64,000 bases of DNA, taken from positions 18,747,514 through 18,811,513 of the forward strand of contig NC_019862.2 of NCBI RefSeq assembly GCF_002234675.1. Direction: 5' to 3'. A program made the position numbers and the translations under genes. The stretch comes from Oryzias latipes (taxonomy: Eukaryota > Chordata > Actinopteri > Beloniformes > Adrianichthyidae). Shown piece by piece: positions 1 to 64,000 of this stretch. How positions within the stretch are numbered: the stretch's first letter is position 1; every line of letters starts with the position of its first letter. The notes below the pieces were generated by a model, which saw only the letters and a program-made list of their open reading frames with translations, did no database searches and had not been told where the DNA came from.

Positions 1-23
1 ACACAAATGACAACAAAAGTTCT

Positions 24-3000
24 TTAAAAAAGGTGAACAGTCACCAAAGCTTTGCTTTTCTTGGTGTCCTTGGTGGTCTGTCTGCTCTGAGACTCAGATC
101 GAGATATGAAGTCAGCAACCGTCACTGCAACAAAAACAACAGAACAACAAGACATTTAGGAGTTTTAAGAACACAGAAGCATCTTGGCGGAAAAACGTGT
201 TTGTGAAGCTCCAAGACAGGAAAACCTGCTTCATATGTTCATTTTTTTTACAAGTGTAGTTCATGCAAAAGAGTTAGTTGAACACAAACAGCCGTGGGAG
301 GATTTTTCACACCCGACCACAGTCAGACTTGGAGAAAGCAGGCATGTCTGTCAGTCATACCAGCTAAGACTAAACCTGAAACTCTGGCTCAGCGTTTTGT
401 AAGTGGCAAAACGAAACACGAGGCAAGGCACACAGTTACCAAACTGTAGGGGAGTTGGTTTGCAGAGGCCACAGTGGCTGTTGCCACGGTTACCTGGGTG
501 CCGGTCCTCAGGCAGGCGGTTACGGCGACGCCGGCTACGATTGCGCCGCTGCGGTTTAGCTTCTGAGTCATCTGGGATTTTAAGTCATCATAAAAGAGGG
601 ATTTGCACCTTAATTATCTTTCATTATCAAACTGCTCTAGCTTCTTTTTAACGTAGAAACAGGAAACGAGGGTCTGCAGCATGACAGCTACAAAAACATT
701 TTTGGTCTTAAAACCAAACACTGAACATGTTTAAAATGTTCATGTCGATGAAAACCTGTCATCAAAGTAGCCTCCAGACCGGTCAAAATTCCATACCTAT
801 TCCGTTTTCCCCAACTGAAGCATTGTCAGATTCACTCATGCCGTCCATCATAGTGGCATCCTCGTCTGTTCTGCGCCGCCGAGACCGTCTGCGGCGGTTT
901 GCAGGCAACAAGGACTCGCTGGCATCGGTGTCAGCTGTGTGGTCTGTCTCTGTGTTCGTCTCTAAAGCTCCGTGGGAGTAGGTGTTGTCCCGATCCCAGG
1001 ACCCTGCCGACGAAATTAAATGAACAAATGTGTTGTGTTTACATGAGAGAAAAAACTATTTCCCTTTAGTTTTGGTTTACAGTGTTCCCTTGATATATGG
1101 CTTCAACTCGCAGGGTTTTTCATTGTAATTTGCATGCTCTTTTTTTTTTTTTTTAAGTGTTCTGCATCCTGATTGGCTGTAGACAATTGCGTTCATTTTG
1201 CCAAACGACATAAATCTTTGATCGCGATCAGATCTAGTTTTCATTCTATAACACTGGACTTATTTTTCTGTTAAGGTTTGAACTTGTGAGAGCTTCAACA
1301 AAATAGAAAAGTGTGAAAATGTTCATGTTTGTCTGAGAAAAGTGTAGTGGTGTGGGGTTTTACAGCCTTAAAACATCAGCAGCTTTCAACTATCATGGGT
1401 TATTTATGGAATGTAGCTCCTGCAATAAACGAGGGAACACTGTAGTTCAACTTGTCTTTATCGTTACCAGAATTGTTGCTGTATCCTCCTCTTCCTCCAC
1501 GGCCCCTTCCTCCTGTTCCTCCTCGACCTCTGCCAGGTCCTGGTCTCCTGCGACCGTCTCTTAGTGGCCGAGGACCTCTCTCCCTTTCTCTGCATGTCCA
1601 GCAAAGCAGAAGTGACAGATCACGCGCTCAGCCTGCAGAGACATTTCAACTTCCCCAACTTCCAACTTCCGTAAAAACAGACGCTCACCTCTCCTGGTCC
1701 TCTCCAGCCAGGGACCAATCACTGAGCTCATCCTTACGCTCTGACTCAGTCTCTGAGGCGTTGGACTGCTCCGAATTGGTGCCTGGATGGTCAAGAAAAA
1801 GACAGAATAGACATAAGATGAGTAAAGCAGAGACACACACCGCACATTTTAGTCAACGCTCCAGGTCCTTTTGGTTTAGTTGTTGGAACACACTGATTCA
1901 TTCATCTGAGTGTTACCATATCCAGTGCTGTAGCCTCTTCGTCCGCGGCCTCTGCCATTGTAAGAGCGGCTGCCATGCGAAGAAGACGAGGACGCGTTGG
2001 CACTGCTGTCTGCATTAATTCCGCCCCCTCTTTCCCCCCTCTCCCGATCGACTGGTCGGTGACCCTGGGTGATCTGTCGCAGCTGTTCGTCGATCTGCAT
2101 CCTCTCCAGACGAAGCTGCTCCACCTCCTAGAAAGAAGAAAAAACACTGTAACTTTCAGAAGAAAAAATCCAATCAGGCACATCTGACATTTTTTAAGGT
2201 CATCACTGTTTATGCAGAACGCCTCACATCGTGTATATTCAGATTGTTGCTACTTCCTTTAGGCTCCTGAATCTGAACAAGAAGAACTCCCACTTAATGC
2301 ATTCAAAGCACAACACACACATCCATGTGGCACAAAACCTGCACAAAAAACACACAGAGCAGCGCAAGGACATCCTCAGACATCTGTATTTGCAGATGTG
2401 TGTGTTCATTCCCAATGCTTTTGGATTTGACAACTGATTGCTGATTTAATCAGCCACTCAGACTTCAGGAGCATGTAGACATGAAGACAGGTGAGCTGCT
2501 CAGGTGCAGACATGCTTCCACTTTTAAAAATCCTACCTATGAAGTAATGTTTACATGCAGAGAGCAGTTAGATGCTGTGGCTGTAGTAGTGTGCAAAAAA
2601 AGGGCTTTAAGACACAAGAGATGCTTAAATTAGCGTTGGCATTCACTGTTAAAAAAAAGAAGAATGTTTAAGATCTTACATTCAAATAGGAAATGTGGTA
2701 TTCCAACAGGACCTGAACGTTGCTAATGCTCTCCTTAGTACCAACAAAGGTAAATGGGACCATTCCCTGTAAAACCAAATATATAAAAATAAAAAATAAC
2801 ACACATTACATGCTAGAAAACATAAATAAGCTGAACAAAACTGCACTTTGCTGACAGCAAGCAAGGCATCGCTACACTCAACTTACTTCCTGTCGTGGCT
2901 GCTTGTTGTCGTTGTCGCCTTCTATCTTGACCCGTACCACTCCAGACTTGTCCACAATCTCCTGGATGACCTTCCCATTCTTACCAATCACTTTACCTGG

Positions 3001-6000
3001 AGAGATAACCAGAAGGAATGAGACGTGACCACGGGATATAAAAATATCTACAGGTGATATAAAATGAAACGCATAAATGAAATGCAACAAAATGAAAGAT
3101 TTGAATATTTTTGGTTTAACCAACTCTTAAGAAGTGCAAAAACTGTGGACCTACCCACAAGGTTCCTCGGTACTTGCACAGAATCCTCCAAAAACTCCAA
3201 GAAGCCTCTTGCTTTCTTTACAGCCTCTGCTGTCTGGAATAACAACCATTTAAATGTATTGATATTAACCATCAGCTCCATGAAGAACACTAATACTGGC
3301 ACAATAAATCTCAAAATTAAAGAAGGAAAGGTCCCTCCTTGTACATCGTTTCTCATTTTAAACAATGGGCATTTCTAGTAAGTAATATTCTCCTAATAAA
3401 TCTGCAAAGCACAGCAGGTGTTAACAATTGTTTGGTGGTCGAGTCACACAGCTGCCTACCTCCCCGTAAATGCGGAAAGTGCCCGTCTCCTCATCCAGCT
3501 CGATGGCAGTGACACCCGCAGTTTTCCGTGCTTGTTGGATGTTGCTGCCGTGGCTGCCGATGGCGAGGCCCATCAGGTCGAGTCTCACCGTGAACTCCTC
3601 CTGGAAGGAGGACACCAGCTGCCTCGAAGTCTATGCAAACAAATAACATCCCATCATTTCAGGTTACGTATGAGCTCATTTTTTAACATTTTGGTGCAAT
3701 TTATACTTTATGTATTTAGTGTATTAAGGGGCAGGGGTGTCCAAAATTGTTTGTCCGTAGTGACTTTGTGAATGTGGTCTGGAGCACAGAGGTTTACAGA
3801 AATGACTTTGTTTCAACATGACTTTCAAAAATTATAAAACCAATGTTATGTATTTTTGGATGATTGGCAGCTACGCGCTAACATAGCTCTCAGGTGACTA
3901 TTTGTGATGTCATCGAGGGTTAGTGTCGCCTGAATTTGAAGACGGTGTTTTTCCATAACTCCCCGTTTGGAACGCAAAATGTACAGGTAGGGAAGAGCTA
4001 TAGGGGAAGTGGAAGAATTCAGATACTGCCTTTTTACATACCGCAACTCCAGCTATATGTGCAATAAACATGAATAGGCTGATTCTGACGCGGAGAAAAG
4101 TGGCTTTTCGTATCAGTTTTGCACCAATATGCAACACATGAACATAAAATGCTTAATAGCGCAAAGCCAATTTTCTCCATGACAGCTGGTTCTGTCATGG
4201 AGAAACGTCAATACTTTAAAGCACATGTGTCAAACTCAAGGCCCGGGGGCCAAATGTGGCCCTCCATGTCACTTCATGTGGCCCGTGAGAGCATAAAAGT
4301 TTTTCATTTCTTAAAATAAAAAATAAAAATTGATGTGTAATTATTCATATCTTGGGGGAATCAGACTTGAAATATCAGATTGGGCAACTCTACATTATGA
4401 CTTAAACCCTGTCCATATAATCTAACCTGGCAGACTCAAATGTAAGGATTTATGCTAAAGTAACAAGCAAACATATTTTTTTCTATGCAACTAATTGTCA
4501 TTTTAAAAAGTTATAGTGAATAAATAATAAGTTATTTCACATTAAAGAGTAGTTACATTTATTTTTCATTACATTTAGTTACATGTATAAGTTATATCTG
4601 GCCCTTTGAGGACAGCCACTATGCTGATGTGGCCCTTGGTGAAAATGAGTTTGACACTCCTGCTTTAAAGGGTTGCATTTCAGCAAAAGGCTGCTTTTCT
4701 TCACTTCAGAACCTTCTGAAATGACATTAGTTGCATAAAAAGTTGAAGAGTTATGATAGTAGAAAGGATGCAAAGACTGAAGCAAAAACTCCGGAGTTAA
4801 AGGGTTAAAGTATACAGCCTTAAGTTCTTGTAAAACAACTGACCTCCAGGTGTTTTGTGGCCTCCTGGTTACGTGACATCAGAAGCAGCTTGGTTCTAAG
4901 GCTGCGCAGGTGCATGTCACTCAGCAAAGACACCCGCTTCACTGTTGCCTCGTTGGTCGACTGACAGAAAGAGATAAACATAAGGACTACAGCAGAGCTG
5001 GGGATCGTTGGGGAAACTGTGGATAATCCAAGCGTTATGGAGACTTGACAGCATATCGTAGTTACCACAATCACTAGATGACTGGTTTCAGGACAGTATG
5101 AAATGCGACAAGCTCCCACAGCTTTCTTAAAGTCCTTGTGTGCATTCTCAGCCTGGCACCTGAAATTCAACAAGACTGCATTGCATTTCCTTCCTTATGT
5201 AAAGAATCTGGACATTCTCACACATAATAAATGATTGTGGAATGTGGAAGGTGATTTTCTTATAGTGGGACACGTACGCTTCTTGTAGATCCTGAGGAAC
5301 AGGAACAGTGCACTTGTAAAAGGGGTTTTTGGAGAGGGGCTTGTTGGTGTTGACAGGCCGCAGACGCTCAAAGGTTACAATCTCATTGTAGGTGGCATCA
5401 CAGGCTGCATACTCGATCACATAGAACTAGAGATAAACAGAGGCTCGGTGTTTGGAACAGCTCAATAAACCGTTCTTCAAGAACTCAATATAAAAATAAC
5501 TTTAATTCAGCTGTAAGTTATATTACTGCACAAAAAAAGAACGTAATTAATGACACGTACATCACCCTTCATCATACGAACTTTCCCTAACCACCAGCCG
5601 CAAGGCTCCAGCTCATTGGCTCTGGATAAAATCTGAGAAGATTAAATAAGAAGAAGCAGATCAACACAAAAAATGAAAGCCAAAGGAGAACAGTTTAGAA
5701 AAATAGGATGTGCTTTTCTCACCTCCACCTCTTCACCCTCTCTAATTTCCTTCTTGGTGTCAGCAGGTGGTGGCAGTCTGACATCCTCAAAGGGCACCTG
5801 GCGTTCTGGCTGCCAACTGCAATGAAAGATTCTGATGTCACGCCTTGCTGAAAGCATTACAACTGCAGTGAAGACCTTGAATTTTGATTATGAGGGAAAC
5901 GGATGCAGACATGGCACGGTAGCTGCAGATGCTTACTTGTTCTCAAAGGCAATGGTGAGAGAATCATCGTGGATGTCTCTGACAAAGCCCTGGAAAAAAT

Positions 6001-9000
6001 ACACAAGTGGGAAATTCCTTTTATAACAAGTCTTTACAGCAGGGCTGTGCAAACCCGTTTCTCAAAATTTAGCCCCATCTTTCTTCAGATGTGTGTTTCT
6101 GAACAAAAACTAGGCATTTCAAACAAAGGTTAGATCAAATAAATGTTTAAAAAAACACATAAAAAGCTGGGAAACAAACGTGTGTAAGTAATGGTTTCTG
6201 ACGTTGTTCATTCTCATTTCCAGTGGGCAAAAAAAAACTTAGCATCCAATCACTTATTATGCAATGTGACCTATATAAAAGATAAGAGAAGTCTGTAATG
6301 TTCACCATAGATACACTTCCACTGTGAGAGACTTTAGGATGTAGAGGCCAAAAAAAACAAAAACAAAAATCACAGAGTTATTTTTAAATAATTTATTTGT
6401 ATAATGGTGCATACAAGTCTTCGGCTCCTGCAAACCAGCCAGAATTCTGTCACTCACAGACCTGATACTTCCATTTTAAAAAGCTTTTTCTCTCTCTTAC
6501 TACCTGAATTAATGTCACTTGTTTGAACTGGTTATTGGTATAAAAGATGCCCACACATAAACAGCTAAACAGTAGCCTTTCTACCATGACCAAGACCAAA
6601 GAGCTCTCTGTCTAAGGACACCAGGGACAAGATGATTCACCTTAACAAGACTGGGATGAACCAATCAACAAGGAAGCACCTTGACGAGAATAGATCAAGC
6701 CGCTTCCTTGAAAGAACTAAATAAATATATTTTATTTATTACAAAATAAAATAAATAGAAGATCATTGACAATCTTCTTTCACCTGGTGGGGTACAAATG
6801 ATCCTAAGAGAAAACAGTGCAGAACTACACAGGGGTACTGAAGGGAACTGGGACCACAGTAAGAAAGAACACCATACCCACTGTGAAGCATGGAGGGGGA
6901 AAAGTCATGCTTTGGGGCCGCTTTTTCACATGGGGACAGGATGACTAATCTGCATTAGGAAAGGATGAATGGGTCCATGAAAATGGTAAATGGCGTATAC
7001 TTGTACAGTGCTTTTCTACCTTCCTCGAAGGCCCAAAGTGCTTCACAGTCACACTCCCACTCCCCCATTCACAGACACATTATCACGCTGGTGGCGGCTC
7101 CACTGCCGGGCGCTGGCGCCAACCTTCCACCAGAGGGAAGGTGGGGTTCAGTGTCTTGCCCAAGAACACTTCGACACATGGGCTGGCAAGGCGGGAATCG
7201 AACCTTAAATCTTCCGATCATAGGTCAACCGCCCTACCACTGGACCACAGTCGCCATTAACGCCACATGAATGGTGAGATTTTGGGCAAAGTCGTCCTTC
7301 CATCAACATCATAATTGACTATTAAATATATCTGGATCCATCGGCCTGTCAATGCCAAACACGTGGCCCAGGCAATAAAGGAGTGGCTATGTAAAAAGTA
7401 TCTCAACGTTCTGGAGTGGGTTAGTCCAATAGACCCAACCCAATACAGAATCTTTGGAATGAGTTGAAAGTCTTTGTTGCACAGTGACAGCCCCAGAACA
7501 TCACAGCTCTTGAGAAGATCTACACTGACAAAATGTGTATAAATATCAGCTACAGTGCTTACCAACCTGCAGAAGACCTACAGGAAACATTTGATATCCA
7601 TCATTGATAACAGGATTACAAAAAGCATTGAGGTGAACTTATGACTTTTCTCATCTTTTTAAGAGGGACAACTTGCTCCCAACTACCAAATAAGTTTTTG
7701 CCTCACTGTACATAGTCCAAACTTCTGAGAACAGTCCTCCCATTTGTTAAAAATATCCTTACCAGAAACCCAGTTCAGTATACCTATTGGAAATGACAAG
7801 CTGACATTGAATCACTAGCTTAACATTTATCTTGTGTTATGTATGGGTTAACAGACTTATCCAACTGTTATTTCATGAGTGGTCAATGATTCCCCTTATG
7901 GTCATGTAATGATCAGGTGTGGTGCAGTTCCAGCTCCTATAGCAGAACTTACCATGAACTTTTGTTCAAAAATAGTTTCATTTTTTTCCTTGCCTTTCTT
8001 TATGCTAATCAGCATCTGTTTTTATATTATTATTAGATTATCATAGAAAATGCAACAGATATGTATGTTTCCTCTAGATTCAAAACTTAGCTTTATAAAG
8101 TGGTTTTAAGCATTTGCCTAAACCATGATGTGCAGACACTATCTAGATCTTCCAGTAAAGAAAAGTAATAAACCATAGGGTAGACCGAAGGGTTTCGTTG
8201 AAGTGAAAAAAATGTAACAAGCTGTTTATCCCCTTAATCTTCACATTTTACTATCAGAGAAGACATTTACAGGCTCACAAAAACTACAAATGCCATAAAG
8301 TTACATAGAGACTTCTAAATTTTAACTTAGGATAAAAGGACATCAGTTAAACAAAAAAACGCAAGAAATATCCGAACAAAGTAATAATGGTAAACCTTAA
8401 ATTCTGAATAAAATCTATTTATGACCCTTCTCACTGTTTTGACTTGTTCAGATTAACATCAATGTTACCAATCAGCTTCCCTACAATATCCAGGTAAAGA
8501 GTAAACACGTTTCTAATTTCTTTTTTTTAGTCTAACTGACAATCAAAGGCACATGGAGATGCTCAGAGGGTGCTTGATGGGACTTCAAGATATTTAAATT
8601 TACCCAAATGTCCCTCTTCCTTTGTTAGTTTGCTTAATATTTTGAAGGCATGATAAAACTCAAGAAAGTAACTGTTGCATGCTCACTCTTCTATCATTAC
8701 ATAGTTAACTCTGGGCTGGGTCTAAATAAACTTGAATTTGTCCCGACTCAAATGAATCTAAAAGTCATTTAAAAAAACACTTTAAAATGATATAATGGGA
8801 CCACTACTTCACTTTTTTTCCACTTACTGTTTACAGACTAACACCACAACTTACAATCTATCGCTTATGTTTTCACTTCTTTCTTTTCAGAGTTCAGAAA
8901 GTCCCTACACAAGTATAAAAGGAGTCGAGTTACAATTAAATAAATAAATAAATAAAAAACTTGTTTTGCAACATCTATAGTGAAATCAAAACCCATTCTA

Positions 9001-9976
9001 ATTATTATTCCTAGGAGATATTTGGAATCACAGTAACAAAACTCACAAAACATACCCACAGTTGCTTGGTTTAGCTGTAATTTACTCAAGTGAAACTATT
9101 TTAGCATGTAGTGTTGGTTTACAAAGTGGCCTGGCAAAAAGAAAACATGTTAAACATTATGCTAGTAGTAGTAAGAAATTAAAATAGTAGATGGGGGGGA
9201 AAGGATGATGAAAAAGGAGACATGGAAGGAAGAAAAGGGGAGACTTTGGTGCCACTTCAGATTGCAGGACTATAAATACACTGTAATTCTTTGAAATGAG
9301 CGACCCTCTCCCAGCATGCCAGCTGCTCAGGATTGACAAGGAACAGCTGACTCGCATACGCAGAAATAGTAAAGATAGCTTGGGCATGATACAGTCTCAG
9401 TGAATGAACAGTGGCAGACAAGTGTGAAGAAGTACGCCACGTGCATAGAAAACCTAACGTCGAGATTTCAAATCCCTAATATGTACATTTAACAAACTCA
9501 TCACGTCCTTATGTTCCATGGAGTAAAAAGCCCTTTAGCAACCGAACTAGGGCAAGAACCTACCTGACGTCAACAGAATTACCAGTGAGCTAGTAAGCTA
9601 ACTTTAGCTTACGAAAACCCGAAGAAAAAGTCCATTGTGTGTTAAAAGATACACTATAAAACAAGTCAGCTGTCTTACAAAACGGATTATGCTTTCTGGA
9701 TTTGATTATAGTCAATATAATAATCATAAATAACGAATGTTCACAATCATCGACGTTAGCCTAGCCTGCTAATTTTGGCTAACTCTGCTAAAGGCTTACA
9801 GCAAGCAGCTGGATGAATTTAGAGGAAGATGGGACACGTAATCAAGTCCAATGAACTTAGGTTATCATAGTAAACAATTTGTGAAAGACAGAAGGTCAAA
9901 GGTGCACGGATGCCCCGGTATTTACCTTGTAATAAGCGCCGCGAGAGCCACGGACCTCCACCGCCAGTTCTTCCAT
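24..9976 (-). CDS. fxr1: Fragile X-related protein 1 (FXR1), 17 coding exons
   Basis: RNA-binding translational regulator of ribonucleoprotein granules, FMRP family. Exons in transcript order: 9926-9976, 5937-5989, 5723-5816, 5561-5632, 5278-5426, 5066-5159, 4844-4960, 3460-3630, 3155-3233, 2887-2996, 2680-2766, 1917-2127, 1689-1782, 1468-1589, 797-1003, 494-571, 24-124. All junctions are GT-AG and phases chain to 629 codons plus stop. The protein starts [10 protein letters not shown] and has tandem Tudor/Agenet domains (about 1-115), a KH region (about 125-200), KH1 with GSHG at 235-238, KH2 with GKNG at 298-301, a nuclear-export-like [11 protein letters not shown] segment opening exon 12, and RGG/RG-rich and RRRRSRRRR basic stretches in the tail. 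[11 protein letters not shown] followed by GMVPF fits FXR1 better than FMR1 or FXR2. The 3' end is uncertain: the final exon reads to a stop at 24, but an internal GT could splice to an exon outside the window. Confidence 0.95.
494..571 (-). other. fxr1: fxr1 penultimate exon, muscle-type basic insert
   Basis: This 78-bp exon (26 residues, phase 1 on both sides) encodes [17 protein letters not shown] followed by a short acidic/proline end. It corresponds to the alternatively spliced basic insert found in striated-muscle FXR1 isoforms of other vertebrates. Being a multiple of three, it can be skipped without a frameshift. Acceptor and donor are both canonical. Confidence 0.8.
4222..4662. mobile_element. 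Non-autonomous hAT-like element in fxr1 intron 7
   Basis: The 441-bp insertion is flanked by a perfect 8-bp direct repeat, CTTTAAAG, at 4214-4221 and 4663-4670. Its ends are inverted around the shared core GTGTCAAACTCA (5') and TGAGTTTGACAC (3'). An 8-bp target-site duplication with short terminal inverted repeats is the hAT signature. There is no transposase ORF, so it is a MITE-like copy. The interior is AT-rich with two GGCCC-containing blocks near the ends. Confidence 0.82.
6370..7715 (+). mobile_element. Degraded Tc1/mariner element in fxr1 intron 1
   Basis: The plus strand carries decayed Tc1 transposase sequence. The start region around 6583-6610 reads ATGACCAAGACCAAAGAGCT, close to the usual Tc1 N-terminus, and 6880-6930 encodes the conserved [18 protein letters not shown] block. 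Many stops and deletions make it non-coding. It is interrupted by a second repeat at 6982-7265. It lies opposite to fxr1 transcription. Outer limits are approximate. Confidence 0.7.
6982..7265. mobile_element. Small TIR-bearing MITE nested in the Tc1 remnant
   Basis: A 284-bp insertion flanked by CATGAA at 6976-6981 and 7266-7271. The left end carries TGGTAAATGGCG and the right end, read on the other strand, TGGCGTTAATGGCG, giving short imperfect inverted repeats. The interior includes a tRNA-like tail with GGGAATCGAACC and CCGCCCTACCACTGGACCAC, a pattern common in fish dispersed repeats. The surrounding Tc1 sequence resumes after it, so it inserted later. Confidence 0.65.
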
Positions 9977-10614
9977 ATTGGATACGCAAAGGATGCTGGG
10001 TCGACAGGTGTTCCATCAAGCCTGAGGTTTGAAGTTTGGGCCAACACCTGTCCTTTCGCGTTTTTGTGGGCAGATACTCCCAACTTTAAAATTATTAACT
10101 TACAGCCAAATTACATTTTTGGGTTACTGTTTGTGAAAAGGATCAACAAGGTTTTGGACGATTTGTTGTCCTGTTTTTTTTTTTTGTTTGTTTGTTTTTT
10201 AATGTTAGAAAGCTACATTGCTGTGTTTTATTTAAGTAATTTTAGTGATGAAGCAATACAATAAAATAGATCTATTATTTAGTGTGAAATTTTATGCAGA
10301 TTGTAATATAGCTAGATATAAAAAAAATTTTTTTAAAGCCATTATTGGACTAGCTAATTTGCTTAAGTATTTAGTATTTTGAAATTTTGTATTTCTTTTC
10401 ACCTACACTCATCAGGATCCAAATCTTTAATACAACAGAATGATGTGGTTCAGTCTAGTATCTTGCATTAAAAAAAGGCTGTAAACACAGCAGGCTTACA
10501 GCTTTGATCAGCATCAACTGCACTAAAGAATACTAGAACACAGACTGGAAATTTGATCAATTCTTTATTGTGTGCTTTCTGATTTCAGCTTAGAGACTGT
10601 GCATTATAAACAGT
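9977..10614 (-). promoter_or_regulatory. fxr1: fxr1 5' UTR and upstream region
   Basis: This is the sequence immediately upstream of the fxr1 ATG on the minus strand. The proximal about 100 bp is GC-richer than its surroundings, consistent with a housekeeping-type promoter; the rest is AT-rich. There is no clear TATA box and no other gene here. The transcription start cannot be placed from sequence. Confidence 0.4.
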
Positions 10615-11900
<1,286 letters not shown>

Positions 11901-14900
11901 ATGTATGCAAATGCATCAACAAAGGATCCCACTGGCTTTTAAACAGCCTTCGGCAAAAATCTGCACCTACAAAGTGCTAACGACTTATACTGGAGTTAGG
12001 AGTTGATTCACCATTAATAATGCAAAAATAATAAACATCGAACTGTGTTGTTGGACATTTAAGTACATTTTTCTAAAAACACTGCTGTTTTAGAGTTTAG
12101 AAAAAATCTGAAGAATAAGTTCAAGCAGGTTTAAATATTTGTTTCCAGTAAACTAGATCAGAACAAACACTTGGGTATATGGATCTATTTAAATGCTGGA
12201 AATGTTCCATTTATAATATGCAGTTATGCTAAGGAGCTTAACCACAAACATATTCCCTGTATTACTTTTTATTCCCCACAAAGTCCTTAAAACTGTACAT
12301 ATGTTTAATAATAACAGGGTGATTTATCAGAATTTGAATAGATTCTACTCTGCTTAATCATACTTTGATGATTAAAGCTGTGACTTACCAAAATCAAAAA
12401 TGAAAGATATGCTTAGAGGTGTAAACTAAAGCAAAAATATTACATTTACTAAGAAACAATGAAAATTCAACAAAAAGGTTTTATTGTAATCCATCAATAT
12501 GGATGCTGTTTTGAAACAATTCATGCTTGTTTAGTCTTTTTATTGTCAAAATGAGAACACAAACCTTTGTATAAATGGAATATATTAAGGCTGTATAAAA
12601 CAGGTCAGGTTTAAAAGACAAAGATGAGATTTTTCACTCTGCACATACTCACAGCAGGTAGTCAAACAGAGGAGATGCAAGCTTATCTTTTTCAAACAGC
12701 CATTGTGACACCTAGTGGCCAAATGATCTCATGGGAACTGCAGTAGGGATGCTCTATGAAGGCTATCTTTACTACTTGACTTATGCAAAAAGAAAAAAGC
12801 TAACATAGACCAGAAAGCACAAAGAATATTTAAGTCAAAGTAACAGCACCCCTCCTGGATTATTTAACATAAAAGGATTTATTAATAAACATACATGGAG
12901 GGACACATGCAGAAAAAATTAAACTAAAATCAGTCAGAGGCAACATATCCTTTAAAAATGAAAAAGTAATTTTGATTAAAAAGTCATGAGTAATCAAAGG
13001 AATAAGCACCCAAACTAAAGACAAAAAAAATCTCTGTTTAGATGTTACTGCTGTAACACAAAAACAGTATTCAAAAAGATGCACATATTTTTTTTCAGGA
13101 GGTTGTCCATTAACTATACTAAATTATACAGTCATGGGAATTTGGTTTCCATGAAGTAAATGCAACAATAACGAATAGAATTTACACAAATGTGTGTAAA
13201 GAGAAATGTGCTTTAAGAGTGTGTATGTGTTGTGTTACTGGGATGAGAGGTCAAAAAACAGTGATCTTGTTCAGTTTGCTATGCAATGTGTGTGAGTGTG
13301 TTCATGTGTGTGTGTGCAGCTCTGTGGTGGAAATGCTTGGTCTGAAGACATTACCACAGATCCTCAGAGTCTGCCTGATAGTCTGTCCTCACGTTCTGAT
13401 TTAAACCAGTTTACCAATTCCATTATGCTAAGCCCGAACATTGGTTGGGGAATGATGAACGATTATGTGAAACACATAATCTCCCTGCTGCACCATCACT
13501 GCAATATGACAGCCAAATTTCATTCATCCTATCCAATTTCTTCCTTATTTAAGGAAAGAAAATTACTGGTTCCAGTAATCAGATATGTAGCGAGGCTGTG
13601 TGCAGGAGTTAAGCCCACTCCCATTAGGCTTTCTGCTTTGCTCTGGCTGTATTCATATACACTCACACACATAAAAAAGCAGATACACACGTTCCACATG
13701 TCTGACCCTACTCAGTTCTCACGTCCCCTTTCGCCCATTTCAAGGACTATGATTTGGCCTTGATACATTCTCTACAACATCATCTGTTAGTGATGCCAGT
13801 TTGAAACAGTCTCCTTTAAGTGGTTTAGAGAGCAGCAGGCAGTTCTCCTGCAGATTCCCACTTCAAGGTCTCATCCTCTCTGCTCTGTCTTCTGCACCAA
13901 TACTGCCTTTTGAAACAACAAAAACATCATTTTGGAAATTAGGTCAAATTAGATAAGAATGCAGTCACATCCTTGCGCTCAGGATAATCCTTCGAGAAGA
14001 ATCAAAAGTAATGGCTGGATATGATTTGGCACTAAAATTCCTTCCATCTTCTCTGAGTTTCTCCATCTGTCTCAGTGGAATGAAATCACCAGCAAACAGC
14101 GTCTTTTTTTTTTCTTTCTCTTTTTGCTAATACAATCCGGCCCTCAGAAAGCTCCCAATATCACAAACAGGAAGATGAGTGTTGAGACTGTTTGTTCTTC
14201 TCCCCGCATGTCCAATATCTCTCTCCAATAGGTAATGCATTATAGGCATAATTGAAAATTAGTAGTACATTTTAAAGGGGAATTTATCAAGCTTCATTGT
14301 TCCTGCGTGTCACCTCCAGGGTCCTTTTTGGAACAACGACCCCGGAGTGCCAAGAGGCTTTCTGTCTGCTCGGGCCCCGGCAGCGCTCTCCCTTCTTTGT
14401 CGCTAATTGTGGCCTCCTCTCCACTGAATTGTGATTTGCCTAAGAGAGCTTGTTGGCTCTATGCAATGAAGCTGCCGGTGACGCTCTCACCATTATCAAA
14501 GATACTCTTGATCTTTTCAAAAGCAGGAAATAGATTTTTTTTTCCCCAGCCCCTGTTCAATCACAGAGAGGGGGCTGGAAGGGAGAAGTAATTTGCAATG
14601 CGTCCATTAGTTCTTCATTAAAGCAAGATTAAATTGCACCTCAAATCACATCTGCCTTTTTCCAGAGTAAAGGGTGACAGTTTTAGGGCCAAAACTAATT
14701 ACTAGTGCCAATGAATGAGAGAGGAAAACAGGGCTGTTTTTACATGAGATAGTGCGGCCTGTCATTATATTCAGACTAATTCCACTCTGCCTGCTCCCTT
14801 AATGAGACCAGAACGTCCTCACATCTCTCTCCTACTCTTTCTCTGTATCTGCGCGCACTCCAAATGTATAATTTCGATAGCACTTGGAGTTTGCATTAAT

Positions 14901-17900
14901 TAATTTTTCAGCGAGACCTGCTACAAGTGCCAAATCTGTGATGTTCGGAATTATCATTTGGAAGGAGAGAAAAGGCACAGACGGGGAGGAAGTGACAGAC
15001 AGACAGCGAGAGGCAAAGAGAAAGATGGAACGAAAAAGGGAAAGACAATAAAAGCAAGATAAACACTTTAAACTTTATGTCTGCTTCTGTTCCTTAAGTC
15101 AAGTGGCTGCCACCTCAAAGGCTTTATGTCAGATGACTCAGGGAACAAAAACTGTAAACTTTGTGACAGAGAAGCTCTTAACACACTTGGGTTATTTCCT
15201 CAACCCAATCTTGGCTTTGTCATTTTGGTATTATATTTTTTTTATTACTTTTTGGACCATTACTATGTTTTTAGGCTATAGTGGTTTCTTTTTAACTAAA
15301 ATTATGTTTTTTTTTATTAAAATAACCCAGAAAATAATTACTCCCTTTTTAATCTCAGAGTTGGGTTAAAAGCAACTCAGTTTGGCTTATTTTTAACTAT
15401 GGAGTTTGTTGTGCATGAATATTAGAGATCAGTTTCCAGAGGGATTTTTGGAAAGAAAAAATGTAAAAACTATTGTTATTTGATAATGTTATCTCACAGG
15501 GAACCAAAATTTAAAAAAAAGTAGAAGAAGAAGAAGAGATCCATTTCATTTGAAGTCACCAAACATACATTTAAAGTAAATAAAGTTAGCCTTATTTTAC
15601 AATAACATATTTAAAATTAATCAACTCAAACTGAATCTCTGACTTCTTTTAAAGCCAACACAAAAAGACAGTTTCTTTTCTCATATTTTCCTGAAAGGAT
15701 GGGCCAAAACGGTGTCTGCTCAGTGTTGGCCAAAGCGTGCACCTCTGCCCCGCAACAACACAAAACATTGCCTTGCTAAACTTTTATTCACATAGTTTTA
15801 TTTCTACCTGCCTCTTTATTATTGAGCGATCAAGGAATATCTGGTGGGAAAACAAAAAAGGTGTATGAAACAGATGGTTACCAGACAGAAAAAGAAACAT
15901 ATAAACATTGTTTGACACAGCAAAAGTAAAAAAAGATGAAAAACTATAACAGCACACAAGGTTTGGACCAAAAATAAATATGCATTGAATCAGATCTGTG
16001 ATTTGTTGAATAAATGCTGCAATTGAGTGAAATGCAAATTTAGAATCACAAGCTTGAGGTAGTCTTTGCTGTTCTTTGTAACAGTTTGGCATTTCAGCCC
16101 TTTTTTTATTCAATTCAATTTAAGTTGAGTTACTACCAACTTTACTGCTTTATCTTAATATTTCCTCAAAATTCCCAAACGTTTTTTTTTTTAGGTCTTT
16201 TTTATTAGAATTGTACAGACTGTCTTCCAACTCCTCCGTTCTGTTCTTCCTCTTCTCTCCTCAGCACCGACAGACTCTCGTTTCTCGGAGGTTGAGGGTG
16301 GTTAGATTAGTCTAAGAGCTGAGCGCAGTCAAGTCTCACAAACAGGATTTAGCATGTTGTCTCACAGTGGCAGCTCTGCCTGGGATCGCATGGTACTGAT
16401 GAGCTCCGGCGCATAACATGCTTATGGCAGATGCACTGCGATTTACAGAGCCAGGAGAAGTGCAGAGTACACCAACTTAACATGAGTGCATTTGTTAACA
16501 GTGCACAAAGTTGAGATGTTGGCACCTTTAAATGAGTCAACAATGTTGTGGGGCTTTACCTCTGCGCTGTGTATAAATCTCTTAATGCACCTTACAGGCT
16601 TTTCAGAGTTGCCAGCTGATTAGCCTTCTCAAGACGATTTTTGCCTTCTTAATTTTTTTATTTTTTTTTTACATACAGTGCATTTTTTTTTCTCACAGGG
16701 TATCAAACCTCCTTTCCTTGCAGAAAAAAATATATGCACTAGCACTAATTTTTTTTAAGCAGAGGAATCCCCCCTCTGGTTTCTGCTGAAGTGAGATTTA
16801 GCTGCAGAGACTGTGCCGGTTCCAGAAATTCAAACCTCATACCGTTCTAGGCTGGGCTTATCCTAAGCTTGTTAGTATGTGTGATGCTGGGACAGATAGG
16901 GACCTCTACATTACCATAACGCTGCTGAATTAACTATGATCTTCCACTGCACAGGGGAGAAAAAAACTGGACCACAGAAGTTTGGCAATATGCTGTGCAG
17001 GACATTCTGATAACATGCAATAATAAATGTTTATAATCTACTTAGTGGAGAGCCAGGGTTCAAATATGTTTCTATATTAGGCTTATTAAGACTCCCAAAG
17101 ATTTTTCGTACCACCATCACGATTGCTGGGGAAAATATGCAGACCAAACCAGAAGTGGGAATAAAAAAAAAGAAAAGGTTTAAAAGAATTAATTAAAACA
17201 GAGATATGAGATGATTTGTTTCTTAAACAGAAACCCTGTCAATCAAGGCTGCAGCAAAACAAAAACGCAAAAAAAAAAAGGGAAAAGAAAAGTTTGCGCT
17301 CATACAATACAAAAAGCAATTGTTTTCTGTGGATTATGTTATATTTGGTACTGTTTTAAATTTGCATATTTAGATTGAATCACACAAACAAAACATGTTC
17401 TCATTCAAAAATATAAATTTAAACTTCAATAAATGCTTATATTAAAATGATTGTATACTGTTCCAGTTCTGTGCTGAATCATAGGGTGCTGAGCCAAGTT
17501 TTTAAAAGCTCTGGAACCAAGGAAATGTAAAATAAATTTGAATGTACGTCAAAAACATAAGCTACATTCTAAAAAGTAGTACCACCCTACTACAATACAC
17601 TGCATAAACAGGCCACTTGTTTTGGTTTTAGCACAAATATTAAAGGGTGTAATTGCTTTTATTTCATTTTAAATATGCAGCAGAAAGCAGAGAATTATTG
17701 TAGACATTTTCTATTCCGCCTGCATCCTGTTTTGGCTAAAAATGATAAATGTGCAAATGTCAAACTGCATAAAAATGTACCAAAGAGTCCAATGTTTGCT
17801 CACATTCATGTAAATGAACAATCCAAACCACTGCAGTCACTGTTCCCCCCTCTGACCTCCAGTCTTAATCTGGCTTCTTCGAGAATGTTTCTGCTCAAAT

Positions 17901-20900
17901 ACCAAAAGTCCTCGACATATCCGAGACGCATTAGACGATACACTCCTAAAGCATTCTTATTATACTGCTCGTCTTATTTTGATAAACAGTAATTTGGTGT
18001 CATGGGGGGACAGTAAAGACTGAATGGGACTTGTCTGTCTATCTGCCTCTCTGCCATTCACACCCTTTCTCTCCTGGGTTAAGACTCCCCTCTCTTCCTC
18101 TATGTTGACACATATACATATCACACACCAGGATTAGTATGATGGTGACTGTAACAAACCTCTCTTTAAAAAAAAAAAAGAAGAGAAAGAGAATAAAAGG
18201 GGGAAGCGTGGTATTTTATAGTGGAGGTGCCCAGCCAGAAAATAGCATACTTAGACAACAATAGCATGGTAAGTACCTTAGCAAAGGATCAGCGCTGGCA
18301 GAGTGAAACACATTACAAAACAATGGCTGACTGCCTGCCTGCTTGGCTGCTTGGCTGGCTGTCAGGAGCTGTGGAGCTGCCATGCTGTTATTTGTCAGAG
18401 GGGAGAAAAGAGACACACATCATCATCATCTCGCTCTTCATCACCGTAAACACTGGTGTGAATGACTGGTCACAGAGAGCCTAATCCGGCCTGCACACAC
18501 TGTGATCCCCCTCTGCAGAGTCTGGCGTTGGACGGCGCTCCTCGGCACGACAATGCAGATGTGCAGATTTTACAGTGGGAAATACAGATGACGTGGGAAC
18601 GTTGGGACCAAATTCCGACCTCTAATTTGTGTATAATAACAAAACACTAACAAAAATCTGTGACAATTCCTGCTTATCAATCACCAGGCTCCCATCACTT
18701 TGTTGCAGCATCCATAATGTCATCAATAAGAGTTATTTTGGAGAAAACAGATCAGATTAATATGATACAAAAAAAAGTAAATATTATCATCTAAAACCTA
18801 AAAAATATTAATTAATTAAATATTGATTGCTTCAAACGTACCCTTTAGTCTAAAACCTATGGAAACGGTTAAACTACTGTAAATCAACAAAAATGTGAAA
18901 CACAAAAAAAATCCTAATTTTAAATAAAAGAAAAATAATCCTGCATCTGAAATAAATGTGTTAAACCTCCATATCATGCGTTCAAAATTACACATTTACA
19001 TTCCAATATTTTGATAGGATCTGAAACAGGAAGTCGAATACATTGTGGTTTTATTATTGGGCCAATAATGAGTTGAGATTGTTTAATGCCAGTTAAAAGA
19101 AAAAAAAGGGCTTCTCTAAAGACGCAGGGGTGGAGGGGTGTTACTAATGATATAAGAGCAAACGTTGGAGCATCTCCTGGAAATCTGGCACAAATCCTAA
19201 TGTCGCTCCTGTCCTTTTTTAATGCAAACCAAATGAGCTGGCACTGTAATAAGAAGCTTCCCAGAATTAGTTTCCGTTTGCAGAAAATTGCACACAAAAA
19301 AAAGACCCGGTACCTTTATCTATGAATTTCACTCCAGCATAAGCAAAAAAAAAAAAAAAAAGGAGAAAAGAGGGTGAGACCCTCCCCTAACATTATTTGG
19401 ATGACGTGCCATCAGTAGCAGCAGCAAGAAATAACATTGTGCAAATTCTATGCATGTTAATGATAAATAGGAATCCACCTGCTCACAGATAAAATGAGTT
19501 TAATTTCTCCCCCCCACCCATGCACATGTGCCTGCCTGGCCTTTTAGAAATTACTTATGCACAGCTATTATTAAAATAGGGCCAGAGCAAATGAGAAAGG
19601 AGCGCTATCTCTGGAGAGAGTGGCTGGGTTTAGACTGCTGCTTCCAGGACTCTCCTCTTCACACAGTCAGCGTTTCTTCCTCACGCGCGTGCATGCACGC
19701 AGCAAACACACACTGAAAGCCTGTGCACATGCACTTCGCCTCCCCTTTGTGGGCAGCTCTGACCCCCATATTTACAAAATTAACCCAAATCCTTCTGGAA
19801 TTGTAATGGAATTTGCTGGCTTTTTTGGGAGAACTTGTGATTTGTGCGAGTCTCAGTGTGGATGTGAATATTTTAAAAAGTCTATCAGTGAGAGGAAGTG
19901 TAACTTCACTGTTAGGAGGAAGGTTTCAACGGGGCACTACAATGTGCTTGCATCTCCAGAGTAGCTGCTTGTCAAATATCAGTAATAAGTGTTGACTGGA
20001 CTATATATGCACGTGCAGACAAAGGCAGAGGGAGGGGAAAAAATTGGGAAAAGGCATGGAGGAAAGTGTAAAAGAGGTCAGAATAGGAGTGTTGCTGTTC
20101 AAAGGGCTCTCTATAGTCTCCGCCACCCCTGCTCCATTAGTAAATCAACAGATTCCTCTCATCTCTCACTCTGGCCTTGAACACTTTCAGAGCATTCATC
20201 CTTTTTTATCCGCGCAGGTTGAAGGATGTTCTGATGGCCAGCTGCACAACCTCTCTCCTACCTGAACCCTTGCCTTCTCGGATTCAATAATGACTGTGAG
20301 AGAAGGGAAGAAGAAAAAACCATGAACAAAACTCATTATGGTAAGGGGGGAAAAAAGAAATTGGAAGTGCACCGAGCACTCAAAGGTGACATCCTGACAT
20401 TGTAGGAAATTAAAAACTGCCTCGTCTGGAAACATTAGAGCATTCACCTGTCGAAACGGAACACGGACGACGGCATCTTTATAAGCTTCCTGCCTTTTAA
20501 AATTCAATTAAGGACAATGCGTGTAAAAGTAAAAGCATGCAAATGTTCCAGTAGCCTTTGGAAGAAATGAGCAAACTTTAATTTTATCAGGCTTTGAGGA
20601 AGAGCAGATGATGCTTATAAAAATGGCGCATGCACTTGTTTGCATTTAGTCATGGGACGCCCCGCTGTGAGTGTGCTTTCTAATAACTACTCACTGGGAG
20701 GGAAAACAGCCCCTGGGGGGGTATGTTAAGGCTTTAATAAATGAGGTTACTTCTACTTCACACACTCTCAGGGCAGCAATTATGTCAAAACAGTTGTTAC
20801 TGGAAGGAATATTTCTTTCCTCTGAGAATGGCTCCTCCTGCTCTTTCAGGAGCTCAAATTACCATGTGGCCTTGACGGTTTTTTCACCATTTATTCTGTG

Positions 20901-23601
20901 CTATAATTTACAAATACAATTGTTATTATTATAGCGTGAGAACAGTAAAGAATGCATATTATTGGGTGGACAAACGTCAGTGTGTGATGCGTACAGCAAA
21001 ATCCAGGATATATATGTTTTCTACTTATGCAGCAGTTTATCAAATAATGTCCCTTCATGGCATCCAAAAGTCTGAATCTAGTGTAGTAATTTGATTTTGC
21101 TTGAACTAGATACTGTTCTTATATTGAATATTAAAAATGATGTTACCATTTATGATATGTGGCCTAATTACTGCAGATTTATAAAAAAAAAATTGTGTCA
21201 AATTTAAGAGAAATACAGGAATAAATAAGACTGTTCCTCTATTTATTTTGGTCTTGTTTGCAAAGCTTTCTCCTCTTGGGATGATGGCACAAAATGAACA
21301 TTTCTAGTCACATCTTTCAAGTTTAATCACTGAAGTTAAAAATCTTAATTTCTAGTGCTTAGAGCTGTTAGTGAAGAAAGCAGAGGCTGATGAATGTAGA
21401 GCAGTTTCGTGTTGGGCTGGAGATTTTATTTTAATTGAATCAAACTTATATTCATAACATTTTCTGTTAACGTATTCTCGTATATTTTTTTAATCCAAAT
21501 GAAAAAAATATTTAGTTTTAGATGATAGAATCTATGACTTTACAAATGTAAATTCCAACTTTGTTTAGTTTAAGTCTTTCCTTATGTGAAAACAGGTTTT
21601 TATGACTAAACAAAATCAGTTCTAGAATTGGAAAGTTGCCTATTGAAGCCAAATCATGCCGGTTGTGAAACAAGATCAAATAATGACCTAGTGAAATCAA
21701 ATCAAATGGTATCGTCTGAATTATTTATAGTCTTCCTCAGGAGCCAAATCAAGAGTCAGCTGGGCATTAAAGCATCCTATTCGTCATTTTACTCCCATTG
21801 CTTACATTTTATAAATAACTTAACCAAATTTGTGAGTGTCAGTGTGGGAAAGAAAAAATGCGCTCCACAAAATCCTTTTGCTTTATGGGCTGTTGTGCAG
21901 ATTAACCCTTAAAGAAGCCCTAAGATCATCAAATGCTTTGCAAAAGAGTCCAAAGCATAAATGCCTTAATAGCACAGGTCTACATAACTGGGCTTTTTTC
22001 CCCCCCAAAAAATAAAAATATAAAGAATACATATTGCCACAAAATTCTAAGAATCTGTATGACAAAAAAGTTTGGGGGAAAAAAGGACAATTATTACTTA
22101 AAAATTTAAATTTAGTGCTACATTGACAGGCTACTTGTCATTCTTGATTTACTCTTTTATTCTCATAGCATATTGATTTTATTTTTGATCACAAATCCAA
22201 CGTTTTTGTCATTTTCTGATAAGTCAGACACTGGACGACTTTGGACTAGACTTTATTTTTTGTTGCCCAAAAACAAATGTTCTCGCCACTTTTCTCTGAT
22301 CGAACAGTCCCAATCTCCCCATCTGCTCCTTGAGGCCAGCCTGCAAACCGAAACCAGCCCTTTAAGGAGGGAGCTTGCTCAACTCTGTTCGGCAGGATTA
22401 ACATAACAGGGCAGTTTTTTCATCATTTATTGAATCACAGCAGCCCGAGAAAAGAAGGAGTTCTAGAAATTGTAAATATAAGAAAATGTTTCTCTGGAGG
22501 AACTTTGAGTCCCTGCAGAGTGTTTTGACAGCTCAGAGGCGAAGGCCCACGACAGCGACGGAGCTGAGAGCTCGAGTGAATGGCAGCCGAAGACCGTACA
22601 CCTTTAAATTCCTCATTACCCACTAACACATGGACACCACGTCCACTCCTATTCCATTACTTGCTCATCTGTATTGTCATGCTCCGGGAATTCAATGTAG
22701 TGCCTTTTATTGTAGAAAATGAAAAATGTCTTTTTCCGCTTCTCTCCCCCTGTCTCCTTTCCTCCTCTAACACTAATTTAAAATGTCTCATCTCCCTCTG
22801 CGTGTTCAACAGTCTGATTGCCTCAGTGCTGAAGAAAGAGGTCTAAGAGGAGGAATCCCCTTCTCTTTGTAAAAGGAGTCCAGGTGGGAGCAGAGGAGGG
22901 GGGCTGAATGGAAGCTGTGAGAATCTGCAGCTTCATCAGAGTCGGTCAAGCAGGGAAAAAAAGAAGAAAAAAATCTGCTACTGCTGACCTCCACAACTAG
23001 TTCACAGACCTGAACCTTCAAGGACTGCAGGTCCACTTCTCCTTTTTCTCCCTGCAGTGGTCATCATGTCTCATCCTTCTCCTCCTCCTCACCTTGCCCT
23101 TTCTTTCTTTTCTTTCTTTTGCTGAGCTTACTGTAACAATGCAGGATCAGGATATAACTTCCCAGAGAATGGAAGTCCTTCAAGTATGCAGAGAAGGACA
23201 ATTGCAGGTTTATGGGCCCTGTCAAATAAATGTAAAAGCTGTATTTTGTTTGTTTTAATTTTTCAGAGGGAAAAAAAACTCATTTACAAAAAATGTAGAA
23301 GCTGGAGAAGTTTGCCCCACCACGGTAAATCCTTTAATTTATTTAAAAAAAAAATACTTTTTCTGTATTTTGTATGTAAATAAAAAAGCATGGATTAACT
23401 TCACTGAAGTCACTTAAGTACTTCATCACTTTTCTTTTTTAAGGAAGCCACAGAAAGTTTCCAAACATTTGTTTTAGGAGGTGATCTGGTGACTCGCTTT
23501 GGCTAAACCACTGTCTGGTTATCGGCAAACTTATAGGGCACGGTGCAAAAGCCCAAACATTTATCCAGGTGTGGTTTTTTTTTGTTGCTGTTGAAGAAAA
23601 A

Positions 23602-23670
<69 letters not shown>

Positions 23671-25289
23671 GACAAAGTAACATGACTTTGGTTGTTTACC
23701 TGCCAATCAAAAAAATAAATAAATAAATAACCTAAAAATAAATCAATTTTTAAATAACCTCCTAAAGAACACACAAATTTGAGCTCAACTAAATTTAAAA
23801 CAACTGAATTAAATAACATAAAAATGAAAAACCTACAAGCCCGCTAGCTACAGTTTTCACAAATAGAAACAAAGCAATAAACCTAAAAAAGGTTTTTGAC
23901 ACCTGGTTGTTCATTTATTGTGGAAATTGCTGTCACAAGTCTTAAGAGTAATTTTTTTTTGAGAACACATTTGAAAAACTGCCTGGTTTGTATAAAATTG
24001 GTAAAGGAAAGTGGGGTTTGGGTTAAAATACACACACAGGGACTTGGAACCAACACCAAACAATCTTCTTCAGTAGAAATCTGCTGATCATCAGCTTACT
24101 GTAAGCAAAGAAAAACAAGAGTGTCTCATTTTATCGCAATAAGTCATTTTTTTTTTACCTTTCTTTCTCCAGTTTTTAAAACAAAAATAACTACTTTTAG
24201 TGGAATAGTTAGAAAATCCTTTTTTTTTTTTTTACAAAAAAAATCTTGCACTAGTTCAAAGAGCTACACTCCCCCCAAGTGGCTAAAGGTAAAACTGCAG
24301 CACTGGAGCATTGATATTGTGGTCGTGTTTTCGGAGGGTTCTTGGTGTTTGATTATTCTGATTGATCAATTTGCTGGACAGCTCCAAAATTGCTCACCAT
24401 TTTGCTAGGTTGTTTAAGTTTGAGTGAGAGAATGTAAACAGATGGATTTTGGGAAGTAGGGACAGGCTTACTCCACGCCAACTGTCCCATTCATAACTTA
24501 GAAGCAAATTTCTAATGAACTCCTGCTGCCCTGCACAAACTATGTTATAGAAAACAACAGTTTTTATTTTGGCCAAAAGCAGCATTATCATAATTAAAAG
24601 AAGGCTTTTACAATAATTCAAAAGATGATTGGAGTGTGACTTTAAAATTTGGCTTCAAATGATTAAAATGTTCTTGTTTTATTGGTTTTAAAACAGTTAG
24701 TGAAGATCAAAATTCAGCTTTTGTTCTCTTCAGGACAAAAGGTCAGTGACGGCTTTTACCAAACACCTTCAATGACTCTTCATAGGGGTAACACACACTT
24801 ACCATTTATTTTAGTCAATATTTTATGATATTAAGATGTCAGGCATCCAAGATAAGAAGCAGAACGCTGTTTGTGTGGCATTAAAATGAAGAAGTCTCTT
24901 CTCCGCCTGCATTAGTGCTTAATCTGTCCTAACAAGATAGACCGGAATGTGGAGCTTCTCCAGAGCATTGCTGATGATGGGAACAGTAATGATGGAGGAG
25001 GAGAGGGAGGCTGCTAAGCCTGGAGAAAGCTACTTTGGCTTGAGGCGATGCACGGTTGGGCGCACAGTCACTGATGTGTGTGTCCAGTTATTAAATCAAA
25101 GGGGTGACACCAAGAAGCTTAAACCACCAATAAGCCTAAAGGACATTGGATTTTATACATTTAAGTTGTTGAGTGAAGCCGTGTGTTCGCCAACATTAGG
25201 TTTTTTTTTTTTTTGATGCTCAAGTTTACGTTTTGATTTCCAATCCACTGACAGAGATGCACTGCAAAGTATTTTATATGTTTATATAT
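11901..25289. other. Gene-poor interval with possible cis-regulatory blocks
   Basis: No protein gene could be supported on either strand; the ORFs here are short and show no family motifs. AT-rich filler alternates with compositionally balanced blocks at about 14290-15040, 18230-18640, 19490-19990, 20150-20900, 22230-23060 and 24880-25130. The blocks contain homeodomain-type cores (CTAATTAC near 14695, ATTAATTAATTTTT near 14895) and an exact octamer ATGCAAAT at 20537-20544. They resemble vertebrate developmental enhancers, but conservation has not been tested. ccdc39, expected between ttc14 and fxr1 by comparison with human, is not visible. Confidence 0.4.
23606..23668. repeat. (TA)n microsatellite
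   Basis: About 31 uninterrupted TA dinucleotides in non-coding sequence, likely length-polymorphic. Confidence 0.95.
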
Positions 25290-26480
25290 AGTCATTCACA
25301 AGCCAGCTCAATGGCAAAAATAAGACCCAGGCAATAAACAGCTACACACTGCCAGTTATCAGATACCCTGCAGGAATAATAAGATGGCCAAAGGAAGAGA
25401 TACAGACCACGGATGTTAAAACACGAAAGCTCCTCACCATGCATGGAGGGTTCCATCCCAAATCCAGCACCCTGAGACTGTATGCTAGCCGCAAGGAAGG
25501 AGGCCGAGGACTAGTGAGCGTAGAAGCCACTATCCAGGATGAAACATCCAAGATGCATGAGTACATCAAGCTCAAGGCCCCAAATGACAGTGTGCTCAGT
25601 GAATGTCTCAGGCAATGGAGAGCAGAGGATACAGTGCTGGAGGACAGATCCTCATGGGAGGACAAACCCCTGCATGGGATGTACCACCGGACCATAACTG
25701 AAGTGGCTGATATCAAGAAGTCCTACCAATGGCTAGAAAGGGCTGGCCTACAGGACAGCACCGAAGCGCTCATCCTGGCAGCCCAGGAACAAGCCCTGAG
25801 CACCAGAGCAATAGAGGCTCAGATCTACCACACCAGACAAGACCCAAGGTGTAGGCTGTGCAAAGAAGCACCTGAAACAATCCAGCACATAACTGCAGGA
25901 TGTAAGATGCTGGCAGGGAAAGCATACATGGAGCGCCACAATCAAGTGGCTGGAATAATATACAGGAACATGTGTGCAGAATATGAACTGGAAACCCCAA
26001 GGTCAAAATGGGAAACACCTCCGAAGGTGGTAGAGAATGAGAGGGCAAAGATCCTGTGGGACTTCCAGATCCAGACTGATAGAATGGTAATGGCGAACCA
26101 ACCAGACATTGTATTGGTGGATAAAGAACAGAGGAAAGCCGTTGTGGTGGATGTGGCAGTGCCAAGCGATGGAAACATCAGGAAGAAGGAACATGAGAAA
26201 CTGGAGAAATACCAGGGACTCAGAGAAGAACTGGAGAAAGCCTGGAAAGTGAAGGTGACAGTGGAGCCTGTGGTAATTGGAGCACTTGGGGCAGTAACCC
26301 CCAAGCTGGAGGAGTGGCTACAACAGATACCTGGAAAGACCTCAGACCTCTCAGTCCAGAAAAGCGCAGTGCTAGGAACAGCTAAGATACTGCGTAGGAC
26401 CCTCAAGCTCCCAGGCCTCTGGTAGAGGACCCGAGCTTGGAGGAGAAACCACCCGCGGAGGGTGAGAGGGGCGTTTTTTT
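25290..26480 (+). mobile_element. 5'-truncated R4/Dong-type LINE fragment (Rex6-like) with endonuclease
   Basis: The frame is open from a stop at 25289 to 26425, with the first ATG at 25439 (328 codons from there). Upstream codons read SQLNGKNKTQAINSYTLPV, the end of the reverse-transcriptase part of such elements. Counting from the ATG, a C-x2-C-x8-H-x4-C zinc knuckle lies at C138, C141, H150, C155, followed by a restriction-enzyme-like endonuclease signature with PD at 222-223 and VVVDVAVPSD around 235-244. That order, knuckle then endonuclease after RT, is diagnostic for the R2/R4/Dong group; teleost Rex6 is a likely relative. The RT core is missing. A T-rich tail follows at about 26474. 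Confidence 0.75.
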
Positions 26481-28343
26481 TTATACCAGACATACCAGGT
26501 TTGAAGTCTTTTGAACTTATCTTTGCTTTACATATTTGCAGGCTTTTCTCAAAATCAGCACAGTCGAGATTTTTTTGTCTCACTGAGAGCTAATAAAAAC
26601 GCCTTTTGGTCCGTACTCTTGAAAGTAAAAAAAAAAAAAAAAATTGATTTGAAACCAAAAAAAACAAAAACTTGAATTGCACTATATTTTCTAATTAAGT
26701 TTTAGGGATGTTATTTTAATGTCTAAAAAGATGTTGAAAAGTTAGTCTGGCATTTATAGTTGCTATTTTTGGAAGCAACTATTTTGATTGAAGTTCTAAG
26801 AATAGATGCTAGTTTTAGATTTTGGGAGGATTTAAGATGGGCCAACAAGAGTATTCTTATTTTGTTCACAAATCAGTTACTTCCACTTACTTGTAGTTTT
26901 TTGTCACTCTAATCAAAATGAACAATAATTAGGTAGATAAAAACTCAAGAAACATGAACTGTTTGCTTAGGACTAGCAGAAACGACTTGTTGGGCTGTAT
27001 TACATTCAGTGTTTAGTTATTCTATTTAACAGCTTTTTAAAGCCAATTTCCTCCTTTTTAATGCTTGTGTGGAACTCAACGTTTCTATATTTTGATACCT
27101 TATTTTCAGATTTCTTAAGTAAAAACGACTTGCTGCTTGAACAGATAATTTGACCACATTCTGGTGATTTTCTTTTAAAAATTAGTGTTCTTTTCCTATG
27201 TTTAGGCTACGTCCTTTTGCAGCGTGAACATAGGTTGATTTTTTTTAAAGCAACAAAACTTGACAAAAGTAAACATATTTTAGGCTGTGGATACTGAATT
27301 TCAGGTTTCAGTCATTTTCTTGCATTATATTTCTACCCCTTTTGTTTAAGCCATTTCCTGAAGTGTTCTCTCAGTATGAATTTAGTTAAAAATAAAATCT
27401 CTGTCAAACAGCTAACCTGTTCATTTAATGCGAACCTCTTTAAAAAAGTCAAATATTGTTTAAGAGATTTCTAGATAAAACTATTGTGTATAAAATGTTT
27501 AACATGCCCATTCATATAGTAATTACAGTGTTTTGCCAGTAGAGGGCGTTATGGGCTCAACAAAACATTTTGTATAAATTTACCGTAATTGAATGCTTTC
27601 ACCTTGTAGTTGCATTTATCCTAACATTGAAGCAATTTCATCAATTGTTTTCCTAATATGAGTCCTGAATGTCTACGTTGATGTTAATTTATACACAAAT
27701 TGAATTTTTAAGAGTATTTCTATACAAAGAAACATGTAAATGAAGTTTTATTTTTAAAGTTTACTTTTTGGACTCTGAAGTGTAAAAACTAATGGTCTGC
27801 TTGTAAATCGGTGATTACTAAGTCTACTGTATAAAAATCACCAGGATTCCAATGATAGAGTTTCCAAAATGGTTTATTAGGCAATCTCACAGGAAATCAC
27901 TACAGCTGGATATTTACACCGTGCTAACCTGATCTGCAAAGCTGAGATGCTGAAGATATTTTAACAAACCAGAGAGACTCCACATCATGGCACACAGAAA
28001 AAAAAGGCAGGTTTCTTTAAGACTACTTGTTCCAAAGACTGGGGCCAGCTTTTGTAAACGATAACGTGCGTGTGATTTCAGACTTGTAAAAGGGCTTCAT
28101 GAGCTTTATTTCTTCTAATAATGTCCTTGCATTTCAATTCATTCGGAAGCGATGGGATTGAATGTCATTTCAGGTAAAAAAAAAAGCTGCAGGCTTTGAC
28201 ATTTTTTAATAAACTTCTCAGGAATTTCCCATGTTTAAAGAAAATGTATCTAACCCAACACTGTGGATGACAACAAATGGAGACATGGACTGATTTGGCG
28301 ATTTGTCCTGACAACAGCGCAAAGGTTTCTGTAACGCTTGCTT
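26481..28343. other. ttc14 3' UTR and downstream intergenic sequence
   Basis: No gene is seen. On the minus strand, AATAAA polyadenylation hexamers (TTTATT on plus) occur near 28108 and 27869, so the ttc14 transcript probably ends between about 27.85 and 28.1 kb. The rest is AT-rich. A CTCF-like site lies at 27536-27550. Confidence 0.45.
27536..27550 (+). promoter_or_regulatory. CTCF-like motif
   Basis: CCAGTAGAGGGCGTT matches the CTCF core CCASYAGRKGGC at all twelve core positions. It lies between the gene-poor interval and the 3' end of ttc14, where a domain boundary would be plausible. This is a motif match only. Confidence 0.4.
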
Positions 28344-31300
28344 TTATTTTGGAACTTTGGCTTGACTCCCTTTTTTTTTCTCAAACTGTGCGATCTGGTT
28401 AAAGATCTCCAGCAGGTTTGCGGGGAGCTCTTTTTTTGGCCCCGTCCCACTCTGTCCGTTCTGACTGCCGGCGTTGACCTTCCCCCAACCCGACGTGTGG
28501 CCCTCGACCTCTGATCTTTCCTTTCCAGCTTCCTTCTCTCTTTTTACCGGCTCTTCTTCTTTCTTCCCTCTGTTCTCGTACCTACCGCCGTCGAAGGAGT
28601 TTCTCGAGGACGAGTCCTGGCTCATTCTTCTTTCCAACTGTTTGGAAGCGGAGCACGAGTTTCCAGAATATTCCGGTAGGAAACTGGATTTGCGGGAGTG
28701 CTCCACCTCGGCTGATGAGCTGGATGACTTCCGTGCTTGATTTTCCTCAAAGCTGCTTCTCCTCTGTGATTCGCTGTCTTTCCTGTAATCGTCCCTCCCT
28801 CTTTCTATGCTTAATTTCCTTTCTCTGCTCCTCCCTCTCCCCTGTGGGCTTCTGCTCTGCTCGTCTGTCCTCGTCCTCCTCTCCGCTCCATCCCTTCTTT
28901 TGGTTTCTCTGCGTGAGGAGTCAGAGTCGTCCTCCTCTGAAGCTGCGGAGACGGAATTCAACAGACCACCCTTTCTAGCTTCTCTGTCCCTCCCCGCTAC
29001 CTCGTCCTCCCCTCCGAACATCAGCCCACCTGTCTGGTTAAGAAAAGTGGCGGAAGTGTTGGGGGGCTCGGGGTAGCACTCCGCTTCCTCGTCCTCCTTC
29101 TCCTTCCTGTCCTCCTCGCTCTTCCTGCTTTCCCTGGAGGAGATCCTGCGGTGTCGCTTGCTTCCGCGCTCCGACTTTCTTCGCCTCTTTTTTTTCTTCT
29201 TGGACCTCTTACGCGACGAGGACGAGCGTGAGGAGGAGCATCTAGAAGAGGAAGAGGACGGGGAGGAAGAGGTCGCCCGCTTCTTCTTCTTCTTCATTCT
29301 ATGAGCAAAAGAGCCAGCGGGAAGTGGTTCAATTCAACAGCTGTTTTCCTCAACGGTGATGGAACGATGAAGAAAGTGGATTTTTTTATTTACTGAAGGT
29401 GTACTCTTGAAAGACGAGTGGACGTACCTCTTCTCCTCTTTTAAGATCTTACGCAATTTCTCAGCGCTGGTCTGGCTGCTCTTAGGTTTGACCTGTTCCT
29501 TAGCGAGTGCTTCTTCTCGCAGGCGGATCGATTTCTTTACAGTCGACAAGCAGGCAAACGCCCATTTTTAAAGCATTTTTACCCCAAAAATATCCACAAA
29601 TACACAGAAAGCAACATTCATTTAGTCAATTCACAAAATGCATCCAAAATATGGAGATCAAAGTGGAAAATTAAGAGTTTAAAGAGATTAAAAAACAGCC
29701 TCAAATAGAAACACATTACATAATATATATATATATGTGTACATATATATATATATACATGTATATAAAAAGAGGTGGCACATTTACCACGAGGGTAAAA
29801 AGGAATGATCATCAAGCCAGATAGTTTTCAGAGGTGCAATCAAAGCACAGATAAGTCCACATTACCGTATTTGTGGCAGGTACCCGGCACACACCCGTGT
29901 CCGGAGAGGGAGCAGTCGTTTACATTGTGCAGTTGGTGGTTTTCACACCCAGAGGGGCAGGGGGACGAGGCCGTGGCAGCCAGCGGGGTCAAAGGCCAGG
30001 GTGCAAGAGTCACAGACACACTTCCATCAGTCTTACAAACCACACCGTAGGAGAAAAGATATTCATCTTCACAGCAGGGAAACCGCGCCCAACATCTAAT
30101 CTGCATTTGTGCATTTTTTTTTTGGGGTCCGAAAAACTCGACCCACAGCAGACGGAGCCCTGTCTGACACTACTGAAGCTTTTCAACAGTTTTGGCCATA
30201 AGGATTTTAATTTTACATTTTCATTTTGTAAACTGTAAAAAAGATTTGATCCATATTTATTCAGTACATCTCCAGCATCACCCTAAATACAGATGTGGTG
30301 TTATCACTGCATTTTTAGCTGCTGCTATGAAGATAAACATTCTAAAACTTCTCAGTTTTTTTTCCCTGCATTGTTTGAACCTGAGTCACATCAGGAAGGA
30401 GCCACATTCTTGCAGCCTGTTTGGGCTTCTTGCTCACCTGTATCAGGTCGCTGATGTTATGCAGAGCCTCCTTCGCCTCAGGGTTTGAGTCGTCCAGGGA
30501 CAGCGCTCTCCGATAGATTCCCTCCGCTGTCACCAGTTTTTCTTGTTCTTCGAGCCTTAAGATTAAAAGAAAGAAGAACAAAAGGGAATCCGTTTGAAAG
30601 TAAAAGCAGTTGCTGAAATTCTTTTAAGATGTTCCTGTTTTGACTTCTCTTCCTGGAAAGTTGACGTGCAGTTTAGACAGAAAAGCCGAAGGAGCAATTT
30701 TGAGAAGTTTCAGGAAATAAATGACATTTTTTGCAGTTTTTCTGGAATCCGCTTTGGTTTCAACCAATTCACGTCAAAATCATTCCAAACACAAAACTAA
30801 CAAATGTTCAGCTAATTAATTAATCATAACATAAATTGTCTTTTTTTTCATATTTTAACTGTCCTGATAATTTTGCTGAAATCTCTGTTTACTTTTGAAG
30901 ATGTGAGGCTTGCGCGGGTTTAAATATTGCATCTGATTTTCCTCAATGTTGGGAATTTGCACATCATGTTCTTATCGACAGACATCACATTTTATAGAAC
31001 AGGATAAACAGTTCAAAAGTTTCCTCTGTGGATTTCAACCTGAATGCAGACGCAGGATTGAACATGCGTCCAAGAGATAAAAATACACTAAACTTAATTA
31101 ACTAAACAGGTTCGTAATGGGTTTGAAGACAGCCATGGCTCCCGACTTTTACACACACTGCAGTCCCCCCACACACACGTACTGTTTTCCTCTCTCCACC
31201 AGCGTCTGGCAGAGGTACTTCCTGGCGTTGCGGTGATCTGGACAGTTTTCCAGAGCCAGTTCAAAGTCTGATATCGCCTTCAGGATGCTGCCTTTGTTTG

Positions 31301-34300
31301 CATACCTACAAACAAAACAACTATTTAGGTGGATTTCTATACAGCAACCAGAAATAATTAGATTTTTACGGCATTTCTTTACTTTCACAATAAATGTCTT
31401 AATTACAAATATATGTATTTGGTGGGATTCTAACATGAACTACAGAGCTAGTATGACATGACTTATTATTTGTTTTTTTCCTTATTACTGTAAGCTTGAA
31501 AAAAAAAGTCAAAACAAAAAGTAACAACTTGAAATGATAATTTTGCAACTCAAAGTTTGTCTGTAAAAGAAGAAAAAATTCTCTAAAATTTACAAAATGT
31601 CAAGTAAAGCATTGTGCAATAAAATAGGAGTGGAAGCACTTTTTAGGGCTAACAATGAAATTGGTATTCTATAGAACAATTTTCCAACCATATCAGTTTG
31701 AACGATGGATCAGAAAACATTCTGCTTTGGATTTTTAGGTTATTTTTTACAATAAAGCCTTGAAGAATTTAAAAGTTTAGATTTCATATTTTATTGTATG
31801 TATTGTAATCTAATGTATTAGATCACTTTCTTTATTCTTTTATTTTGAAATGGTATTCCAGTACATGTATATATATTTAACAAACAATGACCCTTTGGGG
31901 CTTGGTGTAAAGCGATATTCGTCAAATCTGACACTAAGAGTCCAGTTCAGCTTCCATGGGTGTTTGGAGTTTAACAGGATTTAATCATAATATTCTAATT
32001 TTCTAAAAACAAAGTCTGGGGTTTTCAATACTAGTAAACTCCACGCGTTAAAATACTTCAAAAAGTCTTTATATAATTCTATGTGGAATGATTCTATATG
32101 AAATAAATGTTTCACTTTTTGAGATAACAGAAATATTTACCTTTTTTAGGACATTCAGTTTTTATTTTAACTACATATTTTTTATGTGTGTATATAAGAG
32201 TAAATACAAACTGGATTCCAAATGTTTCCCCACATTTCAACATTTCAATAAACTCATTAGGTGCATTGGTAACCCTGTTAAAACTTTATTTATATCAATA
32301 ATATCGGGCCAATATTTTAAGGACCAAACAGCAGCTGATTAACTTCCTTCAAACTGAATGATTTAAAGGGAATATTTAGCAATATTTATAAACTGATTTT
32401 AGATGATTCACATCCTGTAAAGGACAAAAATAAAATAAACAGAGCATAATTAAGTAATTACTCAAGGAGCTTATTCATTTGATGTGTAGATTTTACAAAC
32501 TTGACATTTTTTCTGTCAACAATTTTAAAAATGAACTGTTGCAGCTTAAAAAAACCCTCACAGAGCTCCTCTTGCCACTAGCGCTTCCACATTGCTCGTG
32601 TCAATTTCCAAGGCTTTGTTGTATTCATTCATGGCCTCGACATGACGGCCATGTTTGAAGTGGTCCACGCCTGCTCGAACACTGAGATGAAGCACAACGA
32701 AAAACTATCAGTTCATGTTTGGAAAAAAAACACCAGAAGATAACTGAAGCAGAAATACAGGTACTGGAATGTGACGACGTTTTTATCATCAATGATAATA
32801 AAACGCCACTCTAAGCCTTTCCTTTAATCAAAGTTCAGAGTTTAGTCTTACCACTTTAAAGCCCAGGATGCAGACTGCTTCTTCCTGATTGCAGAAGCAA
32901 AATCGTCCTCTTGAAAAAGTTTACTGCAAAAAACAAACAAACAGGAAGTCAATTAATTTTACAGGATTCTTTCACCTAAAAGTTAAAAAGAAACCGAAGG
33001 TTTACTAGTAAAATAAGGTCATTTAAGCATAGCAAAATATGAAAACCTTTAGTGAAAGAGGAATATGGGCTCCAAAAACATCTCTTAACAATTATGTGTG
33101 ACATAAGACCCCTGCAGAAATCTGGTTAGAGGCAAAATGTGGCTCAAAAATCATCAGCTCTTTTTGTTCTTTTTAGGCCATAAACTGAGTTGCCTCATAC
33201 AAACGAGACAACACTTATTCCAATGTAAATATCAGAAAGTCGAAACCTGACTTGTAGCTGCTTTAGTCGAGTACTATTTTATCAAACACAATATGAAGCA
33301 GGAGAATCTTTGATTTTAAAACAGAGCAGAATTACCTTTGCAGTCCTCGCATCATTGAAGGTGGATGCCTGTCGCTAATGCCTACTTTCTCCAGCAGGTA
33401 TTCCACTACAGAGGGGTTCTGGTAACCATGGCAACTTTTCAAAATACATTCATATGTTTCTCTGGAGTCCGCAGCAGCACGAACACTCCGACTAAAGCAG
33501 AGGACAGAAAGCATTTTTTTTAGTTCCACTGTAAAAATTATTCTTTTGGAACCTTGTTATGGTAACATCTTCTCCTTGGCGCTGCCCCGTGCGGCTGCCT
33601 GTAGTAGCAGCTCCCGGCTTCTTTGTCTTTTTCTCTTTCCTATGTGTTTCCTATGTGTTTATGTACGTTTAGTCACTTTTTGTTTTTGTGTTTGCACCAA
33701 GCTTGCTTTTTTTATTACTACCAGCATAGCACACCACTGAAGATTTCTGGATACTTTTCCCTTTTTTCCGTCCTTTTCTCGCCCTCGGGGGCCTGGACTA
33801 ACTCATGGCCCCCCGCAGCCAAGCTGATAAGGCTCCCTGCATAGCTTACACACGCGATCAGCTGTTGGCGCTAAATAATCCACCTACCTTCAAAACTGGA
33901 GAGAAACTCTTACTCCCGGAGGAACTGAGGAGGAGACGACGAGGGTGCAAAGCAGGAGTTAAACGACGGATGAAGAGGAGGCGATTTAAACCCTGCGTCC
34001 CCGCGATCATCACCGGGAACGTCAGATCCCTGCCTAATAAGATGGATGAACTGGGGGCTCTCGTACGGACCCAGCGGGAGTATCGAGAGGCCAGTGTCAT
34101 GTGTTTCACTGAAACGTGGCTTCACGAACTGACACCGGACGCAAACGTGACGATCACGGGCTTCCATACAGTGCGAGCGGACCGAGACACCGCCGCGAGC
34201 GGCAAGAAGAAAGGAGGGGGGCTTGCTTTACTCGTAAACAAAAGGTGGTGCAAACCGGAGCACATCCACGTCAAGGAACGTGTGTGCAATCCCGATGTGG

Positions 34301-37300
34301 AGCTCCTTGCCATCGGACTTCGCCCATACTACTTGCCAAGGGAATTTACAAACGTGATCGCCATCAACGTCTATATTCCTCCGACCGGCAAAGCAGACGC
34401 GGCCTGTGACGTCATCCACTCAGTCACTGCCAACCTGCATACTAAACACCCTGGTGCCTTCTTCTTCATCACAGGGGATTTTAACCATGCCTGCCTCTCC
34501 TCCACTCTTCCCACATTCCATCAATACATCCAGTGCACAACAAGGGACAAAAAGACTTTAGACTTACTGTATGCTAATGTCACCAACGCATACACATCCA
34601 CTGCACTTCCCCCACTGGGCAAGTCTGACCACAACCTGGTCCTGCTCTCCCCATCATACATACCGGTGGTCAAACAGAAACAAGTCACTGTGAGGAATAT
34701 TACAAAGTGGTCTGACGGTGCCACGGAAAGCCTGCAGGATGCCCTGGAAACCACAGACTGGTCCGTTCTGTATGAAAGTCATGGTGACGATCTGGATGGA
34801 CTAACAGACTGTGTCTCGGACTACATCAAATTCTGCACGGAAAACTCCATCCCGTCCAAGAGGGTGCGATGTTACCCGAACAACAAACCCTGGGTTACAC
34901 GTGAACTGAAGGCCCTTCTAAATGAAAAGAAAAGGGCCTTCATGGCTGGGGACCGCGTGGAGCTCACTAGAGTTCAGAAGGAGCTGAAACGCAGCCTGAA
35001 GGAGTGTAAAGACGCCTACGGAAGGAAGCTGGAGGAGAGACTACAGAGAAACCAGACCAGGGATGTGTGGAGTGGGATGAGAGCAATCACTGGCCTTCAG
35101 AGGAAGGGAAAACCTGCAGCCGAAGGAAATGTGGATCGAGCCAACGAGCTGAACAATTTCTTCAATAGGTTTGATTCCTGCTCCCCCTCCCCCAGCTGTC
35201 CCCTTACTCCTCTTCTGAGTGATCAACGGTCTTCCTCCCACCTTCCAGGGCCATTAACACATCAGCTTCCCCCACCTCCCTCCCCCAGCTGCCCTGCACG
35301 GCATTCAAACCAGTTTTTAAACAGGTCTGACACCAGCTCCCCCTCCCTCATCAATCCACCCATTTATCCTCTGAACGACCACTGGACACCGTCCACTCAT
35401 CTTCCAGGGCCATCATCATCATCATTAGCACCTCTAAAATCCCCACCCCCCTCCCCACAGCTGACATCCTTCACAGACCCAAAAACAAGCTCCACCACCC
35501 CCTCCTCCCAAAATGGCCTTCTCATCACATCCACTCAGGTGAGGAGGGAGCTGGAGAGGCTCAACCAGCGTAAGGCTGCTGGACCTGATGGCATCAGTCC
35601 CCGGGTACTCAAAAACTGTTCCAGCCAGCTATGTGGTGTACTTCAGCATCTGTACAACCTGAGCCTTAACCTTCAGAGGATCCCAGTGCTGTGGAAGACT
35701 TCCTGCCTTGTCCCTGTGCCAAAGAAAAACCATCCAGAGTCGCCTAGTGACTACAGGCCTATAGCACTGACCTCCCATGTTATGAAGGTCATGGAGCGGC
35801 TGGTGCTGTCACATCTCAGACCCCTGGTGAGCCCTTTCCAAGACCCACTGCAGTTTGCATACCAACCCAAGGTGGGAGTGGAGGATGCACTGCTATACCT
35901 GCTGCAGAGAGCATACTCCTCCCTGGAAAAGCCTAACACCACAGTGAGGATCATGTTCTTTGACTTTTCTTCAGCCTTCAATACCATCCAGCCGAGACTG
36001 ATGAGGGAGAAGTTAGAGAAGATGCAGGTGGATGCCCCCCTGGTCTCATGGATTGAGGACTACCTGACAGGCCGACCTCAGTTTGTGAGACTGCAGAGCT
36101 GTGTGTCTGACACCCTGACAAGCAACACTGGAGCCCCTCAGGGAACCGTGCTGTCCCCCTTCCTATTCACCACATACACAGCTGACTTCCAGTACCACTC
36201 TGAGCTCTGTCACCTCCAGAAGTACTCTGATGACACAGCTGTAGTCGGGTGTGTGAAAGATGGATGGGAGGAGGAGTACAGGAGCCTCGTGGAGCGCTTC
36301 GTCAGGTGGTCTGGGGAAAATTACCTGCAGCTAAATGTGGCCAAGACTAAAGAGATGGTGATAGATTTTAGCAGGAGAAAGTCTTCGCCTCCCCCAGTCT
36401 GTATCGGTGGGACGGATGTGGAAGTTGTCTCGTCCTACAAGTTCCTGGGAGTACATCTAGACGATAAACTGGACTGGTCCACAAACACCGAGGCCGTCTA
36501 CAAGAAGGGCACGAGCAGACTTTACTTCCTGAGGAGACTCAGGTCCTTCAATGTTTGCAGCAGGATGCTTTACATGTTCTACCAGTCTGTCATGGCAAGC
36601 ACCATCTTCTTTGCTGCAGTGTGCTGGGGTGCTGGCATCAAAGCAAAAGACGCCAACAGACTGAATAAACTCATTAGGAAAGCAGGGTCTGTCATTGGCC
36701 TCAAGCCTGCCAAGCTGGAAGAGGTGGTTGGGGACAGACTACTGGCTAAACTGGGGACCATCATGGACAATCCTTCCCATCCCCTCTTCAGGGAGGTGGA
36801 CAACCTGAGAAGCAGTTTCAGTGGCAGGATCATACACCCTCGCTGTGCCAGAGAACGATACAGGAAGTCATTCCTGCCATCAGCCATTAGACTCCACAAC
36901 TCATCTGGCAGACTCGGATGTACATGAAAATTCTAGTTTCTAGTCACAGACTACACTTTTCAAATTGTATTTTACTCAATTTTTGTCCTGTTCTACTCTC
37001 TGTATTTTTTGTGTCTGTGTTTGTCTTTACCCCCCCCCCCTCCCCCCCTTTTTCCCTAGTGCTGCTACTGCAACTAAATTTCCCCTCGGGGATTAATAAA
37101 GTTCTTCTTGAATTCTTGAATTCTTGAATTCTTGTAACAATGTTCCCAAATTATCTTGTCCTTTATTGATTATTACCTGTAGTGTATAGGCATCTCTTCT
37201 TGGGTAATAACACCCAGTTTGATGTGCTTCAAGGCAGGGCAGAGAGAGCCCTGTTGAAGTGACACAGTGATTTTTTCCTGGTAGCGATCGATGTCTTTCA

Positions 37301-39874
37301 CTCCAGCTGCAGAGCGGCAAATGCACAAAGTCTATTTAAGGGTTTAGACCATCGTGGAACGTTAGAACAGACAAACAGAACCATCAACAATCTGATTTGG
37401 GCTGCACGATATGAAGAAAACTTGCGATATGCAATATTAGTGATCAATATTGCGATGACGATATAACTTAAGATACACGAACAAATTGTAAAACAACCAA
37501 AAACATCATTTCGTTTTCACTGCAGCAGTTTAATTTAAATAAGTTAACCCGCGTCTGCATAGGAGGCAGACATCTAACATAAAAGAGCTCCATCTGATTG
37601 GTCAAATGCATAAATAGATTTATCTGATATGCTAAATACTTCAAGCTGCCATGAGAATTTTTTAGCACATTTAAGAGAACCATTTAATGCTATTTTCACT
37701 GTATTTTGCGATATGGGTATTGCACAGCTTTATATTGAAATAACGATAAATTTGCAATTTATTGTTCAGGCCTACCTCTGATGAAGTCTCCAATCTGATA
37801 ATAGGACAACGGATCGTCATGGCTGCCACTGGAGGGAATTTCTCTCACGTGGCAAAGAGCCTGCAGTTTAAGAGGAAAACAGTCAACAAAGACGGGCATG
37901 GGTTGAAGATGTGGAATCATAATGTACTGAAAATGAGTCATGATCACTTCGCAGAATAGTAAAGCTTGAAAGACAAATGGGATTTACTGGTGTCACTGAT
38001 GAAGAACTCAGTATATCCTATTTGGGTTTTGGCTAAGTGGTTAGAAACAAACAAATCCCTGATAACTTCAAAAAGGAAATTCTCCAAAGATTATTACTTT
38101 TTCTTGTTGCTCTAGTCCTAGCAGACCGAGGATGCAAACTAACTTTTAGCGTTGCTGGTAGATGTGAAGCCTATGGCTTACAATGCAAGGTCTCCACACT
38201 CGCATGTGTTATTCTGACTCAAGGTTAAAGGTCTCTTTAGAGTGAAACTGTCACTCAAATTCCACACCTGCATTTGGTTTGTTGTCATACTGGGAAAAGA
38301 TGCTTGTTTGAACACTAAATAAGCCCCAAATGAGTACAGACCAGGAAAAAAAAAACCCAGCTGGTCTATCCAGTCCTCTGACTTTCATATGCAGTAGTGT
38401 GAACTAGTGCTCATCTCCATTCTGGTTTTGTTTTTTGTTTGCCACACTTGAATGTGTCGGATCAAGTTTCTTCACATTCACACTGTTGGCTCTTTTTTCA
38501 TAACGTAAAGCACTTTGGTGACTTCCTTCCTTGGGTTTACTTCTACAATCCCAAAGCCCTGTTTTCAATGTTGACCAACCGACAGCTCCAAGTCCACGAT
38601 GTCTCTCTTTAGACCCCCGGCCATGCAGATCAGAGTGAGAAAGAAGCCGTATTCTCGAATGTTGTTGATCCTTCCAACCACTACGTCTCCTTTCTCCAGG
38701 TCCCTGTAGATCATGGATCTTCTCTCCTCAAATGACAATTCCATGAATAACTCCAGTGGTGGCATGGTGGCATAGGGCTCTATGGAAAGTTTACAGACAA
38801 TCAGGAATGTGTAAAATATTTTACCTACACTTTTCTGTCCTTTTACTATAAGTAGTTACACAACTCGAAGTTGATCCTTTTCCGAAATTTCATTTCACTT
38901 CATTATGATCCCAATATATCAAAAATCTTTTAAAAAAAATACAGTTTAGTTCTCTCAAGAAACACTTCACAGGTTGTTTCTGTGATCTATTTTAGATTTC
39001 AATAGTCAGGGATACGATTAAATGAGCACACCTGCAGCCTCCTCTTCCTCGTGATCCTGTTCTTGAGGGGTGGCGGTCCTCCATGCAGGGCTAAACAGAA
39101 TGTCAGCTTTTCTGGCAATGAATTGCTCCACCAGTGAGCTGCCTTTCTCTGTCACCTTCCTACAGAGAAAAAAGAGAAGGCTTTTTTTTACCTTCAAACT
39201 TGATGTTAGCTTGTAAGAAAGAAACTCATGTTGCACAAATGCAATGAACTTTGCATCTTCCAAGGATGGAATGTGTGTGAAGCCTCTCACAGATTTTACA
39301 TGTTTTTTTTAAGGCGGAAAAAAATGACAGACCCTTTTCTTTTTTTGGAGGGTTTTTGTGTGGAATGTAAAATGAGCCATCACTTATCGGAGAGATTTAT
39401 CATTTGTTTCAAAGATCTTGGTCAAGAAACGTTTTCTGCTCACAGCAACAGTCTGCGTGGAAATCTAGCTCTAATGGAGAGGCTGATCATCAGTCTTAAA
39501 ATACAATTTAGTACTTTCAAAATGTGCCCAAAAAAAAATATAGACGTTAGAAACCCAGGCTTGATGGCTATTTCCAGCCTATTTCATAGCAAGTCTCTGA
39601 TCTTCTTTTGAGCTTTAGGTTGGAAAATGAATCAAGTACCCTCCCATCATGACGTTGGCCTTCACACCAAAAGAACAATCCGACTTCCCCCCCAAAAAAG
39701 CACAAAACACTTCAACAATTCTTCTATGCGAAGACAATACCTTTCATTTGTAGCTATGCCTAGGTCCGATACCACAGCTTGGAAATCTGGATTTTCGGTT
39801 TGTTCACATTTAAGTTTACTGAACAGTGACTCTCCATGATACACGAGGCACTGCCTCAACAAATCTCTGTCCAT
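28344..39874 (-). CDS. ttc14: Tetratricopeptide repeat protein 14 (TTC14), 12 coding exons
   Basis: Probable nuclear RNA-associated protein with S1 and TPR domains. Exons in order: 39741-39874, 39032-39159, 38580-38779, 37776-37860, 37177-37306, 33336-33491, 32852-32923, 32562-32681, 31183-31305, 30438-30555, 29428-29534, 28344-29298. Splice sites are GT-AG and phases chain to 775 codons plus stop; human TTC14 is of very similar length. The start is the ATG giving [10 protein letters not shown], matching the family N-terminus. An S1-like domain ([17 protein letters not shown]) begins near residue 115. Three TPR-type repeats span exons 7-10 ([52 protein letters not shown]). The last exon is a long Lys/Arg/Ser-rich tail ending in [20 protein letters not shown], a conserved TTC14 ending. 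Precise biochemical role is not established. Confidence 0.95.
29721..29766. repeat. TA-rich microsatellite in ttc14 intron 10
   Basis: Two (TA)n runs separated by TGTGTACA, forming a near-palindrome. Confidence 0.85.
33550..37135 (+). mobile_element. Apparently near-complete L2/CR1-type LINE in ttc14 intron 5
   Basis: The element occupies almost all of intron 5 (33492-37176), antisense to ttc14. It has a short 5' region, one long intact ORF (33805-36927), a C-rich 3' UTR stretch near 37031-37048, GATTAATAAAGTTC, and a tail of about three TTCTTGAA octamers. A short tandem-repeat tail instead of poly(A) is typical of the CR1/L2/Rex1 group. The 5' boundary is approximate and no target-site duplication is obvious, as expected for this group. 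Confidence 0.85.
33805..36927 (+). CDS. LINE ORF: AP-type endonuclease and reverse transcriptase
   Basis: 1040 residues, no internal stop. An AP-endonuclease-like domain occupies about 65-285, with GNVRSLPNK (N72), FTETW (E103), GDFNH (224-228) and SDH (274-276). A Pro/Ser-rich linker (about 455-565) follows. The reverse transcriptase runs from about 575: [32 protein letters not shown] (719-730), [10 protein letters not shown] (from 776), the catalytic YSDD (807-810), and [15 protein letters not shown]. All key residues are present, so the copy looks young and possibly competent. The family is the CR1/L2/Rex1 superfamily; the exact clade was not resolved. A basic stretch at 40-62 precedes the endonuclease. 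No separate ORF1 was found. Confidence 0.9.
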   Translation: MAPRSQADKAPCIAYTRDQLLALNNPPTFKTGEKLLLPEELRRRRRGCKAGVKRRMKRRRFKPCVPAIITGNVRSLPNKMDELGALVRTQREYREASVMCFTETWLHELTPDANVTITGFHTVRADRDTAASGKKKGGGLALLVNKRWCKPEHIHVKERVCNPDVELLAIGLRPYYLPREFTNVIAINVYIPPTGKADAACDVIHSVTANLHTKHPGAFFFITGDFNHACLSSTLPTFHQYIQCTTRDKKTLDLLYANVTNAYTSTALPPLGKSDHNLVLLSPSYIPVVKQKQVTVRNITKWSDGATESLQDALETTDWSVLYESHGDDLDGLTDCVSDYIKFCTENSIPSKRVRCYPNNKPWVTRELKALLNEKKRAFMAGDRVELTRVQKELKRSLKECKDAYGRKLEERLQRNQTRDVWSGMRAITGLQRKGKPAAEGNVDRANELNNFFNRFDSCSPSPSCPLTPLLSDQRSSSHLPGPLTHQLPPPPSPSCPARHSNQFLNRSDTSSPSLINPPIYPLNDHWTPSTHLPGPSSSSLAPLKSPPPSPQLTSFTDPKTSSTTPSSQNGLLITSTQVRRELERLNQRKAAGPDGISPRVLKNCSSQLCGVLQHLYNLSLNLQRIPVLWKTSCLVPVPKKNHPESPSDYRPIALTSHVMKVMERLVLSHLRPLVSPFQDPLQFAYQPKVGVEDALLYLLQRAYSSLEKPNTTVRIMFFDFSSAFNTIQPRLMREKLEKMQVDAPLVSWIEDYLTGRPQFVRLQSCVSDTLTSNTGAPQGTVLSPFLFTTYTADFQYHSELCHLQKYSDDTAVVGCVKDGWEEEYRSLVERFVRWSGENYLQLNVAKTKEMVIDFSRRKSSPPPVCIGGTDVEVVSSYKFLGVHLDDKLDWSTNTEAVYKKGTSRLYFLRRLRSFNVCSRMLYMFYQSVMASTIFFAAVCWGAGIKAKDANRLNKLIRKAGSVIGLKPAKLEEVVGDRLLAKLGTIMDNPSHPLFREVDNLRSSFSGRIIHPRCARERYRKSFLPSAIRLHNSSGRLGCT
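37399..37775. mobile_element. MITE-like repeat abutting the ttc14 exon 4 donor
   Basis: The left end is GGGCTGCACGATATG and the right end, read on the other strand, AGGCCTGAACAATAA, giving imperfect inverted ends. The interior is full of CGATAT/GCGATA motifs, a pattern common in fish non-autonomous DNA transposons. The right end runs up to the exon 4 splice donor (GTAGGC, 37770-37775), so the intron's first bases may derive from the element. Family assignment is tentative. Confidence 0.55.
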
Positions 39875-39930
39875 CCTCTCTTCTGTCACATACTTTTAAA
39901 CCCAAAACACATTTTCAGCCGCTGGGGGAA

Positions 39931-39961
39931 CAAAACAAACAAACAAACAAACAAACAAAAA
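39931..39961. repeat. (AAAC)n microsatellite
   Basis: Tandem AAAC units just upstream of the ttc14 start on the minus strand. Confidence 0.9.
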
Positions 39962-42259
39962 GTCATTAATTAAAAACAAACACAATAAGTTCAGGTTAAA
40001 CGCAAATTCTAAAAGGTTATTAAATAATTGGTTTGCAAAATGTTGATTTAAAAATTATAATTCTCTTTTATAAAGAACAGACTAAGAAAATCTTATGAGA
40101 AAATTCTAGGATTGCCTAACTTTGTATTGCGTTTCCTGCTAATAAATAAGCTAACAACAAAACAATAAGGCTAACGTTGATTACGCATCATTCAAAAATA
40201 CAGCATAAACGATACTATATTGATGATTTAAATCGCTGCAATAATTTTACAACAAGAAACACGGACGCAAATACCGTATATATTTTTTTAGGTTTTAGGA
40301 CACAAGTTCACTGATGTATCCGAAGGTGGCTAACTGCACGGGAGGAATACGCAGGCGCAAAGAGTGTCACACTCAAAAGCTTCCCTAGAAACAAATAACT
40401 ACTAGGAACTATTGAGATCCCTGAAATAATCGGGGGTTACAAACGACATCGACGGACGATCACTATTCTCAAAAGTTTATCTTTGGCGATAAAGAAAAAG
40501 TGAAAAGTGAAATCTTTGTGAAAAGATCTATGTTTCCAACTCAAGAATTTTTGAACATGTGGGGGTGAACAGAGGTTACATTATTCTTTTTATTATGCAA
40601 AATTACAGGGATTACATTAGGTTCTTTAATGCATTTAATGGATTCTATGCATGTATATTGTATTGCAGAAATATGCTTGATTCCTGCCTTCAGTAACACA
40701 TAATTTGTCCCGAGATCAGCAGTAGGCCTGTTTTTGACTTTTGATCTCTGTTTTCTCTGTACTGGAGTGTTTAAATGAAGCCACGACACCTGCAATGCAG
40801 TCTAGAGTAAAACACACCATTCTGATGACGTATCTTGTATGTTTTCATTTTCCCTTACTGAATAAAAAAAAAAGGCTTTTTGCCTTGAGGACAGAGAGAG
40901 CAGACAGCCAAAAAGCCTAACAAGTCGTGTTTTTCCACCTCTCCCCTTTTGCAAAAGGTTACAAAATGCATGCAAACTCTTGTGTGTATTTACATTTCCT
41001 AACTGCACATTTCTTTTTTAGACGTTCTGAACCATCAAAAACTGCGAATGCTGGACGGTAAGGCAACAATTAATGTGTTGAATGACTAAAATACTAGACC
41101 CTGCCGTGTAATGAAATTACACACGACAAAAAAAACTTTGATAAGCCCATGAAAAATGCTGTGAATTACATTATAATTTAGGTTACATTGCACCATTAGG
41201 CAGTACAGGTTATGGCTCATCACTGATTTGATGCTAGGACATGCAGATTGTTGTAATAACTTGCACAGAAAATAAAAATGATATTGTAGCGACCTGGGAG
41301 TTAGCCCCTAAGACTCATGGGAAGTGAGGAATCTTGGGTGAAAACCATGAGTGACAGGACTGGGAGCAGAAGTGAGGTCCATGCTGTTTGGCTGTTTGAG
41401 GACTTTCCTCAAAGTTCTTGGAAACCAATCACAATCAAGCATTCGTACACACAGTTTTCAGAAAGTGCTGGGGGGCCGCAGATTACTGAATATTTGACAT
41501 GAGCTTGGGCCGGCGAAAATGTGAGCGGCCAGTGAGCTAGACTCAGACATGCCTGACCTAAATGGTATGAGAAGACCTTGTTAACATGGTTTTTAGAACG
41601 TTTTTTAGAAAAAGACAGTACTTTTGATGTGCAAATATAAACTATAATCCATGAACTAACTGAATACAATGATGATCTTCTGTCAACCTTTCCACAGGAC
41701 TTCTTTTCAGGATGTTGTCTTCCTTTTTGACAGCTTGCTGTAAAACTTTTTTGTTGTCTAATGTAGCTGCTTGATAATTCTTTTGATACTATGTAAATTG
41801 CATTCTTTTGAGTATTTTCATACTATATGTTTCAGATTTGGGACCTTATACCTAGGGAATGCTGTTTGCTAAAGAAATACATTTATTTCTTTTGCATATT
41901 TTGTAAAAGAATGATTCAATACTCCTGTATTCCAAAATATTGATTCTTTTCTAAAGCATATCTGATTAAATTGTACGATTGCATTTGACAATTTTACTTA
42001 GTCTGTACCTAATGACAGGACGATCAGAATTTAAGACTTTAAGTTGATATTGAGGATTTTTTTTTTTAACCTGAAATTCTATCAAAGTATATAGATTTTT
42101 TTTCCCTGAACCAAAAAAAAATTTCATCTAAACTCATGAAAGTCATGAAACATCTCACTTTCTGTTCTTTTGAATGCAATTAAAATGAAATTAAATGAAC
42201 TGGTTTTTCAGGTTTCCAGAAAATAAAGGCTGTCACTCCCATGTCATTTTCTGTTGGCT
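39962..42259. other. Intergenic sequence between ttc14 and the mucin-like cluster
   Basis: No gene was supported. The portion to about 40400 is probably the ttc14 5' flank: it is less AT-rich near 40320-40380 and lies upstream of the ttc14 ATG. The remainder is AT-rich with no recognised coding or RNA features. The two genes are divergently oriented here. Confidence 0.4.
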
Positions 42260-42281
42260 GTGGGTGGAATAAATTTAACAG
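42260..42281 (+). promoter_or_regulatory. Conserved promoter block, mucin-like gene 1
   Basis: GTGGGTGGAATAAATTTAAC is closely similar to blocks before genes 2 and 3. The TATA-like AATAAATTT begins at about 42268, 72 bp before the ATG at 42340. Shared sequence plus fixed spacing suggests a common core promoter. Confidence 0.6.
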
Positions 42282-42339
42282 TGAGCTTACCAAGAAAATC
42301 ACTCAGTTTTCAGAGGAGTCAGAAGAAACTCAGCTAAAG

Positions 42340-45300
42340 ATGACAAAGTCACTAACATGCTTGATATTTGTTCTTGGATATTTTCAAGCCTGCAATGGAC
42401 AAAGTAAGTATATATGAGTTGCGTAATATAAGTTATTTTTTGATAAATTGCATAAATATTGCTTTTTGACTCTTTAACAGTTGTTAAATGTGCTATATTA
42501 AAGTATTAGCAATAATATTAAAAAAATGCAATTATTCAGTTGCTTAATATGTTCATTTAGAGGAAGTTTCAGCCTTTGTCTGTTTTAGAATAATGTTGAG
42601 GTATTTTCTGTAACTGTTTATTATGACATTGTTTGGCTGTTAAAAAGAATAATGAAAATGCCACCACAAATGTCTTCAAATTTTATTGGAAAATTAGAAA
42701 GTCTTTAATTTGACTGACTTGACATCGGACAAAGGCAAACATTTTAGAACAAACATCTTTATACAGAATAAAAGAAGTTGATACTTTATATGTTTAATAT
42801 TTTAAACAGTGAAAAGCCCTTTTAACAAGAATGACCTAAAACAGTAGCAAGAAAAAAACTAATGTATCAATAACAGATACATATTTAATTAAAATATAAT
42901 TTTACTTGTTTTACAGTTTCAATCGTATCAACGAATGAAACAACAGTATCAACTGCTTCTGCATCAAATGCAGAAACAACAATATTATCAACAGCAGAAG
43001 CAGTACAAACAAGATTACTGGAGAGTGCAGCAACAAAAATCATAGTGACTGCAAATACAACAGCCGAAACCACAATGACAATAGAAACAGCAGAAAACAC
43101 ATTGACAACACCAACTGCAACAACTGAAGCAACAGTACCAGCATCAACAGAATCAGAAAAAACGACATTACCAACAACAACCACAACAGATACAACAGCA
43201 CCGACAACAACAAAAGTGGCAATAACAACAGAAACTGAAACAATGGTAGGCAAAGCAACAGCTAAAGAAACAACAGTTCCAGCACAGACAACTGCAGAAA
43301 CAATTGTACCAACAACAGAGACAACAGCTAAAGAAACAACATTGGCAATAACAACAACAGAAACAACTGGGAAGTTAACAACATTGGCAGAAACAACCCT
43401 TGAAATGACAGCAGTACCAACAACAACAGAAACAACAGTATCAGAAGCAACAGCAGTGAAAGCAACACTGGCAATAACAACTGCAGCAGAAACAACTGTG
43501 ACATTAACAACACCAGCAGAAACAACCCTTGAAATAACAACAGTACAAACAACAGTACCAGCAACAACAGTAGCAGAAACAACAACAGAAGAAACATCAG
43601 TACCCACAACAGTAGTAAAAACATCCGTGGCAACAACAGCAGCAAAAGAAACAACAATACCAGAAACAAAATCGAAAAACACAACTATGGAAATAACGAC
43701 AACAGTAGAAGCAACAAAACAAGACAAAACTGCATCAGAAACCACGGTGCTATCAACATCAGCAGCAGAAACAACATTACCAAACACAACTTTGGGTATA
43801 AAAAGAACAGTAGAAGTATCAATGCAAGCAACAACAGCAGCAGAAACCACAGTACTAGCAACAACTGGGGTCGAAAAACTTTTACCAACAACAGCGACAG
43901 AAACAACAACACCAGCAACAGAAACAAGAATACCACCAACAACAGAATCAGACACAACTTTGGAAAAAACAACAACAGTACTGTCAACAACAGCAGAGGA
44001 TACAACAGTGCCAACAAAAACAGCAGCAGAAACAACAATACCAGCGAAAACAAAGGCAGAAACAACAATGCCGGCAACAATAGAAACAACATTGTCAGAA
44101 GCAAAAACAAAGGCAGAAACAACTTTCGACATAACAACAGCTGTAAAAACAACAGCACTGTCAACAACAGCAGAGTATACAACAGTACTAGCAAGAACAG
44201 CAGCAGAAACCACGGTACTAGCAACAACAGCAGCAGAAACCACGGTACTAGCAACAACTGGGGTAGAAACACTTTTACCAACAACAGCGACAGAAACAAA
44301 AACGCCAGTAACAGAAACAACAATACCAGCAACAACAAAGGCAGACATAACAGTGCTGGCAACAACAGAAACAACAGTATCAAAAGCAACAACAGCAGAC
44401 ACAACTTTGGAAAGAACAACAAAAGTACTGTCAACAACAGCAAAAGATACAACAGTACCAACAACAACAGCAGCAGAAACAACAATACCAGCAAAAACAA
44501 AGGCAGAAACAACAATGCCGGCAACAATAGAAATAACAGTATCAGAAGCAACAACAGCAGAAACAACTTTGGACATAACAACAGCTGTAAAAACAGCAGC
44601 GCTGTCAACAACAGCAGAGTATACAACAGTACTAGCAACAACAACGGCAGAAACCACAGTACTAGCAACAACTGGGGTAGAAACACTTTTACCAACAACA
44701 GCAGTAAAAGAAACAACAACACCAGCAACAGAAACAACAATACCAGCAACAACAGAGGCAGAAACAACAGTCCCGGCAACAACAGAAACAACAGTATCAG
44801 AAGCAACAACAGCATACACAACTTTGGAAAAAACAACAACAGTACTGTCAACAACAGCAGATGATACAACAGTACCAACAACAACAGCAGCAGAAACAAC
44901 AATACCAGCAAAAACAAAGGCAGAAACAACAATGCCGGCAACAATAGAAACAACATTGTCAGAAGCAACAACAGCAGAAACAACTTTGGACATAACAACA
45001 GCTGTAAAAACAACAGCACTGTCAACAACAGCAGAGTATACAACAGTACTAGCAACAACAGCAACAGAAACAACAATACCAGCAACAACAGAGGCAGAAA
45101 CAACAGTGCTGGCAACAACAAAAAAAACAGTATCAGAAGCAACAACACCAGAAACAACTTTGGAAAAAACAACAACAGTGCTGTCAACAACAGCAGAGTA
45201 TACAACAGTACTAGCAACAACAACGGCAGAAACCACAGTACTAGCAACAACTGGGGTAGAAACACTTTTACCAACAACAGCAGTAAAAGAAACAACAACA

Positions 45301-48300
45301 CCAGCAACAGAAACAACAATACCAGCAACAACAGAGGCAGAAACAACAGTCCCGGCAACAACAGAAACAACAGTATCAGAAGCAACAACAGCATACACAA
45401 CTTTGGAAAAAACAACAACAGTACTGTCAACAACAGCAGATGATACAACAGTACCAACAACAACAGCAGCAGAAACAACAATACCAGCAAAAACAAAGGC
45501 AGAAACAACAATGCCGGCAACAATAGAAACAACATTGTCAGAAGCAACAACAGCAGAAACAACTTTGGACATAACAACAGCTGTAAAAACAACAGCACTG
45601 TCAACAACAGCAGAGTATACAACAGTACTAGCAACAACAGCAACAGAAACAACAATACCAGCAACAACAGAGGCAGAAACAACAGTGCTGGCAACAACAA
45701 AAAAAACAGTATCAGAAGCAACAACACCAGAAACAACTTTGGAAAAAACAACAACAGTGCTGTCAACAACAGCAGAGGATACAACAGTGCCAACAACAAC
45801 AGCAGCAGAAACAACAATACCAGCAACAACAAAGGCAGAAACAACAATGCAGGCAACAATAGAAACAACAGTGTCAGAAGCAACAACAGCAGAAACAACT
45901 TTGGACATAACAACAGCTGTAAAAACAACAGCACTGTCAACAACAGCAGCAGAAACCACGGTACTAGCAACAACTGGGGTAGAAAGACTTTTACCAACAA
46001 CAGCGAAAGAAACAACAACACCAGCAACAGAAACAACAATACCAGCAACAACAGAGGCAGAAACAACAGTCCCGGCAACAACAGAAACAACAGTATCAGA
46101 AGCAACAACAACAGACACAACTTTGGAAAAAACAACAACAGGACTGTCAACAACAGCAGATGATACAACAGTACCAACAACAACAGCAGCAGAAACAACA
46201 ATACCAGCAAAAACAAAGGCAGAAACAACAATGCCGGCAACAATAGAAACAACATTGTCAGAAGCAACAACAGCAGAAACAACTTTGGACATAACAACAG
46301 CTGTGAAAACAACAGCACTGTCAACAACAGCAGAGTATACAACAGTACTAGCAACAACAGCAACAGAAACAACAATACCAGCAACAACAGAGTCAGAAAC
46401 AACAGTGCCCGCAACAACAAAAAAAACAGTATCAGAAGCAACAACACCAGAAACAACTTTGGAAAAAACAACAACAGTGCTGTCATCAACAGCAGAGGAT
46501 ACAACAGTGCCAACAACACCAGCAGCAGAAACAACAATACCAGCAAAAACAAAGACAGAAACAACAATGCCAGCAACAATAGAAACAACAGTATCAGAAG
46601 CAACGACAGCAGTCACAACTTTGGAAATTACAACAGCTGTAGAAACAACAGCACTGTCAACAACAGCACCAGAAACAACAATCCCAGCAACAATAGACAC
46701 AACAGTATCAGAAACAACAACAGCAGAAACAACTTTAGAAGTAACAACAGCAGTAGAAACAACAGTACTGTCAACAACAGTAGAGAATACAACAGTCGTC
46801 GCAACAACATCAACAGAAACAAAAGTACAGTTAACAACAGCAAAGGATACAACAGTATTAGCAACAACAGCAGCAGAAACAACAATACCAGCAACAACAG
46901 AGGCAGAAACAACAGTATTGTCAACATTAGAAACAACAGTATCAAAAGAAACAACAGTAGACACAACTTTGGAAATAAAAATACCAGCAACAACAGCATC
47001 AGAAACAACTTCAGCAGAAACAACAATGGCAACACCAACAGCAGAAACAACAGGACCAGCAACAACAGCAGCAGAAACATTATCCGAATCAACAACAGCA
47101 GGGACAACAGTACTAGCAACAACAGAAGCAGCTACAACAGCGACAATAACAACACCAGCAGAAACACCAGTTATAACTCTAGAAACAACAGTACCAACAA
47201 CAACAGCAGCAGCAGAGACAACAGTACTAGCAACAACTGCAACAAAAACAACAGAAGCAGCAACAACAATGGCAGAAACAACAGTGACAAGAACAACACC
47301 AGCAGAAACACCAGTTATATCACAAGAAACAGCAGTACCAGCAACGTCAGCAGAAACATCATTGTCAGCCAAATCCACAGCAGCAGATACAGTTGAACTA
47401 GCAACAACTGCAGTAAAAACATTACCACCAACAACAGCATCAAAAACAACAGAACCAGCAACATTTTCAACTAAAACAGCTGGAACAAGTGCTGCTAAAA
47501 CCCTTTATACAATCGGCTCATCTACAGCACCTTCAACAGCCAGAAAAACTACTGAGATTGCAACTACTATCAATGCATCCACAACTGCAGCAACTCCAAA
47601 ATCTACACTTTTACCAACAGGACCCACAGAAACAACCAGTCAAGGTAAGTGATTGCAAATGCAATTATGGGAGATCTGCAAATGTCTGTAAAGATATTTG
47701 GCCTTTCCTTTCCTTTTTTTTTAATAATCCAAAAACATGCTTCATAGGTCAATTTGCAACTCTAAATTGTTCATAGTTGTGAGTGTGAGAGTGAATGGAA
47801 GTGTGATATGTTGCCATGCAACAGACTGTCCAGGATGTCCCCTGCCTTCGCCCACAAATGGCCGGGATAGGCTCCGGCAGCCCCGTGACCCCAAAAGGGA
47901 CAAAACGGAAGAAGATGATTTATTCACTTTCAATTGTTAAATTTTTAGTAGGCATGCAGAAATTTAAGCTAGGATTCAGCACAAAGGAGTTATACATTAA
48001 AACTAACACTTAACAACATTAATTACTGTTTTGTAAATGGAAAAAATATTTATTTATTTGTCTATTTAGTTTTTGATCATGTTCAACTAGGCATATTTTT
48101 ACCACATGGATTTTATATTATAAATATACATTTTTTGCCTGCACTGGGTGTAAACAAAAATATAGTGCATTTTTGTTTGTTTGTTTATTTGTTATATCTA
48201 GGTTTCGAAGCCACAACTCGTCTGCGGATGAGATTAGCCACTTATGGAGGGGTCAGCAATGATACCGTCATCGAACTTATTAAGAAGGTATGTTAGCAGA

Positions 48301-48440
48301 ATGCAAAAAAACAAAAAACTGTTTACAACTGCTAAATGAGTATTTGCTCTCTCTTTATTCAGTTTTTCCAAGAACAGATCCTGAATGGAACAACAAGCAC
48401 AGTCACAGTAACAAACATCCATAGGGTCCCTAATCCATGA
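42340..48440 (+). CDS. Secreted mucin-like protein, paralogue 1 (Thr/Ala/Glu-rich)
   Basis: No named family recognised. Exons: 42340-42403, 42917-47644, 48202-48287, 48363-48440 (intron phases 1, 1, 0), all GT-AG, giving 1651 residues. Exon 1 encodes a signal peptide (MTKSLTCLIFVLGYFQACNG, likely cut before Q21). Exon 2 (about 1576 residues) is imperfect Thr-rich repeats such as ETTVPATT, with Thr written almost always ACA, and no cysteine seen. Such sequence would be a dense O-glycosylation substrate. Exons 3-4 encode a globular-looking tail (LRMRLATYGGVSNDTVIELI continuing into FFQEQILNGTTSTVTVTNI) with N-glycosylation sequons NDT and NGT. No transmembrane segment follows, so secretion is inferred. 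Two further genes downstream share the plan. Exon assignments are predictions. Confidence 0.8.
44601..45758 (+). repeat. Two tandem 579-bp copies inside exon 2 of gene 1
   Basis: Copy A is 44601-45179 and copy B 45180-45758. By eye they look identical over 579 bp (193 codons), so the frame is kept. Flanking sequence diverges at both edges. Related but diverged arrays occur elsewhere in the exon, for example the ACTGGGGT motif near 43868, 44254 and 45973. Confidence 0.85.
47727..47931 (+). mobile_element. Dispersed-repeat fragment in intron 2 of gene 1
   Basis: Contains CCAAAAACATGCTTCATAGG, AACTCTAAATTG, GGATAGGCTCCGGCAGCCCC and GTGACCCCAAAAGGGACAAA, the widespread fish repeat that usually ends in this tail. 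It shares the GGCTCCGGCAGCCCC-type core with the copy at 51705-51975. Confidence 0.65.
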
Positions 48441-48552
48441 GGACTATGTGTCCAAGCACAAATTCCCTTTTTACCTATAATGTGAGGAAGCGCTAGTAAC
48501 ATTTATTACGGGACAGTAATTCATCTTAAAGATTTTGTTTTTAAATTTTGTT

Positions 48553-48558
48553 AATAAA
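48553..48558 (+). promoter_or_regulatory. Polyadenylation signal, mucin-like gene 1
   Basis: AATAAA 113 bp after the stop codon; a second AATAAA is at 48662-48667. Confidence 0.5.
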
Positions 48559-48667
48559 AAATATTTGATTGTCTTTAAACATGTTACCCTGTTGGGGTTG
48601 GAAAGAAATGTTAAACTTTAAAATTTTGTTGATTTTACTCCGTTATAAGAATTTATAACACAATAAA

Positions 48668-49957
48668 TGAATCTCAAATTAAGCCATCTTCTCATCAGGT
48701 ATGTTTTTGATTATGAATGATTCATTGAAGATCAACAAGGAAGTTGGCAGCAATAACTTGGAATTTGAATGACTATTACTTATTGAAGGAGAATAATAAT
48801 AGAGCATTTTGATGACAACTAACTAGTTATGTCCATAAATGTTTGTTTTTTTCACTTTAAATCCAGAATGTGTTTTATGTAACATATTCCTAAAAGTGGT
48901 ACATTGACTTATAGTAGGGAATGCACTAAAGTCCCAGACCTTGTATCTGCATATTAGCGTGCACAAAAAGGCATTATTGAAAAAAAGAATACATATTTTT
49001 ACTCATCAGTTATTACATCATCATTTAAGCTTTGTAACTATTTTAGTAGCAGAATGTGTGCTTACATTAAAGATGGATTTATTTACTGTTAATATTATTA
49101 TTTAATGTGTTTGAATGTAATCAGTTGTTGCTTCTCACCACAAAAAAAGTGTTGTTAATGTTGTTTGTGAATGATGACAGCTAAAATTTAACAACTTTTG
49201 GAAATATTTTAAATGTTTTCTGGAAAAATGTTTTTTTAATGCAAATTATATTTAATGCTTTTAATCATAAATGAAAAATAAATAAAAGTGATAGTATTAC
49301 AGCATGTTTTTATGTTGTTAATTATGAGAATGCAAACGAATTGCAGATACAGGGAATTTTGTTTACCGGTAAATTGAATGAAGCAAACATTTGAAACTCA
49401 AACAGCAGAATGTAAGCAGACAGGAAACAAAAAAAAAAACTGCAACCACAAAAGGTCATTTTTAAAGAAATGCACAGCAGCTTACATTCCTTACCACTGA
49501 TGCCCTTCGGTCATGCTTCTTTTTTTCCTACTTTTATGTTCTGTTTTCTTTTTTCCTTTATCACCATCACATCAACTTTCCCTTTTGATCATTCACAAGT
49601 TTTTGTTAAAAGTAATCAGTCCGCCTTATATTTAAGTTTACACCTTTTATTAAGTTAGTATCAAGATATCTAGTTCACCCCCTCCTCTGTTCTTTTTCAT
49701 AACTCTTATATCAGTTTTTAGCTATGTCATGCTATAATTATTGTATAATACAATTGATGGCACAGTGCCAGTATTCTGCATTACTTACTTACTTACATTC
49801 ATATTACTGTCAATAGGTTGGAGCTGCACAAACAAAAAATCTTCATAATTAACACATCAAAGAGTTCAAAATGATATTAAACATTGAAAGGTTTGCAACA
49901 ACAACACAAGAAACATTAGACTCCTATAAAAAGCTGAGCGCACATATACACACACGG
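48668..49957. other. AT-rich intergenic sequence
   Basis: No gene, RNA or recognisable repeat was found in this stretch after gene 1. Confidence 0.4.
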
Positions 49958-50575
49958 GCCGCTTTATTAGGCACACCTGTCCAGCTTCTACTTAGAACCA
50001 GATTCTAAATAGCCAATTACATGGCATCAATTCAATGCATTCAGGCATGTAGACATGGTCAAGATGATCTGCTGCAGATCAAACCGAGCATCAGAATGGG
50101 GAAGAAATGTGATTTAAGTGACTTTAAACATGGTATGATTGTTGGTGCCAGACTGGCTGGTCTGAGTTTTTTAGAAATTGCTGACATACTGGGATTTTAT
50201 CTCATATCTGGGGTTTACAGAGAATGGTCTGAAAAAGAGAAAGTATCCAGTGAGTGGCAGTTCTGTGGGCGGAAATACCTTGTTGATGCCAGAGTTCATA
50301 GGAGAATGGCCAGACTGTTTCCAGCTTAATGAAAGGAAACAGTAACTCAAATGACCACTGGTTACAACCAAGGTCTGCAGAAGATCGTCTCTGAATGTGC
50401 AACACAACAAACCTTGATACAGATGGGCTACAGCAGCAGAAGACCACACTGGGTCCCACCGCAGCCAACAAATCTGCAGCAACTGCATGATGCCATCATG
50501 TCAATATGAACCAAAAGGAATGTTTCCAGTTGTTTAGTTTTGTCCTACATTAATAATAAAAGTTTCACCTAATCA
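49958..50575 (+). mobile_element. Internally deleted Tc1-like element
   Basis: Starts near GGGCCGCTTTATTAGGCACA and encodes the N-terminal transposase region MGKKCDLSDFKHGMIVGARL and FCGRKYLVDARVHRRMARL before a stop. The sequence then jumps from the GYSSRRPHWVP region straight to the C-terminal TNLQQLHDAIMSI region, so the catalytic domain is deleted. It is a non-autonomous derivative. Confidence 0.8.
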
Positions 50576-51239
50576 TTGTCAACTGTTTTTCTTAACTGAG
50601 GAAAAAGGACAGAAATGTAAAACGTAAACATTATCAAGTTGTGCTGAATCCTGTGTAAATAAAACTTTTAATTTGTATATTGATTTAATTCAATGGTTTG
50701 TCAGCGATATCTAGCCATAGTAGACATTTTGGTCTAACTGTTTGAGTCATATGTAATTGTCTGCACACCCGGAAAAAGGATATTGAGTTTAAGGAACTGC
50801 CAGTAAAGGGATAAACTTGAAAATGAAATGTGTACTTAAGGTATGATGGTTAACCAGTTTTGTGAGAACAAGTAATAACTGAACATTGTTAATGATCTAG
50901 TCAACTAATTAACTCAGTAAGCTGCATGGACAGACAATGGGAAGCAAAAACATAATTGTGCTTTTCTATGCAAACTTACTGAAGAGGTATCAAAATCTGC
51001 TGTTACTGCTATATAAGTGACCATTTTGGCTCTACAACACCAGTGCAGGACTATTACAATTGCTTGGGCCTGGTGCAAGTTGAAGTTGGAGAGGTCATAG
51101 TATTTCCATATGGGCAATATAATTTTTAAAATACAACTTAGAGATTTTTACCTTTGGCAGTTACCACAATATCTAAAATTACAAGCAAAATATAACAGTT
51201 TGATCAATCTAGGTACCAGTAAATGATTAAAAAAAGGAA

Positions 51240-51381
51240 TAATCAAAGTCAAAGTCAGCTTTATTTGTCAAATATGCTGCATACACATGGTATACAGCAC
51301 AAATGAAATTTCTTTCCTGTCGACCCACAGTGCAAGCAGCTTATGAAAATAACAACAACAACAATAATAATAATAATAATA

Positions 51382-51417
<36 letters not shown>

Positions 51418-51560
51418 ATAATAATTATAATAATAAAAGCAATCTAAATAGGTCAGTGCAAAAGTGAGATGGTTTAAAGTGACAGTTTAAAGTTACAAAA
51501 GTGAGTAGACGAGTGGGTTTTGGCAGTCTTTAGTGAAGATGATGTCCTGATGCAGGTGGG
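51240..51560. repeat. Dispersed repeat with an embedded AAT/ATT array
   Basis: AAAGTCAGCTTTATTTGTCA and CATACAGCACAAATGAAATT-like motifs mark a repeat common in fish genomes. Its middle holds AAT units followed directly by ATT units at 51355-51437, which form a potential hairpin. Confidence 0.55.
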
Positions 51561-51704
51561 AACGTTTTTCAGTTTAAGTTTGTAACAGCGAGGGGAGGGG
51601 GCAGAGGGGGTTGGGCAGGGAAGGAGTTGAGCTTCCTATAATACAAGGAATTCCGTTTTCTATACTTGATTAAAGCAAATTATGGTGAACTTTCCAGGGT
51701 GGTG

Positions 51705-51975
51705 CTGCATGGTTAGTGGTTAGCGCTGTTGCCTCACAGAAAGAAGGCCCCCCATTTCAAATCCTGGCTGGGGGACCTAAAACAGAACACCTTTCTGTGT
51801 AGAGTTTGCATGTTCTTCCTGTGCATGGGTGGGTTTTCTCCTGGTACTCCAGCTTCCTCCCAACATCCAGATTAATTGGTTACTCTAAAGTGATTTGTGG
51901 CCCCGCGACAGACCGGCGACCTGCATTCGCCCATGTGTGAGCGGCGTAGGCTCCGGCAGCCCCATGATCCCCATG
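51705..51975 (+). mobile_element. tRNA-like dispersed repeat (SINE-like)
   Basis: Carries GTGGTTAGCGCTGTTGCCTC and a degenerate B-box-like TTTCAAATCCTGG, then AGAGTTTGCATGTTCTTCCTG and a GGCTCCGGCAGCCCC tail. This is the widespread fish repeat related to the fragment in gene 1 intron 2. Confidence 0.65.
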
Positions 51976-51987
51976 AAGTACCTGAAA

Positions 51988-52240
51988 AGAATAAGCTGCC
52001 CTTGGTTTGACATCTTGGTTGTTTGTTAAGATTTGTCACTTCCTGTACTGGAGGGGTTTAAGTGAGTTTGAGTTGAGTTTTTATTTTATTTTTTTTAGCA
52101 GAGAAATTGTAAAACTGACTGATGACTGTCGAGTCTGCAGTGACATCACTTGGGTTACTTGGGAACAACAAAACGCATCATCACAAAGGCTACTACTTTG
52201 TGACTTGAACCTCTGAAAAGCGGTAAAGAGTGGAGACTGG
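51988..52240 (+). repeat. Copy 1 of a locally duplicated repeat
   Basis: Shares AGCTGCCCTT.GTTTGACATC, TCACTTCCTGT.CTGGAGG, TGCAGTGACATCACTT and a GTGACTTGAACCTCTGAAAA-like end with 53742-53980. The copies are in direct orientation about 1.75 kb apart and diverged by small indels. No coding potential was recognised. Confidence 0.7.
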
Positions 52241-53741
52241 AACTTCTCAAGGTGTACCCTGTATTTTCTCTATGAGGGCTAGTAAAGACTTATCCAACTC
52301 AGTGTATGACAGGTATATATAGTCAATAATTGAAAAACAAAAAACAAATAAATAAATAAAAAAATACCAATTTTTTTGTGCAAAACAAGCAAAAACATCT
52401 AGTTGAAACCAAAAATCTCAAGATTAATGGTAGAACCAGTCCACAACTTTAACTGGACATTTAAATGTTGCATAAAATAAACAAAATCACCTTAAAATTG
52501 TGTCTAAAAATAAAAAAAAGGGTTAGCTTACCCCCATACCCAAAACAATTACAGTTACTGAAGTTGCTAATAAAGTTTTCCTGTTAAAAAATGAAAGATA
52601 GTTACAGCACAAAAGTTTTGGATAAACTTTGGCTGAACATTTTATTCAATAGACTGAAAACTTGATGAACTTCATTAAGAGGCAGATTTAAATCTGAGGA
52701 CAACCAATCGGTGCAGAGTGAACTCTTTTTCTAAATTTTGTATTGCATGTGACTGTCAGAGGGTGGCAGCATTGTATGGTTAATCGTGAAAGATTGTTTT
52801 CATTCACTCATTGAAGTCATGTGACCACAGAAATAATAAACCTGGTTTCGGGAGCTCATGTTTCTATAGAGTACCCTCTTTTTGTGAACAGGTCTTGTTT
52901 CTTTAGAAAATTGATGAAAAGGAAGTTTTACACTATCATTTTTCTATTTAATAAATATAAGTATAATTTTAAACACTGCAATGGAACTGAGTCTGCGGTG
53001 AGTCCTGCTCTGTTACCATTACCGGTACTTTTCATTGCTGTTATACATGCAAAAATCTTAAATAGAACTAAATAGAAATAAATAGAACCGCACCAAATAT
53101 TACCATGTTTACAACATATTACAACAAATCATACAATTATATGGTGGAGAAGCATAAAATGTTAATGGATTTGTGCGTTAAATAGAAAGGGTAAAACTGT
53201 CTTCCATATGTTATAATTATCTCACTCATATGCGAGATTTGGCTCTCTATATAAAACATTAATCTTTAATTACTTTCTGAAAACAGTGTCCCTTTTAAAT
53301 TAACTAAATATTAACACATCTTTCCAATAAATCTCTGTAATAAGTTAAACCACACATTGATTAACCACCAGATATTTTCATGTTCATGCTATTTAAGCAT
53401 ATGTTGTGCTACCTCTCTAATGTTCAATGTCTATTTTAATTACAGAAACACTATTGAAACGTTTTTGCCACCAAAACACAGCTTTTTAAATGTCACCAGC
53501 ACACAGCTAAGTCACAAATAGACCCTTCTATTGTCATGTTCGAGAGAAGTTTTTCATAATCCGTCTGAGGTCTGCACTGTTCTTGGTTTCAGGGATCAGT
53601 GCTCTGCCATACCCCCGCAAGCATACCAAGTGTGTCATGCCCAAGAAAACTAAATAAACTGTAATTTGGGGTCAAAAAGAACCTGGCATGGATTTTAAAG
53701 TGGGATTTGAGTAAAGTCCTTATGATAATAGAAACTAAAAA

Positions 53742-53980
53742 AAATCAGCTGCCCTTAGTTTGACATCGTGGATGTTTGCCAGAGGAAGGGGGAAAATCCC
53801 TCCTAGTTAGGGATTAGTCACTTCCTGTTCTGGAGGAGTTAAAGTGAGTCTGCAGTGACATCACTTAGGTTACGTGGGAACAACAAAACGGATAAAAGAC
53901 ATGACCATCAAGAAGGTACCCTCACAAAGGCTGCCGCCATGTGACCTGAACCTTTGAAAAGTGGTAAAAAGTGGACACTG
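53742..53980 (+). repeat. Copy 2 of a locally duplicated repeat
   Basis: Partner of 51988-52240. Contains AGCTGCCCTTAGTTTGACAT, CACTTCCTGTTCTGGAGGAG, CTGCAGTGACATCACTTAGG and GTGACCTGAACCTTTGAAAA. Confidence 0.7.
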
Positions 53981-55100
53981 GACAGACGAATAAATCTTTC
54001 CAAATTGCTAATGTCAAAACACTCATTTAGAACGCACCAAATTAAATGTGAAATTAACACAATTGTTTTTGAAAGAAGAATTAAACTCAGCAAGAAGTTT
54101 TGTAAAGGCTGCTTTTCTTATCAAAACAAATGTTGGGGCCGTAATTTCAAAAAGCAGCGTGAGCACTATGCCTGGTGGCTGCTTTATGAGACCAGACAAG
54201 CCAGATTTACCAAGGACGCGGACTGGAAGGGTGGATGTGGGTTAAGTAAATCTGACTTTCGGTTTGCACGCCTATGTTTATACAGCAACAAAGTAATGTG
54301 GTTAAGCAAAAAAACTGAATGAATAAAAACACTGAACGAGCGTATAAAAAGAAAGTGTCTGACTATTCTGTCAAAAAGGTAAAAGTCATTCAAGACATGG
54401 ATGTTTTCTCACTTTTTTTATAGCCATATTACCACTTTTGTAAGCTTCAGTTGTTTCAAAAACTTAGTTAAGACATTTCAGATGGTATTTATGCTACAAC
54501 CAACAACCAATAATTAATTTTCTAAGTTTAACAAATATGTATAATAAAAGCTAAACACCTGACACTGAAGTGTGTGCGTATTCATGATCATCTAATGTTG
54601 TACTGATTAATAAAATACAAGGCAAAATGAACTTAACTGCACAGGGTAAAAAAGGAAAACCTGTTTGACAATGTCACATGAGAATTCCAGTAATGGATGC
54701 ACGAAAAAAGCAATGGAATTTGAACAGAACTGCTGGTTTAATGCATGAAAATTCCACTAAAGAAATCACTTCTGCCTTTATAGAGAAAACTTAACTGTAC
54801 ATTGAAAATCAGACCCCCAGCCAAGCGACGTCTACTATTATTACCAACTACCATATGTAGATTTGCTTTCTACACATATTCCTTGGATAAACCGGTTGTG
54901 AGAACTTGTTTTAGGGTAGTTAAATAGGAATTTTTTATTCGTCACTGTTAAAGGTCACTTTGTTTTAGTCTTATGTGGCTTTATAACTGTTAGTTTAAGA
55001 TTGTCTTTCTTTTGTTGAGATGCATTTATTTACATTTGGTGTTACAGGTTTACCAAAAAAACAAGCCGTCACCATCACCCTATCTCTGCTTGTGAATATG
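53981..55100. other. AT-rich intergenic sequence upstream of gene 2
   Basis: No gene or RNA feature was supported. The 52241-53741 stretch between the two repeat copies is likewise empty of recognisable features. Confidence 0.4.
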
Positions 55101-55130
55101 TGTGGGAGGAGCTGATTATAAATTTAACAG
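55101..55130 (+). promoter_or_regulatory. Conserved promoter block, mucin-like gene 2
   Basis: TGTGGGAGGAGC then GATTATAAATTTAACAG. The TATA-like core (TATAAATTT, about 55117) lies 72 bp before the ATG at 55189. It matches the gene 1 block (AAATTTAACAG) and the gene 3 block (GGGAGGAGC). Confidence 0.65.
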
Positions 55131-55188
55131 AGAACAACCAGTGAGGCAGTTTCTCTTTCATTAGAGGTCTGTGGAGAACTCACTCAAC

Positions 55189-58056
55189 ATGGAGACGAAA
55201 ATGTTGTTCTTGATTTTTCTTTTTGGACACTTTCATGCATCTTTTGAACAAAGTAAGTAGTCAAAATTAAATATATCTTGATTCATTGTTGTGCTTATTC
55301 ATTTAAGCTTTTGAAACATATGAGACAACAAAATGTTCTATATTTGAGTTATGTTATCTGACTCTGAGCAATCCATACATACAAAGTTTAATTGGTCTTA
55401 ACCTTACCCAACGAGTGAGTGAATACAGAAATGTTCATGATGGGTCAAGAAAATGAATTTCAAACAGATGTGTGCAAAAAAAGCTACTTTAAGAAGTTGA
55501 TAGATTTATTTACTTTCGTAATAGAAAATATTTTTTTGTCATTTTACATTACTAAATTGCCACAAAAAAAAAGGAAACATGAAAATGAAAGTTTTACCCA
55601 GTGTGATCATAGGTCAAACGTCTCACACAAGTTTTTAACAATCTAAAACTTTTTTACAGCAACAACTTCCTTAGCTGCAGACAACCAAACATTTGTCTCG
55701 GTAGAGACAATTACAAATTCAACGGATCCAGCAACAACAACAGTGGCACCAACAAGCTCAGCAATTACTGAGACTTCCTTGGCCACAACAGAAATTGCAG
55801 ATGCAGCAACCACTGCCCTCAACTTGACACAAATAACAAGAGCAGAGCCTCTGGTCCTCTCAACAGCAGCAGACACAACTACTACTACTATTACTTTAGA
55901 GCCAACAACAGCAGGACCTCCAGTCGTACCAACATTAGCAGGCACCACAACTACTACTGCTGCTACTACTTCAGAGCCAACAACAGTAGGACCTCCAGTC
56001 CAAACAACAGCAGCAGACACAACTACTACTACTGCTGCTACTACTACAGAGCCAACAACAGTAGGACCTCCAGTCCAAACAACAGCAGCAGACACCACAA
56101 CTACTACTGCTGCTACTACTACAGAGCCAACAACAGTAGGACCTCCAGTCCAAACAACAGCAGCAGACACAACTACTACTACTGCTGCTACTACTACAGA
56201 GCCAACAACAGTAGGACCTCCAGTCCAAACAACAGCAGCAGACACCACAACTACTACTGCTGCTACTACTACAGAGCCAACAACAGTAGGACCTCCAGTC
56301 CAAACAACAGCAGCAGACACCACAACTACTACTGCTGCTACTACTACAGAGCCAACAACAGTAGGACCTCCAGTCCAAACAACAGCAGCAGGCCCCACAA
56401 CTACTTCTGCTGCTACTACTACAACAGAGCCAACAACAGTAGGAACTCCAGTCCAAACAACATTAGCAGACACAACAAATACTTCTGCTGCTACTACTAC
56501 AGAGCCAACAACAGTAGGACCTCCAGTCCAAACAACATTAGCAGGCCCCACAACTACTTCTGCTGCTACTACTACAGAGCCAACAACAGTAGAACCTCCA
56601 GTCCAAACAACATTAGCAGGCCCCACAACTACTTCTGCTGCTACTACTACAGAGCCAACAACAGTAGGAACTCCAGTCCAAACAACATTAGCAGACACCA
56701 CAACTACTACTGCTGCTACTACTATAGAGCCAACAACAGTAGAACCTCCAGTCCAAACAACAGCAGCAGGCCCCACAACTACTACTGCTGCTACTACTAC
56801 AGAGCCAACAACAGTAGGACCTCCAGTCCAAACAACATTAGCAGGCCCCACAACTACTTCTGCTGCTACTACTACAGAGCCAACAACAGTAGGAACTCCA
56901 GTCCAAACAACATTAGCAGGCCCCACAACTACTTCTGCTGCTACTACTATAGAGCCAACAACAGTAGAACCTCCAGTCCAAACAACAGCAGCAGGCACCA
57001 CAACTACTACTGCTGCTACTACTACAGAGCCAACAACAGTAGGACCTCCAGTCCAAACAACATTAGCAGGCCCCACAACTACTTCTGCTGCTAATACTAC
57101 CGAGCCAACAACAATAGAACCTCCAGTCCAAACAACAGCAGCAGGCACCACAACTACTACTGCTAATACAGAGCTAACAACAACTTCAATCCAAACAGCA
57201 GTACCAAACACAACAACTACAACTACTTTAGAGCCAACAACAACAGTAGTATCTACAATCCAAACAGCAGCACCAAACACAACTACAACTACTTTAGAGT
57301 TAACATCAACAGCTGTGCCAACAACAACAACTATGCCAACAACATCAACAACTGTGCCAACAACAACTATGCCAACAACAACATCTTTTCCAACAACAAC
57401 AACAACAACTGGGCCAACAACAACTACGCCAACAACATCAACAACTGTGCCAACAACAACTTTGCCAACAACAATGACAACTTTGCCAACAACAACAACA
57501 ACTGTGCCAACAACAACAACTACTGTGCCAACAACAACACCAGCCCCAGCAAATGCTACATCTGTCAAATCAACTACAACTTCACCGATCACCATAACCC
57601 CATCAGGGAACACGACAAGTTTTCCAAGTAGGTGGTGATGGTTTTTCTCTAAAACATGCCAACTGATACTTTAATGAGATGAAACCGGCGAAAAACATTA
57701 TAAAATATTGTTTAATCTGTTAATGTTAGAGTTTTGTTAATTTAGATTTTTGCCTTTTTTTGAATTCCATATATATGTATAAATGCATAAACTTAACAAT
57801 TGCATTGCTTTTTATTTTAGATTTTGCACACATTCAGATGACCCTTACAACTAATGGAGAAGTCAGCAATGCGACCATTATTGAGCTTGTAAAACAGGTA
57901 TGTGGAAAAATAGTTCACTAAAAAGAAACTATCTTTAGATAGAAAAAGATGTAATTTTCTTTTTGTCTCTTACAGTTTTTCAACAATCAAATCTTCAATG
58001 GAACACCCCACATTGTCAGCGTTACAAACATTCAAAAAATTGGCCCCATCTCTTGA
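55189..58056 (+). CDS. Secreted mucin-like protein, paralogue 2 (25-residue EPTT repeats)
   Basis: No named family recognised. Exons: 55189-55252, 55660-57627, 57821-57897, 57976-58056 (phases 1, 1, 0), 729 residues. Exon 1 is again 64 bp and encodes a signal peptide (METKMLFLIFLFGHFHAS). Exon 2 (about 656 residues) carries about 17 units of a 25-residue repeat beginning EPTTVGPPVQTT, then a Thr-rich VPTTT/MPTTT tract. Exons 3-4 encode the conserved tail (IQMTLTTNGEVSNATIIELV continuing FFNNQIFNGTPHIVSVTNI), which aligns with gene 1 including both sequons (NAT, NGT). The exon 2 donor is taken as CCAA|GTAGGT because it preserves phase 1. Secretion and O-glycosylation are inferred from composition. 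Confidence 0.82.
55899..57170 (+). repeat. Coding minisatellite, 75-bp unit, about 17 copies
   Basis: Each unit starts GAGCCAACAACAGTAGGACC and encodes 25 residues. Early copies encode identical peptides and alternate two synonymous spellings after GCAGCAGAC (ACAACTACT or ACCACAACT). Later copies vary GPP/GTP/EPP and AAD/AAG/LAG. One unit has an extra Thr codon near 56419. Confidence 0.92.
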
Positions 58057-58248
58057 AACAATATGTGGATGAAATCCACAAATGAATCCGTACAATGGAA
58101 AGATAACTTATTGTACACATGTTGTGTTAAATGGCTAAAATGTTTTAGTTTACTTGAATACAGTTGTATTTGAGTTATTTTTAAACCACATTTTTATTCA
58201 TTTGTGTTGCCTCAAAAAAAAAAAAATTGCTGCCTTCCTTCCTTCCTG

Positions 58249-58254
58249 AATAAA
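58249..58254 (+). promoter_or_regulatory. Polyadenylation signal, mucin-like gene 2
   Basis: AATAAA 193 bp after the stop codon. Confidence 0.55.
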
Positions 58255-61080
58255 GAAACATGTGATATGTTTTTTGCTGTAATATGATGTAGTCTAACAT
58301 GAAAATCTGACATCAAGGAAACAGCAGTGTGGAGAACATTCCCATGATTTGCAGCTGTAAGAGTACACATTACACTAAAGAGGTTAAACAAGTCAAGTAA
58401 GTTTCAAGCTCATGCTTTTGATTTATCTACGATCAACAATGGACATGACTTCTCAGAAAGAGGAACTCAATGTTAAAAATCCTCATATTTTCTTTTTGGC
58501 TCTGGAGTCCTAAATGGGACTTTAAACCAGTCAAATTCTGCACAAAAGCATAAAAATGTTTGTATTTTTGTATAAAAACAAAAGATTTGTCAAATGTACA
58601 GAAAACTCCATGGCATTGTACAGGACATGTAAGGAGCACTTTTTGCAAACAAGATTACATTACACACACTACATTTAAGCACAACTTTCAGAGAATGTTG
58701 TGGAAAAAAGATGAAGGATAATTGTTTGTGTTTCCATCTGGTACAGATGAATTATATTTCCTTGCTCTTTGTGTACAGTTTAAGATGAATGAAGAAGATT
58801 TTTGATTGTTGTATTTTCTGAAAAAGAAAATGCTTTGAAAATGCTTTGAAAAGATAATGCTTTGAGAAATGCTTTGTGTTATAGTATCAAGAATTTCTCC
58901 TGTGTTGCTGATACTTCTATCTTTGTGATTTTAGTACCTCTTGTAAGAAATGTTAATCACATGACTTTTGAAGTGCATAACAACTCTTAAGACTCATTTA
59001 TTATGGAACGTCAAAAAACATATAAAGAGATGTAAAGCACACAGTGCCGTCTCTGTGTACCATTTTCTTGAAAAGACTAACAATAAAGGGAAACTTTCCA
59101 AAGAGAAGCTGTCAGACTGGTTTGGTGAATTGCAGCAAAACATGAGGGCATGCGCATAAAGACGTGTTAAAGGACTTTTTACATACATTTAAACAAAGCA
59201 CAAACATCAAGTGACTTATTAAATTGTGGAAAATGTTATCAAACTATTAAAGTGGAAAATATCTGACAGAAGCTTAAAGTGTTACACCAACAGTAACACT
59301 GTTAAAAGTGTGTAACATGTAAATACTCTATGATATAAACAAAAGCGGCTCACAATGACAGGGGGATTACAGTCCACTTGTTTTTGAACATGTTTTTGGA
59401 AAGTAGACTGAATAACTTTCAATTCATTGTTAGACTAGGAAATATGAAGATAAAATGTGTTCAAAAACAATCTTGACTACTAGATCCATGATTGCTTTAT
59501 ATAAGCTGTGATCACTGTTGTACTTCATAACCTGTTAAACCAGAAACGTAATACAGGTCACCAGCTTTGTCTAAACCACTGCTGGCCAAAATGGTTGAAA
59601 TAATGACATAAATAAATAGAAATATAGTGATAGGCAATGACATTTTCATTTGGAATCACACGGTAAACGTGACAACTGAACAGTGCACAAATTCCTACAA
59701 GCTCCAACTTCAAGAATGTTTTTACGTTTTTTTTACTGCCTGTTACCTGTAGGTTTCTTGGGCTAACGTTCTCTGTCAAAGTAATATCGATTTCTTTTGT
59801 TGAAATGGTTTAGCCACATCTTCCTTTTCTCCAACCAATTACCGGTATCCATCCATCCCTCATTCTTCTGGTTATCACAGGTGACTCACATGAGGAAATC
59901 AAGTTCTGTATTTTTTTAAAGTTATTCTATAGCTAAACAATCCTTACACAATACAAAGGTTGTAATGTGCAAATTTGTCCCAAGAAGGTATGCCTTTAAT
60001 AATTCACAAAGCTGTTAAAATTTGACCACAAAGCTGACATTATGTAGAAAGCTAAATTGAAAATAAACACTGGCACAAAACATCTTTCCAAGCTCTTGGG
60101 TGTAGAAAATAATTTAATGTTTCAGCACAAATGCTTTAAAAGCTGATTGTAAAAAAAAAGAAAAATACTCCCTCTTGTATTTTTTACCTTGTAAGTTGCT
60201 ATTTGTGTTAAAGACATTTTGAGAACAATAATACAACTTATAGCCTTAAGGAAGCAAATGCACTTTTGAGGCTCTTTATTAGCTTTAGGGGACAGACCTG
60301 AATGGATTTTGGGTTAAGTTTGAAGTCAAGGTTACGCCACACAAAGTAAAAAAATCAGTAGAAGTCCCAATGAGGGCTACATTTTAGCAGTTCTCTGACC
60401 ACCAACTATTTTTTTTTTTAACATAAGAATATAAAAATGTAAAAAGTAATGTTTAAATATATTTTTTTTAACCAAAAAATAAAATGTATGAACAGAAACA
60501 ATAAGATAACCAGGATAAACAATCTCCAGTTTTAAGTATTTGTATCTTAAACAACCAAATTTGCACATCTTAATGTGTTTTTTGGTCAAAGGATTTTTTT
60601 TCCACGTAAGAGCAAACCAGTTTGAAAGATGGAACTCTTCTCTTTTTTCTTTTCTTTATTGTTCAGCGTTATTAGGGCAGAAAGAAAGGAAACTAAATAC
60701 TGAACGGAGAAACTGCTATTGTCAGTGGTACGGTGCAAATCATGCAGCTGGACATAAACTCATTATTTTCCCCCATGATAACTACAAGCATTGATGTAAA
60801 ACAGTAAAACATTTCTAGTCCATATTTATTTCATGGGAGTTTGATGGTTTTTATCATTAGATTTGTTGTAACTCAAGGATTTTTAAATGGGTGGGTTTAT
60901 TTCTTGTTAATACAACAAATGTAAATATAAATTACAATCTTTCCATTGAAAACAGTTTTTGGAGTTATTTTGATGGCCCTTTATATACATCAATTTAGTT
61001 TATATGGAATTTGTGATCACACCAAGGATTTTTGGGGTGGTTACGACAAAAAGCTCTGTAACTGATACCTCCACTTTTTC
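58255..61080. other. Intergenic sequence between genes 2 and 3
   Basis: AT-rich with no supported gene, RNA or clear transposon. The short ORFs show no family motifs and no second copy of the mucin-like C-terminal module was found here. Confidence 0.4.
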
Positions 61081-61110
61081 TAAGGGAGGAGCAAATTACA
61101 AACTTAATAC
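61081..61110 (+). promoter_or_regulatory. Conserved promoter block, mucin-like gene 3
   Basis: AAGGGAGGAGC then AAATTACAAACTTAATAC. The AT core begins about 73 bp before the ATG at 61170. It is more diverged than genes 1 and 2 but keeps GGGAGGAGC and the spacing. Confidence 0.55.
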
Positions 61111-61169
61111 AAAAAGCCAGCACAGAGTCTTGCTGTGCCAAATAAGAATAAGAATAAAACTTACTCAAC

Positions 61170-63834
61170 ATGGGAAAAACAATATCATATTTAATCTTAT
61201 GTTGGGGATGTTTCTATTTTTTCTCTGCACAATGTAAGTATTTCTTTTTCAGCATTTGAATTACAGTTTCAGAATATAGCGCAAAATTAGGATTGTGTTT
61301 CCTTTTCATGTCAAATTCTGCTTTTAATTTTTCCTTCAATGTCTAGCTTTAAAAAAAAAAGTATCAATAACAGTGATTGTTAAAGCATACTATTAAAATA
61401 AACCATCTTATATTGTTTTTTTATCATCAACCATTTCAAAACAAGAGGAAAAACTACCGGTACTTCTTCTGGGTCACTTTGACAAAGGACACTTAAAGTG
61501 TAAATTGTCTTCACTGATATCACGGAAAACAAAACAAAGTAAGATAAACAAAAATAAACAAAAATTTGCAGTAATTTCCAAAAGCAATTATGAAAATCTT
61601 AGAAGTGTGCGTGAAGGACATCAGGATAAGCAATTTTTAAAAAAAGTAATATTTTTGTAGCAGGGTTTTCCCATCTGAAGATTAATCATCTCTCATACTT
61701 TCATCCTTTCTATGATTCTTGTCTTTATTGGGAAGCTACAGAGTTTAATAATCCATAATTTAATCAATCATTTACTGATTCTGAGAAACTGAAGGAATCT
61801 ATTTGCATCAGGGACAGGGCTGAAAACCTCGTATTATACTTTTACTTCCCCACCCATGCTTTGTTTTTGGCCTTCAGACAACACCAATACTTATTGGTCC
61901 AGTTGTGTCATTGAGTTTAATAAAAAGGGACCAGATATATTTAAAAAATATCCGGGGGTGAACAATCTGTGATTCTTGTTGGAGATAAATGCTTTGTTAC
62001 TCCAAAAGTTAACATTTGAACATGTCAACATCCAGAAGCCCCATCTTGTCTAGACCTATCTGTATCCACTGTATGCTTTGACCAATGAAATCTTCCCCAG
62101 GACCTCCCATTATAGTTTAAAAGCCTAACATGATCAGTCTGGCGCCGCAGATGTGGGCCTGTACCTGTTTGTTTTGCTAAACTTTAAACCTACTAATATA
62201 AAATGGTTGAATCCTAATAACTGTCCTCTTTTCTAAACTGAGTATAGTCACAACTACTATTAAGGGGGGATATGAGCGGTCTCTGGGCAAAGAAAATGGG
62301 CAAACCTGTGCGGGCATGTAGGTGGTTCGCACAAGATATCAAGATCATAGAGCACTCTGTGAGCCCGTAGAATGAAAATCTTCACATACATTTTTTTCTA
62401 CAGGCATGCTGTGGGCAACATGCCATATTGAACATATAAACAACTCGTGAGGATCAGTAAGGGTGAAGTAGGCGAGACGTGGGCATGTCATTTTTGCATT
62501 TACATGGTCAGTAAGGACCCAGGGCATAGAGCTCACTAATGACTAAAGTGCGGCATTAAGGCGCTATTCAACAAGCTCACCAGTACGCCATAACTGCATG
62601 CAACTTATATTATCCCTACAAATATTTCCTAATACACATACCACACGCACAATAATGGAGCGTTCTATTTTCATTATTCACCTGTCTACCACTCTCCACG
62701 GGCCCGGACAACCCAAAACCCTGCACACCCATACATGTCATCCCCCTTGTGCCTTATGTGAGTAAGGCAGAAGCTGCAGTATATGTATATGAATGTATTA
62801 CATCACTGTAAAAATGAAAACTTTCCAGTTTTTACAGTATTCAAATAAAATAAAAAAAAGTCAACAATTTTCCTGAGCTTTTGTTGTACCACTTCATAGC
62901 ATTTTAGTCAAAAACTAGTGTACCCTCAACAATTAAAGTAATAACCAACCCATTCTGCTGGTATTACAGCAACAGACACACCGGACACTTCAGGTGAAGC
63001 CCTACCACCACCTGCTGCTGTTCAACCCCCAACTCCACCACCAGCAGCTGCTCAAGCCTCAACACCACCACCTGCAGCTGCGACAGACCCAACACCACCA
63101 CCTGCAGCTGTTCAAACCCCAACTCCACCACCTGCAGCTGCTCAAGTCTCAACATCCCCACCTGCAGCTGTTCAAACCCCAACTCCACCACCACCAGCTG
63201 CTCAAGCCTCAACATCCCCACCTGCAGCTGTTCAAACCCCAACTCCACCACCACCAGCTGCTCAAGCCTCAACATCCCCACCTGCAGCTGTTCAAACCCT
63301 AACTCCACCATTTGCAGCTGTTCAAACCCCAACTCCACCACCTGCTGCAACATCGACAGCAGAAATAAACCTGACATCTGCAGTAGGTTTTGTTACCTCC
63401 ACCCCAGCACCTGTAGCAGCAAACATGACAGCAAGTGTCTCTCCAGTCCCTTTCATGGGAAGGATAACCGCTGTGAAAGATGCAAGTCAACAAGGTTCTT
63501 AATTTGACCTTTTGCTGATCACTTACACATGCACGTGTACTGCCTGTTGGTAATTACAACTTTTTCCATTTTCTTTTCTGAACCAGAATTGAAACATTTA
63601 GCGGTCCTACAGGTCGTCCTGACTAGTCATGAAGAGGTCAGACATGAAGCCATCAATGAGCTCATGAAACTGGTATGTAAAGCAAAATGCAATTAAACCA
63701 ATCAACAGGTTACATACAATTTTGCAACGATTGAGTGCCTGTTTTCTTTTTAGTTCTTCCAAGAACTGAACCTGGATGCAACAACATACATGGCCACCAT
63801 TACCAAATTTGAAAAAGTGAGAGATGATCCGTAA
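61170..63834 (+). CDS. Secreted mucin-like protein, paralogue 3 (Pro/Ala-rich)
   Basis: No named family recognised. Exons: 61170-61233, 62970-63494, 63587-63672, 63754-63834 (phases 1, 1, 0), 251 residues. Exon 1 is 64 bp and encodes a signal peptide (MGKTISYLILCWGCFYFFSA, then Q as in genes 1 and 2). Exon 2 (175 residues) has Pro/Ala repeats of 20 residues (TPPPPAAQASTSPPAAVQ) and a short non-repetitive end. Exons 3-4 encode the tail (LQVVLTSHEEVRHEAINELM continuing FFQELNLDATTYMATITKF), recognisably the module of genes 1 and 2 but without their N-glycosylation sequons. The exon 2 donor GTTCTT is weak but keeps phase. Thr content is far lower than in its neighbours, so heavy O-glycosylation is less certain. 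Confidence 0.75.
61234..62969 (+). other. Intron 1 of mucin-like gene 3
   Basis: At 1.74 kb this is the longest intron of the cluster; gene 1 and 2 first introns are about 0.5 and 0.4 kb. It looks AT-rich with a less AT-rich segment near 62270-62760 of unknown origin. No coding sequence was supported. Confidence 0.5.
63001..63340 (+). repeat. Coding minisatellite, 60-bp unit
   Basis: Units of CTCCACCACCACCAGCTGCT plus CAACATCCCCACCTGCAGCT repeat at exactly 60 bp between about 63111 and 63300. Outer units are degenerate and shorter. It encodes the Pro/Ala repeat of gene 3. Confidence 0.88.
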
Positions 63835-64000
63835 AAGGTTGTGTTCAGGACCATTAGAAAATATCCTGCTCTTTAATAAGAGATGCTGGTAGTATTGTTT
63901 GAATATGACAAGACAGGATTTAGTTTGGTAGCTTTTAAAAAGTTTAGTTTTTTTTTTTTTTTTAAGTATTCCACAACTGCATTCCAGTGTGTTGATGGCA

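Follow-up and report, generated by a model that had tools for sequence, protein, structure and literature searches.

Three consecutive genes lie on the plus strand of the window (the whole 64,000-nucleotide stretch of Oryzias latipes DNA that was analysed), and the four-exon transcripts predicted for them would encode proteins of 1651, 729 and 251 residues, respectively (Table 1). As an earlier note on this DNA had proposed, the genes follow one plan: each has four coding exons with the same scheme of exon lengths and identical phases (0-1, 1-1, 1-0, 0-stop), GT-AG borders flank 9/9 introns, and intron 1 is always a phase 1 intron that falls after 64 bp, behind codon 21. The donor of gene 3 exon 2 (AAG/GTTCTT) agrees with 6/9 consensus positions, compared with 7-9 for the other eight donors; read through unspliced, this exon reaches a stop after two further codons. 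AATAAA motifs were found 3' of gene 1 (at 48553 and 48662) and of gene 2 (at 58249), and none was found 3' of gene 3 up to the window end. The window holds no fourth copy of the C-terminal module, the best other profile matches having E values of 1 (exon 3 part) and 0.56 (exon 4 part), and a second scan of the window revealed no extra copies among the matches listed. Rfam (gathering level) and tRNA searches found nothing. One neighbouring gene was seen at the locus and is ttc14-like.

Table 1 Exons and upstream similarity blocks of the three genes (window coordinates)
Feature	Position	Strand	Description
Gene 1 exon 1	42340..42403	+	64 bp; start codon and signal peptide (by inspection); ends in phase 1
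Gene 1 exon 2	42917..47644	+	Thr-rich repeat exon, 4728 bp, phase 1-1
Gene 1 exon 3	48202..48287	+	86 bp; C-terminal module, part 1
Gene 1 exon 4	48363..48440	+	78 bp; C-terminal module, part 2, and stop
Gene 2 exon 1	55189..55252	+	Signal exon, 64 bp
Gene 2 exon 2	55660..57627	+	1968 bp, phase 1-1; 25-residue units, then irregular Thr-rich tail
Gene 2 exon 3	57821..57897	+	77 bp; C-terminal module, part 1
Gene 2 exon 4	57976..58056	+	81 bp; C-terminal module, part 2, and stop
Gene 3 exon 1	61170..61233	+	Signal exon, 64 bp
Gene 3 exon 2	62970..63494	+	Pro/Ala/Thr repeats, 525 bp, phase 1-1; weak donor
Gene 3 exon 3	63587..63672	+	86 bp; C-terminal module, part 1
Gene 3 exon 4	63754..63834	+	81 bp; C-terminal module, part 2, and stop
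Gene 1 upstream stretch resembling gene 2 upstream (55037-55133)	42201..42284	+	0/1000 shuffles reach the score
Gene 2 upstream block common with gene 3	55104..55141	+	2/1000 shuffles reach the score
Gene 3 counterpart of gene 2 upstream block	61084..61120	+	Same gene 2-gene 3 flank comparison

The last two short exons encode a module of 52-55 residues that the earlier note took to be the same in all three genes. This was borne out by shuffling, as 0/2000 shuffles reached the observed score in each of the pairs gene 1-gene 2, gene 1-gene 3 and gene 2-gene 3, and on sequence grounds the assignment of the trio to one homologous family is supported. The module of genes 1 and 2 is under purifying selection (pS 0.70, pN 0.26, dN/dS 0.15; Fisher p 3.8e-6 from rounded counts), whereas point estimates of dN/dS in the pairs involving gene 3 were as high as 0.50 and 0.54, a point against the interpretation favoured below. 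The module reached no Pfam cut-off in gene 1, 2 or 3, and the earlier note had not recognised a named family; sub-cut-off matches were present for gene 1 (HTH_Crp_2, E 0.051; Peptidase_M16_C, 0.073; EFG_IV, 0.073) and absent for genes 2 and 3. Searching PDB sequences with a three-row module profile gave 13 distinct sequences up to E 10 and matches to three chains of mitochondrial processing peptidase beta (E 3.9e-4, 5.1e-3 and 0.01), and the gene 1 module alone matched two of the same chains (E 0.59 and 1.5). The peptidase similarity, in the PDB and in the M16 Pfam match, is one recurrent match over approximately the first 37 module positions, which we interpreted as coincidental or convergent similarity of a strand-turn-helix, given that kinship with a mitochondrial peptidase is implausible. 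The module had no match among phage sequences, and 0 of 600 pattern matches in viral contigs were confirmed; these blanks say little because, as far as is known, the two collections hold no fish. AlphaFold2 gave no confident fold for the modules of gene 1 (pLDDT 62.8, pTM 0.39, one helix at 20-34) and gene 3 (pLDDT 60.2, pTM 0.35, three helices in an all-helix model), which agree only on the middle helix, and Foldseek with the gene 1 model found 0 matches in the PDB at E up to 10. Set against the Pfam, PDB, phage and viral collections, the module looks new. The family was not found as a topic among the matches listed in open-licence literature (titles and abstract starts), a collection outside which most subscription journals lie.

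The signal exon had likewise been described as common to the three genes. Its length of 64 bp and its phase of 1 are the same in all, and its protein is similar between genes 1 and 2 (0/2000 shuffles reach the score), but gene 3 is not clearly above chance (125/2000 with gene 1, 136/2000 with gene 2). The signal exons show little constraint (pS/pN for the three pairs 0.50/0.37, 0.48/0.44 and 0.81/0.40), so a selective hold is demonstrated for the C-terminal end only. In the 5' flanks, the upstream block of gene 2 includes a TATA-like TATAAAT ~70 bp 5' of the ATG (by inspection), and no upstream similarity was found between genes 1 and 3 (974/1000 shuffles reach the score).

Repeat units of 25 residues in gene 2 and 20 in gene 3, as first reported, were confirmed: gene 2 has 17 EPTT anchors, with 15/16 spacings of 25 residues and one of 26, and gene 3 has repeat lags of 20, 40 and 30 residues. 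Gene 1, by contrast, had been called irregular, yet its exon 2 is periodic at 5/10 residues and contains a higher-order repeat of 193 residues, or 579 bp (top lags 10, 193, 112, 240 and 5 residues). A 598-bp exact match from 44601 at the 579-bp lag points to recent expansion of this array. In gene 1 exon 2, repeated 60-mers recur at ten lags, each a multiple of 3, in keeping with the proposed symmetric phase 1-1 exon with frame-keeping units. The mucin-like composition also stood, Pro, Thr and Ser together making up 48-60% of exon 2 (48.5% in gene 1, 60.2% in gene 2 and 50.3% in gene 3). Thr accounts for 39% of gene 1 exon 2, and Thr plus Ala for 52% in gene 1 and in gene 2; gene 3 is richer in Pro and Ala, has 15% Thr and is less mucin-like. 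The exon contains 194 acidic and 79 basic residues in gene 1, and 39 and 2 in gene 2.

The claim that the three middles are unrelated held against shuffles of 5-residue blocks, which reached the observed scores in 148/200 (gene 1-gene 2), 79/200 (gene 1-gene 3) and 139/200 (gene 2-gene 3) cases. Against single-residue shuffles, however, genes 1 and 2 were in excess (2/200; 85/200 for gene 1-gene 3 and 175/200 for gene 2-gene 3), a low figure that reflects common short Thr-rich words. Exon 2 heads and tails were not similar between genes (331-1944/2000 shuffles reach the score in six tests). Copies of the gene 1 repeats gave pN/pS values of 0.97, 1.50, 1.06, 1.01, 1.18 and 1.38 at six overlapping lags, with codons carrying at least two changes split 0.7/0.3 by rule of thumb, and thus no sign of residue-level constraint; raw counts in the gene 2 units were 3 synonymous versus 15 non-synonymous changes. 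The repeats of genes 1 and 2 look neutral, not diversifying, and both sets of values fit unconstrained drift with unequal crossing-over. No exon exchange was seen between the three genes, and the suggestion that the middle is a swapped or 'diversifying' cassette is not supported.

The secretion that had been proposed agrees with the signal peptides seen by inspection and with the lack of a transmembrane-like segment past them (maximum hydropathy over 19 residues behind the signal: 0.94, 0.63 and 1.06 in genes 1, 2 and 3). All three have the PTS-rich repetitive region of a mucin in exon 2. None has the cysteine-rich VWD/C8/CK ends of gel-forming mucins, the mature chains of all three containing 0 cysteines. 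By the rule of PMC1552070, a mucin other than MUC7 and MUC20 carries VWD or SEA next to its PTS domain; neither was matched in the three modules, the whole of gene 3, or the first 388 and 191 residues of genes 1 and 2, the remainder of which is repeat, in a scan that would miss a lone SEA C-half.

One reading of the module is as half of an SEA domain, a remnant of a membrane mucin that lost its anchor, the protein having been secreted from the outset. The order of PTS repeats and a short C-terminal module resembles that in SEA mucins, and a crude propensity profile of the module runs strand, mixed middle, strand. Pfam gave no SEA match at E up to 10, a silence still compatible with a C-half, as the C-terminal SEA half of MUC1 itself has no Pfam match. 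The hydropathy profiles show no transmembrane segment of the kind such mucins have. None of 12 module-by-N-half tests was convincing, the best being equalled by 50/1000 shuffles, compared with 0/1000 in 4/4 controls. Nine C-half tests gave nothing convincing either (best 191/1000) but had low power, as the MUC1-MUC16 and MUC1-1ivz controls failed and MUC16-1ivz succeeded, and a profile comparison, in which 147, 35 and 61 of 200 column shuffles reached the scores, failed on its positive control too. The poor AlphaFold2 models show no strands, that of gene 3 being all helix, and the empty Foldseek search also speaks against an SEA origin, which we regard as improbable. A slightly worse case can be made for open frames that arise from CAA/ACA-rich low-complexity DNA beside small exons, with some or all copies non-functional. 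Exon 2 is open on both strands in genes 1 and 2, and the gene 3 donor is weak; long open frames alone prove little, because the antisense frame of gene 1 exon 2 is open for 1528/1575 codons and 44/200 codon-order shuffles match that. This reading, which we consider very improbable, is opposed by the recurrence of identical phases and GT-AG borders in all three genes, by the homology and purifying selection of the module, and by the AATAAA motifs behind genes 1 and 2.

The Thr and Ala content of genes 1 and 2 might also recall antifreeze glycoproteins, the unit of which is Ala-Ala-Thr, but a three-residue period is absent (top lags 10 and 193 in gene 1, 25 in gene 2 and 20 in gene 3) and this origin is scarcely credible. 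A more serious contender, albeit one we still consider unlikely, is a structural adhesive or coagulum family of egg, skin, nest or semen rather than of epithelial mucus, with a brush-like middle and a binding end. Like the trio, Drosophila Sgs genes combine a signal peptide and a phase-1 intron with repeats that vary in the middle and a C-terminus that is conserved (PMC10835880, PMC6352337), and in REST genes it is the major exon that diverges, the signal exon and the flanks being retained (PMC7556508). Yet the Sgs-type C-terminal cysteine is absent from the trio, and inspection shows no obvious Gln/Lys-rich cross-linking repeats of the kind reported in REST relatives.

We favour the interpretation that the trio arose by tandem duplication and encodes secreted mucin-like proteins free of cysteine, the module probably being kept for a non-covalent job and the middle being free to expand. 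The signal peptide would send the chain into the secretory pathway, and predicted O-glycosylation of Thr and Ser in the repeat exon would give a stiff, hydrated bottle-brush, acidic in genes 1 and 2. The C-terminal module would be the part whose sequence must be kept, and, lacking both cysteine and a membrane anchor, it most likely acts non-covalently, through self-association, through docking to a partner or in packing within secretory granules. As the repeat exon is symmetric in phase and its units are multiples of three, slippage and unequal crossing-over could alter brush length and charge while leaving frame and module intact, and gene copies with partly common 5' flanks may have drifted to differing brushes in this way. 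Gene 3 is a weak member that could be decaying or regulated apart, given its poor exon 2 donor, near-chance signal exon and lack of upstream similarity to gene 1. A bolder and rather doubtful extension makes the module an undescribed vertebrate non-covalent cross-linker of a cysteine-free mucus or adhesive, convergent with insect glue, in which the repeats would set length and charge and the module would gel. Given the low-confidence AlphaFold2 models, a folded state of the module is putative, as is its role. The plan, present in three tandem genes, pairs a constrained end with an unconstrained brush and would allow a direct test of how a mucin-type brush changes while a small module stays constrained.

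Several known systems resemble this plan. MUC7, termed a soluble mucin, and others of its type share PTS repeats, VNTR-type expansion and the lack of VWD and SEA domains (PMC1552070, PMC12776774), and the location of the PTS region within one exon, said of PTS domains described earlier (PMC1552070), applies to the trio; in contrast to these mucins, the trio forms a family of several copies that has a conserved C-terminal module of its own. Gilthead sea bream I-Muc and Muc13 are fish mucins that also contain repeats, but both sit in the membrane and carry a transmembrane domain together with SEA or EGF domains (PMC3680472, PMC11035888), none of which was seen in the trio; PTS stretches that recur upstream of imuc could be part of another mucin in tandem (PMC11035888). 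REST genes (semenogelin, Svs) also form a cluster in which the expansion of internal repeats has altered the major exon past recognition while signal exon and flanks are conserved, as they partly are here, but they mostly have three exons, the third non-coding, whereas the trio has four coding exons, the last two forming the conserved module, and in the species studied their locus lies between Matn4 and Kcns1 rather than beside a ttc14-like gene (PMC7556508). Drosophila Sgs1, Sgs3, Sgs7 and Sgs8 are secreted, clustered and interrupted by a phase-1 intron that lies at, or close to, the signal peptide, and Sgs1 and Sgs3 share with the trio long Thr/Pro/Ser-rich repeats that differ between paralogues and a short conserved C-terminus, of ~50 residues in Sgs3, the duplicates of which have striking repeat differences (PMC10835880, PMC6352337). 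Sgs genes nevertheless have two coding exons, split within the signal peptide at residue 10, compared with four exons and an intron after codon 21 in the trio, and a C-terminal IRXC[L/V]C (PMC10835880) compared with a C-terminus free of cysteine. The likeness to Sgs genes is one of plan, compared by description. In joining the same end piece to very different repetitive middles, the trio resembles the glue genes of insects and the semen-clot genes of mammals, and it would add a vertebrate counterpart to Sgs and REST genes.

The three consecutive plus-strand genes g1, g2 and g3 share one plan, read from the sequence and by exon joining: a signal exon of 64 bp with a phase-1 end, a single repeat exon of phase 1-1, and two short exons encoding a C-terminal module of 52–55 residues. 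This bore out the four-exon plan of the earlier note, with its lengths and phases. All nine introns have GT–AG borders, and eight of nine donors match the consensus at 7–9 of 9 positions, the g3 exon-2 donor matching at 6. That donor is poor; if it is left unspliced, the frame runs into a stop after two further codons. A profile search of the window found no fourth module copy, and the cluster could extend beyond the window end.

Features of the three-gene cluster and its surroundings (module exon lengths include the stop; PTS, Pro+Thr+Ser of exon 2)
Feature	Positions	Strand	Details
g1	42340-48440	+	repeat exon 4728 bp; module exons 86/78 bp; 1651 aa; PTS 48.5%
g2	55189-58056	+	repeat exon 1968 bp; module exons 77/81 bp; 729 aa; PTS 60.2%
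g3	61170-63834	+	repeat exon 525 bp; module exons 86/81 bp; 251 aa; PTS 50.3%
g1 exact repeat, 598 bp	44601-45198 and 45180-45777		lag 579 bp
g3 exon-2 donor region	63485-63503		
Antisense frame, g1 exon 2	42885-47504	-	1539 aa
Antisense frame, g2 exon 2	55643-57670	-	675 aa
TPR match	32558-32704		in ttc14-like frames
LINE-type element	33802-36927	+	1041-aa stop-to-stop frame; endonuclease and reverse transcriptase domains
Tc1/Tc3-type transposase fragment	11168-11731	+	HTH_Tnp_Tc3_2
377-aa frame	25292-26425	+	zf-RVT match below cut-off

Judged by sequence comparison, the C-terminal modules are homologous. Pair scores of 124, 73 and 75 (shuffle maxima 48, 44 and 45) were reached by 0/2000 shuffles for each pair, and module DNA aligned in all three (E 3.4e-6, 1.6e-9 and 7.7e-4); identity to g1 is 51% for g2 and 31% for g3. 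The signal exons are clearly related for g1–g2 only (0/2000 shuffles, with 125/2000 for g1–g3 and 136/2000 for g2–g3). Upstream DNA is similar for g1–g2 (0/1000) and g2–g3 (2/1000), with no similarity for g1–g3 (974/1000).

Substitution patterns indicate constraint on the C-terminal end and none on the g1 middle. The g1–g2 module comparison gave pS 0.70, pN 0.26 and dN/dS 0.15 (Fisher p 3.8e-6 on rounded counts, computed for this pair); comparisons involving g3 gave dN/dS point values of 0.50 and 0.54. Signal exon pS/pN values (0.50/0.37, 0.48/0.44 and 0.81/0.40) suggest little constraint. Copies within the g1 repeat exon had pN/pS of 0.97–1.50 over six overlapping lags, and 15 g2 units (the sole 26-residue unit left out) carried 15 non-synonymous and 3 synonymous variant changes. 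The middles had been called diversifying, but no diversifying selection was seen in these comparisons, which for the repeats covered g1 and g2.

Exon-2 copies recur at top lags of 10, 193, 112, 240 and 5 residues in g1, 25 in g2, and 20, 40 and 30 in g3. All ten 60-mer repeat lags in g1 are divisible by three. The g1 579-bp unit bears the mark of a recent tandem duplication, and the 598-bp repeat is likely length-polymorphic, unless either is an assembly effect. Between genes, whole-exon comparison of the three pairs detected no similarity beyond composition and short words: scores were reached by 148/200, 79/200 and 139/200 block shuffles (g1–g2, g1–g3, g2–g3) and by 2/200, 85/200 and 175/200 single-residue shuffles. 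DNA alignments of the g1 and g2 middles (up to E 1.6e-16 at 67%) lie within CAA/ACA-rich stretches and are ascribed to shared low complexity. Because a common Thr-rich ancestor exon is possible for these two, the description of the middles as unrelated is better worded as no homology detectable. Of the proposed fixed ends and interchangeable middles, the held C-terminal end and variable middles stood, the signal exon is held in g1–g2 only, and interchange stays a proposal.

Antisense frames are also open through exon 2, so openness by itself is no evidence of coding. Codon-order shuffles equalled the open run in 44/200 (g1), 0/200 (g2) and 10/200 (g3) cases; since such shuffling breaks up repeats, the g2 value is no evidence for an antisense gene. 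Codon make-up and repetition account for these frames at least in part.

The module looks new. No Pfam family reached the cut-off for any module (three weak matches for g1, none for g2 or g3). Among PDB sequences the top matches (E 3.9e-4, 5.1e-3 and 0.01) were to beta chains of processing peptidase and are taken as chance or convergence. Comparisons with the N-half of SEA, a domain of membrane mucins, gave no support, although N-half controls succeeded. With the SEA C-half, none of nine comparisons was convincing, in a test of low power in which two of three controls failed as well. AlphaFold2 models from two-sequence input were of low confidence, with a middle helix as the only common feature.

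To the left of the cluster, and head to head with it, lie minus-strand exons that we take to be ttc14; of six such frames searched against Pfam, one matched, as a TPR. The LINE-type element, which may be recent, sits among them on the opposite strand. The 377-aa frame is probably a retroelement remnant.

Together, g1–g3 look like three real genes, probably a functional, secreted, mucin-like family. The mature chains contain no cysteine and the proteins no transmembrane-like segment; signal peptides were assigned by eye. The g1 and g2 modules carry two N-glycosylation sequons each, one of those in g2 with a Pro after it, and the g3 module carries none. Drosophila Sgs glue genes combine a phase-1 intron, mucin repeats and a short conserved C-terminus, with unlike repeat motifs between duplicates (PMC10835880, PMC6352337), a logic that g1–g3 appear to follow; in REST genes the major exon diverges while signal exon and flanks are kept (PMC7556508); a review describes VNTR gain as an origin of mucins (PMC12776774); and, according to PMC1552070, the PTS domains reported earlier each occupy a single exon. 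As at least one defining feature of each of Sgs, REST, gel-forming mucins and membrane mucins is absent, membership is not established, and g1–g3 are best described as working like some of these known families.
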